A stretch of DNA of 64,000 nucleotides from contig JAALGZ010000016.1 in NCBI GenBank assembly GCA_015227615.1, positions 496,001 to 560,000 of the forward strand, in the 5' to 3' direction. A program made the translations under genes and the position numbers. The notes under the pieces are model-generated. The model made no database searches. It worked only from the letters and a program-made list of their open reading frames with translations, and was not told the origin of the DNA. Below are positions 1 through 64,000 of the stretch, piece by piece (position 1 is the first letter of the stretch; the number at the start of each line of letters is the position of its first letter). Source of the DNA: Labyrinthula sp. Ha (Eukaryota > Sar > Bigyra > Labyrinthulida > Labyrinthulaceae).

Positions 1-3000
1 CACGTTTTGCATTTATGTTCTTTGCTACTACGTTTTTAGCAAACACATTCTTCATACACGCAAGATGTCAGTGTATTTCCGAATCAACCGTATTTGATAC
101 AACGTTTCTTTAGTCATAAAAATTTAGAGTTCATCGCCTGAGTGTTATTAGCACGTATCTGTTTCATTTTAGAAGATGTATGCTCTGGAGAGCATATACT
201 TATGTTGGTGTTTACATTAAGGACGGAAGATATTGCGTCGTTTTACTTATCGGCATTTCAAATAGTTCTATGAAGCTGGAGTATACTATCACGAGGGTTG
301 TACATAAAGGCGTCGATGATTTCCCTGTTGTCAGGCCCTGTATGTAAATCGTATTATGCAAATCATTTTCTGAATATGTTTGTATAGGAACTTAGTTCCC
401 TATATTAAGTCTGGTGAGTACCTCTCTTTGAGCTTAGTCTTGAAGCTTGCTTATTTTTCTCACAATGAAACTTGATGGAGCTGTAGCCTTGGAAAAATTG
501 TTTCTGAGCTGTCAATATAATGGACCTACCAGACTGTAATTGTTTCCATTAAAATATGGTTTAATGCATTGACGTCACTTACATAGTGAGTTTTTATTTC
601 ATAAGGATGATTTTCATCATCAGAACAAGCCACTAAATCGTTGCTGATCCTATATACATGTGCTTCCATGCACAGTTTCATTATAACAAAAGCAGCCTTG
701 TTTAAGGTTTTTTGTATGATGTTCAATTGCAGCTATGTTACATGAATTTTAAGCATTGACTTTGGATATCATTTCTCTTGCTACATCGCAGTGTTTTCCC
801 TGCTCTTTAAGTAGTTGAGGTGGGGAGACTTAATAGTTGACGTAGGTTGAAAGATGGTTCTTTCCAAGATCCGGTAGAGGTAATTCATATCAGTCCCTGA
901 AGATAATTATCTGAATCTCTAGTGTTGGTTACTGGTTCGTTGGTTTCTCACAATTCATAATTCTCCAATTTATGGCTTCTTTAATTGTAGTTTCATTCTT
1001 TTTTTGTGTTTTGGTTTAAATCGTACTAGTTTTATTTAGTGAAGTAACCGTTAATATGAATACATTGTTTTGTTCAGGTAATCGCTACCGACAATTGATA
1101 TACTCAAAACCTTAACGTTACCAAAATCATGAGGTCATCAAGCTTATATTGCGAAAACAATATTAAAGGAGAAATATGACACTTTACTTATTCTGGCATT
1201 TCCTTGAATGGATTACCTCAGATAAATATAATGATGTCTTAAATACGTTTTATTAACAGTGAAGCATGATAAAAATTCTTCTGTCAAAGTATTTTCTCTT
1301 ACTTGAAAATACTTTTAGACCCTAATTCATCCCCAGCTCGACTCATCTTTTGTAGGCTTTTAGGGGTTTAACTGATTGACACAAGTTTTATTTTTTCTTA
1401 TGTTCACTTAATTAGTCTGCTGATATCAAACTCTAACACAAAGCTAGCTCTGAAGCTACGATTTAACTACTTCTAAGAAAATAGTTAACTTTAATGTAAT
1501 TCACAACAACACAGGGCTCTATATTAGATAGCGCACATATCCAGTATGCTCTTTGTTTCGGGAATGCAGCAAAGGCAAAGATAACTGGTGCTGTATTGAA
1601 TAGCCCTATCCATCGGTAAATGATGCAGAAAAAGGAATTTTATTTATGGCTTGAAGTGATGTCCATATTTTACAGAACAATATTTCAATACTTTAGCCTT
1701 TTCAGGATTGTGAGTAGTTTCAGAATTTCATAATGTTAAATATGCGCATTTACATTCAAAACTGTGTTGAATTTTGTCAACGAGTCAAGAGTTAATAAAA
1801 TTGCGACCGCCCGACAGAATTCGAACAATAACCGATTAGAAAACATGAAATTTCAGATTCATTGTAACTTAAAATGAACACAATGCTATACTTGACCATG
1901 AATTTAGAAGCAACTATTCATACTCTGTTGAGCTTAGAGATTAACATTAACATTTTCTGCTCTGCAATCTTTTTTTTTAAATAGAAATATTTACACCTAG
2001 AAATGTTCAAACTATAGTTAAACAGCCACTTAATTCAATATTCCCACAAGTGTTTAACCATGTAAAGGGGTTTAACAAATAGATAGGAAAGAGTGACATG
2101 CACAACATATCACGACTTGGCGAGCGCTCTATAGCATCTTTTTGAATCGAGTTCTGGTAACTAGACACCTATGAACAACATTAGATTTAGTGCTTCAAAT
2201 GCTAATAAACGCTCAAAGGGTTTGAAAAACAAGAGCTGGTGTAATAAGCATTAAAATCCTTTTACATTCAAAACTTGAAAAGTTGCAATATACTTGAAAC
2301 AAAAAAAAACTATAAAGCCTGGTACTGAAATTACTCCGCCAGGCCTTAAAGGGTAAGAATTTTTATTTTCTTCGCTTATTTGGTAATCAACTAAAACTAT
2401 ATAACATGAGGATATTTTGATTAGAGTAAAAAGGGAAATTCTTTTCAAGTTCCTTCATTGTAACCATAAAAGGATTTTAGTATTTTGCCACTATAATAGG
2501 ATATAACTTTGGAACCGTGAGTTGATTCTTGGTGTTGAAGACGGGAACCAGGAAGAAGTTTCCCACTGTGAATAATACCAGGTGGTCACACTAGTTTCTA
2601 TGAACATTTCTACTTAGTTTGCTGGGAAATTCTTTTTCAAGTTCCTTCATTGTAACTACAAAAGGATTTTAGTATTTTGCCACTATAATAGGATATAACT
2701 TTGGAACCGTGAGTTGATTCTTGGTGTTGAAGATGGGAACCAGGAAGAAGTTTCCCACTGTGAATAATACCAGGTGGTCACACTAGTATCTATGAACATT
2801 TCTACTTAGTTTGCTGGGAGCCTTGTCTCCGCTGCTTGGCGCCTAGACCCATGATGTTCGGCTCCTCAGAATTTTATTCTGGCGACCGGGGTTTAGCTAG
2901 AACCACCAAGAATATAACTGGGCTAAGGAAAAACTTCAAGGCTTGACTAACAAGGAACAAATTCGAATTCCTCTACGCCCAAGAACTCTGAAGAACTATA

Positions 3001-3268
3001 TTTTCTTGTCTGATTTATTTCTTTCGTGTTGTAACAAGAAGTAACCACAAAGTTGAAAATTCCCATTTAACTCCTAATAGGTAATAGAAAGCACACTTCA
3101 TAAGACTTGGGCCATATAGCCCTATCATAAATTGTCACAAGTCCCTACTGTTCATTAGCCGTTAAGTAATTGATGAGTTATTTACGATGATGCTCAAGAG
3201 AGAAGAAACCGAAGATTAAAATAGATCCCAACAAACCCAAAAACTGTATCTATGACGACAAACCATAA
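1..3268. other. Non-coding left flank
   Basis: No open frame longer than about 70 codons and no recognisable protein on either strand. The only structure I can support is the 191-bp tandem duplication at 2433-2815, annotated separately. The last part, ahead of 3269, presumably holds the promoter of the RGS-protein gene, but no motif stands out. Confidence 0.6.
2433..2815. repeat. Tandem duplication, two ~191-bp units
   Basis: Unit 1 is 2433-2623 and unit 2 is 2624-2815. The units begin with GGGAAATTC and end with TAGTTTGCT, and they abut directly. By eye they differ at about four substitutions plus one T indel, so about 98% identity, which points to a recent duplication. No coding potential is seen in the unit. 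A GGG remnant of a third start follows at 2816, then unrelated sequence. Confidence 0.93.
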
Positions 3269-4741
3269 ATGAATTATACAGGGGAATTTGAAGGATGTTA
3301 TAAGGAGAAATTATTGCGCACAAGTGAGGGTCTTAAGACATTTTACCTTGGTTTTGTTGCTGTGGGAGTTATAATTATGGTTGTGAGTTTAGTTGGCTGG
3401 ATAATGCTAAGAAGAAAGTCTTATATAAAATATAGACAGCCCCCATTGATTTTTCTCTTGTGCATTGGGTGGATTTTTAATTTAGTTGTAGGACCTTTAC
3501 ACAGAGGAATGTTTTCGAAAACGGATTATTACCTTGCAGAAACAGATGAAGAAAGAGAATTCGAGTTGGGAAAAATAGAAAAAGAGTTGTATTTCTTTCA
3601 CAACTGTGTTTTTGATCAAATTTTGTTTCACAGTATTGTTTCAATAATTTCTTGGATTCAATTTGTTAGAATTTGGCAAATTTTTCAAAAAGTCAAATTT
3701 AATAAATTTCTTGCTTTGCATACGGAACAAAATGCGAAATTATTTCATATTAATTTAAGAAAGAAAAAAGAAATCGGGTCTTCTCATTCTTCTATAGTGA
3801 GTTTAACTTCAACAAAATTACGACGTTCAAAACTTTTGCTGTCCAAAGAGTTTGCTTTCTTAATCGCTTCCGTTGGAATAATTTGTTCTTGTTTATACTC
3901 TTTATGGATTGCTTCTGATATTTGTCCTGAACTTGGTGAGGATCAATGCAAAATAAATATTGCAGATGTTTCTTCAAAAAGAACTTTTGTACTCAATATA
4001 GCACCTGGGATATTTTTTATTATATTTTTTTTATATGTTCTTCACGTAACTAAAAAGTATCCTGATCCGTTTAAGTTCTTTTTGGAGATAAAACAAGCAT
4101 ATGTTGTTTGTTTACTATTAATGCTTCTTGGCGCTGCTTTAGATTCTTTCGATCCTCTTGGAAATTTCCAGGAAGATTCTGGGAAAATTATATATTTTGA
4201 CTATGCTATTATTATTGACCTTGGAATAAATTGGTATTGTTTTAGAAGTATCACAGTTCCAATTTTAATAACTCTATACAAGAAATACTTTGCATGGAAA
4301 GGAGAAAAAGTTGTTTCATCTTTCGAAAACCAAATATCTTTTAGTGAGCTCTTGGAGCATGAAGATGGAATTAGACTATTCAGAGCTCATTTGCAGTTTG
4401 AATTTTCTTCTGAGAACTTGGATTTTTATTTAACAGCTAAAGAATGGAAAGATAACTTTTATATGGACTTGGAGAATGAAAGGAAAAAACAATATGCTAT
4501 AAATATTTATAATAGATGGCTTAAACCAAATGGAGTTTCACCTGTAAATGTTCCCTTTTCAATTCAAAATGCAATTTATGAAAAGCTAGAAGCAAATTCT
4601 CCAGTGGAAGCAACTCTGTTCAACTCCGCCATACAAGAAATATATATGTTAATGCAAAACGATAGTTTCTCCAGGTTTAGAGAAAAACAAGATTTTTGCC
4701 TTAGTTTAGACGCGAGTCATGCTAAACGGGTTTCACTCTAA
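3269..4741 (+). CDS. Seven-transmembrane protein with C-terminal RGS domain
   Basis: 490 residues, one exon, ATG start. Seven hydrophobic segments can be placed at about 24-46, 58-76, 116-138, 195-216, 240-260, 276-292 and 310-337. A cytoplasmic RGS domain follows at about 358-478, with the hallmark pattern F-x-x-LL, G-x-x-x-F and E-F-S-S-E-N-L-D-F. RGS domains speed GTP hydrolysis by heterotrimeric G-alpha subunits. The 7TM-RGS fusion is known from plant RGS1 and from various protists, where it acts as a receptor-like brake on a self-activating G protein at the plasma membrane. A basic Lys/Ser-rich loop (about 155-190) separates helices 3 and 4. The ligand is unknown. The fold assignment is secure and the signalling role is inferred from the family. 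Confidence 0.9.
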   Translation: MNYTGEFEGCYKEKLLRTSEGLKTFYLGFVAVGVIIMVVSLVGWIMLRRKSYIKYRQPPLIFLLCIGWIFNLVVGPLHRGMFSKTDYYLAETDEEREFELGKIEKELYFFHNCVFDQILFHSIVSIISWIQFVRIWQIFQKVKFNKFLALHTEQNAKLFHINLRKKKEIGSSHSSIVSLTSTKLRRSKLLLSKEFAFLIASVGIICSCLYSLWIASDICPELGEDQCKINIADVSSKRTFVLNIAPGIFFIIFFLYVLHVTKKYPDPFKFFLEIKQAYVVCLLLMLLGAALDSFDPLGNFQEDSGKIIYFDYAIIIDLGINWYCFRSITVPILITLYKKYFAWKGEKVVSSFENQISFSELLEHEDGIRLFRAHLQFEFSSENLDFYLTAKEWKDNFYMDLENERKKQYAINIYNRWLKPNGVSPVNVPFSIQNAIYEKLEANSPVEATLFNSAIQEIYMLMQNDSFSRFREKQDFCLSLDASHAKRVSL

Positions 4742-5099
4742 GAATAACGAACTGTACTTCTTATTATGTTAATATTATCAGAAAATATTCCTATTTCCAA
4801 AATATTGTCGGGATGAAACGGCGGAACAAATGTCCCAGAAGGAATAAGTCAGGTACGTTTAGGAGTTCTCAAAATTTCCAAATGACCAAAGTGGACATTT
4901 TGAAAGACTTGACCTTTCTTTGCAGTTCTTCACAAGTGTGCTTGTTGAACATTGTCCCAGAACTTTGTTTAAACGTGCAAAATAAGTTGTCGCAGAAAGT
5001 GAACACACACTTTTGATTTCTGAAAAAAACTACTTTTCTTGAGGCTGCTGTAACTTTTCACAGTTTCAAAAAAAAAAAAAGCAACAATAAGGAGGAAGA
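4742..5099. other. Intergenic spacer with 13-A run
   Basis: This 358-bp gap lies between two + strand genes. It contains a run of 13 A at 5068-5080, just 19 bp before the reductase start codon. A 67-codon frame inside it (4813-5016) resembles nothing I know and is probably chance. Confidence 0.6.
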
Positions 5100-6110
5100 A
5101 TGAAAACAAAAATTCTTGGAGCAGGAAGTGCTTCTCTTGAAGTTTCTATTGTTGGATTTGGTGCAATGGGTCTTACAGCTTTTTACGATCCAGTTCCAAC
5201 AGAGCAACAAGGATTGAAAATTTTGCAAACTGCGTTTAATTCTGGTGTGAGGCATTTTGACACCGCTCAATGCTACTTCAGAGAAAATTTAGCAGGAGAG
5301 ATTAAACACAATGAAGCTCTACTTGGAAAATTTTTAGCCACTCTTTCTCCAGAAGAGAAGAAAATAGTAACAGTTGCAACTAAATTCATGCCTGTGGACC
5401 GAAGTGGAAATCCTGCGCAAGTGTTTGATGAAGATTATTTTATAAAAAAATGTAATGAATCACTTGAAAGGCTTGGAATTAGTTGCATTGACTTGTACTA
5501 CAGTCACCGAATTTACCCAAAGTGTGTTCCTGTCCAACATTGGATGGATGGATTTGTCAAATTGATTCAGACAGGAAAGATTAAGAGAATTGGATTAAGC
5601 GAAGCGAGTGCAAATGTGATTAGATCTGCACATGCCATTCACTCCATTACTTGTGTTCAACAAGAATGGAGTTTGTTTGTAAGAGATCTTGAAGAAGAGA
5701 TCGTTCCATTGTGTCAGAAACTTGGAATTGGAATTGTTGCATACTCACCAATTGGACGAGGTTTTCTAGGTGGTAAGTTTGACGCAGGTTGCCCAAGGGA
5801 TTGGAGATCCAGTATACCTTACATGCAAGAAAAAAACTTGAAGCAAAACAAAAAGTTGCTTCAAGAGATTAAATTATTTGCAAGTGAAAAAAACGTGTCC
5901 ACAAGTCGTTTGTGTTTAGCTTGGTTAATTGCCAAAGGCGCAGTTCCAATTCCAGGCTCTACAAAAAGACTGCATATTGAGGATAACTGCTTAGCAGCCG
6001 AGGTAAAGCTAACTAACGAGGAGATTAAGTACTTAGATGAGTTTGGTTCTCGCGTTCAAGGTCTGCGCGCTTCCCCCAAGTACCTGCGGTACACTTTCCA
6101 AACTAATTAA
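5100..6110 (+). CDS. Aldo/keto reductase family oxidoreductase
   Basis: 336 residues, single exon, ATG start. The TIM-barrel aldo/keto reductase family reduces aldehydes and ketones with NADPH. The catalytic tetrad is visible as D54 and Y59 (H-F-D-T-A-Q-C-Y), K95 (A-T-K-F) and H136 (Y-S-H-R). The C-terminal half carries the NADPH-binding features: Y-S-P-I-G-R-G-F-L near 230 and I-P-G-S-T-K near 290. Overall layout and length fit the pyridoxal-reductase / YakC / auxin-induced-like branch (bacterial, fungal and plant homologues of about 330-340 residues). No targeting peptide is apparent, so it is likely cytosolic. The substrate cannot be read from sequence. It sits between the RGS gene and uL3 on the same strand with ordinary spacing and no sign of co-regulation. 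Confidence 0.93.
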   Translation: MKTKILGAGSASLEVSIVGFGAMGLTAFYDPVPTEQQGLKILQTAFNSGVRHFDTAQCYFRENLAGEIKHNEALLGKFLATLSPEEKKIVTVATKFMPVDRSGNPAQVFDEDYFIKKCNESLERLGISCIDLYYSHRIYPKCVPVQHWMDGFVKLIQTGKIKRIGLSEASANVIRSAHAIHSITCVQQEWSLFVRDLEEEIVPLCQKLGIGIVAYSPIGRGFLGGKFDAGCPRDWRSSIPYMQEKNLKQNKKLLQEIKLFASEKNVSTSRLCLAWLIAKGAVPIPGSTKRLHIEDNCLAAEVKLTNEEIKYLDEFGSRVQGLRASPKYLRYTFQTN

Positions 6111-6422
6111 AGTCGCAAACAACCGAAAAACTGTATTCAATGTGTATTTGAGTTCTATAAACTATATGTCTTGCAGAAATACTAAAGATTTTAAAAAACG
6201 CTATCATTCGTTTCCACCCTGTAGCCTAGATCTTGCGTTTCCTCATTGAAACAGACTTTTCTTTTTCCTTTGTGTAAAAGTAATTCTTTTCTTGGTTTGA
6301 TTGGTTTAAATAGCCAATAAAGCAAAGCTGGAATTATCTGGCCATCTGGCCCATATTGATGTGCCACTTTTAGCCATTTGAATAAACCAAGGAAAAGCAA
6401 AAACCAACAAAAAGATAAATAG
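6111..6422. other. Spacer upstream of uL3
   Basis: This 312-bp gap holds the 3' end of the reductase transcript and the uL3 promoter. I see no clear core-promoter motif. Small frames here overlap one another on both strands and look random. Confidence 0.5.
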
Positions 6423-7586
6423 ATGGGTCACAGAAAGTTTGAACAACCTCGTTCAGGTCATCTTGGTTTCTTGCCAAGAAAGAGATGCACTCGCAGCAAA
6501 GGAAAAGTTAAATCATTTCCTGTAGATGACGCATCAAAAGAACCTCATTTAACAGCGTTTATGGCTTATAAAGCAGGAATGACACACATTGTAAGAGATG
6601 TAGACAAAACTGGATCAAAATTACACAAAAAGGAAGTTGTTGAAGCTGTCACTGTTCTTGAAGCACCAGCTATGGTAGTTGTAGGGGTTGTTGGATACCT
6701 ACCAACCCCTAATGGCCTTAAGACCATTGGAACTGTCTGGGCGCAGCATCTCGGAGAAGAGTTTAAGAGAAGACTTTACAGAAGATATTTTGCTAGTAAG
6801 AAGAAAGCTTTTACCAAGTACGCTAAGAAATGGGATTCTGAAGAAGGCAAGAAGTCAATCGAGGAAGAATTAGCAAGACTAGAGAAATTTGCCACTGTGA
6901 TTCGTGTTATAGCCCATACTCAGATGAAGCCGCTTAATATTGGACAGAAGAAGGCACACGTCATGGAAATTCAAGTAAATGGAGGAAGCATTGGTGATAA
7001 GATTAAGTTTGCTAAAGATTTGTTCGAGAAGGAAGTTCCAATTGACAGTGTCTTCGAGAAAGATGAGATGATTGATACTATCGGAATCACAAAAGGTAAG
7101 GGATTTGAAGGTGTGGTTACAAGATGGGGAGTTACTAGATTGCCAAGAAAGACACACAAAGGTTTAAGAAAGGTTGCTTGTATTGGTTCATGGCACCCTT
7201 CAAGAGTTAGATACACTGTTGCAAGAGCAGGGCAAAATGGGTATCATCATAGAACAGAGAAGAACAAAAAGGTGTACAAGATTGGAAAGAAAGGAGATGA
7301 TAAAAGTTGTATGACTGAAGTTGATTTGACTGAGAAAAGTATTACTCCAATGGGTGGGTTCCCTCATTACGGAAATGTGACTGACGACTGGATTATGTTG
7401 AAGGGGTGCGTAACTGGAGTCAAAAGAAGAGTTATTACCTTGAGAAAGAGCTTATGTCACCCACAAACCAGAGAAGCTTTGGAGAAGATTAACCTCAAGT
7501 TCATTGACACTAGTTCGAAGAATGGACATGGAAGATTTCAGACATCGAAAGAAAAAGAAAGATTCTTTGGACCAAGGAAGAATTAA
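6423..7586 (+). CDS. RPL3: Large-subunit ribosomal protein uL3 (eukaryotic L3)
   Basis: 387 residues, matching the usual eukaryotic length of about 387-403. The N-terminus [18 protein letters not shown] is the near-invariant eukaryotic L3 start, so the ATG choice is secure. The central segment G-W-H-P-type (here G-S-W-H-P-S-R-V) followed by [10 protein letters not shown] is the conserved tip that reaches toward the peptidyl-transferase centre, and the C-terminus keeps G-C-V[11 protein letters not shown]. It is a structural protein of the 60S subunit in the cytosol. No intron interrupts it. Its stop codon lies only 4 bp from the stop of the convergent Rab gene, so the two 3' UTRs must overlap. 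Confidence 0.98.
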
Positions 7587-7590
7587 GTGT

Positions 7591-8698
7591 TCAAGATATT
7601 TGGCAACAGCCGTATTGTTTTTGCTTTGTGGCGTCTAGAATATTCTTCTGATGGCCTGCAAGTGGATGTGCTCCAGGCTTGTTCTGTGAATTTGCTGCTC
7701 CAGGTGAATCTCGCTTTTCCTTTTCTTTCCTTTGAAGCACTGAAACAGCTTGATTCGACAAATCTTGAAAGGCTTCAATCACATTACTTCCTGTTTTAGC
7801 GCTTGTTTGAAAGAACTTGTATCCATTCTTCTCTGCAACTTCTTTACCTTCTTCAGGTTTTACTTCAGGATTTGGCAAATCATTCTTGTTAGCCAAGAGC
7901 ATTAATTTTACATCTTTATTTGCATATTTTTTTATGTTATCTAGCCAATATTGTATTGTTTTGAACGTGTTTCGATCAGACGCGTCATAAACAAGTGCTA
8001 TTCCGTGCGCTCCAGTATAATAGCTTCGCGTAATGACGTGGAACCTTTCTTGTCCTATACAAGTAAACTAACCGTTAAAGAGTGAAAAAGTAAATGTAAA
8101 AAGAGCATAAAAAGGCAAGAATGTACCTGCTGTATCCCATACCTGACACTTTGTTCGTTTCCCATTTGTATCCAAATATCGAAGCTATTTGATGATAAGT
8201 AAGTTGGAATGTACTTTAAAGTCAACACCTGCAGTTCCAATTAAAGTTTCTTGAAATTTGTCTTCGGTAAAACGGAGTAGAAGACTTGTTTTCCCAACTC
8301 CTGAACTTCCTGTACGATTAGGAAAGCATAATAAGTTACCAAGAAGCAAAATTTTGATGTAGTAATCATAAGTAGTCGGTGTAAGAAACCCTTTGTTAAG
8401 CATGTTTCTTTCAAGCTCTTCCTCGGCAATATCTGCTTCATTTTTCTCTTTCTTTGTCTCTGCTGGAGAAATATTATTTACAATATCCAATGTTCTTTTT
8501 GATAGTTGAGTACCGTCCCGAAACTGCTGATGTTCTTTTTGTTTGTTACTGTTAGGTGAAGAAATGGAACTTTCTTTTGTATCTACAACACCACGTTGTA
8601 TTTTTTCTTGATCTATGAGAATAATAAAACAAAAAAGTAATACTTTCGTCGTGAAATGAACGACTCCGAGCTCGTCCTCGAATAATTTCTTCAGGCAT
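7591..8698 (-). CDS. Rab-family small GTPase, five exons
   Basis: I read five exons on the minus strand: 8644-8698, 8340-8612, 8215-8309, 8127-8184 and 7591-8054. Together they give 945 nt, or 314 residues plus stop. Every junction is GT-AG and keeps frame. All GTPase motifs appear once spliced: P-loop G-S-S-G-V-G-K-T (110-117), switch I T-A-G-V-D-F-K, W-D-T-A-G-Q-E (157-163), N-K-N-D (216-219) and T-S-A-K (244-247). The C-terminus G-C-C-Q-I-S carries a di-cysteine suited to geranylgeranylation. The motif set is closest to the secretory Rab1/Rab8/Rab10 group, which controls vesicle docking at membranes. Unusual is a charged, Ser/Lys-rich N-terminal extension of about 104 residues. The ATG at 8696-8698 is the only in-frame start consistent with the first intron. 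The extension's first exon is the least certain part. Confidence 0.88.
8055..8126 (-). other. Intron 4 of the Rab gene (72 nt)
   Basis: GTACAT...TATAG. Removal joins W-D-T-A-G to Q-E-R-F, rebuilding the conserved G3 motif. It is pyrimidine-rich in its middle and more than twice the length of the other introns in this gene. Confidence 0.93.
8185..8214 (-). other. Intron 3 of the Rab gene (30 nt)
   Basis: GTACAT...AATAG. Removal joins V-D-F-K to L-R-Y-L-D, the expected Rab sequence after switch I. Confidence 0.92.
8310..8339 (-). other. Intron 2 of the Rab gene (30 nt)
   Basis: GTAAC...TACAG with a CTAAT branch-like motif. It has no in-frame stop and its length is divisible by three, so it can be mistaken for coding sequence. 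Its removal restores the P-loop [13 protein letters not shown], which is strong evidence that it is an intron. Confidence 0.93.
8613..8643 (-). other. Intron 1 of the Rab gene (31 nt)
   Basis: GTATTAC at the 5' side, CATAG at the 3' side. Removing it joins an ATG-initiated 18-codon exon in frame to the rest of the protein. It is inferred from frame and splice sites only. Confidence 0.72.
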
Positions 8699-8784
8699 TT
8701 CAGGTTTGTTCTGTTTGCGTCAAGAACTATGAGATGCTCATTGTTCAGATTTTGGGGAAATATCTCATTTCGTGATACCTTTGC

Positions 8785-8821
8785 TGCGCAGTGCCAGTCA
8801 GAGAGGAATGGACACTGCGCA
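8785..8821. repeat. Inverted repeat / potential hairpin upstream of Rab gene
   Basis: Left arm TGCGCAGTGCCA (8785-8796) and right arm TGGACACTGCGCA (8809-8821) are complementary over 12 pairs with one bulged base, around a 12-nt loop. The arms are GC-rich within AT-rich surroundings, and the structure lies about 90 bp upstream of the Rab ATG. It could be a cruciform, an operator-like dyad or a structure in the 5' UTR. Function is unknown. Confidence 0.8.
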
Positions 8822-10454
8822 CCATAGGTTAGCGCAAGAAGAATCGAGATGATATAAATACTGTATTCATTAGGAACTAAAACCTAAGATCCAATCTCGT
8901 TGTTTATTCAAAAGAGAACACACCCCATCTTATTTTGCAAGGTAAGGTTCATCGAATTAGTAGGCGCCAAATACAGAATTACTATTGCAGCACGAAACAA
9001 GTGAAATATTAAGTCACAGTCGTATATTTTATTTTTGTGGAACTTGAGTTAGCATTTACAGATTTACAAGTTACAATCAAATATATAGTTTGGACAATTT
9101 ATTAATTAACTACTAATACACAATAAAAACCTTCTTATACAAAACATTTAAACATACTATTTACACAATCTTAACTCATATTGATTATGTGCATTCTATT
9201 TTTTACAAAGATTGCACCATCCATAACTCAAAAATTCTTATATATATATGGTCACATCCAGTTTGCAAGGCTGATTCATTCCTGCAACTAACGCTCTGTC
9301 TCGCCAAAGTATCTTGTCATTTTCTCCGAGTCAAACAGAAATTGCATGAATTTATTAAGATGACTTTAAAAATGAATTTTATTTGGATTTATCGATGTTT
9401 GTGGTTTTTTTATTATTGTTTTTAACCTAAATTACTTAGTTCTAGCAAGTTTTATTTCCTGGAAATTTAAACTTAATTCTTGGGAAAGGGGGTACGGTAA
9501 GACATCACATGTGAAACCATGTTACATCCCAATTGTGTTCTGAAAATGCGTTTTTCCTAGAAATTTTCAGCTAAAAAGTGATTTCTTTATACTCCTCTTG
9601 CATCTCGACTTGCAATGAGAGTTTCTTGTCTTACTTAAAATATTATCAAGTATGATAATTGATTCAGTGCACAATCAGAGGTATAAGAACCATTTAATAT
9701 GATGAGGAATAACATGGAATGTGAAGAAAGAAACAAAGCATTTATATTCTGGATTTAAGCATTGTCTGAATAATAAAATTGGATAGGAAGTTGTTGCCTA
9801 CAAGGTCTATTGCAGGCAGGTTGGACAGGACACCTGCTTGAAACGGGCATAAGATGTTAAGACAAAGATTAACAAATTTAGGTTGAACGAATGCCCGAAG
9901 GTTTGTGGGACTGCATTATGTGATACCAAAGAAAAGTCAGTGACCTCTGCTCAAAAAAAGTTACAAAGGGATTAGCTTTGAACTCTCAGTAGGAGCGTTC
10001 ACGGTAACCAGTCAGTTATGTCTTACTCACAGGACTAATGGTTTCGGAGATGAGAATGAGAAATTAACCCTGAAACATTTATCAAGAATTATGTTTCCAA
10101 GCTATAATGAAAACAAGTATTTGCTATCAAACCTGGCAGCTATCTGGAATACTTCAGAGGTAGAAGTAGCGAAAGCAACATAGTTCTTCAAAGAATTTTC
10201 TATAAACTTAGGTACAGATCATGTAGGCCGTTACTCTCGGGTTGCAGCTTCTTATTCTCTTACACTGCTTGTTGCATTTTGAGGAAATTTATGAGTATTG
10301 AAAGTTCGTGATGTTATAGAGATAGTCTTCACAGTAATTATTGTATCTATTACCCTACAAATAACCAGGACCTAGATTCTCATTTCAGTGCTTTCACAAA
10401 ATGTGTCAAGTACCAAGTCTGTCAACTGATATTATTAGGCGCCTACACTGAAAA

Positions 10455-10905
10455 AATGATAGTAATAAACACTTTGCATTTAGATTCTGATTATCAATAA
10501 AAGAGTTGGGACTTTAATTATTAGCAAATGATTCTGATTATCAATAATAGATTGGGGCTCATCAAGTTGAGCCAAACGGCCCAAGAACGTACATTTCATT
10601 AATTCACCGTATGAAAACTCGCATAAAAAGATCATAAAACTTGGTAATAATCCGGTAATAGAATGCAGTAGCCAACAGGGTCATATACCCGTGTTTTGAA
10701 GAATATCATACAGTGGCAATATAAAATTTAAATTTCTTGGCCTCTTGGCACAAGGACATATGACCCAATTTATTATTCATAATCAGATGTTTATCAATAA
10801 TCAATCCAGATGGTTGGGGAATTTTCAGTATCAATCAGCAAGAAAAACATAGACAAATTTCTTATTGATAAAATACCAATAAATCAAATCCGCCCCTAGT
10901 TCCAG
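10455..10905. repeat. Dispersed repeat, copy 1 (MITE-like?)
   Basis: About 450 bp, clearly related to 55030-55493. The best match is at the right end: GGGGAATT, then ATCAATCAGCAAGAAAA, then TTCTTATTG and CCAATAAATCA, in the same order and spacing in both copies. Weaker matches occur throughout, such as the TATCAATAA / GTTGGG and GATCATAAAACTTG / AGAATG blocks. The outer ends show a faint inverted likeness (GATTCTGATTAT against the complement of the right end), which would suit a small non-autonomous DNA transposon. That part is tentative. Confidence 0.68.
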
Positions 10906-10951
10906 CTGCCTACTCAATAGTGTGTTACCACACACCTCGAAGAAATTCCTT

Positions 10952-13900
10952 ATGGCCTCCAAATATTTCTCACTAATTAGCGAAATCTTTCCGGATACAA
11001 GAGTTGTTGATACATGCTTCACAAACTTTTACTCACCAACAACACGTTCTCTTTGTATAGCATCAAACCGTTCTCTTAGATTCTTTTCTTTTGAAAATTC
11101 TCTCGTTCTTCAAGCCCAAGTTAAGCTGTTCGGATCACTCTCGAAAATTGAGTCCGTTAAAACTACCAGAAATCAAACGGATAAATTACTCCTTCTTTTT
11201 GCAAACGGAAATATATCCGTTGTGAGATATAATCCACTAAATGGAAAAAATTCCGTTGAAACTGTTGAAATTTTCGATTTCCGTTTAACTCAATCAATTG
11301 AAGAGTTTGGTTTAGTAATAAATGAAGATAAAAACTTGTTGAGTTTTTTAGAAGTGGATGAAAATTCAAAGTTATGCCTTTCAATTTATGGATCTGAGTT
11401 TTTCGTTTTAATAGACTTGAAAGAAGATGAAAAGGAAGTTGAATCCAAGCGAAAAAGTGAGAAAACAAAGTTTAATTGGCAAAACATATTTTCTAATGAA
11501 GAGAAAAAGATTGATGAAACGAAATCTGAAAGCTCAATCGACACAAATGAAATGATAAACAATCCAGAGTCTACAAAAAACAAGGAAAATGAAGAAGTGG
11601 GTATACAAAAAGAACGCGTATTTCACCTGGAAACACTTGGTTTATGCATAAATTCGCTTCTAGACATAAAGTTTCTATCGTCTTATTCTGATGCTTATCC
11701 TTCTTTGATAATTCTTCACCGCACTAGAGCTGCTACAAACAATGGAAGGCTTCTGTCCGTCAGATTTAATTGTGCTCTTTCGGTGTATTCACTTTTTGAA
11801 GTTTCCAAGCCACGAAAATATTTAGAACAAATAAATTTTCCTCACGATGCGCTCTATTTGATTCCTCTGGATAAAACTTGCCTTTTTGTTGTTTGTGCCT
11901 CGTCAATAATTACGGTTGATATGATGCGCCCTGAGAGAAATGAAGCTTTCTTTTTTTCGAGTTTAGCTCATGCAAGTGTTGATAAGAATACTTTTAGGCC
12001 AAATTTTGCTTTTATCGAGCTCGGTTTAAATTTCCTCGACTCGGAGTTCATCAAATTGGAGGCTAATGTAGCACTTCTTTCACTGGCTGATGGACAAATA
12101 TGGTGTCTTGATATGTTAAGTCCTGATGGAATTGTGTTGAAGCCCATTGCACCTAGTGTTGAAACGGTTTCTCTATCTGTTTGCACGAGCAATGAACGAA
12201 CTTTTGTTTTCCTTGGGGCACAGTGTTCTGATTCTCTTCTCTTAGAAGTAAAAAAGGAAAAAGGCAACAAGCCAGGTTCTGTAATTTTTAAGCAAGATAA
12301 TAGGCCGAAAGTTTCACTAGAAAATATTATTTCGAAAGATCATTTAAATGTTAAATTCCCAACAACCTTTAGCGAAGCAGAAGAAAAAAAGGAAGATGTT
12401 GAGTATTCATTTACTACGGTGGATTTCTTGCCTTCAATACATGGAGCTATGGAGTTTGAGTACGGCAAAATTGCGGAAAGTAAGAAAAGTCAAGGATTAA
12501 GTGAAAAAGAAAAGGTGGAAAAAGATGCGGAAGAGCTAAGAAAGCAGAATAAAATTTCACTAGCTGCGGATATAATGAAAAGATTTGAACAAAGGACGGA
12601 AAATCAAAATGATGCTGGAGCGGTTAATTTAACCCAAGTGCAAGAGAAGTTTTACAAATATTCAGCATACTTGAATGGAATCAATGAAAATCACCTTGAT
12701 GGGGAGAAAATTCTTGCTATGCCCTATGGTAAAGAAAGTTTTGGGGGAATTAATATCTTTCCTCTTGAAGGTCTTTCTTTAGATAAGAAATCTGCAAGAA
12801 CTTGGAAACTGGAAACTCCGAAATCAAAGCGTATTTTTTTTCTTGTGATACAAGTTTTTAGTGTCTCTGATGGGCGGAAATTTTCCCGAGAACAGTCCTT
12901 CAAAATTTCTCCAGATATTTTTGAGTGATTTCAGTCGACAAGGAAATAGAACTTCTGTTTTAATTTCTATTTTTACCTTGTCTAAAGATGAATTTGTATT
13001 TCAGTTTTACAATGGAAAAGAATATGCAAATTTTATGATGCGAGATTTTTCAAGTGCCCCTGTTTTTGAAAGAACTCCTTTGGGATCTTTTCACGATAAG
13101 AATATGTTAGTACTCTCTAGACTGACATTTGCTTCAAAACCAATGTTTGTGCAGGTAACATCTGAGAGCTTCAATTTGTTACTAGCAAAATCTCCTTTTC
13201 AATTAATTCGTGCTGTCAGGTTCGATCATTCTGAAGAAATTGGTTTCCTAAACTTAAGAGCACTGAGAAATAAGAAATTGCAAGCTATCGATGGGAAGAA
13301 AATTGTGTTTCAGGGAAAAGAATTTGTTTTTATTCACTTTAATAACCTCGAAGTCAAAATTGTATTTAGATCAGTAGGAACCGATCTAGATCTAATAAAT
13401 AGCTTTGATTCGGTAATGTCATTTGATGTCAAAGTAATGAAAAATGGAAATCTTAATTTATTTGTTGCTCAATATAACTTCAACCTGAAATACTATGTAT
13501 TTAAAATTCTGTCATTTGAGAATAGTCTCGAATCTCATAGAATATTATTTCAAAGCAACGCAGCGCTAAGAAATCTCCCCCTTTCTATGTTAAATCTAAG
13601 TGATAAGAGTTCACAAAGTGGAAAGAAAGGTAAATCACTTACACCAGAAAGTAAGTTATTTTTTGATTCTGAATCTTTTGTTGCCGAAATTTCAGTTCAA
13701 TATTTGGAAACACAGAGTTCAGGCTCAGAATTTGAACTCAATTTATTCATTCTTATAAGAACATCTTTGGACGTCTTAATCATCTACAAAGTCAATGAAA
13801 CAGATGAAGGAATAAAGTCCTTAGAGAGAGTTCAATTTCGCAATTCAACCTTAAGCTCGTGTGACGAGACTTATGAAGACAAGAAACGCAGACGATTTTG

Positions 13901-15386
13901 CACTTTTGATAATCTGAATAATTGTTCAGGCATATTAATCAACTCACACTCAGCAGAATCTAAGAAGTCAATTCTTATTGGATCAAAAGGCTTTATTCAC
14001 CGCATTCCTATTTTTGAAGTTTTTCCTTCTCAGGTTTTTGCAGCATCAACTTTTGAAAATAGTTTCTACACTCTTGATTTTCTTGGGAGATTTTCAAAAT
14101 ATGATAAGTTTTCCCGTTCTAACCTAGTATTGAATACTCCAAGCCAGCCATTTGTGAAAATTCCACTTCAAAGAACTGTTTATAGATTAATTAACGCCGG
14201 TATACCAAATCAGCCGGCATTTATATTATTGAACAATTTTCAATCCAAGTATTACGTAACTTTAAAAAACTTCACCCCTCAACTTTTATCAAATGTGAAG
14301 CCAGAGAAAGAAAGTGAGTTGGAACTTCTACAGTACGAACAAGGCGTTTGCATTAATAATGTGGTTTTGGATCTCTCACCTATCAATAAGAACTTTGACC
14401 CCAAGAATGTCAAAAGTCTTTTTGCAGTTGGAACAAGTTTTGTGACTCCTTCCGATGAAGATATTCCATGTCGAGGAAGAGTGTTAGTTTTCGCTTTGTC
14501 GAATGAGGACAGAAATATTGAGGTTAAGTATATAGTTGACAATCCACAAACAAGAGGTCCTGTTTCACAAGTGGATTCAGTAAGTGGAAAATTAGTCTGC
14601 AGTTTGGGAACTTTTCCGAGTCAGATTAGAATCTACAAGTATGATTCAAAATATGATCGTCTTCTTCCGCACACATTCTTTGATTCTCCTTTCTTAACTG
14701 TTTCATTAGACAGTGTTAAAAATTATCTCTTAGTTACAGATATTTATAATCCAAGTGAATTGGTTTCGTGGAATCAAACTAAAGTTCAATTTGATCAACT
14801 TGCAGTGGCTGAAAGAGGTACCAGATCCGTTTCCCCATTTACAAATGAAGCTTCAAACGTTGTTACAGCTAGCAAACTATTCTTGTTTGAAGAATTAAAC
14901 AAACGGCAGATGATACTTGGCGTTATTACTCTTGAATCCTGCGGAAACTTATTTATCAGATGCTACAACTCTGGATCCCCTGTTTATGAAGAGTTGGGTG
15001 ATTTTAACCTTGGATCAAAGGGTTTAGTTATTAAGCAACATAAAACTCGCCTAGGTAACGAGTTTGTTAGAATCTCCACTTTGGACGGAAGCAATTATGG
15101 TTTGTTGAGTATCCAAGAGAAAACGTTTCGTACACTGTATACACTGCAAACTGTTCTCTCAGTAGTAGGAACAGGAAGAAATGCAGGATTGAATCATTTG
15201 GAGTTTGTATCTGCCAAGTACAGAAAAAAGCAAAGAAAACGAGTCTTAGATGGGCGATTGATATTTGGCTTTCTAGACCTTCCTTTTCAAGAACAAAAAC
15301 AACTATCTGAAATGATTGGTATGAAAACAAAGAGCTTGATAAACACTTTGGACAAAATTCAGAGTGATTACTTATTCTTTGGATAA
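10952..15386 (+). CDS. CPSF1: CPSF160 / Cft1, pre-mRNA cleavage and polyadenylation factor
   Basis: Two exons, 10952-12830 and 12862-15386, joined across a 31-nt intron, give 1467 residues. CPSF160 is the scaffold of the mPSF module that, with WDR33 and CPSF30, reads the polyadenylation signal in the nucleus. Evidence: the start M-A-S-K-Y-F followed by a propeller-type repeat (A-S-N-R-S-L-R-F-F); the family block A-V-G-T-S-F-V-T plus C-R-G-R-V-L-V-F-A near residue 1150; V-S-L-D-S-V-K-N-Y-L-L-V-T-D; and the terminal CPSF_A helices (V-L-D-G-R-L-I-F-G-F-L then E-M-I-G-M-K-T). Length fits the family (about 1350-1450). I chose the ATG at 10952; the frame is open a little further upstream but without another ATG. 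Acidic, low-complexity stretches near 160-220 and 480-560 look like loop insertions. The 3' end overlaps the opposing glycosyltransferase by 19 bp. Confidence 0.92.
12831..12861 (+). other. CPSF160 intron (31 nt, phase 1)
   Basis: GTATTTTT...TTTTTAG. Two long frames overlap here, the second shifted relative to the first. Excising exactly these 31 nt joins them through a CTG codon and yields one continuous protein of the right length for CPSF160. A 31-nt length with GTA at the 5' end matches the Rab introns. Confidence 0.88.
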
Positions 15387-16282
15387 TATTTCTTATATAT
15401 ATCTTCTGGTTTTCTATGGAACCAAATGAAACTGAAAACAAAAAACCAGTTCCAAAAAGTTGTTTGAAACACTCCTTTTTCTTTCCATCGCCTATCAGAA
15501 CACAAACTCTTTGCTTCGCTTTTATCTGTAACATGAAGCTTAAGCCCATTATTCAAAAAATATTCTCTTATCTTAATTATGAGCTTGAAATCTTCCATCA
15601 TCAAAACATTTTCAAATCCACCAAGTTTATCATAAAGGTCTTTCTCTATAACATATGTTTGATCTCCATATGGCAGCCATAAAAAGCGACTTCTCAAATT
15701 TGTAAACTTTTCCAGAAACCAGTATTTTTTGCCTTCATCTTCGATTTCAAAATTAAAACAGGTAAACCCAGTTTGTGTTACGTTTTTAATCATGATATCT
15801 GTAATTTGTCCTTTATTTTTCTCTGGAAGAACAAATCTAGAATCACAATGCACAATTGCAAAAACATCACCAGACGAAGCATTAACTCCATTTACTAAAC
15901 TTCCACCTCTTCCAACGAGATTTGTCTTTTTCGTAGAAACTATTTTTAAGGCAGCCTTTTTCTCATGAAAAATGGGTTCCCATTTTTCAATTGAAAATAA
16001 ACACTCTTTATCAGATCCTCCATCAGATATAATAATTTCAACCCTCGAACTACTTAAAGAAATACTCTCATATATATTTCTTAATACCCCATCTATATTC
16101 TCTTTTGGTTCATTGTACACCGGGATAATGAAACTTACTTTCTTTTCTTTTTTTCGTAGACTTTTATTTTCTTGTGGCTTCAGGTTTATACGGATAAGTG
16201 TCGGGATCTGCCTCAAAGATGGAAAAAAAGGTGAAATATAAATTAAAGATGCAGAAGTTGCAATAAAAGCTAGCTTAATCAT
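15368..16282 (-). CDS. Family 2 glycosyltransferase (GT-A fold)
   Basis: 304 residues, ATG at 16280-16282. An N-terminal hydrophobic segment (about 3-20) may be a signal anchor. The GT2 domain follows: I-I-P-V-Y-N-E (52-58), the nucleotide-binding I-S-D-G-G-S-D (85-91), a D-x-S/D-type metal site H-C-D-S-R (145-149), and Y-G-D-Q-T-Y-V then G-G-F-E-N with M-E-D (229-231). The Y-G-D-Q plus G-G-F...M-E-D arrangement matches the small GT2 branch that in bacteria is called rSAM/selenodomain-associated transferase 2; I recognise it from motif layout only. It would transfer a sugar from a nucleotide donor, with unknown acceptor. A hydrophobic patch near the C-terminus (W-N-W-F-F-V-F-S-F) may contact membrane. 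Its last codons overlap those of CPSF160 on the other strand. Confidence 0.85.
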   Translation of the reverse strand: MIKLAFIATSASLIYISPFFPSLRQIPTLIRINLKPQENKSLRKKEKKVSFIIPVYNEPKENIDGVLRNIYESISLSSSRVEIIISDGGSDKECLFSIEKWEPIFHEKKAALKIVSTKKTNLVGRGGSLVNGVNASSGDVFAIVHCDSRFVLPEKNKGQITDIMIKNVTQTGFTCFNFEIEDEGKKYWFLEKFTNLRSRFLWLPYGDQTYVIEKDLYDKLGGFENVLMMEDFKLIIKIREYFLNNGLKLHVTDKSEAKSLCSDRRWKEKGVFQTTFWNWFFVFSFIWFHRKPEDIYKKYYPKNK

Positions 16283-19200
16283 CAATCTTGTAAATGAATA
16301 TAATGTTCAAGATTTGTAGTTGTGGATTAGTAAGAGTCTCGCTTTGGTTCGAGTATTAATAAAATGTATTTCTTATGTAAACTGATGACGTGGAATTATG
16401 AGAATGTAAGATTACCGACAAGGGGTTTATCGGGAAGGATAGTAGATAAAGACGAGAGAAGCAGAATGGATTGGGATAGAAAACGAGCTCTTATTGTGAG
16501 AATAAATGCTATCCCACTTATGTTAGTAATAATAAGTAAGTCTTCACTTGTACTTAATAAATATTAGAAACAGAGTTTTATTTCAAATATATTTTTCATG
16601 GTAAGAGAAAGTAGGTAGAGCTTTCAGAGATAGTGTATAATTAGGAAATAGATATGAGAAACTAATAAAAACAACACTAGTGATATTCTAAATATTCTTA
16701 TATTCGCTATAGAACCGGATAATTGTTAACCAGATAGATCAATCTGCCAAATATTAAGGGATTGACTGCACCGAGTTTAGAAAAATTGGAGAGCCTGAAA
16801 GAACTTGCCACAAATAAAATTTAAATAATTTTTTAAACATTACAATTGTTATCTCAAAAACATTTAATTTAATCCAGAAGAAACCCTATAGCTATATTCT
16901 AGAAATAAGCTTATTTCTTCTCATAATGAATTAAATGACTGACAATGGAAATTATAAAGTTACAATTTCAGAATAGAAAAGAAACATTTATCTATTACAG
17001 TAATTAGAATAATAAATATTTGTAAAATCCCAATATTGCCATGCAACCGTATTTGTGTTGTTTCCTCTACAGTAAAGAACGACGCTATTATAAGAAACTA
17101 GTTCAGGCCATGTTTCTTTCTAGAAATGGGATTCAACCTTTTACTCAATCAGGTGGGTAAAATATGAGTTAGAAATAGAGAGTATAGTACTATTTCTCTA
17201 GCTTTTACCATATTTTTTATATGAATCTCTTGACCTTAGTCGACTAGAGCTCCATCCAGATTAGAGGTACAGTAAAACTTATCAATGAGATCTTAATTGA
17301 GTTCTGAGAAATTTTCTCCGCAGCTGAACAATAATTGAAACTATTGAAGGAACTTATAGTGACAACTAAGAAATTCTAAGGTTCTCATTGGGAATTGTAC
17401 CAAATGGCCGATATTCTAAATCTTACAGTCACTATGTCTTACTCCCACATAATTTCTATGTCTCTATCAAAATGAAAACAAATCATTGATCTCTCAATGA
17501 ATTTGGATGGTGATTCGCTTTTTAATTTCTTTGGTTAATAACTATATCTGGAAGATAAATTTTTGGCTACATACTGAAAGTGTCATATGGCCCTTTGCAT
17601 TGTATTTTGTCCTTTTCTGGAGATGTTTTGTTGAATTTGTGACAAGTTATTTGAGATATGTACATAGGTTTGGCTCAGAAGAGCCCGAGAATCAGATGTT
17701 CTTACTAAGAAGTATTATGATCTTATACCCTGAATCACACCTAAGAGCAATGCCAGAGCAGAACCAACTCATATGTTAGCAATAAAGAGGAGTCTTAACT
17801 TCTGAGCAGGGCCACACATTTATAACATAAAATAACGGATATCTTTATTTCTATGATCCTAAATTCAGTATACCCTAAGTCTTGACCTGTCAAAAACCAT
17901 ATAAAAATAAAATACAAGAAAAATAGTGTGACATAGTTGATGATTGTAAGTTAAGATCAAGACTCGTTGAGTAACGTATTTTGACTCATCCGCCCAGTGA
18001 CTTTTTGGTCATGCATAAGGACTGTTAGATTTCCTAGAAAAAACTTGAAAATGGTAAATTGAAATTGCTAGCATAGCCAATCAAGTACTATTTTGAAAAA
18101 AACTAAAATTATCGAACACGCACCTATTAGTTTTGGTTCAAATGGAAATTAAGATTATAATGTAATGAGAGTACGATGGATATTCAGTAACAAAGTTAGA
18201 TTATGAACATACCTAAAGACGATTTGATAGATTCGCTCTCAAATTCTTAGATTGAGCATATCCCTTTGAGCATGGAGTTCTCTGAGTAGTAACTATATAC
18301 TAAGATCTCATTTTACCAAGTTTCTAATACCAAAGATAAAATATTTTACAGGCATTAGAATTTCTATGGCAATGTTGGAACAGCTCCATAACAATTGAAT
18401 TTTTAATATATAACATTTCATCTAGAAAGTATGAGCTCTTTTCCAGTTTTTTCGTAATCCTGATATCGGTAGCAAATCTCTTGGAAAGATGACAGTAAAT
18501 AGGAAGGTATTCAAAGAATTCTTTGGACCTGGTACCTAGTGGATGGCGGTAGCGAATCCAGTCTAGCCAGTCAAAATTATAGATGGAACAGATTCCAGCT
18601 ACGAGGTTTGTTTTTGTATTACTTTATTAATTGTGTTCAAAGCGTTAAGGTCTATACTTTGCTTTAATTTTGCTATTTATTACGTTTTAATATATTTACT
18701 TTCTGTTATATTAGGTGTAATCAATGTTGTCAAACAAATCTATGGGTACATAACAGTAACTATATAATAAGTTATGTTGAATTAGAACTTTGAAATAAAA
18801 GGTAACTGTCGCGAGTCCCGGCGAACACCAGCCTGTTGCAAGGCAACTAACAATCAATGCAAGGGAAAATTTTGTAGATACTACTATTCTGTCTACGAAA
18901 TTTGAACATCACAGATCTTGCAATTTCAAGTCTTACCAGAAATATGAACTAGCTACCAATAAAATAATCTTCGTTGTTGCATAGGAGATAGACAGTCAAG
19001 GGTTGGAGTACTTCAAAATATCGAGATTCCCATAAACCTATTAGATTCGTTGCGACACGCAACAGATGAAATAATAGTTCTTACTATTTATGTACATAGT
19101 TGATACTATAAAAAGCATAGCTATGGCAGAACCGTAGCATAAGCGCCTCGATATATCTATCTTCAACTATCTAAACCATTTTAGTTAGCATAATGTACGA

Positions 19201-21800
19201 GTAACAGTTCTAAATGCAAAGCACCTATCCAAAAATCATTTTTTTCAACAGCAAGCTGCCTTTAAATAACCCATTCCAGCACAACAATCTTAATAATCCA
19301 GTTACATGACAAATAATGAAAACTCTTGATTCAAAACATTTAAATACTGAGTCCCAAAAAAGCCTTATCTAGAAAGCTGATAAGATAATATTGATAGTAT
19401 TGGCACTAGTTTATGCAAAACATAATTGACGGAAGGCATGTATCCTACTATAGTTGATCAAAACGATTTCTCACAAGCAGAATTAACAAAACAAAAATCT
19501 CCCAGTTCCAAACTACAGGATTCAAGAAAAACGAAGAAAGCTCTGTTACATCGAGCAAAAAAATTCACGTACAAAAGACCCCTGTAAGGAAACAATACCA
19601 TATTGAAACATTGGATGGTATGAAGTAAATAAGAATAATCGTCGTTCTTTTTGTCTTATTAATCTTCGTTGCTTAGTTTTATTTCTCTATCTGCAGTCGG
19701 TTGCACTACAGTCTGAAAGATGTATTAAATCCTGTTGGTTAAGTTGAGTGTAGGGGTGCGACAGGAAACTTCCCCGATTACCTGTGAACTGATCTTGCCT
19801 CCTAAGATATATGCATGTGCAAATTAACAGAACTAGCATCATACTCCCATCTCATCTATTAGCGAACAATGCAACACATTTATGTAGTCTTTTGACTAAT
19901 ATCACCGACGTTAGCTTATCCTACCAAACTCACAATTGCTGAAGAGCATCTAAAAAAGTATTAAGGCTGGAAGGCAGAAACTGTGGGAAGTATAATGTTA
20001 GAAAGAATGGTTTTATATAGACTCATATACCTCCTACAAATGAGTTTTGTTTTAAACATTTGTTATTCCGCACCAATTCTTAACGATAATACATGTAGTC
20101 ACTTTTTCTTAATTCCATTATCCCTGTGTCATATTCCTGATACTCTTAATATTATATCTAGCAATATGACCAATTCATGGAAATAAGTCTGCTTCGCAAT
20201 GGTTTTCGCTCATGTGCTTACACATGTGTGTCATTTGAGCCTTTCATGTGGAGGTGAGTTATACTTGTCCTCATCAGTAAAAATAGAATAAGAATTTTTT
20301 TACTGCTAGTAATAAGCTAATGACCAAAAGGAAAATAATAGCAATTCTAGAAGATTATTTAGGCTATCAAATTTACTACAATCTAAGTACCTACAAGAAT
20401 AGAATTTGTTTCTAGAGGAAGTAAAAACTATTTCTTAACCGAAATTAGTCAACTTGGCTTGGATATAGTTCATAAAGGAATTAGAAACCATACCAACAGC
20501 TGCAATAAAGCACAACTGACCCTAATTATAAACTTTTTGCTGCTTATGATGAACATTTTATCAAAATCTAAACTAGGATCTCGAGCTTAAGCGAATAGTT
20601 TTATGAGAACAAGACATTCGGAATGATTAAAGGTGTATGAGTCACTTTATACTTCCATTCCTAGGCAATAAACAAAATTTAAACTTGGTTATAAAATAGA
20701 TTTCGAGAGTGAGATCAGTGCATTTTTATTGTTTTGCATCATAGAGCTATATAGGGGGAGAGTTATCACTTAGTTTCCAGATTTGAGAACTGCATAGTCA
20801 AAACTGTTTAGATTACTATCTTTATAGCTAAAATTAAAGTCTGTACTACTGGAATGAATTATCTAAAAGGGTTAAGGAAGTAATTCTATTCTAGTTGCCA
20901 CATAAAGAGAGTAAAATTATTGCAAAAGAAAAAAATAAAACCTACTAGATTTCTAATTTTTTGACACTTTCTTTCACTAAATGGAAGCGTAACTGTATTG
21001 ATCTTATTTTCCAGTCTCGAGCTAGGAGTGCCTAAGCTTTCATATTGCAGTTGCCGATGGGATACTGAAATCAATAGAGCAAGGTAACTCAAGGCTTAGA
21101 ATTCATTTACCTTTGTGAGTAGAACTTATAATTAGTCTTAGGCGACTTTCTGAATATCCTGGTTGATGTCATTAGTAAGAAATAGGAACTGCCTGCTAGA
21201 GTTAGGTTTTGAAGCGTTGTTAACTGAGTCGAAAGATTTTGCTTAGTATGGAAAATCATAGAACTCATTCCAAAGATGGTATCACAGGACAGTAGTTGAT
21301 TGTAACCAGTTAGAAAAGAAAAAATATATTTTCATTTGGGCAGGTATTCTTGGACAAGGTCAAAGTTAAATTCTTGCGATATTTACTTGAAAATTCGAAA
21401 TAGAAAATACGTTTGAAGCTTTGTTTTGGAATTCTTCATCTGTAGACTAGGCTTAGTACTTAAATTAATTAATATGCTTCATTTAATCATACCAAGTACT
21501 GGAAATTTAATGTGAAGGAAAGATCTTTCTTGTCCAGGAAAAAAAATATATGCACGATTACTTCATGCTGGTGGAAATATTGCACATTACAATAGCATGA
21601 TATTTAGACAACCTAACTAGGAAAAAAATATGGGTAGTGTTGAAATTAATTGTAGACGATGAAAACTTTTTATTTAAGACAATAAAGCCAGCTAAATATC
21701 TTCAGTCTGAAACTAATATTTTTCATTTAGTGTTAATGCAAAACAAGGTTCTCCAGAAGCTGAACCTAAACGTGCACACATAGACTCGGCGCACGAAAAT
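16283..21800. other. 5.5-kb intergenic region, nothing recognised
   Basis: AT-rich sequence with only short, overlapping, family-less frames (longest about 90 codons, without an ATG at the start). The first few hundred bases should contain the glycosyltransferase promoter. I found no tRNA, no obvious repeat and no spliced gene, although very short introns in this genome could hide small exons. Confidence 0.5.
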
Positions 21801-24800
21801 CTAAAACACGTTCTCAAATAAATCAGCGGTAATTTCTATGGCAGTGCGTCCAGTAGTATGCATGCTTCCTGTCCTTCGCTCGACGACATCCTCTAGAAGA
21901 GATCTTCGTCTAACAGTTGGGGCATCCTCATTGTCAACGTGACTACCCAAGACATGAGCCTTAATATTACCATACTTGCTGATTAAATATGGCGCCAGAA
22001 AGAATCGAACCCAAAGCATTAAAGGTTCTGCGACAACATAGGTTATTATCAAACCCAACATCGCCGTAACGAAGCACGTATTGATCTCCTCAATTTCTAA
22101 GGATCTAATTTCCGCAACTTCAAGAAACGTAAACTCGTTTTCCTTCGCAATGTCTTGAAAGCGCCTTCTAATCCAGTCAATAATAAGAGCGGACACAAGA
22201 GCTATAATGACTCCAAGACCTATCCAGTTTACAAAAACAGTCCATGCTGGGAGTGCAGATGTTCTAGGTCGTGCTTTTAATGAAGCTTCATCCGCAAGTA
22301 GAGCAGCAAGTTTTGTCAGCATAGTCGGTTGGGCTTCAACAGCATATACTCTATATGCCTCATTAGTATAAAAGGCAACAGGAATATGACTTCTGTTTGT
22401 AGAACCAATGGACTCATTTTCTGCTTCTTCTGCTACTTGGACAGAGGCATTTTCAACGAAAGAAGCTCCGTTCTCTGTACGTGTATCATAAACGTCCCTT
22501 TTCCATGCATCTCTTGCTACTAGTGTCGCCTCAACAATCTCTACTTTAAGTGAGTCTAAGTCCTTGTCGGGATGAACAATTTCATGTTCTATTCGACCCT
22601 CAATATCATAAGGATTCCTTTGTGAATCAGGTGTCTGCGGTAGAGCGAGATCATACACTTCATCACCTAAATTATCCGTATTTGAAAGTCTATTTGAAGT
22701 AATAACGTACTGCGAATACAGATCAGAAAGGTTACTGTCACAGGGCAACATTCTACCATCACCATTTTCCAACCTATTAAGGATTCTTGACACGTTTGCG
22801 TTCATATCATTATATGAAGCCACATAGTTCTCTGTCAAACGAAACAAGAGCTTCACAACAATCTTTATTGGCACAGCACAGGTTAGCGTACAAAGAATGC
22901 TCACTACTATTATTTCATAAATCTTTAGTCTATCAGCAGAAAGAAGTACAAAAAATAGCGTAGTCACTGCCAATTCGGTCCATACTACAGCCAGAAAAAC
23001 AGACATTCTCTGCGTACGAGTATAGTTCGGATCATATTTTGATAAACTTAACAAAGAATGTTCGTACAAGAGAGCATTCTTAAAATTTCGCAATAACACA
23101 GTCAGTCTTATTTTCTCACGCTTGTCTGGAACCTCCAGTTCTTCTTGTTTTCTTGGCCCTCCTTCATTAAACGCCTCTTCAGGTACAGTATCTATATCTC
23201 GGTTCCTATCAAGACTCGTATTAAGATTCATATAGTTATTGGCTCTTTCTTTGAACATCCGTATAGCCAGACGTTGCTTCCGCTTCAAGATAAATCTGCG
23301 TAATGTCAAACAAGCTGTAGAAACTTCGAGACAGGTTTTACTATGTCCGCTGTCTAATGTTTTCGCCCAAAAGAACATAAGGACTGATATCAGAAAGAAT
23401 GCAGTAACGATCAAGGTAGAAATAGAGTTTGCTACAGCACTCTCACACTCAATACCTTCAAAAATTTCCCCTGTATCATCTCTCCAAGCTTTCCAAGTAG
23501 AAAATGATGATAGGTGGGAACATCGGCAAAATAGGAAACCTTCCCCCACCTGTGGGCTTTCAACCACTTCGCAACCCTCTTGGCTCCAATCTCCTAAGAT
23601 CTCATCATAAGCGCCACATGCATTCTTGTTTTCCTGAAGGATTCCACATGAATCTTTTCCGCTGTTGCCTTTGCAAAACTCCATACTATAATTAGCTTGC
23701 AGATCTACTTGCTCTTGTAGCACAAGTCTAATGATGGGCTGATCAGAAGATATAGAGAGACTGGGGGAGTTTCGAATAAGTGGGTGTATTTCAACCTGAA
23801 ATGTAGCCGCTATAGCAGTGATGCTTCCATCTACGGGACCTCCATATGAAAAGTTTGCAATACAAGTCTCATCAGGTATATTCTCCAGAACTCGGTCGCA
23901 CCTAACATTCTTTGCCCACTGAACAGTGTAAATGGAAATATCCTGTCCAGAGTCTTGCAACTGATCGGATACCACTTCCCCAATACCAGACTCAAAGAAA
24001 GCAGCAGTGGCAGTATTCGGGGGTTGCATTCGCTGCAAACCAGTGGGACTCCCTAGCACGCCAGCCGTTTCTATACCTGTTGAGAACATCACATTCGAAC
24101 TTTGGATATTGTAATTTGGCCCCCCTGGTACTGAAACACTATTAGACAATAACGCAACATCTGCAACCAAACTCTTTGACGAGATTACCGCACCGCAGAC
24201 ATCAGGTGCTTGTTGTAACTTTCTTGCAGTATAACTTTCGTTTTCATTGCGGTTAACAGAATCCAACAAGGAAACCGAATTAGAAAATGACTGCACCAAG
24301 AACTCACGCAGGAAGTTATCTGATAGTTCAGGAGCACTTACAACGCGGTTTCCTATTCTCCCACTTTCAATTAAATTGAGAGCTTCTGAGGTTATTTGGG
24401 GCAAGGTATTCAAAAAAGCATTTGTATATTCGGATGATGTTGAATAAACCAGATTCGTCAAGGCTGAGACTGCAGAGCTAAAGGAGGTCAAGGTGTTGAA
24501 TGATGTTTTCTCTAGTTCCACAGTAGCAGAGAACGCTTCCTCTAATGCAGTTAGACAAACATCGCGAGCCAGCGGCTGAATTTCAGTCTGTGAGACCTCC
24601 TGATCATTCAAGAAACTGGCCACGACATCTGACAGGTAGGAGACTTTCTCTGGGAAACCAGAAGCAAAATGTATGTTTATTTCTTGCCTCAAGATATCAA
24701 TAATAGCATCTGTGCCCTCAATAGAAGAAAAAGGATTCGAAACTAAGCTGGTATCCAGTCTAAAAGCACTTCCACTGATACGAGCAGATACAGCTCCAAG

Positions 24801-27758
24801 AGAGTCTCTAGCCCGTGCAAATATAATCAGACTAAATCCAGGGTTTGTTATTGGAAAGGTCGTCTCTAGAGTACTGCTAAGGGAAAATGAAGATACTGGA
24901 GCAACTTGAGGATGATCAAATACATTGCCCAAACCTGAAAAGAACTCATCCGCAACAGAATCTTCCACTATCGCGTACTCAAAGGCGTACGTTAGATCCA
25001 AGTTCCGTTCTGGATCTACCCAGTTCGTTGTTGAAAAAGATGCTGTGGGGAGGAAACCACTTCCTTCCAAAATCGCAACTGAGGTTATCCCCCCAACCGG
25101 AGCGGAGTTTATTGTTGTTGCAACCTCAACGTATGTTTCAAACAAGGATCCTTCACAAGGATACGAAAGAGTTAGTCTAAACACGTATTTCGTACCACCA
25201 AAAAGGAACCGCGAGGGCACATAGAGAGACCCCCTGTTGGTGACAACCTCTGAATCAGCAAGGATGGCTTCAGCTAAAAGCTCATCTTCAACAGAGAGCT
25301 GATTAGCCGTCCATTTTATGTTCAAGGCTAAGTTACTCAAATCGACGCCAGCAAAAGATGAGGAAATTATTAAGTCCACAGGGTTAGAAACTTCTGGTAT
25401 TGTGTTAATAGAGGGTTGTAGGAAATCGCAACCAGCAGTTTCAATAGCATTAACCGTGATATCTTCACTGATTAGTACTTGTTGAGAATCATCTCTTACC
25501 AAACTTAGTTTCAAGCGGTAGATCTCATCAACAACAGCGTTCGAGATTTCAGGTCTCAGCGGATTCTCCTCCGGATCTATGATTAGATTGCAATTAACGC
25601 ACTCCCAAATGAATGAAAAGGAATTATCAAAACCTAGGTCAACAGGACCCAAACTCTCATTAAGAGTACCCAAGTACCCAAATTTGGCATCACAGAGACC
25701 ACGTCCGAGTACCACTGGGTTACACGAGCCTTGAGCAGAAATGTAAGATGGACCAATGTTACCTATGCTGACCGTGCTTGCAGCAAAACTTAAAACTGGT
25801 GGTGGCTCAATTAGAGTGAATGAACGATTCTTAGTGTATGTAACGTTGTTTGGGAACGCAATGTATATCGAAACACTATAATTTCCAGCTCCAAGCACTT
25901 CTGGACTAAGCACAAACTGGCTGGATGTCACCAGTTGCCTGCGTTCCTCACTCAGGTTCCAAGAGTACTGAACCAATTGCTCGCGACTTTCTTCAATGCC
26001 TTGCAATAAACAATTCCAAACGCTATCTATGATTGAAAGAGAAAACGTGACGCTATCAAGGTAAGATACAGGTCCTTGCGGCGACTGCTCTATGTCAAAA
26101 GGAGCTACATTAGAAACCGGGGTGTATCCAAGTCTTAGGATGAGACTGTCAAGTACTTCATTTGTATATGGATAAACTATATCAACAAAGATTTCAAATT
26201 CAAAACTACTAGAATCCAAAACATTTCTTTCGAAGGTACTTGACACTCCAGTTAGCTCTTTTAAGTCCAACAACCATGGCACAATAGAGCTTTGTTGTTT
26301 TAAATCTATCAATTCTTCCTGTATCAATAGTTTTGGTTTCATTGTCACCTCGTAGGATGAAGTACTACTCTCCCTCAGTTCTACAACTAGTCTGTCTTGG
26401 CACTTTGACAGTATTCCCGAAGGTGAGGCACTGAAACTAAAGTCTAGACTTTGTAAGAAATCAGGGTTAGATTCTATATACCCAAAAGCCTGTCCAATAC
26501 CTGAGGTTGCTAGTATTGGTATTGAGCTTAACAACTTCAGACCTATTATCGAGCCTGTGCCAAAGAATGGAATCAGATATTCAAAATTAACTCCTATACT
26601 GACTGCTGAGATGCTTAAGACAGAGCAGCGATATAATGCAGTTTCAATTACATTATTAGTTCCATTTGAATAATCAGTTTCTGATGGGTAAATTTCTAAA
26701 ATGTCTGTACAATATGTTGTAGAGATGTTTTCAGTTGTGACGGGTTTGTCAAACCCGAGCACCAGAGTATTTTCCACAAGACTAGCCTGAACGGGTCTAG
26801 GTGGCAACGTTACTGAAACTTGGTTTGCAGTAAACAGGTTTGTATTGAAAACAGAGTTAATATTATCAGTAACTTTAAACTGGGCTAGATTTGTTGCAGC
26901 AAGTTTCACTAGCCCAGCATCAGTGTGTTGGAAGAAAACAAAACTCTGAGGAAACTTAGAGTTGCTAAAAAAGTAGCAAACTGCCTCCTCAGAAAAAATA
27001 TAGTCAAAAAATATGCTGCATGTAAAATGAACACCCTCGACAGGCTGCACATTTTCAGAAAAGTGCAATGCTATGCTAAATGCAGTGTCAATGAACACAT
27101 CAACTAACTCAGGAAGATTATCCGCATTTTCATAAAGAGGTGATGAAGTTGGCAAAGAGGTGGGAAACTTTGTTTCAATTAACGTCGGAGATTCTGTTGG
27201 CTTAACAGTTGGGGATCCAGTAGGGGAAATTGTTGTTTGTTGCGAAGAAGGTGATTCATTTGGAGCACCTGTAGGTAAACTAGTGTTGTTATCAAAGGAA
27301 GGGGAGCTACTTGGTCGAAGCGTTGGGGAGTGAGTTGGCAGAATAGTTGGTTGAGGTGTTTCCATGAAACTAGGTGACTCAGTTGGAGTTCTTGTCGGTG
27401 ATCTAGTTGGGTTCCTAGTAGGAAAAAAAGTGTCCATAACTGTGGGCATAGGAGAAGGTGCACTTGTTGGGCCGAAGCTAGATGGAACGTGACTTGGTAC
27501 TAGCGTGGGAATTGTTGGTAGGAGAGTTGGTGACATTGTATCTTCATCAGTGCCTTCAGTAGGAGACAGTGTCGGCAAAGTTGTATCTTCTGGATCCCCC
27601 AAGAATTTGACGAGGTATATGTACAACAAGACAACCACCAAGAACAACAACACCAGCAATACGCAAAGTGACTTCGGTAAGGATTTCTCCTTTAATTTCT
27701 TTTCCTTCGACCTCTTCAGTGTCTTACGGTCTACAACTACAAGGAAGGTCTTCTTCAT
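21801..27758 (-). CDS. Polycystin-1-like REJ/GPS membrane protein with Pro-Thr stalk
   Basis: 1985 residues from the ATG at 27756-27758, single exon. In order: a basic cytoplasmic N-terminus; a membrane anchor (about 31-51); a Thr/Pro/Ser-rich stalk with repeated S-P-T / P-T motifs (about 61-208), likely heavily O-glycosylated; a large extracellular part with REJ-type features, for example W-V-D-P-E-R-N-L-D-L-T-Y and R-A-R-D-S-L-G-A-V-S; then a GPS-type motif C-R-C-S-H-L-S-S-F near residue 1410, where GAIN-domain proteins self-cleave after H-L. After the GPS come about five to six transmembrane segments (about 1440-1462, 1586-1606, 1612-1637, 1841-1862, 1891-1928) with long cytoplasmic loops. 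This matches the polycystin-1 / sea-urchin REJ receptor plan, although I see no PLAT domain. It is likely a surface adhesion or mechano/fusion receptor; the role is inferred. Confidence 0.85.
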   Translation of the reverse strand: MKKTFLVVVDRKTLKRSKEKKLKEKSLPKSLCVLLVLLFLVVVLLYIYLVKFLGDPEDTTLPTLSPTEGTDEDTMSPTLLPTIPTLVPSHVPSSFGPTSAPSPMPTVMDTFFPTRNPTRSPTRTPTESPSFMETPQPTILPTHSPTLRPSSSPSFDNNTSLPTGAPNESPSSQQTTISPTGSPTVKPTESPTLIETKFPTSLPTSSPLYENADNLPELVDVFIDTAFSIALHFSENVQPVEGVHFTCSIFFDYIFSEEAVCYFFSNSKFPQSFVFFQHTDAGLVKLAATNLAQFKVTDNINSVFNTNLFTANQVSVTLPPRPVQASLVENTLVLGFDKPVTTENISTTYCTDILEIYPSETDYSNGTNNVIETALYRCSVLSISAVSIGVNFEYLIPFFGTGSIIGLKLLSSIPILATSGIGQAFGYIESNPDFLQSLDFSFSASPSGILSKCQDRLVVELRESSTSSYEVTMKPKLLIQEELIDLKQQSSIVPWLLDLKELTGVSSTFERNVLDSSSFEFEIFVDIVYPYTNEVLDSLILRLGYTPVSNVAPFDIEQSPQGPVSYLDSVTFSLSIIDSVWNCLLQGIEESREQLVQYSWNLSEERRQLVTSSQFVLSPEVLGAGNYSVSIYIAFPNNVTYTKNRSFTLIEPPPVLSFAASTVSIGNIGPSYISAQGSCNPVVLGRGLCDAKFGYLGTLNESLGPVDLGFDNSFSFIWECVNCNLIIDPEENPLRPEISNAVVDEIYRLKLSLVRDDSQQVLISEDITVNAIETAGCDFLQPSINTIPEVSNPVDLIISSSFAGVDLSNLALNIKWTANQLSVEDELLAEAILADSEVVTNRGSLYVPSRFLFGGTKYVFRLTLSYPCEGSLFETYVEVATTINSAPVGGITSVAILEGSGFLPTASFSTTNWVDPERNLDLTYAFEYAIVEDSVADEFFSGLGNVFDHPQVAPVSSFSLSSTLETTFPITNPGFSLIIFARARDSLGAVSARISGSAFRLDTSLVSNPFSSIEGTDAIIDILRQEINIHFASGFPEKVSYLSDVVASFLNDQEVSQTEIQPLARDVCLTALEEAFSATVELEKTSFNTLTSFSSAVSALTNLVYSTSSEYTNAFLNTLPQITSEALNLIESGRIGNRVVSAPELSDNFLREFLVQSFSNSVSLLDSVNRNENESYTARKLQQAPDVCGAVISSKSLVADVALLSNSVSVPGGPNYNIQSSNVMFSTGIETAGVLGSPTGLQRMQPPNTATAAFFESGIGEVVSDQLQDSGQDISIYTVQWAKNVRCDRVLENIPDETCIANFSYGGPVDGSITAIAATFQVEIHPLIRNSPSLSISSDQPIIRLVLQEQVDLQANYSMEFCKGNSGKDSCGILQENKNACGAYDEILGDWSQEGCEVVESPQVGEGFLFCRCSHLSSFSTWKAWRDDTGEIFEGIECESAVANSISTLIVTAFFLISVLMFFWAKTLDSGHSKTCLEVSTACLTLRRFILKRKQRLAIRMFKERANNYMNLNTSLDRNRDIDTVPEEAFNEGGPRKQEELEVPDKREKIRLTVLLRNFKNALLYEHSLLSLSKYDPNYTRTQRMSVFLAVVWTELAVTTLFFVLLSADRLKIYEIIVVSILCTLTCAVPIKIVVKLLFRLTENYVASYNDMNANVSRILNRLENGDGRMLPCDSNLSDLYSQYVITSNRLSNTDNLGDEVYDLALPQTPDSQRNPYDIEGRIEHEIVHPDKDLDSLKVEIVEATLVARDAWKRDVYDTRTENGASFVENASVQVAEEAENESIGSTNRSHIPVAFYTNEAYRVYAVEAQPTMLTKLAALLADEASLKARPRTSALPAWTVFVNWIGLGVIIALVSALIIDWIRRRFQDIAKENEFTFLEVAEIRSLEIEEINTCFVTAMLGLIITYVVAEPLMLWVRFFLAPYLISKYGNIKAHVLGSHVDNEDAPTVRRRSLLEDVVERRTGSMHTTGRTAIEITADLFENVF

Positions 27759-30700
27759 TCTCTTGTTTGAAGGTTTGCTCTCTGTCCAAATTGAACGCAA
27801 AAATTACAGACTTCAAACTTAGTAGGAAGAGCTAGCTACACAGTTCTATTTTTTCTTGTTATTATTGTCATGGGAGTCGGTCGCATGGCCCCGGAATATT
27901 TTCATGACAGACTTTCTTCATTTCATCGTCTTTCTAGTTAACTTCATTAACGGCTACGAATCAGCAAGATACATTATTCTGGGCATCATTTTTAAATGGT
28001 AGGAAAATGTAATCCCGAAAATGTTGTAAAAATATTATTATTTGTATAATAGTATTGTTTATCAATATAATGAGGATTTATTGCTAGACTTTAATACATT
28101 ATATTCAAAAAGAAATTTTATTAAAGAAAGTATAACAATAGATTCTTGTTATATGGATAGGCTTTCCTTTAGTTGTATATGTTGTTCAGGATTTTCATTG
28201 TAGTAGTGCATTAAGGTTTGATAAAGAAGCAATGTTTAGAACTATACACTGTTCTCTTCACAAACTGAAGCATAAATGAATACTTTTTAGTTACCGCTTA
28301 TCCTTTTCTAGCCTTCAAACAAGAACTATTTACTTAGTCCGTAGAAGGTACTGCATCTCACTCATTTGCAGTTTTGATTAACTAAATGCAAAACTACTAG
28401 CTCTTTGCTTTTCTAAATTAGATTTAGAAACGTAGAGTTATCAATACTAAAACTATAGTCTAAGCTAAATCTAAACGACTTAGCTACAGTGTCATATCTT
28501 GTCATAGCACAAATTCTGGGGTTGACTATAACATGCGGCGTTGGAACCTCACGAAATGAAAAGATAAAATATTTTAAGCTTACTTACACCAGGCAATAAT
28601 TATTCAGCTTTGACTCCTGAGAAGATGAGTTGGCCTAGTCCTCAGTTGACACCTACCTACTTAAATTTACAGTACAACCAATACAATGGAAGAATAGTTG
28701 ACTAATTTATTATTCAAGCGATGTGCCCTGAGAAAACGAAAATGTTCACAAGCTTATGAATCTACTCTTGTCCGCTACCTTTCCCGAGCCATAATATAAC
28801 TTTTTCAGTGTCGTTTCTTGCTGTGGGTAATTGCAGAAACGTTTTGCTTGGATATAAAGCTTTCAAAGGTGAATGCAGGAACTGTGCAAACAATGAAACA
28901 ACTAGAGCCATATTCTCGCCATCGGTTTTTTTAATTATGGTTTTGTATGTTGCAATTGAAAGCAGCCAATTTTCTATATATCCCATGTGGCGCAGAATCT
29001 TAGGCAGGTTTGATCATCGTTGCACTACCTTCTAAATTTCTAAGATCAGTAGTGCCTTTGAACTGAATGCTCATATCTTAAACCTATTTCTTTCAGGAAA
29101 ATTTGGTCAGTGTACCCATGGTACTAGAAATCCTTAATCAATCCCCTCTTTAACATAAGACTTAATAGCCTGCACTTGTGGCTTCGAGTGCATTAAAATA
29201 TAATAATCGACGGGTCACTACATTTTTATAATATAAGAGCATCTTAACTTGGTCTGTGGTGTCCAAATAATTCGATTCACGCTTGGAGATCCTCAATAGT
29301 TTTGGATCATCAATATTTTTGGAATTTTTTTGAAGAACTTTTTCAGTATAACTCTTGTGAGAAAATTTTTAGCCCTGTTCAAACTTGCTGAGTCTATTTT
29401 AGAAATTAAAAAAAATATTATTGATCAAGACGTGTTGAAGTGATAGGTCTATTCTTAGCCTCACTCAAACCTAGAGCATGTTTAGAGTGTTTTATGCGTT
29501 TCTTTATTTGGTAACTTACTGAAACATTTCTTATGTAATAAAATTGATCCTTTAACTACTATCAATGCCTTCTCAACTTCCTCAAGGAGTTGAGAGATAT
29601 CCCAAAATGACTTAAAATATGTAAATACAGACTGCTGACATTTTTCAGCAATAAGCATCTGTATGCAGACAATAATTAACTGGGGTCCAAGTTTCTAACT
29701 TGAAACATTCAGTTTATTGCAATTAGATAAAGCGAAAATATTGGGTTAGGAAACACTAACTATATGCCTAGGTAGCTAATCACGAAAATCCTTATTATTC
29801 TCTCATGAACATAGCATTATGGCATATGAATTCTAAATCCTTACCCTAGATGAAATCTCAAACAATAAGGCAACAATCAAGCTGCGGTCAACGAACTCTA
29901 TCCGTGACCAGAAGCAGTTACTAATGGCTTCTTAATTTTTTATTTTTTTTAACTAATAAAATTTCCAGGTTACTTAAGTGGAGACACAATATCCGAGTAA
30001 CAACAAACATGCTATTCGGAATTATTATATGTTCTCAGCAAGTTAACATTTTTTAACATTGCAGTTTGTGATAACTTTCTGAGTTTGAGAAAGAAATCAT
30101 GGGAATTTCTCTTCTGGTTGACCTCATTTTCAAGATCGAGCTACTACCATATGACAGTTCTCTGGTAAATCTAAGAATAAAGTTTTAGCCTCATATTTAT
30201 TCTCGAATCAGTTTTCAAGAGAATTCTATAGCTTAGAAAACCATATTACTTTTAATATCTTTCTGTTTTTCACACAAAAATCTCCTTATTACTTGGTATG
30301 TATGCTCTGTAATCAAAGGAATGATATCTCATGTTGGCAATAGAAATAAGATGAAGTGATCTTATGAAGCTTTCAAACCACTTCTGTCATGCAAACTCTG
30401 TTTCAACTTTCTCTAGATACCACCTTAATCTCCCTAGGTAGATTATGTGCTTGTATACCACATGGCAACAGGAACTATTTTAAACCAAACAGTTTATCTT
30501 TTGAGAACATATTGTCGATAGTATGAGCGGAGATGTGAATTTGTTTTTTTCGTGCAATCAAGGTTTATTAGATTTTTTATTTGATACAATGTTCTATATC
30601 GATATAAGAGAATCATCCTGCCTCTTGGTACAATGTGTTAATCTTGGCACAGACACATACAATTCTTATCAGAAAATAATTAAGGTAAAGCTAACCTGCC

Positions 30701-33700
30701 TTCTTGGTGTAACATTGATGAAAATTATATCAGTACCTTTAGTCTCTGGCTAAACTTGATTGAAGTCTTAACAGTTTTGCTAACTCCTGACTATTGACTC
30801 AGGACAATAGATTTATTATTATACTATATTTTCTTAAGGAACAGATAGGATCATACTACTTTGGTTCTAGATACTTATTTTAACTGATTTTATTAAATTC
30901 TTTAACTTTATTATTCACTTTTATTAGGTTGGACACAACGCTTCTGCAAATCATTTATTCCCTTGGTTAAATACAGGGGTCCAGTCTACTCAAATTAGAT
31001 TATTTATCCATTTAGCTTGATTAGGTATTAGTTTATTAATGTTTCAAAGTTTTTGTCGCTTTCATTATATCTCCGGTGGTCTGATTCATGCTTGAGGATA
31101 TCTTTATGTATTGAGGAATCAAAATAATTCGAATATTTTTGTGTAAGGTCGTTGCTATTGGTTTAAGAGTCAATTGTCCAAATTAACTATGGGAGATACA
31201 GGGTAAACTGTTCTTTGCACCAATATATCCTAATAGCCCGTACAAATTAGGCTAGCCCACTTATTGACACTAATAGTAGACCTGTATATATATTTACAGA
31301 GTCTTCATAATTGACGCTACTGGAAATATTATTTTATTACATGATTAATTGCATATATTAAGAATTTTAGCTTTGATATTTGATAAAGAAGAGAAACAAA
31401 CTTATGCCAAATTTCTGTATTTTGTTTATTCTTTTATTATGCTAAATTCTTGTGTAATTATTGATTTCACTGAATAAGTATTATCATTATACTTTGTTCC
31501 TTAACGTCCTATAAGAGTATATAATAGATGAGAACATGGTTGTTATGTGCATTTAGATGATTGAGCAAAAACTTGATGATGTATGTATATCTAAGTATTA
31601 GATTTATCCGTAAGTTAAGGATTAAGTAAAAGGACAATTGACTCCATATTTTTATTACTTAAAATAGGGTACTAACAGTGGATCTTATTGAGTTCGACGC
31701 ACAACTTATTCAAATATCCAGATACATAAAAAATTAGGAAAGTATCTGATTTTGAACATCAATATATACCCTAATCAAATAAGACAAAATTAGAAATAAA
31801 TGTTCCACTAATAATGACATTCTTAACTTTCTGGTATATAGGTGAAATGATTTAGGAAATATTCATTGAAGGTCAAGTAATAGTCACGACGATTAAGATA
31901 TTTGGTTTACCAGAAGAGGTTTAAAATTAGAGATAAATTTAATTATAGGATTTAAAAGAGCTCTACATCCACATTGACTGGTCTGACTAATTATTATTTT
32001 TTATTTGATTCTTCTATAATCTAGAAAGTAGATATCTTACAAAAGTCCATAATTTCATGACGTTGGTCAATCATTTTCAGACACTTTCATCTGCTAAAAG
32101 CTATATGTATATGAGAAAGATATCTCCTTAAGTCTCTTACGAACTGTACTCAGATTTAAAATATTTCTGTAGATAAAAAATTAGGATGGGTTTGCGTCAG
32201 AAATTTTAGGTTGAAGATTATTCATGTCGTTTTTACTATAAATAGTTTTACTAGAATTGGTTTGGGTTGGCCCAATTATGATCTTATTTGACCATGGGGC
32301 TAAATTAAAGGGCTGGAATATTTTCCTTGAAGTTCAATGTAATTATATACTCCAAATTACAAAAAAAACTTATACTAATAACTTTACTAGTATCTTTTAT
32401 ATAATACAGAGTAAGAAAAAATATTATTTTGATAAATTTGGGATTGCACAAGACAGTTTAGAAAATTCTCTTACTGAAAGTTAGAATACCTTGTTTCAAG
32501 TGTTGTATTTTCTAATTTTTTTAGAACTACATGTCTACCATTTTGTTTTTTAGTAATACTACGAATAATTCATGAGATATCTGAAGTTTCGCATTTAACC
32601 ATGATATTTAGTCGTAGGCAAGGTAATTAATGATGAATTAGGTTCAGCAACTGGGAAATCATGTAGAGGTAGTTATATATCACAAAAGTAAGTCTTGAAA
32701 TTTGTGTACTTTCATACTGTCTATTATAAGTGTGATTGCATAATAATTAGCCCCAATTGCTTATATATGCTAGTTGTTTTTAAATACATACAATGCTTAT
32801 TTGATACCACAACATAGTTTATTTGCCTAAGCCCGATAACTTTATGGTCGTAAACTGTTGTTATTGGGTCAAATTATAAGTAAATACTCTAGTTTAATAA
32901 TATTCTTATAATACTATTTCCTGAACTTTAACTCATTCTGGTGGGAAATTACATGTAAGCTCTTGTATGTATAGAAACTTAGAAGAAAATATATTGAATA
33001 AAACAACCAACAGAAAATATTAAACAAAAACAACAAAATAGTGAATAGGTGGAAACAGATGTATATAGAATAAAGGTTTTCACAATTTGTTTTTTGGAAT
33101 GTTGGAAAATCATTGATATAAATCAGTATTTTATGACTCTACTCTCTAAATATTCTTATTATTTTTATAGGTAGTATATCCATATTACATTTGAACATTT
33201 TTTATTCCTATCCCAATGAACCTCTTGCTTCTTCTGGAATAGACTTCATTTAACCTGTCTTCGTCAAAGACTCAAAATTTATACTGGCTCCTCAAAACAT
33301 TAGTCATTTTCTGGGAGAATCCCTAGAGTCATTTGATTTATTGGTTTATGTTAAAATTTTTGCAAATACAATTTTATTTATTTTAGAGAGAATAACTGCT
33401 CAACATTACCACAAGGATCTTTAAACCCCCCTTCATAGAGCTCATCTAAACTCATGGAATTTATTACATTTTTTATTCTAGTTAATTATTTTTTTTTTCA
33501 ATCTTCCTAAAAAATAATAAAAGTTCTCTGGGTTCTGCTCCTTTAATGCAACTTAAAAGGCAATGAGAAAAAATCGACAGTATATAAACAAACATATATA
33601 TATATATGTCACTCATTTTATAGATAAATCTACAAAAATCTTCTACTGAACACATAGACATGCAAACAATATAAAATTTTAGCAAGGAATGGCACCAAAG

Positions 33701-36700
33701 CTCAAATGAATAACTTTAACCTCTTGCAATAGCGATATACCTTTTCCATTTTGCTATAGTACAAAAATTTTAATAATTATTGAAGACTCTAGGCGAGCAA
33801 TTTTGATTATCATTCAAATCATAATCTAGATCATGAGATAGCACATTCCATGTACTTTGTAGATAACTTTTTTGAAAGTTGTGCGGAAATTTGAGTGCAA
33901 AATATTAGATATTAGTAACGTTTACTTAACCCCCCCTTGCGCATTTTACAGCAGATGCGTTGAATATATCACCATTTTTGGGTATAAACTTTGTAGTTAA
34001 AATAATTGAGTTTGAGATAAGTTTACCATCTCTTTATGATTATAACCTTTCACAAACTTTGGTTCTATCTAAATTTGTATTGTAATTGTGGTTCATCTGT
34101 CGGATTTGTATTAGGAAATAAATGGGAACATTGCTGACTAGGAGAAAGAAAAGTCACGATACTAGTCTAATAATCGCTAGCGCTATTTAAGAAAATGGAA
34201 ATTTAAGTTTGTAGTATAAGGTATTAGATTTGTTTCTTTAAGTTGTCTTGGAAGGTTAATAAATTTCAAGGGTTACTTAATTTTACATTGTAGCCCAGCA
34301 TTGCATTGGTTGATTGGGTGTAAAAGTACTAATAGAATCAAAACACTCATGTGATATTCAAAGAAAGAGTTTCGGACAGTGTATTTTTAGGTATGATTTC
34401 CTCATTTTTTTTCTATCCAGGAGTGAATTAGGCATATTTAAAAGGATGATAAAATTTTCGCGTGGAGAATTCCGCCTAAATGTCTCTCTTTAAACACGTC
34501 TAGGACCAGTTTTAATATTTATTGTCACAACAAACACATTTCAAAGCCTTTCGTACTACCTCTTAATATATATATCAGTCATGAATACGTAACCCTTTCT
34601 TATTAGTCGGATAGTTGAGTCTTGGCAAATTTTAGTATATAACTGGTGTTTCAACGGAATTTAGTGATTTCAAGAGTCAGATATTACTAAGGACAAATAA
34701 GATGAATTTGAGCACTTACTATCAAAAGAACACATTCTATTAATAACAGCTAATTAAATTAAAATAAAGCTGGACAATTTCTTAATATGAATAAATATTT
34801 CGAGTCTATTATTCCAATAGCCAATTTTTTATTAACCAGTGCTGTTGATGCATGATATTCAGTGCCTTAAATATTAGCCTTTTAATAAGAAATATGATTT
34901 GGTATTTTTCAGTCTATATGTGGTAATAGTTGCCACTTTAATTCTAGTTTACAACTACTCAGAGTTACACATATATATATATGCTAAGGTAGGATTTGGT
35001 TTTTTACCAAAATTAGTTTACATTTGTTAACACTGCAGAGTTGACTTATCGTTTGTTAAAAATTCTTGAGAAAATCAGAGTCTATGCGCATGGAAGTACG
35101 ATTTCTGGGTCAATTCTAGCAATGAAAATTAAAAAAAAAGTTACAAAACACAGCAAACAAAGAGAGTTTAGATTGAAGTTAGAGAAAGCAGACCCTGTTG
35201 TCTTTGTATACATTTCCATCTAATTTAACAACAAAGCACGAGCTCTTACACTTAAATACATCAGAAAATCGGCTTCAGTAAATATATTTTTGCAAGATAA
35301 AATGGCACCATTTTTATTAATACTTATGCCGTCTATATCAATTTACATGTATTTCTCAATACTTTACAGAGGTAAACAAGTTTTTTTAGGAATTTCGAAT
35401 ATTATGAAAGAGGTTTGTAAAATTAAAAGAAATAAGAACTTTAAAATTTCTTTATTTCTTTCTTAAATGGCTACAAATTAACGGTAGATAAGGTTAGAGT
35501 CAAATTTCATGATATATGACCTATTAAAAGTTCGGTTTTGGCCATTATAAAGGTGAGTTTGGAGTAAAGTTAAATTAAGCAAAATAACTTTTGTAGAGAC
35601 TAACGGGGAAATTCTTATAGGTTCTTCAAATAAACTCAGAGGAACCATAAATTGTCTATACTTATAAGTAACAACCACTATTTAGAGCGCTTCATTACTT
35701 GGTATCACCCATTCATGAATATTTGACATTTAAGGGTATTCTTTTTCAGAGTTTCTGAGACATTGTAAATAGGATACATTATTGGAAAATCTTTACAGAA
35801 TAATATAATTGTTGATCAGACTTTTTTATAGACCTAAGTTTACCCATTCCTTTGACTGGTGTGGTTGGTTCAGGTTCTAGACGAGTATTTCTTGAGGTAT
35901 TACACTGATTGAAGTTGAAGAAAACAACATTTTGCCCCCAATAGCGATTTTTTAAACATAAAATTATACTAAAAACTAAAATTAAAAATTAAGGTTCTTG
36001 TTTTTATTATTTGGAGATTGCCTAGTACAAAAATTTAGGAGATTATACCAAAACTGAGTGATTTTGTATTTTCAGATGTGCAGATTTTCAACATTTGACT
36101 TTTCTGAGTAAAGTTTAGCTCATTTACACTTAAATAGAGAAGATAAGTCTTCATAAGTGGTTTCAAGAGTTATACTTGATAAGTCTCTAGGATATTGAAA
36201 GAATTAGAACCATCTATAGAGCTATTATTCGATATTTTATGTTTGAATGTATGTTTTTTTAGAGGTCTGTAAACATAGTAAAAAGTATCCTTGAGATTAG
36301 CCCTTTTTAAGGTTTTAAGTACTCATTCTTATTGAATAGTTAAGCAAAACTATTAAAAAATCTGTTCAATGCAAAAAACTTAGTAGATGAAAATATTGTA
36401 TATGATTAAGATTCCGTAACAAAAAACTAAAAAATATTATATACGTTATTTTCAATAATCATTGTTTTTAGAGTTTGTATTATTTTAGCCCTATAAATAT
36501 TCACTATAAGTAGTGTTAAGTTAGAATAAAGCATTTTTTAAAGATTTTGGGTAGAGCGGAAAAGGCATTTCAGATTGTTTGGTCATTATACTGCATTTTA
36601 GAAAAAATGCTTAACACAGCTGTGACGATAATCTAAAAATGAAAATATATAGCATTATTGTCTAGTATACGATTTAAATATAATATAAGAGCTATAATTG

Positions 36701-39700
36701 AGAGCTTACAGGAAGACTCTAACTTATTTTTTCATTGCTGCCTATTTGATATAAAATGAGTTTATCAAGATCTGGTAGTAACTATTATACAACCAAAACC
36801 CAAATGTTTCGAGTTTGCAGTTATACTGTATCTGTGGAAAGATCTTTGAAATAACTCTCAGAAACTGTGTTTAGTTTTTTGCAAGTTACTAAGTTCACTG
36901 AGAAATATAATTTTTATTTTTTACGCGTATTTCACCAAGACTACAGGTTAGTCCTTAGAGAATAGAACAGGAAAGTCTCTAAGACTCCCTAAATTTCGAA
37001 AATATAAGAATAGCTGTTAGTTTTCTTTTTAAAAAACAGTTTCATAGATTATCATAGGTCTGTAAAAAACAATGAAGTCAGATACATAAAGAAGAAAATT
37101 TTGACGGGGTAATAGTATATATTTCCAAGAAATATGAATCCTAAGTATAAGAATCAGTAAATTTAAAAAAAATAATGAATAGAAATCACAATGTATTAGA
37201 GGAACTAATTTAGAGTAGTCCATATTTAACTTTATTATTAAAAAAGAGAATATTCCGGGAAAAAGTTATTTTACTCATAGACTTCTTTTGATAGTGTATC
37301 GATGTGAGATTTGTATTATTGATTATTATGAAATAGTTAGATATATATGATTGGTTGAGTAGACTGAAGTGATTGGATGAATACTATGACCATAAGAGTC
37401 ATAGTGAGAATTCAACAAAAAAAGGGAAAAGAAAGAATAAAAGTCAAGTTAAGGTTAACATTAAAGAAGGAACGCAATCAATACAAGTACAACTGGTCGG
37501 GGAAACTAAGAGAGAACGTTTAGGTGATACCTATCTACTTGACGCTACAAGATACCAAATAGATCCAATAGTTAAGTATTATTGTATTACAGTATAACAT
37601 TACTGTAAATACCGCCTAGAAATTAATCAATCAATGAAAAACACACATTTATAAATTATTCATTGGCTCGTATCTCAACAAATACTGCGAGTTAGAAGAC
37701 GATGTTCATACCAATCTAAAGCTCTAAACTTGAACTTTAAGCTTTTGCACTTTTCTGGATACTTATTTAAACTGTTACTTAGTATACCTCGTTTCTTTCC
37801 TCTCATTAATTTTTACAGACACAAATATCAACATACATTATTTTCGTTAGGGTTTTGCGCTTTAATGCATATGTGACATACATTTAACCTAAATTACAAC
37901 TATGAAATCTCTAATAACCACTTAAAAATATAAAATAGCTTTCAAAACAGAGAAATTTTCATTATTTTCTTTTCGTATTTAGCATTCTAATACGTCTTAG
38001 TATTCTGTTGTAGCTAATAATATTATGTCTTCACAGTAGAGAGCAAATCTCATTATACATAGTCGCTGCAACTTCATAACGAAGCGTAGTATGAGTTGAG
38101 ATAGGCGAAACAAAAGATGACCAGTATTTTGTACAAAGAAATTTTTAGCATCATTCAATCATTTTCCTACCTTAAGAACTTCTTCAGAGGTAAAACTTTA
38201 ACTGAAGATTCTTGTTTTCTAATTGTATAAATACTAGCTTTAGCAACCTTAGCGCATCAGGTATAAACTTGAAGGCCAACCACTTCTGCATACATAATAA
38301 CATAGGCAGCCATTTTATATATCACTTTACCTCCTTAACTCTTGCATGTACAGATTTGCAACGATTAGCACCTTCATATGACTCTTACTGTATAGGACTA
38401 CAGAATACGAGACTAGTCATTTGGACACGGTGATAGCAAGAAAAGTCTCATCATGGGATTGGTTTCTTAAAATGAGAGTTTCAGTAGAAAAAAAAAGAAT
38501 TTCTGGCTTATTATCGTACTTTCCAGATAGACAAGCGGGTTATTCGGGATGATTTAACACTAATCTTCATAAAAGGGTAGGGGAAAACCGGAATAGGTAT
38601 TTGGATTCTATGTTTTTGCTACTCTCCTAACAAGATAAGTAATCCCTACGTCAATAGGATTGCAGCTATTCTACTTCCCGCTTCATCAATCGATATCATC
38701 TCCAATTTACAAGAAAGATTTTAAGGTTTGAACGCAATTTGCATTGTGCGAAATATAACTATTTTTTAATACAGAAGATGCAAAAGAATAATGAGTCTAT
38801 AAACTATGCAGACAAAAATAAACTGTTATTATTATTAATTAAGCATTCAGGATAAATAGCATTCAACAATGAATACTTGACAAAGTAGAAAGCAGGTATT
38901 AAGAATACACCGCCCGATCAAAAATGTCTAATTCTAGTATTTCTTGTGAATTAGCGGGTTTACCCAGCCTGAAAAACTTCTTGTTTCATTCTGATATTGA
39001 ATGTATTTCTTCTTGGACACTATAGTGCGTATTTTTCTTAACTCTACTAAACCAAGAAACCAAAATATAAATTTTATATTCAATCTTGGCGCCTTTAAAA
39101 TTCAACCTCCTAAGCATCGATGTTTCTGATGCCACAACTCCTTCAAAACAAATATTATGTCTACAGCAAACATGTAATAAATATGATTATAATTATAAAT
39201 TAACGAAAAAAAGGTTTTACCGGGTAAAGGGCGAAGTTCTAAGAATAAGAAAATCATATCTACGAGAGTGTATAAAGAATATATCCCTTAATTTTTGAAA
39301 ATTATTTGTAACCATATTAGTTGCTAAGAGAGATTAAAGAGGGAATATTAAGACTAAGTTGTTTCCTTTCACTCAGGGTATTGTAGATAAATGAAGCTAC
39401 ATTGTTAGCTTATAAAACTAAATAAATAAAGATAAATATAACAGGGTAATTACTATAATGTGCTTCATAAGGAAGTTCAAACAATTAAGAAAAGAGAGAA
39501 TGAATAAGATATATTGTAGCTTTAGCCCTTTGCTCCGGGTAGACAGTACATAAAAAAAGCAACGAAGAAGCAAAAAAAATGCAAAGGAAGAACACCATAT
39601 TCTCTTCAACTACGCATGAGCTTCCTAACTAAATTACAATTAAGGGCGTTCTATGCTAACACTCCACATGCACAGAGGAACTTCTAGATAGGTACAAAGA

Positions 39701-39957
39701 TAAAACAAATAGAATTTCGTTTAGCTTATGGAGTGAAAAAATCTCTCTTAAAGATTACCATTTATTCCACATGAAGTTCTTTTCTTCTCTTTAGGAAAAA
39801 CAAAATAGTTTTATATTTCAACCTGAGTTTAAAACCAAATGACTTTATAGTCATAAAACTAAATAATGGAAAGTCCTTCGAAATAAAATGGTTTAGAAAA
39901 TAAACTATCATATACTTCATCTTGTACTTCATAATTCTTCATTCAAATATTTTTACG
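27759..39957. other. 12-kb AT-rich gene desert
   Basis: No frame longer than about 75 codons and none with a recognisable domain. Short AT dinucleotide runs occur (around 33593-33607 and 34973-34983). By eye, many lines between about 31 and 37 kb have more G than C on the + strand, an impression rather than a count. No LTRs, reverse transcriptase fragments or tRNAs were recognised. It could be decayed transposon sequence, a long non-coding locus or ordinary intergenic DNA. Confidence 0.5.
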
Positions 39958-40878
39958 TTATTCGTATTTATATTTCGCTCTGAACTCTTCATAAGAAGTA
40001 TATCCATACTTCTCTTCAATAAGATCTTTCCAAGTCTTTGCAATCAACTCTTTCACAACATCTGGAATCATTTTCCCGTCTCCAGTCTTTCCAGATCTTA
40101 CTAATTTAGCACCAGCGCCTTCAAACGTCTTTCTTGCTTCTGGAATATTTTCAAGTGCTCTTCTCATAATCTCTTTATGTGTAAACTTTTCTTTATGCTC
40201 TTTCATAAACTCAAGAGAAGACATTCTTTCTGCTGTATCGCAACGTTTGTTAAACTCTTCTTCGGGAAGTTTACCTAAACCCATAAATCTAGCTATTTTT
40301 TCAATATTTTCTCTCGGTTTTTCTTTCATATCTTCATAAAAAAGAAAAAGAATATTTTCTGGGTTCTTTTTTGCAGCTTCAATATATGAAACAATATGAT
40401 CAATTGGAAGTCCAAATATACCACTATCTTCATAAATTAACTTCCCAAAGGCTTCCATTGAACAAGTTGACGTATTCGCTATTGGAGAAGTAAGCATAAA
40501 GTGATATAAAGAAACAAAAGCATCCTTTGGTTCTCTAGTAACAGCAATATATTTTCCTCCTTTAGCTATAGATTCATAAGTATCATGACTTTTGAATACT
40601 CTTGGGTTATATTTCTGTTCGTCATTTAAGTCTTGACCTACATCATGGGCCACAACATCCCAAGGAGTTTCTAAAATAAGGTCTTTGAAATCCATATCTC
40701 CATTTGAGCGCAACATATGACAGATTTGTAACGTCCAGGTCGTACCGCATTTTCCAGCAGTCGCTACAAAGACATCATCGTCCCTTGGTTTGAAAGTTCT
40801 GCCCAATTCTATTGACTTAGGAGTGAAAAACCCATCCATTCGGGCTTTCGCTTCTGCAAGTACCTCTTCAGTATCCAT
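39958..40878 (-). CDS. Cytosolic-type sulfotransferase, copy 1
   Basis: 306 residues, ATG start, single exon. It transfers sulfate from PAPS to a hydroxyl or amine of a small acceptor. The PAPS-binding elements are visible: the 5'-phosphosulfate loop G-K-C-G-T-T-W (42-48), the 3'-phosphate site R-E-P-K-D-A-F-V-S (115-123), and R-S-G-K-T-G near 265 matching the R-x-G-x-x-G motif. H98 in F-K-S-H is placed like the catalytic histidine of SULT enzymes. There is no signal peptide or membrane anchor, so it is probably soluble and cytosolic. A close paralogue lies 19 kb away on the same strand (59424-60344), about 82% identical in protein by eye. An LTR retrotransposon begins 171 bp upstream of the start codon, within the likely promoter. 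The acceptor is unknown. Confidence 0.93.
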   Translation of the reverse strand: MDTEEVLAEAKARMDGFFTPKSIELGRTFKPRDDDVFVATAGKCGTTWTLQICHMLRSNGDMDFKDLILETPWDVVAHDVGQDLNDEQKYNPRVFKSHDTYESIAKGGKYIAVTREPKDAFVSLYHFMLTSPIANTSTCSMEAFGKLIYEDSGIFGLPIDHIVSYIEAAKKNPENILFLFYEDMKEKPRENIEKIARFMGLGKLPEEEFNKRCDTAERMSSLEFMKEHKEKFTHKEIMRRALENIPEARKTFEGAGAKLVRSGKTGDGKMIPDVVKELIAKTWKDLIEEKYGYTSYEEFRAKYKYE

Positions 40879-41043
40879 ATTTAGCTTTGACTTTATTTAA
40901 TAATACGGGTTTAAGAAATAGTACGAAATGAAAAGTAGTAAATCAAACTGGTTTCCTAAGTAGATAGTGTACCGAAGAACTCAGTTGTCACTGGTGCGGT
41001 TCAATCTTCAAAGTGTGTACTCTAAATTTCTTATCGGTATATT

Positions 41044-41048
41044 AACGG
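41044..41048. repeat. Target-site duplication, left copy
   Basis: AACGG immediately before the 5' LTR, repeated immediately after the 3' LTR. Five base pairs is the usual duplication length for Ty3-type integrases. This pairing also sets both LTRs to the same 478-bp length. Confidence 0.9.
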
Positions 41049-41526
41049 TGTTGGAAAAATATAAGTGAGTAGTTCGTTTTGTCGATATATAGATGGTAGG
41101 AGTCGAGAAGCTGATGTCCAATACCTATTTGGTGTTGAAAATTGGCAGTGTAGTCAAGATATGGGATTTTGCTTTTATTTATTTTATGCAACGATATTTC
41201 GCACTTGGAGTAATGCAATATGGTGATGTTTTGTAAACCCTAATAACTGATGACGTGGTTTGAAGTAAAATATAGTGGAGCTGGGAGGAAAATATACAGA
41301 CACTGTTGTCCTGGGCATAAAATCTGGTGAAGATGAAAGATGAGTGACGAACCACGGACCAGTAAGGAAGGGAGAAAGAAATATAAAAAAGTGATGATGA
41401 GTTTTTGAGTGGTCGAAAATAGTTTGGAGGGCAGAATTTAATATAAGTCAAGAAAAAGTAGAAGTTTGATTTAAATTCGCGAGAAGTTTAAGAGTTAATT
41501 AATTGAGTTTTAGAAAAGTACTCAAT
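41049..41526 (+). repeat. 5' LTR
   Basis: 478 bp, beginning TGTTGG and ending ACTCAAT. It aligns without gaps to 48377-48854. The end was set by the target duplication; the exact last one or two bases are ambiguous because the internal sequence also starts with AT. Confidence 0.92.
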
Positions 41527-41783
41527 ATTGGATCCAATATTCATAACAATAGTACGAATTTTATTATGAAGAGAAGTGAAATGCTGAATCAAGACCCACC
41601 TCTTACCAGATCTAAGGGTGGGGTAAATTTAAGAAGAGCTGTCACATCTGAGATTAGTCAACAGAACGTGATAATCCATGACGGTGATAACACAGACGAC
41701 CAAGAGAGAGAGAAGTAGAAGACATTGTTGAAAGGGAGGAGGCACCTCAAACCCCTCCTACCCCAAGCGGGGAAAGAGTCGCC

Positions 41784-43235
41784 TTGGACCAGATAACTGT
41801 ATCCAGGGAAAGTTGGAAGTCCATCCAGCAGAATTATGAGGATCTCCAACTTAAGATGAACACATTAATAAAGAGCCTGGGGTCCAGTATACCCCTAGAA
41901 AATAACAAACAAATAAAAAGAAACCTGTTTAAGAAGAAGCAAAGGAAGAGAAGATCAAGAAAGGTGAAAGAAGAAGTGTCGGAGAGTGAAGAAAGTTCGG
42001 AATCGTCATCTTTGTCCTCACCAGAGTCGCAATATAGTGATGGCGAGGAGGAGAGGTTAAAAGAGAGTGAGAAAAATAGAGCCAGAGAGGAGAAATATAA
42101 AGGGAAACCTATTCTCCACTCGCTAGATCCAGGTAAAGTGTCTGTATTTCTTGAAGAGCTTGAAGTATATGAAGAGAATGTTGTAAAAGGAAGATTGAGG
42201 TTGCCAAGTGCTGACATTGTCTTGTGTGTAAATAACAATGTGCAAGTCATGTTGACAGAGGAGGGAGTAAATCTGATGAGCAGAAAGAATGTGATAAAAT
42301 ACTTGACCAAGATCAGAGAACTACAAAATAAAGGAAAAGAGAAGATACTCATGCGTAGGGTTGAGGCGCTAACATGGACCAACGAAGGAACTCCAATGAA
42401 ATCCATGGGCAAGTTCTTGAAAGAGATAACCGAAACGACAAGGGGAGTGAAGTGGGAGACCAGGTCGATGGAGAAGGAGTTTTGTTGCAAGGCCATCAAA
42501 AAACTTCCTTTTGAGTTCGGTTCCATAAAGGCTAAAGAAACTCAAAGTATTAAGAAGTGGAAGTCGATACCAAAGTTGAAGAGAGAGCTAACCCAAGCAG
42601 CAATTGTAATTTCAGAATGGGATTTACAAAGTCCCGCTCTGAAGCTGCTAACGGGGGAGCTGAGTGCAAAGAGACCTAAGAACATAACAAAGAGTGAAGA
42701 AAAATCCTTAAATAATCCGAGGGGTTCAAGAAGCGAAGAAGCGGGACCGGAGAAGGTATCAAAGTCCACGTTGGACAATGGAGCTGTCAGGCACCATATG
42801 CCCCGGTCGTGGTCCAAGGAAAAGAGGAAACAATATGGTACGGACCATAACTTGTGCCTCTTTTGCTACGCCACCAACCACCGCTTCGAGAATTGTGAGT
42901 TAGTTAAGAAGAGGGATGCTGATCGGAAACAGACGGTGAACGAAATGAGGGTATCGCAGGAAGGAGGTGAAATAGATGAAGGAGAAGAAGAGGAACAAAG
43001 TGATGGAGAAGAATCTGTATTTGTGGGAGTGATCGAGGTCCTAGATGTAGAGGAAGATGTATTAAGTGAGGAAGAAGAAGGAGTGATAGGGTCTATGAAT
43101 CCAGTTGATCTAGGCGAGATGCTAGTTGAAGAAGAGTTTGAGGTCGGTAGAGATGTTGGAAAGTCGCATGTAGATGACCCAAAGGTGCAAGAATACCTAA
43201 GAAATAAAATAAAAAGAAAGTGCTTGGGAGTTTAG
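41784..43235 (+). mobile_element. Gag-like region of the LTR element
   Basis: An open stretch of about 480 codons. The first third is highly charged (Lys/Arg/Glu/Ser-rich). A C-x2-C-x4-H-x4-C zinc knuckle (C-L-F-C...H...C) lies near codon 360, typical of nucleocapsid, followed by an acidic tail. The true start is unclear, since the open frame has no ATG at its left end. No protease motif occurs between the knuckle and the reverse transcriptase, unlike the usual Ty3 order. Confidence 0.8.
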
Positions 43236-44200
43236 AAGGCCAAATAATTGATGAGAAGCAAGCCAAGGAACTGGAGAGCATCCTGGTAGAGCATATTGAT
43301 GCCTTTGGTTCTAAAATTGCAAAGTGCGATTTTAATTCTCTAACGCCTATGAAAATAGAATTAAAAGAAGGAGTCACCGAATATGTGAGTAAGCCATATC
43401 CCATGTCCAAGGTGAACATGGAAGCGCTGAAAGCAAAGTTGAGGGAACTTGAGGATATGGGTATGATCCGTAGGGAGCCCAATCCTTTCTTTTCCTCGGC
43501 GGTAATTATGGTTCCAAAACCCGGCAAGAAAGATGAGTTCCGGATGGTTGTTGATCTGCGAAGATGCAATCGGTCCGTGAAAGCAACAGGAGTAGATGTA
43601 CCAGATTTGGAGACGCAACTGGCCTGGTTCAGCGGGTCGGAAAAATACTTCGGCAGCTTTGACGGACTTAGTGGCTTTGACTACCTAAGAATAGAAGAAG
43701 GAGCGGAAAAATACCTGGGTATGGTAACCTCCTGAGGTTGCTACACCATTCTCATGGCTCCACAAGGATATGTTAATACCCCTCAAATATATCAAGAACG
43801 GGTAATAAACGAAGTGTTGGGAGGAGTGTCGAGTGATAGTATGTTTGAAAACGGGGTTCTTCAGTGGATAGACGATTCGCTCCTATATTCATCAGCATGG
43901 GAGGAATACAAAAATACCCTGGGGAACTTTCTTTCGAGGTGCATAAATAAGAATTTTCGATTGAATCTGGATAAATGCGACTTGATATGTAGGCAGGTTG
44001 CATGGTGCGGAAGGATCATTAGTGACGGTAGTTGGAGGTATGATGATAAGTATTTTGTGAAGTTGTCAAATGTAGGGTTGGTGAGAAAGATGGGTCAGTT
44101 GGAGGACTTGGTGTACGTAAGTACCTGGTTGTCTTCTAGCGTTCCTGATCTGGCAAAAAGCGGCATTATTTGGGCGAAAAAAAATGAAAACTCTTGAGAA
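43220..44200 (+). mobile_element. Reverse transcriptase region of the LTR element
   Basis: Ty3-type RT motifs are visible: V-P-K-P-G-K-K-D-E-F-R-M-V-V-D-L-R, then S-F-D-G-L-S-G-F-D-Y, and the catalytic box W-I-D-D-S-L-L-Y-S. The region follows the gag-like frame with a small overlap in another frame, an arrangement Ty3 relatives use for programmed frameshifting. It is part of a broken element and treated as a fossil. Confidence 0.88.
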
Positions 44201-45206
44201 GAAGCTAAAAGATAAATACAAGAAGAAAATGAACAAACACCAGAGTCGGGCAGCTTCGATTGAAGAATGGTGGGAGGACAGTGATCAAAAGGAGGTGACC
44301 AGGTTTATGGATTCCATTTCGGTTTGTTCTCAGCGCAGCCTAAAATTATATCAGAAAGAAAATAAGATTGCCCTGTTCACCGATGTCAGCTTCCAGTTTT
44401 GGTCAGGAGTACTAAGTTTGTGGGATAATGATGGTTGGTTGCCGAAATGCTTCGGAAGCGGAGAATTTGTTGGAAGCAGTATACATTGGAGCATGACGGA
44501 TAAAGAGTTATATCCCATCATTAAGCTCATGAAACGATACCGGTTTATTTTATTCAGTCAACTGCTTCCAATAAATCTCTATACTGATCACAAGAATTTA
44601 ACGTATTTGATGACCCCTAAGAAGGATATGAAAACTGCCACGTTCGGTAGAGTTCAACGCTGGATCCTTACCATGCAAGAATTCGATGTCATCATTCATC
44701 ACCTATCGGGTGAGCGAAATGTTTTGGCAGATCTTCTTATCCGATGGGGGTACGTGGAATCCAAGGAGACAGTGGAGTTAAAGGAGAAGTTGGTGGATAG
44801 TAATGAGGATGTAGGTTGGAGGATATGTTGGAAGGGCATCACATTCTTTGCCAACTTTAGAGATGTAAATATAGAAAAGAGAGAGATACGGAGTATGATC
44901 CAGACAAGCGACAGGGAGGAAATATTGGAGATACAAGAGGAAGGAGGAAAAGGATGGAGATTTGACCCAGAATTGGTGAAATTTGTAAGAGACAGAGTAG
45001 CAGTGCATTTTCCTAATAGAAAATATAAATACAAAATGATCACCTTGGTAGAAGTTAATAGATTCCAGGGTGAATTTGTCCAGGAGTGGAAGGATATGAA
45101 GCTTAAAAAGAATGCGAAGGGGTCGTGGGTAGATGATGCTGGTAGGATTGTGTTGCCTCAGATTATGGTGAAAAGGTTTGTAGTCACTGCTCATAACGCT
45201 TCATGA
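44184..45206 (+). mobile_element. RNase H region of the LTR element
   Basis: Ty3-type RNase H signatures: A-L-F-T-D-V-S (first Asp), M-T-D-K-E-L-Y-P-I-I (Glu) and N-L-Y-T-D-H-K-N-L (second Asp), then H-H-L-S-G-E-R-N-V-L-A-D, the classic end of the domain. The linker toward integrase occupies the rest. Confidence 0.88.
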
Positions 45207-46380
45207 CATGGTAGTGTGGATGAGGTTTTACGCATACTTGAACCTTTTTTCTTTGTTGGGGTTCCTAAAAGTAAACAGAAAATATTAGTACAAAATTTAA
45301 AGAGGTGGTGTCTACATTGCGACAAAGATGTGAAGATGATAAGAAGACCTTTACGTGAGACATACCATCCAGTTGAAGGAGAAGTTGTACTGTACATGGA
45401 TTTCTTGAAGGTAAAAGACTCCTACATCCTGGTCATCCTAGAAGATATATCAAGAAAAATATTGCTTATCGAGGATCCAAGCCCATGTGCAGCTGTAGTG
45501 GTAAAAGTACTGGTAACTTGGTGAGGAATTATTGGTCTGCCTGCTAGATTTGTTTTAGTCTCTGATAATGGATCGCATTTCAATAATGAGGTTATGAGAC
45601 AATTTGAGTCTAGATTTCCATCTGAGCATAAGTTATCAATTGTGTACAGCCCATGGAGCAACGGTTCGATTGAAATCATGGACCGATTTGTGCTAAGGGT
45701 GTTAAGACAATTATGTAGCTGCTATATGTTGGATAAGGATAAGTAGAGGGAAGTACTACCCCAAGTAATGGACGTAATAAATAATAGCAAATCCACGCAC
45801 GGTTTTTCTCCCAATGAACTAACGTCATATTTGGCTAAGGCTAAGGGGTTGCATGTGTTGAGTTCGGATAAAGGTGGAGATGTATTGCCAATGGTAATCC
45901 AAGGAAAGTTGAGGGAGTGTAAGAATCCAGTAAAATTCAAGGAAGCCGTCGATAAATTGTTGGAGATCATTTTGAGTAGGAGGAATAAATTAGAGCCAGT
46001 TATAAAAGAAAGCAGAGATATATCAAGAAGATACACAAACAAGAAGTTCCGATCATCCAAGGTTAACTTTGCCCCAGGTGACTTCATTCTAGTCTCTAGA
46101 ATAGGTACCCCATGGTTATGTGATAGGATAAGCCATAGGTGGATTGGTCCATAGTTAGTAGTTGGAGTAGAGGGTGAGCATTGTTATAAAGCGAAGAGTT
46201 TGGAAGGAAAGTTGAAGGTTGTTCATTCTCAGAGAATAACTTTATACCAGTCTGGGCCAGAAGATTTTAAGATATCTTCTGAAGTCAAGCACAGCTTCTA
46301 TTATAACCAAGGTCCATATCGAGGGAATAAATTCATAGATCTAAGAAGCATAGTTGACAGGCTTGAGTTGCTTGTTTGGT
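45207..46380 (+). mobile_element. Integrase region of the LTR element
   Basis: The retroviral-type integrase core is recognisable: Y-M-D-F-L (first Asp), V-S-D-N-G-S-H-F-N (second Asp) and S-N-G-S-I-E (Glu), in the expected order. A C-terminal F-A-P-G-D-F-I-L-V-S patch resembles the small beta-barrel tail of gypsy integrases. This region is visibly degraded. Confidence 0.82.
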
Positions 46381-47068
46381 AGAAAGGGTTCCCCAAAAGC
46401 GATGCAAACTGGCAAAGCTTTGCAAGGCTATATGAGGATGTCCCAAAGTTGGTGAAGAAATACATCATCAGTAGAAGTAATGATAGTGTAGAATTCGAGA
46501 AGGCGAGTAGATTGATCTAGGAGTAGGAGAGTAGTGGGGAATTTAGGGAGGTTAATGTTGTGGAAGAGACAGTGAGCAGAGTTCCTAGAAACACGTGGCT
46601 AAAAGGTAGATATAAAATAGTGAAATACCCAGCTAGAATGCGAGCCGTGGACGAAGGAATCGTTGGAAACTTGAGCAGGGCAAAGGGGTAGTCAGATAAG
46701 GAGAAGAAGATATTTGAAAGTTTGAATATGATGTTTGGAATCGGGTGTTGGGGGAAGATATGTGGGGTTGGGTGTTTGCCAGGAAAGACCAAGTCACAGA
46801 TGGTCACACTTCTTCAAGTAGAATTAGCCAGCCAATCAATCGGGGAATGTTCGGGGTTGAAGGTACCATTTAGGTATATTAAGGAGTTTAATGATAAAAG
46901 ATATGGTGTATTTAGAAGAGGAGGAATGATCGTTAGTAGAGGGAGAGAGAGGAATATAGAGGAGGCGAATAAAGAGAGGGAGTTGGTAAGGAGGCAGTTT
47001 GATAGTCATCAAGTCGAAGGAGTGGTGGAAATACCAGTGTTAGAATTTGAAGAGATCTTGAACCCAAG
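46381..47068 (+). mobile_element. Unassigned stretch between integrase and protease-like region
   Basis: About 690 bp inside the element. It contains charged, Gly/Arg-rich short frames (for example 46722-47078) with no family I recognise. It may be element-specific coding sequence linked to the unusual downstream protease and methyltransferase. Confidence 0.5.
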
Positions 47069-47533
47069 TTGTCTTTAGCTGATTTGAAGTCCATGATACA
47101 TTTTACTGAAGAATCTCCTAAAAACAAGAAATATAATAAAATAGTTAACCACTTTGAAGAACGTGAGCCAGGTAGTTGTCATCCAAGAGAATATTTTAAA
47201 GCTAAAGTGGGAGACAATTGGCACAGAGTTTTGTTAGATAGTGGCGCAGGAATAAGTTGCATTGGGCAAAATATGATACCTAAAGACCAGATCCAGGCGG
47301 ATGGGGAAAAGATGGAAAGTCTGAGGGGAGTGTATGGTGTTAGTGGGGAAAAGTTGCATGTTTTGGGGTATGTGGAAAAGGAAGTAAGGCTGATCCATCC
47401 ATTGTATAAATATGATCTGGGGAAAGTGTGTTTGTATGTGTTAGGGAGAGACACGAATAATATCATTATCGGGGAAAAGATGTTAAGGCGGTTCAAGTTG
47501 ATGCAGAGGATGTTTTGTTTGGTCGTGGATTAG
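47069..47533 (+). mobile_element. Retropepsin-like aspartic protease region, downstream of integrase
   Basis: Contains V-L-L-D-S-G-A-G-I-S-C-I, the active-site signature of retroviral-type aspartic proteases, and later I-I-I-G-E-K-M-L-R-R-F, the usual closing motif (I-I/L-G-x-x-x-L). It lies after the integrase rather than between gag and RT, which is unusual for Ty3-type elements. Confidence 0.8.
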
Positions 47534-47733
47534 GCGGCGATGTTAAAATATGTAATGTAGAGGAAGATGCTAGAACCAGATGTTTGGAATAGTGGAAGGG
47601 GGTGTATGTAGAGGAGGTGGATAGTAGAAAGAGTAGGGATGAGTACGGGAAGCTGTTTGATAAGTATCTGAAGGAAAGTGGATATGAGGTAGAAGGTGAT
47701 AAGGTATGAGAATCGGCTGATCATTTAATAAGA

Positions 47734-48330
47734 GTGAGAGATTTGGAGAAAGTTGGAGAAGAATATTTTGTGGTCTGGAAGCAGCCTACAAGTAGCAGAT
47801 ACATGGTGGCTAATCTGTTCAAACTAAATTCGAAAATTGTAGGATGTTTTGACGTCGTATTGTTAGATCCAGCTTGGAGAGATGATGTTTCCAATAACCC
47901 AACATGCGGTTTAAATATCTCATATCAAACGCTAAACATAGAAGAAATAAAAAGGATACCAGTTCCTGAAATTTGTACGAAAGGAGTTATAGCCTTATGG
48001 GTAACCAACTCTAAGGTGCAAGAAGGGATGGACATTTTAAAACACTGGGGAGCTAAATTGGTGGAGGTGTTAGTTTGGGTAAAGAGAACGAGGAGTGGGA
48101 AGCTTTGGAATTCTCACGGTCCATATGTGAGACATAATAAGGAAATTTTGTTATTGGCTGTGAAAGGAAGACCATTGCTAGCTCGATCCAGAAGCGATGA
48201 TGTAATAGTCAGCAGACTAAGGCAGCAGAGCAGAAAACTAGACGAATTGTATCAAATACTTGAGAGACTTGATCCTGGAGCCAGATATTTGGAAATGTTT
48301 GGGAGAAGGTGGAATTGCAGAGAGGGGTGA
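47734..48330 (+). mobile_element. MT-A70-family adenine methyltransferase encoded by the LTR element
   Basis: A 198-codon open frame ending 46 bp before the 3' LTR, so inside the element. Recognisable MT-A70 features in order: F-D-V-V-L-L-D-P-A-W (catalytic D-P-x-W block, about 39-48), S-Y-Q-T-L-N-I-E-E-I, I-P-V-P-E, A-L-W-V-T-N, V-W-V-K-R, R-H-N-K-E-I-L-L-L-A-V-K-G, S-R-K-L-D-E-L-Y (about 165-172) and P-G-A-R-Y-L-E-M-F-G-R-R. The family N6-methylates adenine in RNA (METTL3, Ime4) or DNA (METTL4 and relatives, phage and bacterial members), using S-adenosylmethionine. The layout is nearer to compact METTL4/prokaryotic forms than to full METTL3. The start is uncertain because the open frame begins without an ATG. 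The domain is secure; RNA or DNA as target is undecided. Confidence 0.9.
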
Positions 48331-48376
48331 AATACGATAGATTTGGATGTTTCATACAGCTTTTAAAAGAAAGCAG

Positions 48377-48854
48377 TGTTAAAAAAATATAAGTGAGTAG
48401 TTAGTTTTGTCGATATATAGATGGTATTAGTCGAGAAGCTGATGTCCAATACCTATTTGGTGTTGAAAATTGGCAGTGTAGTCAAGATATGGGATTTTGC
48501 TTTTATTTATTTTATGCAACGATATTTCGCACTTGGAGTAATGCAATATGGTGATGTTTTGTAAACCCTAATAACTGATGACGTGGTTTGAAGTAAAATA
48601 TAGTGGAGCTGGGAGGGAAATATACGGACACTGTTTTCCTGGGAATAAAATCTGGTGAAAATGAAAGATGAGTGACGAACCACGGACCAGTAAGGAAGGG
48701 AGAAAGAAATATAAAAAAGTTATGATGAGTTTTTGAGTGGTCGAAAATAGTTTGGAGGGCAGGATTTAATATAAGTCAAGAAAAAGTAGAAGTTTGATTT
48801 AAATTCGCGAGATGTTTAAGAGTTAATTAATTGAGTTTTAGAAAAGTACTCAAT
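48377..48854 (+). repeat. 3' LTR
   Basis: 478 bp, beginning TGTTAA and ending ACTCAAT, preceded by a purine-rich tract. About 13 mismatches and no gaps relative to 41049-41526. Confidence 0.93.
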
Positions 48855-48859
48855 AACGG
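48855..48859. repeat. Target-site duplication, right copy
   Basis: AACGG directly after the 3' LTR, matching the copy at 41044-41048. Confidence 0.9.
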
Positions 48860-51800
48860 TTAGTTGAATTGCCGGTAATAGTGTGTAACGGTATATTTTT
48901 GTAATGGAATGAATTTCTTCTAAAGGATTGAAGCAAGATTTAGAGTTACAGAATAGCTATAATGTAGACATAGAAAAAATTATTCAATGAAAAATTAAAA
49001 ATTCATAAACTTAAACCCAATTAAAGTAATTACACAAGTTTTGAGGATTCTAAAATTACAGTTATGAAACGTAAAGCCACCAATGAGTTCCTCTTTGGGG
49101 ATCCTCACAACTACAAGAAAAGCATAGAAAGTCCTTAGTGTATTTTCTAGATATCTGACAATTTCTCAACAAGAAATTCATTCCTCATTAAGTGAATTGC
49201 AAGAAAATCTTCACTCAGATTTCATCAATAAATTCCTCATTCCTCACCCAGTAAGTTATCAGGACCAGTCAGACTCAGTCATTCTATTTATAAAGTTCTA
49301 ATTAGCAGGAATAAGTTTACATTGAGGATAATTTCCACATCCCTTGGTGCAAGTTAACTTTTTTCTTGGAAACGTGAGTAAATGTAACTTAACTTCGGAA
49401 GATGTGAGCCTGAAAATGTGAAGTATAAACATTTACGCTTAATTAAGTACAACAAAGCCCATTACATCTTTTGCTCACGAGCATGATGTCAGCTTGTACA
49501 TTAACAGCTTTTAGCTCGCTTGAGCTAGTAGTTGCTGTTTCAAAATTTAAATGCTATTGAAAAAACATCTTCAGAAACTGTGAAATATCTCTAAACATTC
49601 TTCCGTTTCCAACTGGTGTTAACTGTGCTTATGCGGATTTTCTGTATACACGAAGCTGATTGGGGGAAAAGAAAAGACAAAGTTTTACTAGAGTTGTGTA
49701 AAATACCGAAGCAGCTCTACCTATATAACTGAATATTCCTTTTCTAATAACTTTTTCTTTTTCGAAACTACCTTAGTAAGCCACGAAAACTTCAGGTAGA
49801 TTGAGAGATGGGAAATAATAAGAAGCAAGAATAGTTTTCAGCTCGAAACCATTTCTAAAAGATAAGAAAACTCACAAAATTAATTATAAACGGCATTATT
49901 GAAAACTCGTTTGTGCTCATTATACACCACAAAAGATTATGAATGTCTAAAATTTCTTCTTATGGAATGATTTTGCTCATTCAGTTGATCTGTGGCGTAG
50001 TATTGACATTCTTATTCCTCAGAAATGGTTTTTCCACAGTGAATGATTAATGCATCTTCTATATAGGTGATAACATTAAACGCTTTGTCATCATACTCGG
50101 CAGTAAACCTTAAATTCCAATTTTGGTCTCCAGACTCAGCCCTGAATCGTTGTCTAAGACATACCCACGAAATTCTAAGTAGTCACTACCTTTCGTAGTC
50201 TTAAAAGTGTTTGATACCAATGTTTATGCTTGATGACACAGCTTCCTATCGTGTATTCTGCTTTATTTGGAATTCATTTGCTTTTATATAGCTTATAGGT
50301 CTATATTACTGCAGCTGTTATGTACTCCATTTGCCATTTTGGTGAGAATTATGCTACTATTTGATAATTCAGAGGAAGGTGTAATTACATGCCCTCGTAT
50401 AGCCCATCTACTGCAAATAGATCATAACAAAGTATTATTTCAAAAACCGCTACTGGATATAGCGAATAAGTTACAATGTCTTCATAACAAATAAAACTTA
50501 CAGTGTAAATTTTAAAGAAGAATATCGCAGAGAATACGGCGACCATTTCAGAAAAAAACGGAGCACCAAGCACGAATAAAATCCATGCGAAAGTTCACAG
50601 AAAATATTTTGTTTCTAATTTCGAAACAGGGGATAAGTATAGGACATGAGTAGCCAAGTTGAATAGTTCTTTGAAGTGGGGTGTTAACCCCAGCCGTTTT
50701 TCTTGTGCTTGTACCGAATGTCGATACGGAGAATATTTTGCTGATCTTTATCAAGAGATTGATGTTACAAAGAATTAAATAACTTAAGCATCGAAATGTA
50801 AGACATTTGGGTTTTCTGATTATGGGAAAAATTTCTGTTACCTATGAGGGAAAATATCTACATTAAAAATACTACAAATAGAAAAAAATGAAATCAAAAC
50901 CGGAGACTCATGTTTGAAATCATTTAGTTTGTTGACATAAATAGCATAGCAATATCAGGTGCTAAAAGCTATCAATTATAGCAATTTTTTCCGATCCTGT
51001 ACTTTGAGTGTATTCATATTAAACTTGTGTTATGCTATTGCACCAGAAAAATTGGGTAATAGTTTGATTAACTTATCTTATTTCTCTTAAATGAATTTTT
51101 TTTTGAGAAATATATTATAATGATTATAATTTAGATCTCTTCATTAGTTAGGAATCTTAGCCTATTAAATCTGAAAATAATATTTGTTTATTTATTATAT
51201 TATTTTTGTTCCATTGTTCCCGATAATTAGGTTAAATTAATTTTAGAGGTGTATTTATTTGAAAAAAAAGTAAAATATTTGTATATACAAATGCATAATA
51301 TAAAAAGAAGATTGATGACAGAGCCAAAAATGAGCACTTACTTAGTGACTATTTTAGAACCATCCAAAGTAAATAATAAGATCACAACTATTATTTCAAT
51401 GTCTAAACGGTTAATATAGATCATTTAGAATAAAGTAAGATATAAATTTTGTTCCACATGTATTCTAAGATGCCTTTGTAAACCACGAACGTTTAATAAA
51501 AGGTAATGACAAATAATGAACCAGCCCATTAATACTATGATAACGCTCTTCTTAAATATATATTATTTGAATATAAGTAGTTGGAAGTAGAAATATCCAT
51601 TTACCCAACTCAAATATACCAATGTGTTAGACAAAACTTGATTCATAGTTTCGATTCCAATCCAAGTTGATATGAGTTTGCAAAACTGAAGAATCAAAAA
51701 ATATGGTATATGTAGCCAGAGTAACACACCACTCAAAATATGATTTATCTATTTAAATCTCGGAAAATAAACTATAATGTACATTCTTTTAAGTTTGTGT

Positions 51801-52521
51801 GAGTTATATGAAGCCTGGATATATTCTTAAGAAGCAAAGATTTGGTTACAAGAAAGATATCTTAATTTAATAAAGATTGTAAGAGATACATCGTCTTGAA
51901 CAAGGATTTGATTATTACACATCTTTAGTATTCATAAGATAAATACGGGTTCTAACCCAAAAAAGATGTATGTATATTTCTTATTCCAAGTTACTTAAGT
52001 TGAGTAGTTTTTTTCATATATGGTGATATGAAGTTTAATAACAGGCTTGGTTACTGCAGATTATTAGATGTAAAATACTATGAGGTTAATGACAGTATTT
52101 CAGTTGATATCACTAGTATCTAATACATTAAGTTAACCTAAAGGCAAAATAAAAACATATAAATCTAATAAAATTCTAGTTCCACTCATAAAGCCCCAAG
52201 ATTATAAAATATTTTAATTTTTATTGAGTTAATCAATACTGATTTCCTTTTATTAATTACATTGGATTCAAAAGTATTCATAGAACCATAGACATGTATG
52301 ACATTTCCATTTCCTAAAGAAATTACCGCAAACCACTATAATTGCAGTCGACTAATAATTAGTAATAAACTACTAGGTTGATTTATGCATCACAAAAATT
52401 TAACATGATAAAATGGCAAGGTAAGAAGAATTTTTTCGTATTAATTAAAATTTAATTACTTTGGAAGTGCTCTGCGCATTCTATAAGCTATGTAACCGCT
52501 ATACTCGGAAGGATTAAACAA

Positions 52522-52524
<3 letters not shown>

Positions 52525-52567
<43 letters not shown>
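52525..52567. repeat. (TA)n microsatellite, 43 bp
   Basis: An uninterrupted TA dinucleotide run of about 21 units, the longest simple repeat in the window. Expected to be length-polymorphic and possibly cruciform-forming. Confidence 0.97.
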
Positions 52568-52569
<2 letters not shown>

Positions 52570-55029
52570 AACTGGTGTGTATACTGAAAACTAAGGAAGT
52601 TCCCTAGTTTAATCTAAAATCATATAGTACGAATAGATAAAATAAATCCCACAGTATCATTTCAATTAGTACCAAAATTGATGCAAAATAATTTTGAAAA
52701 TATGTTACAATATGTTAAATTTGTGTTAAAAATACGTGCTATTGTCAGACATTCCAAGCTGCAATACGCAAGAAGTCAAATATTATCACTGATATCATAG
52801 AGTTCCATCTTTAGATAAAAGCATAGGGTAATAAAAGTAAAGTATGTCTGGTAATAAATTATTTTAGAAAATGAATAAATTATTTTCACAGAGCATAACA
52901 ATCCACGGACTACCAACCAATCAGAATATTGAAAAAAAAAGATATGATAAACAGTCTTCCCAAGGAATGAATATGTAGGAAATTTTAGTCTATTTTCCAA
53001 TTTTTTTTAAACTATACTTTTTACAAATTAGAGTTACTTAGATACGGGCTTTCACAGGGGTCATTCAGATCAAGGTATGAGATATACTATATTCAGTAAA
53101 AAATTAGTTGAGATTATATTTACATAAAAGTACAGAAAACATCCATTTTAGGTTAATTTTATATGGTTTTACACATTTCTCTTTGTTTATATAAATTTTA
53201 AGAGGACATAACAGAATTAATCTCTAATGCATGTGTAACCATAGGTATGAGTTGGTCTTTGTTGGCCTAGTTAATTCTTTTATGACTTTAGTTGATTATT
53301 TATTATAGAGCCGGTTGATTTCAATTTTTTACTTCGATACTCTACTGTTAGTTCCCATTGATGTTGAAAGAGGTCATAATAGAAGATATCTATCGTTTTC
53401 ATGAATTTTGTAATAAGTTGTTAAGAAACTGTTTGCCTTAATTAGAGAAAACCAATAGTAAAACCCATAATTATATTTTTCATTCTTAGAATATATCTTA
53501 TTGTGTCAGTCGAAGGTTCCACTGGAAGTTACAATATCAAACATAATTTTTTTCATAAAAAGAGTTCTCATTTTCAATTAAGACACGATTTTTCACTAGC
53601 AAAGTAAATAATTCCTATTTTATACCTTTTAAGTTACTATATTTTATTTTGAATCAAGGTTATAAGAATATTTGTGTCGTTTTCTAGGGCGATGTCTTTT
53701 CATATGCTTAGGTTCACAATATATCCTGCTCATATAAGCAGCATGGTAACCATCCGTTAATAGTATTTGGAAACTAGATTACAGAGTTTTTCTTAATATT
53801 ATAACATGATGGAACAATTTACTTAAGTATAAGATCTCGACTAATACTAACACTAACACTAAACTATATCAGATTCCTAGTTACATCTAAATTTCAGATA
53901 AACTCATCTCTTGAAATCTTGTAATGACAGGAAGGGATGCAGTATTAAAAACTTGAATTAGACCAAGGGGTGATATCTTAGTTATTAATTGGACTTTAAC
54001 CTATTTTCTAAGTCTTTTCCAATATCAATACCATATTGTTATGCCTATTTCTAATTCAATTGGAAAATATATATTTAAATCGCCCTCTGAAACTTAATGA
54101 TGTACAGAAACCATATTATGAAATAAACAATCTGCTTTTAGTTTCATGTTTACACTGCTGAAAGTGCGTAGTAGTTAAGTAAACATGTGGTATTTTGCTT
54201 ACTATTTCCTTAGAAAATTGTCTCAGACTACTAGGAGGTAGGTTCATTAGCGGGACATCAACAGAGAATAATGGATATGGGTATAGCAATTGAAGAAGAT
54301 TAGTTCTTATATTTAAGGCTTGTTCTCAAGATGGATTAACTTAAAGTGAATATTCCTTTGTTTCCTCCAAATTTAAGATTCCAATGATGAAGCAGACAGC
54401 CATCTCTGGTTTCATATATTTTATTATTTGCACTTTTCAAGAGCTAAGTTCATATAGAAATTACAAGGAAACGAAAACCAAGTCAAGTACATAAAGTAGA
54501 TAAATCATCCTAATACCCCTCTTTACCGTATTATACCCAGTGAATCCACGGAGAATTGCTCAATTTTATTGTTTACCATGGAAAAAACACAAGAGACAGA
54601 GTAGAGCAATCTCTTAGACTTTGTATTTAGACTATGGCCCAAGATTCCAAAGAACGAAATATTCGAAGAATTAGCTTTCGTAGCCGTAGTACCATATATA
54701 CATTTTACATGCGGAAGTTTCACTATGGCCCACTTCTTGAAGTCAAAGTTAAGTAAAAAGAGAGATTAGGAATAATTGGATACCAGGAAACCACCAGTGC
54801 TAAATTTTCATTTTGGAAGAGGTGGCGTTGCGTTGCCCACTAAGGCGAGTCTTTATGAAGCTTAGGCCAGTAACCAGCTCAACTATTTCAGTAGTTTAAT
54901 GGTCCCAACCCCAAGAAATCTGATAGTAGAAACTTTAAAGTAAATTTCCAGATTATCTGCTCTCACTGAGCCAGAAAATTCTTGGGAGCAGATCACTGAA
55001 GTGCTTTTAATCTCGACTAAACATCGGAT

Positions 55030-55493
55030 ACGAAAAGACTTATTAATGATCGTGTGGTAATTATTATGATATCGTTTATCAACAATAGAAGTTGGGTTTT
55101 AATTTTTATCAAATTACTATGATTTCATTTTGATTATCAACTGATTATCAAACTAAGGATGGGCTATGCGGCCCTTTTCAAAATTGCGTAAAATTTATAC
55201 ATATGTTCTGCGCCGTATCAAAAGATTATAACTTGCCACACGATAAATAATACGATAGTAGAATGTGGCTGGGTCATTTAGCTAATTCTTGAAAAGTTAG
55301 CATAAAGTGATAAAGTAAAATGTATTTTTTTGCTATTTGACTTAGGCAATTGTGGCGCAGCCTTGCATTGATGATCAATTGATCATGAATAATCAATCAA
55401 ATTTGCTGGGGAATTATCAAAGTTAATCAGCAAGAAAATTTAGGGAATTTTCTTATTGTTAAATTATCAATAAATCAGATCATACCCTTAGTC
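55030..55493. repeat. Dispersed repeat, copy 2
   Basis: Related to 10455-10905 in the same orientation. Shared blocks include GGGGAATTATCAA...AATCAGCAAGAAAAT, TTCTTATTGTTAAA and ATCAATAAATCAGATC at the right end, and the TTATCAACAATAGAAGTTGGG block at the left. The two copies are considerably diverged, so the family is old. No coding capacity is seen. Confidence 0.68.
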
Positions 55494-57083
55494 TGGATAA
55501 ATCAACCAATGGTTCAATTATATCTCGACTCTGATACGTTCAAAAGTAAGGTTGTTTCATGCTTTGTGAAAGCTTATACTAGAACTGAAAGCTGTGTCTG
55601 CTTGGGATGCAACACAGCTCACCTATATTAAGGAAACTAAGAAAAATAACTATCATGGTGTTACAACAGCTAGTAAAACAGATTCTTCAAGTTTCGACAA
55701 GTATTAAGCATATTCAACCTAAGTTAAGAAACTAGATATGCCGATTCATTCCATTTTGCATAATTCATGAAGTATAATAGTGCAACTTAACACATATGTT
55801 AGATATTCATAGAAATAACCCAACTTCAACTTAACAATAGATAAGCTCCGAATTATGAGAATAGAGGCTCCTTATCCTAACCACAGTACATGCCATGGGT
55901 TATAACAACTGTAATTATGCTCCCAAATAAAGTTCTCACATGTTTAGCATTGACGTCCTGACCTATTTTCCTCAAACTATACCTTTAAAATTTATTGAAG
56001 TCTCATAATGCTACAATTATAGGTAATTTCACAAGTTATATCCATAACAATATCTAGAAGGCAAGAATTTGAAGTAAAAATACCCCTAGCAATGATTCTT
56101 TTTAATTAATAAGCCATCTAAATACTCCAGATATATTAGCATATACCCGGTTACAGCCCTGTGTTATTAATAAATGAGAACTTATTATTAGATAATGGAC
56201 AATAAAACTGCTTTTTGTATGAAATGCAGACGAACCGGTAATTAGGAAATAGTAAGCCCGGATAACTCCGAGGATAATATATTGTTTCGAGAATTTCTCG
56301 GTTTATACTAGATCTTAGGGTAGTTGGATTGTCATTTGCTGTCTTGAATATTGATACCGAGATTCTTGAGTACTGAATATTGAATTCTGTTTCGATTCCA
56401 AAATCATTGGTTCAAATCTATTATTTCAATCATTCAACTTTTCAATGTGAAATATAGAGTGTAAAATTTATAGAAAGACATTTTTTTGTGAAAATTCTCA
56501 TATTTTTGGTCAGTAGAGTTCGTGATCTATTGTACCACGTTGATATCTACAATGCCTTTCCTTTGCTAATAGTTTGCAGGACTCATCTTTTACAGCAAGG
56601 TTTAGGAACTGTAATTATTCATTTCTAAATTATTAAAAATAATGATTAACTCTGGTGAAGTGCTGAAAGATATTTCATTATGGTAGAGCGGCTGTGGTTT
56701 AGCGCATATGCCAGAATGACTTCATATCAAGGCTACACTTAGAGTTTAAGCAAAAGAGCCGTAATGAACTACTCTGTATATATTTAAATCCTTTCTAAGT
56801 ATCTATTCAGCATTAGCTATAAGAATATATAGAACATAAGTGGTGTGGACGTTCAGCAATTTACCTCTTTCTTCTTGGAACAAGAGTTTGAAAGATTATA
56901 GATATTCTCGTCGAGACACAGTTCTTGATTTATCTTGAAATATTGAATCACTCTCGAAAATAAGTATCTTGTTGGTGTTACGCCGAGAAGCTTGTTGAAT
57001 CCAGTTTGACACTAGAGAACAAAGATGAGAAGTTAACTTCAAGAAAACCATTATATATAAATACATAAGAATTTATTTGAGAA

Positions 57084-58575
57084 ATGAGAAAGTGTTTTCA
57101 GTATTTAGCTCTAGTTTTCTTATTGTTACCCTCCTTGCAGGCAAGAATCAATGTCTCATTTCTCAATGGAAACTTCACTGTTGGACCATACAGAACAACT
57201 AAGTTCTCTGAGTTAATTGGTACCTTCCCTTCTAAGTGTGTAGTATCTTCCAATGCTACGGTTCTTACCAGAAATGAAGATCCATGCATAAAGAACTCTA
57301 TTGAAACGGAAATATCTGGACATGTTGTCTTCGCTTTCTTACTGGAAACAACTACCTGTTACCCTGATCAAGCCTATGAGAATCTTGAACGACTAGGTGC
57401 TGTCGCAGTTGTTAATGTCGGGGAACGACCAGCAGGATGTAATATGTACGCATAAAATTTCGGGTATTCAATAGGAAAAGGAAGTATTCCGTTTTTGGAT
57501 ACTAGCTACGAGTTGTTTGAGGATGTGTATTTAGAGATGAGGGCTTCTTCTGAAATTGTTGAGGTTAATATTGATGGATGCGATGATGAAAACCAATTTA
57601 AGTTTTGCTACGAGGTGGCAGATATTATATCACGTATATGTTTTATTCCTTTCACCCTGCTCAATATTCTTACGGCAAGAAATGCCCTAAAAAAAAAAGT
57701 TACCAAAGGGACATTACCAAGAATATTTATATTGAAATATTTCATATACCAAAATATGTTTCTATCAGTTACTTTGTTTTTTAATATGAGTCCTTTGATA
57801 GATATTTTTATGGTTAACGGGTGGAAGATACAAGAGTAACTTTGGCTCTTTCTACACTGGATTAGAAGCATCTTCCTTTTTCTTTGGAACTATATTATGT
57901 GCTTACTATGGGTTCTACTCAGCAAAGAAATGCTTTGCAGAATATGATTTATTTGACCTTGGATGCTTAGAAACCATATTTTCTCTCTGTGGTGAAGATT
58001 TCATTGAAGGTCCTGCATATTAATTTTGTTACTTCTATGCCATAACAACATTTTTAACCATACAGTTTTTTCTTCAACAACCAGTAGCAGCATTTGAAGT
58101 TATTCCAATTCCTTACATTTCTACAGATGTTTTCGTGACTTTCCTATTTATTATTTCTAGTTCTATTTTTCTTTCAAACATTGTTAGAGCTATGAAAAGC
58201 ATTGGAGTAAGTTCTTCATCGAGCCCAAAAGTTTCACGCTGTACAAGCTTAACTGGCTTTGGTTTTGGTACATATCTTGACAATCACGAAGTCCAATCAG
58301 GACCGTTTTCGATTAATGCATGTCGTTTGGTTAATCATCTGAATAAGTGGCTTTTCCGGTACCTTGGCATCTATCCTATAATGCTCTTATTTGCTGCAGG
58401 AATGCGTGATAGTTTCTTTTAGTATGGTGATACAGAAGATTCTGTACCCTTAAACAACTGTCTTATGAGTGTATACCAATGGGGAGTTTACGTTCCCAGG
58501 GTGATTATGGTGTTCTGTCTAATCAAAGCAGTTGCTGGAGTTCAACCAAGAAAAAGTGTGAGTCTTAGCGTGTAG
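57084..58575 (+). pseudogene. Decayed multi-pass membrane protein gene with signal peptide
   Basis: The gene begins with an ATG and a clean signal peptide (M-R-K-C-F-Q-Y-L-A-L-V-F-L-L-L-P). A Cys-containing luminal part follows, with a protease-associated-like segment (A-F-L-L-E, then Y-E-N-L-E-R-L-G-A-V-A-V-V-N-V-G), then several hydrophobic helices up to about 58560. The reading is interrupted by in-frame TAA at 57453-57455, a frame change close to 57837, TAA near 58021 and TAG near 58420, yet the protein-like sequence continues past each. I tested the first break for a short GT-AG intron; the candidates (29 or 36 nt) give new stops. It is therefore probably a recently lost gene. The original function is unknown; the plan (signal peptide, PA-like ectodomain, helices) suggests a receptor or sorting protein. 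Confidence 0.72.
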
Positions 58576-59423
58576 ATAGTGATTTGCAAATATTAACCTT
58601 TCTAGTTTTCAACAAGTAAAGTCAAGTTGATACCGTAACTGTAGGCAATTGTTCTTAAGCTACACCAAATGTATATTCTTTAATTTTTTATTAATTTTTT
58701 TCTTTTTGCTTTTTTAACGGCTTAAGCAACTGAAGTCAAGTTCAAACTATAATTATTACAAGATAAAAAAGAGCTTTAAACAACAAGAGCAAGTTATGGC
58801 TATTTCTCGTTGATAGAGCTAGGTAATCTACAGAAAGTGCAAGTAAGCGTAAAATTCCTACAAATTCTGATATACAATTTGAAAATCAAAAGAATGTGTT
58901 ATTCGGTTTTTATGGTGGCAAGAATAATGCAGATAAGAAGAAATAAAAGCTTAATTGATACTAATCATTTCACCATCAAAACACGCAATAAGAGCATTAT
59001 TTTTTTCCAAAAAGTTCATAACTTCTTGTATCCATGAAAATGAATTTATTCGACCCAATCATTAATTCTGAACAACTTAGAAAAGCATCTTGATTTGTTG
59101 CTCTAATATGTTCACTATATTCAAAAACAATACTCCTTTAAGAACACAAAACAAATCCTTTTACTAGAGAACTCATAAGTATATACTTCTAAAAACAAAA
59201 CGACCTAAATATTCAACTTCTAAGCTATATATTTGCTCATTACTCAGCTTCTGCTACCACTATATGATACCTGGGGTAAAAAGAACCCTTATATCCTTTT
59301 ATATTTTGCATCACCAATAAGAAACATCTGTTGAGTAATTTATAGTGATACGAGTTTTTTTTTTGAAAACTTTAAAAAATAAATACATTCTCCTATCTTA
59401 CTAATTAGTTTTGTACAACTTCT
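58576..59423. other. Intergenic region, nothing recognised
   Basis: About 850 bp of AT-rich sequence between the pseudogene and the 3' end of sulfotransferase copy 2. The 75-codon frame at 58810-59037 has no recognisable features. Confidence 0.5.
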
Positions 59424-60344
59424 CTAATTAGTTCTGTATTTCGCTCTAAACTCTTCATACGATGTATATCCATATTTCTTTTGAACAAGTTCTTCCCATG
59501 CGTCAGAAATCAACTGTTTTACCGAATCAGGAATCATCTCTCCTTCTCCACTTTTTCCTGATCTTACTAACTTACCTCCTGCTCCTTGGAAATTTGCCTT
59601 CAACTCTGGGTTCTTACTAAGTACTCTCATCATAACTTCTTTATGTGAAAACTGTTCTTTATGCTCTTTCATAAACTCAAGAGAAGACATTCTTTCTGCT
59701 GTATCGCAACGTTTCTTAAACTCTTCTTCCGGAAGTTCACCTAAACCCATAAATTTAGCTATTTTTTCAATATTTTCTCTCGGTTTTTCTTTCATATCTT
59801 CATAAAAAAGAAAAAGAACATTTTCTGGATTCTTTCTTGCAGCTTCCATATATGAAACAATATGATCAATTGGAAGCGCAAAGATACCAGGATCCTTATA
59901 CAAGGTTTTACCAAAGGCTTCCATTGAACAAGTTGACGGATTTGCTACTGGAGAAGTAAGCATAAAGTGATATAAAGAAACAAAAGCATCTTTTGGTTCT
60001 CTAGTAACAGCAATATATTTTCCTCCTTTAGCTATTGTTTCATAAGTATCATGACTTTTGAATACTCTTGGATTATATTTCTGTTCGTCATTTAAGTCTT
60101 GACCTACATCATGGGCCATAACATCCCAAGGAGTTTCTAGAAGAATGTCTTTAAAGTCTGTGTCTCCATTTGAGCGCAACATATGACAGATTTGCAAGGT
60201 CCAGGTTGTTCCGCATTTTCCAGCAGTCGCTACGAAGACATCATCGTCCCTTGGCTTGAAAGTTCTGCCCAATTCTATTGACTTAGGACTGAAGATTCCA
60301 TCTAGTCTAGCTCTAACTACTGCAAGTACTTCTTTTGAATCCAT
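59424..60344 (-). CDS. Cytosolic-type sulfotransferase, copy 2
   Basis: 306 residues, ATG start, single exon, same length as copy 1 at 39958-40878. All PAPS-binding elements are kept: G-K-C-G-T-T-W (42-48), R-E-P-K-D-A-F-V-S (115-123), R-S-G-K-S-G near 265, and the catalytic-type H98. By eye about 55 of 306 residues differ from copy 1. The changes crowd into the first 20 and last 90 residues, while residues 20-220 are about 90% identical. Both copies therefore look functional, and the divergent C-terminal part may shift acceptor preference. Soluble PAPS-dependent transfer of sulfate in the cytosol is inferred from the family. Both copies lie on the same strand, consistent with an original tandem duplication later spread apart by insertions. 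Confidence 0.93.
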   Translation of the reverse strand: MDSKEVLAVVRARLDGIFSPKSIELGRTFKPRDDDVFVATAGKCGTTWTLQICHMLRSNGDTDFKDILLETPWDVMAHDVGQDLNDEQKYNPRVFKSHDTYETIAKGGKYIAVTREPKDAFVSLYHFMLTSPVANPSTCSMEAFGKTLYKDPGIFALPIDHIVSYMEAARKNPENVLFLFYEDMKEKPRENIEKIAKFMGLGELPEEEFKKRCDTAERMSSLEFMKEHKEQFSHKEVMMRVLSKNPELKANFQGAGGKLVRSGKSGEGEMIPDSVKQLISDAWEELVQKKYGYTSYEEFRAKYRTN

Positions 60345-61481
60345 TTTTAATTTTGTTTTGGTTATTATACATCGGCTTTAGGCGATGGTTAAAAGTAGTA
60401 AACAGTAAGCCAGAAACACCGAGATGTCGAAGCATATCTGAAAAGATGTGCTCTTTTCGGTGTACCAAGTTGTGCGTAACTCCAAATACATTTGTTTTTC
60501 TTTATTGTTGTTCATTTGATATCGTAGTTACATGGTTTGATTATTCAATACTAACCAAGAAGTTTGTTAAGATATTGGTATTGAACTAGTATTGATATTT
60601 GTACATTTCAAAATCGAGAATATAGTGTCATTATGGTTCTAAACCTTATATTTGAAGAGCATATTTGAAAAAAAATCATGAATTTTAATATATATAGTTT
60701 ACTTTTGATTCTTTAACTTATGAAAATTTATACTTTTGGATTTTGATATAATGACTGAAATGAAGAAAAGGTGTAAGGCCCTCAATCCCGATATCTTTAA
60801 ACAATATCAAGAATGAGGACTCAAATTCTATATGTATTGTGTCTTGAATGTATCGAATTGACTGATGAGATCGTTCATACATGAACATCACCGGTGTGGT
60901 AGGAAAGCAATAGTGATCACTAATTCACAATGTAACTGCAAAGATATTAACGTTAGATATTCAAAATATTGATTATTTACATTAACTTTATTCAAAAACT
61001 TAGCAAAATCTTAGTAAAATATTAACATTACTTTAACGGTATGTTGCTTCTGAATCTTAGACATTCATATTTTCCCAAGACTAAATCTTTCCATTTTCAG
61101 AATAGTCAGGTATTTTGTATAGATATACAAAACCTGGTTGGAACATATAGATAAGACCTATTCTATTAATTCCTGTTAGTTCAAGTTTGAAATATATGGA
61201 CTGAAATAAATTCTTATTACTAGCTGTTCAAATACTCTTGAAATATGAGTACCTTGTAATATAAGCGGTTTAAGCGAATTAAGAGTTTAAGAAAATACAA
61301 AAAGAAAACTTATAATTTTATATTTTACTCTACTTTTTGCACAGCAAACTACTTTGAGAACAAGCCGATACAGTCGTCCTTTTGAAAGTCCGTAGAATTT
61401 GTAGAAAGAAGTTTATTTTTGGACTATAAACGAATATTGATCAATATTCCCTGTGGCTTGATATTTTCAAAGATTTAGAGA
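60345..61481. other. Sulfotransferase promoter side and leader of the second LTR element
   Basis: 1.1 kb without genes. The left part should be the promoter of sulfotransferase copy 2. The right part probably contains the 5' LTR and leader of the retrotransposon whose gag begins at 61482. Its LTR ends cannot be set because the matching 3' LTR lies beyond the window. Confidence 0.5.
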
Positions 61482-64000
61482 ATGTCTGGAGTAGATCAAA
61501 ACGAGCTTACGCGTCCTTTGAATCAGAAGCAGATGCTGGCTCTTTATGAAAGTATGCAGAAGACCTTGGATTCAACAAGAAGAGCTATAGAAGCTTTGCA
61601 GTTAAGTTCTAATGAAAAGCAATTAAGTAACATTACGCAGAATGGTGCGATGATTTGTCAGGATTTCAAGGTCAATGATTTAAAAGTTCTCGAAAGAAAG
61701 AATGTAGAGAAGTTTATCTATCAGTATGAGAGGCTGTCTTTACAACAGAAAAGAGATATTAACTTGACTCAATTCGTAGATTTGGATCTTTTTATTCACT
61801 TACGACGACTAGATGTTACTAGAACTAATGAAGATCTTGTGGATTATTTAAAGATCCTATTGTTAGAAATGAAAGAGCAAGCTTTGGAGGAAGCCGAAGT
61901 GATGATCGCCAAACATGTGAAATACAACTTCAAACTAAGAGAGGAAGATGCGATAGAAATCCTTTTTAGTGAAGTGCAGGAGATCATTAAGTTGCAACCA
62001 TCCACTGCAAAACTCAATAAGAAAAAGATTGCGTTAGCGATCTTCGCTAAATTGCCTAAATACATCTGGGTAGAGGCTAGCAGGCTTAGTTTGAATCCTG
62101 CTTTAACCGATGTTGACCACGTGCGATTACAACAATATGTGCTGGAGTGTCTGCCTCCGCTGTGTGTAAGAAACGAGATGAAAAAACGAGTCAACTTTAA
62201 GAAGATCCAGTTAGGAAAGTTCAAAGAAAGTGCTCCTATTGAGGTGAACGAGGTGAATACCAAGGGAGAGAGGAAACCACACTCTCATTTCAAGAAGCAA
62301 TCTTCTAATGATGAACCAGACTTATGTAATCATTGCTGGTTTTATGGACATAGAAGCTTTAAGTGCTGGATGAGGTTAAAACTTATTAGGAATGGAAATA
62401 AGAATCCATCCTCGCAGCCCAAACCAGATGGAGAGGTTTTAAGGAAGAGATTGCTAAAGTGGAAAGAGAATAAAAAGAAGGGCTGGAAGAGAAATTTTAA
62501 GAAACCGGTCGAGAAGTCCACGTTTACATCCAATGAAGTGACGCCGGCTAATGAAGGCGCAGTTGAGGATGTAGAGACCGACATTATTGAAGTCGTTCCT
62601 GCAGGATCGGTCGATGAGATATTTTTAAGTGAATGTACTGATGTAGCAAATGCAGAAGTGCGGGATGTAGCGGAAAATGAGATTAATCATGTCGAAGCTG
62701 AACTTGTTTTAGAAACCAGAAAAGGTCCGATGGTGGTGGACGGTATTTTAGATTCTGGAGCTAGAAAAACCTCGGGGGCAAGGAATTTATTTGAAAAGTT
62801 CTGCTGGAAGATAGAGGATATCAAGAGAAAGACATTTGTGAGAGTGGCCTCTGGGAATTTGTATCCCGTTTTTAAGATTGGTCATTTACTACCTTCAGTA
62901 AGGATTCCAGGATTTGGAGATTATTCGCTGGGACCTGTGGCAGTGCTGCTAGTTGAACAAGTGAAGAACTGGACGAAACTTTTAATAGGAAAAGAGGTTC
63001 TAAAACTCCATGGTCTTGATCCTACGCAGATTTTAGTTCGACGATTAAGGAACACAGGAAATGGAAGATCTTCTAAACTAACTGAAAAGGTTGAGAAATC
63101 AGTGAAATCTTTCAAAGAAACATGTGAAGTCAATGAGTGTATTACAGTCGAAGGAGCTTATTTAGCGAACTGGTTCAAGAGCAAGGTTTTTGGTGACCTT
63201 GAATTTGATGTCGTCAATACAATGGCAATTAATCCACACGTTTTTAGCGAGCCTGGTATTGAGAATCCATTAGAGTTACAAAAAGGAATGGTAGAGGCAT
63301 TTGCAGTAGAAGAAAATAAAATAAGTTTTGAAGAAGGAGGTGCGTGGCCCGAGCCAGTGATATTTAATGCTAGACATGATGCAGAGCTAGAGGAGTTGAC
63401 TGGTGTCGGAGAAAATTTAGAAGTTACCAGAGAAGCAGATTTAATGAGATTGAAAGATTTGCTGAAAGGAAAATTAAAGGAAATACCTGCTCAAATATTT
63501 GGTGAAGATAAGAAGTTAAAAATGGAATTTGATGACTTGATTTTACACCATGTAGCCGCTTTTGGCGATGATTTATCCCCAACTCAATTATCTCTTCTAA
63601 AACCTATGAGATGTTCTTTAATGGAGGGAACATCAGTGGGAGTTTTTAATGCGATCGCCCTTGGTATCGAAAAAGAGGAGTTCATGAAGAAAAGAGTGGA
63701 CCAGATGATAAAAAATAAAATTGTTGAGGTTAATGATGACCCAACAACATGTATGAGAGCTTTTGTTGTTCCAAAAAAAGGGCCTAAAAAATACCGAATG
63801 GTGGTTGATTTCAGGCCATTAAATGCAGTTACGCAAAAGGTTGTTAATAACCTACCGAATATTGATCTACAGGTCGCTAAGATAAAAGGAAACACTATTT
63901 TTGGATCATTCGACCTGTTAAGCGGGTTTGATTATTTACCAACACATCATAACTCGCAACATTTATTTACCTTTGGAACACCTTGGGGTGTGTCTTACCC
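61482..64000 (+). mobile_element. Ty3-like LTR retrotransposon, gag-protease-RT part, cut by window edge
   Basis: One frame stays open from an ATG at 61482 to the window end (about 839 codons), so the visible part looks whole. Order: a helical gag region; a C-x2-C-x4-H-x4-C knuckle (C-N-H-C...H...C) near codon 285; a retropepsin motif G-I-L-D-S-G-A-R-K-T near codon 425; then reverse transcriptase with V-P-K-K-G-P-K-K-Y-R-M-V-V-D-F-R and S-F-D-L-L-S-G-F-D-Y. This is the standard Ty3 order, in contrast to the element at 41049-48854, though the shared S-F-D-x-L-S-G-F-D-Y block suggests a common clade. Gag and pol appear fused in one frame. RNase H, integrase and the 3' LTR are outside the window. 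Confidence 0.88.

Follow-up and report, generated by a model that had tools for sequence, protein, structure and literature searches.

Ty3/Gypsy chromodomain elements (chromoviruses) have long terminal repeats (LTRs), encode reverse transcriptase (RT), RNase H and integrase in that order and carry a chromodomain after the integrase. Adenine methylation in eukaryotes has reportedly been surveyed by Iyer, Zhang and Aravind in 2016. The capture of methyltransferases by retroelements is an event of a known type, both for cytosine enzymes and for the Dam-like enzymes of DIRS elements. Retrotransposons with a captured DNA methyltransferase (DNMT) in their coding region have been described from Symbiodinium, where there are hundreds, and from charophytes, and self-methylation of new DNA has been proposed for them (PMC5890265). 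Among eukaryotic adenine enzymes, the AMT1 (MTA1) complex is described as having the members AMT1/MTA1, AMT7/MTA9, p1/AMTP1 and p2/AMTP2 (PMC9852454, PMC12695648), with p1 and MTA9 assisting DNA binding (PMC9852454).

The retrotransposon considered here lies in a 64,000-nt stretch of Labyrinthula sp. Ha DNA (the window) and resembles each of these systems in part. Like the DNMT-carrying retrotransposons as described in PMC5890265, it has a captured methyltransferase in the coding region of a multicopy element; however, theirs are cytosine (C5) enzymes that are structurally unrelated, whereas here there is an MT-A70 adenine-type domain accompanied by a p1-like domain. A first-pass annotation of this DNA had proposed that an adenine-type capture is distinct from the known cytosine ones, and the comparison of MT-A70 with C5 methyltransferases bears this out. 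With the DIRS elements that carry a Dam-like enzyme (PMC5890265, PMC6338049) it shares the combination of a retroelement and an adenine methyltransferase, but instead of the tyrosine recombinase and bacterial Dam-type enzyme reported for those elements it has LTRs, a target duplication, a DDE-type (rve) integrase and a PF05063 domain, which argues against assignment to DIRS. The LTRs, the domain order and a chromodomain after the integrase are those of the Ty3/Gypsy chromodomain elements, to which are added a C-terminal p1-like domain and MT-A70 and, in one branch, a protease placed after the integrase. Finally, the catalytic domain is nearest to AMT1 and the putative DNA-binding domain nearest to p1, as those proteins are described for the AMT1 complex, but here both parts occur in one retrotransposon polyprotein and the catalytic motif differs among families; no MTA9-like part was seen in the element polyproteins. 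The lineage falls within the class of retrotransposons with a captured DNA methyltransferase in that the enzyme is in the element's own polyprotein, multicopy and selected, and its substrate is probably DNA. Within the literature searched, by titles and abstract openings, we found no description of an LTR element with an MT-A70/AMT1-like enzyme and a p1-like domain.

The window element is a 7.8-kb Ty3-type LTR element (41049–48854) with its LTRs and coding features on the plus strand. The 5′ LTR (41049–41526, 478 bp, beginning TGTTGG) and the 3′ LTR (48377–48854) are 97.3% identical over 480 bp by blastn, and the pentamer AACGG can be read directly outside each of them (41044–41048 and 48855–48859), although ACGGT, shifted by one base, reads equally well as the target duplication. 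A gag-like frame (41784–43235), so named from its position and a CCHC zinc knuckle (CLFCYATNHRFENC), gave nothing above cut-off in a Pfam scan. It is followed by an interrupted RT part (43286–44182; RT-RH profile 418 bits with stops read as X, RVT_1 2.2e-8 at 43754–44197), an RNase H domain (44187–44753; profile 205 bits, RT_RNaseH 6.8e-17) and an integrase domain broken by a stop (45099–45947; INT profile 333 bits, stops read as X). A chromodomain-like stretch, also broken by a stop (46296–46466), was read against relatives L009 and L015, with Pfam Chromo listed in all eight relatives scanned, and is unscored in the window copy itself. Next come a Myb-like domain with a stop inside (46596–46910; MYB profile 90 bits), related to p1/AMTP1, the best PDB match of the relatives and the profile, a retroviral-type aspartic protease located after the integrase (47069–47533; RVP 1e-5) and the MT-A70 domain (47734–48330), which is AMT1-like (119 bits versus 95 for METTL3, with a model compared to MTA1c), has the motif DPAW and is truncated at its C-terminus. 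These findings uphold the first-pass descriptions of an MT-A70 frame situated between a protease region and the 3′ LTR, in an element bounded by matching LTRs and a target duplication.

The MT-A70 match of this 198-aa open reading frame is more than chance, because its E-value is 4.7e-34 (PF05063, 118 bits, against a Pfam cut-off of 23.9) and all 150 of the matches scored genome-wide also exceed the Pfam cut-off. The copy itself is broken, with its domains spread over three frames, a stop within the Myb-like domain and another that terminates the MT-A70 domain some 14 residues short of the end in its relatives; the genome scan gives one TGA inside. The GTG "start" of the frame is merely what comes after an upstream stop. 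Since the window copy is frameshifted and cut by stops, while its relatives have one long polyprotein, the frame at 47734–48330 is the leftover C-terminal domain of a polyprotein and not a gene with its own start. This copy is decayed, and the idea that it is itself functional finds no support.

Scans of the window for tRNAs and Rfam families gave no match. Some 170 bp separate the element from the start codon of a minus-strand sulfotransferase gene (39958–40878), upstream of which it has inserted; this is a single case. A second sulfotransferase gene of equal length is present at 59424–60344. Receptor-type genes and long frames without interruption also occur in the window, among them a frame at 3269–4741 that has an RGS domain and, weakly, a 7-transmembrane match, a 1999-aa frame with a GPS motif (21801–27800) and ribosomal protein L3 in one 387-aa frame (6423–7586).

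To describe the intact layout we used 20 loci of up to 10 kb that were chosen by MT-A70 match, mostly from long frames, so that the presence of MT-A70 in them reflects the choice, which also biases their intactness. LTR pairs, 93.5–100% identical over matched stretches of 124 to 700 bp, were found in 18 of the 20, with target duplications read in the window element only. The distance from the end of the polyprotein frame to the 3′ repeat is at most 65 bp in 17 of these 18, one of which (L020) has a slight overlap, and 371 bp in the other, L018. The better-kept copies thus encode a single polyprotein with the order RT-RNase H-integrase-chromodomain-Myb-MT-A70, in which MT-A70 is C-terminal and ends by the 3′ LTR. 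By script, RT through the end of MT-A70 forms one open frame in 17/24 loci (L029 and L030 being counted from within RNase H, where these loci begin); three loci (L018, L021, L024) have stops only at the end of the frame, and the frame is broken in the window copy, L010, L017 and L031. The first-pass annotation had regarded the domain as element cargo, and its position inside the LTRs and in the same frame as RT in most of the loci read agrees with this. The same two observations rule out a neighboring host gene as the source of the frame.

Pfam recognized RVT_1, RT_RNaseH, rve, Chromo and a C-terminal MT-A70 in all eight polyproteins searched, with Chromo passing the cut-off in five and rve in two and the rest of these two domains weaker. 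Pfam Myb appeared in two of the eight, at E 0.001 and under cut-off, while a Myb-like profile that we built ourselves found the domain in 24/24 loci with MT-A70 (the window copy and L009–L031) and in 0/3 other Ty3 loci. The order of pol has also been rearranged, the aspartic protease following the integrase in the window's branch and preceding RT in another. The protease motif is located between Myb and MT-A70 in L009–L017, L019 and L020, and Pfam places it after the integrase in the window copy too; it precedes RT in L018, L022–L024 and L026, to which Pfam adds L021. The motif scan gave no match in the remaining loci. The RT tree is of these elements only.

We searched the 50.8-Mb genome (153 contigs) for further copies, and the resulting copy numbers are lower bounds since only 150 of 354 first-look MT-A70 candidates and 150 of 379 Ty3-type RNase H candidates were scored. 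No internal stop was present in 124 of the 150 scored MT-A70 matches, and 53 and 33 of them are in open frames of >1000 aa and >1700 aa, respectively. That other copies carry the frame, as the first-pass annotation would have it, is clear from the 72/150 scored MT-A70 matches with a scored Ty3 RNase H ≤6 kb upstream on the same strand. Viewed from the RNase H side, 71/150 scored matches are followed downstream, on the same strand, by a scored MT-A70 ≤6 kb away, the distance being 2.5–3.2 kb in 70 cases; besides these, there are one opposite-strand and two upstream same-strand neighbors. Three near-identical pairs of MT-A70 matches are 6.8–7.2 kb apart on one strand (C132:835172/842412, C62:563456/570271 and C1:1636119/1643108), as if they were tandem elements with a common LTR.

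From the 79 RNase H matches without a scored MT-A70, six Ty3 loci were chosen by RNase H alone. Two of these (L029 and L030) carry a previously unscored MT-A70, and a third (L031) has an MT-A70 that is decayed or divergent, with DLSG where others have DPPW. The remaining three (L032–L034) belong to other Ty3 lineages and have neither a Myb-like nor an MT-A70 domain in about 4 kb downstream, from which it follows that MT-A70 cargo marks one lineage and not every Ty3 element. L031 (G000 C117:27700–32200, minus strand) combines a chromodomain and a Myb-like domain with its DLSG MT-A70, which could represent decay or a catalytically dead, partner-like version. In a protein collection that includes EukProt, at the sensitivity used, one polyprotein was found among 294 candidates; it is 98% identical over the domain and so probably derives from this organism or a sister one.

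A profile of 19 MT-A70 domains compared with the PDB scored highest against AMT1 (219 bits), followed by METTL3 (149), METTL14 (93), 7cv6, which we take to be METTL4 (65), and MTA9 (52). This comparison represented AMT6/7 by PDB chains only. When 61 domains (the host gene described below among them) were compared by phmmer with 22 references, in which, as in the trees, AMT2/5 had one sequence, AMT1 scored best for 57 and METTL3 for only 4. L027, whose branch is the longest of any element in the trees, scores 82 bits with AMT1 versus 31 with METTL3. Judged by profile score, the element MT-A70 is nearer to AMT1, a DNA methyltransferase, than it is to METTL3. For 34 of the 61 domains, sampled as unflanked slices of about 0.68 kb, the element-borne state is deduced from grouping and RNase H pairing. 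The arginine of the P-x-R-G stretch of AMT1, which is lacking in METTL3, is present in 58/61, and the AMT1 positions D209, K280, R357 and N360 are kept in 59, 59, 58 and 52, respectively. By plain identity, 15 of the 61 are no closer to AMT1.

In the trees, 33/33 element rows were placed opposite 17 presumed prokaryotic rows (of which only P0053 and P0076 are bacterial by name) with split support of 96/98, and a bacterial origin of the captured domain was rejected on the basis of the trees. Compared with phage families, the window MT-A70 has a strong homologue match (phrog_359, 2.3e-32); the tree was made without phage rows. AMT1 and the elements as a single clade were not rejected (AU p 0.188), in a test that was set up after an earlier tree had been seen and on a tree that has few named references and does not order the deep branches. 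The deep groups of element MT-A70 could reflect either one capture or several. The alignment search also brought up a protein from an ENA contig (P0010) in which MT-A70 is combined with a ZZ finger, as in AMT2/5.

The companion domain points in the same direction. Searched against the entire PDB, a profile of 11 Myb-like domains gave its best match with p1 (AMTP1), a Tetrahymena AMT1-complex protein (E 3e-21, 78 bits, 81 positions), followed by SNAPC4 (8e-11) and c-Myb (4e-8); the latter two matches end near position 83, whereas that to p1 continues to 110. For the single Myb-like domains of L009 and L018, p1 was the sole PDB match at E up to 0.1 (2.6e-14 and 2.2e-5). That two domains of one polyprotein each point to the AMT1 complex is the strongest reason for preferring DNA over RNA as the substrate, and the p1-like domain and MT-A70 would be expected to work together. 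If the enzyme instead acted on RNA, in a METTL3-like manner, m6A on element RNA would alter its stability, packaging or sensing. The superfamily and fold are common to METTL3, the few domains for which METTL3 is best and those no nearer AMT1 by plain identity are compatible with this, and the deep tree allows a METTL3-side origin. However, the phmmer assignments, the profile scores (L027 included) and a companion resembling p1, which is part of a DNA enzyme, all argue against it, and we regard action on RNA as improbable.

Among 68 sampled MT-A70 domains, 61 (including the host gene and the window copy) are uninterrupted over ≥150 of 210 profile positions; left out of the 68 were L017, which has a stop inside, and L001, L002 and L004, which are the same copies as L009–L011. 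For 83 pairs with dS 0.03–1.2, one of which is host gene versus element and is to be set aside, the median dN/dS was 0.145 and none reaches 1; the window copy versus L009, for example, gave 0.09 at dS 0.81. Codon-model omega was 0.114 in the window family (13 rows) and 0.100, 0.045, 0.047 and 0.088 in four others (11, 7, 4 and 5 rows, respectively). These five families cover 40/61 domains, and the fits were 148–294 log units above omega 1, a comparison that also held kappa at 2. The element MT-A70 is under strong purifying selection across copies, as opposed to the neutral decay against which the first-pass annotation had set it. In two close pairs this selection is as strong as that on RT: for L013 versus L015, dN/dS was 0.046 for MT-A70, 0.051 for RT-RNase H, 0.083 for integrase, 0.095 for gag, 0.098 for the Myb-like domain and 0.154 for the stretch from Myb to MT-A70, and the corresponding values for L014 versus L015 were 0.066, 0.058, 0.064, 0.093, 0.087 and 0.235. 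In six older pairs dS was saturated in almost all segments; MT-A70 dN was lower than that of the preceding stretch in 5/5 measurable pairs and 0.9–2.2 times that of RT-RNase H, being highest in L018/L021, L025/L028 and L022/L026.

Trees of 21 elements built from RT and from MT-A70 yield the same families and differ in the deepest order (L023 and L027). Together with the low dN/dS, this indicates that the module is old in the lineage and constrained nearly as strongly as a core enzyme, and since the LTRs of L015 are 100% identical the lineage has moved recently. The decay of the window copy would in itself suit a piece of a host MT-A70 gene that was caught once and has since been hitch-hiking or decaying, but the uninterrupted domains (61/68), omega of 0.045–0.114 and the shared families of the two trees leave this with almost no probability. 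For the lineage as a whole, hitch-hiking or decay is already refuted, and a single catch followed by decay is ruled out by the same uninterrupted domains, dN/dS <1 and low omega.

At the positions of the DPPW catalytic motif, D is present in 59, P in 59, a second P in 47 (A in 13) and W in 55 of the 61 domains (host gene included). In the window family DPAW is fixed in the 13 sampled copies, a variant to be read with caution, for the domain may either still be working or lend its fold to pairing or targeting. Conservation evidently needs no perfect DPPW, because this family is kept at omega 0.114. The main value of the module might accordingly be targeting and not chemistry, with the chromodomain, p1-like domain and MT-A70 fold docking the integration complex at 6mA/H3K4me3-type promoters, perhaps through a pairing with AMT1 or AMT7 of the host; MT-A70 may then be weak or inactive in some families, as in METTL14 and MTA9. 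The placement of the chromodomain and p1-like domain behind the integrase fits with such a role, as do the selected DPAW of 13/61 domains and, in one case only, the insertion of the window element upstream of the sulfotransferase. Against it, the catalytic Asp is kept in 59/61 and the SAM-contacting R357 and N360 in 58/61 and 52/61, whereas MTA9, the inactive partner, is reported to have an eroded NALW motif (PMC9852454). We consider targeting as the main function unlikely.

A possible host counterpart was found at L008:1027–2004 (G000 C91:220767–221270), where a 327-aa frame has an MT-A70 domain 55.6% identical to Tetrahymena AMT1 and no RT, integrase or Myb match in 3.5 kb. It is one of the 150 scored MT-A70 matches and appears to be an ordinary host AMT1-like gene, and the host seemingly has AMT1 and likely a 6mA pathway. 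Eukaryotic 6mA, long disputed, is now tied to AMT1 and active genes: according to a 2025 survey, robust 6mA goes with the presence of AMT1, and the mark is located downstream of transcription starts and tracks transcription in the eukaryotes surveyed (PMC12695648). Binding of AMT1 to hemimethylated ApT is mentioned in the survey as a suggestion (PMC12695648).

With this background, we think it probable that an AMT1/p1-like module was captured long ago by chromodomain Ty3 retrotransposons and has been kept by selection, most likely methylating the element's own new DNA. Going by domain content, the protein would be an active methyltransferase with DNA, the element's own, as its substrate and a permissive effect. 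A Ty3-type chromodomain LTR lineage would have acquired a p1/AMTP1-like domain and an AMT1-like MT-A70, placed at the C-terminus of its polyprotein, and purifying selection would have retained the module as the lineage diversified into several families. The protease would release the C-terminal module, whose p1-like domain and MT-A70 would jointly act on DNA. New cDNA presumably starts without 6mA, and if AMT1 binds hemimethylated ApT as suggested, the host enzyme may for that reason not re-establish the mark on a new copy alone. The element enzyme could then write 6mA on its own cDNA or new insertion, and since 6mA is linked to transcribed chromatin in AMT1 eukaryotes, this would let the new copy pass as an active gene whose 6mA host AMT1 may later maintain. 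In its most specific form, in which an integrase-chromodomain-p1-AMT1-type fusion gives every new copy the mark of transcribed chromatin de novo, before or during integration, and host AMT1 then maintains it, the proposal is a tentative one, somewhat more apt to be wrong than right. The mark on cDNA might instead be a shield from host nucleases, editing or silencing and not a promoter of transcription; the anatomy would be the same, and shielding by element-made methylation has been proposed for the DNMT-carrying retrotransposons (PMC5890265). The reported association of 6mA with transcription in surveyed eukaryotes (PMC12695648) stands against this, and we hold a shield to be very improbable.

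The element-borne module has several implications. MT-A70 families have been termed "relatively static" after their diversification (PMC12695648), and the many element-borne AMT1-like and p1-like domains would be a direct exception to that description. If each new copy is indeed marked de novo as active, the effect would be the reverse of silencing by cytosine methylation and would contradict the published view that MT-A70 families have stayed relatively static from the last common eukaryotic ancestor onwards. DNA recognition by the AMT1 complex may also become clearer from this natural joining of p1-like and AMT1-like parts in one polypeptide. Moreover, MT-A70-bearing and MT-A70-free Ty3 elements coexist in this genome, which offers a natural experiment on whether 6mA helps a transposon.
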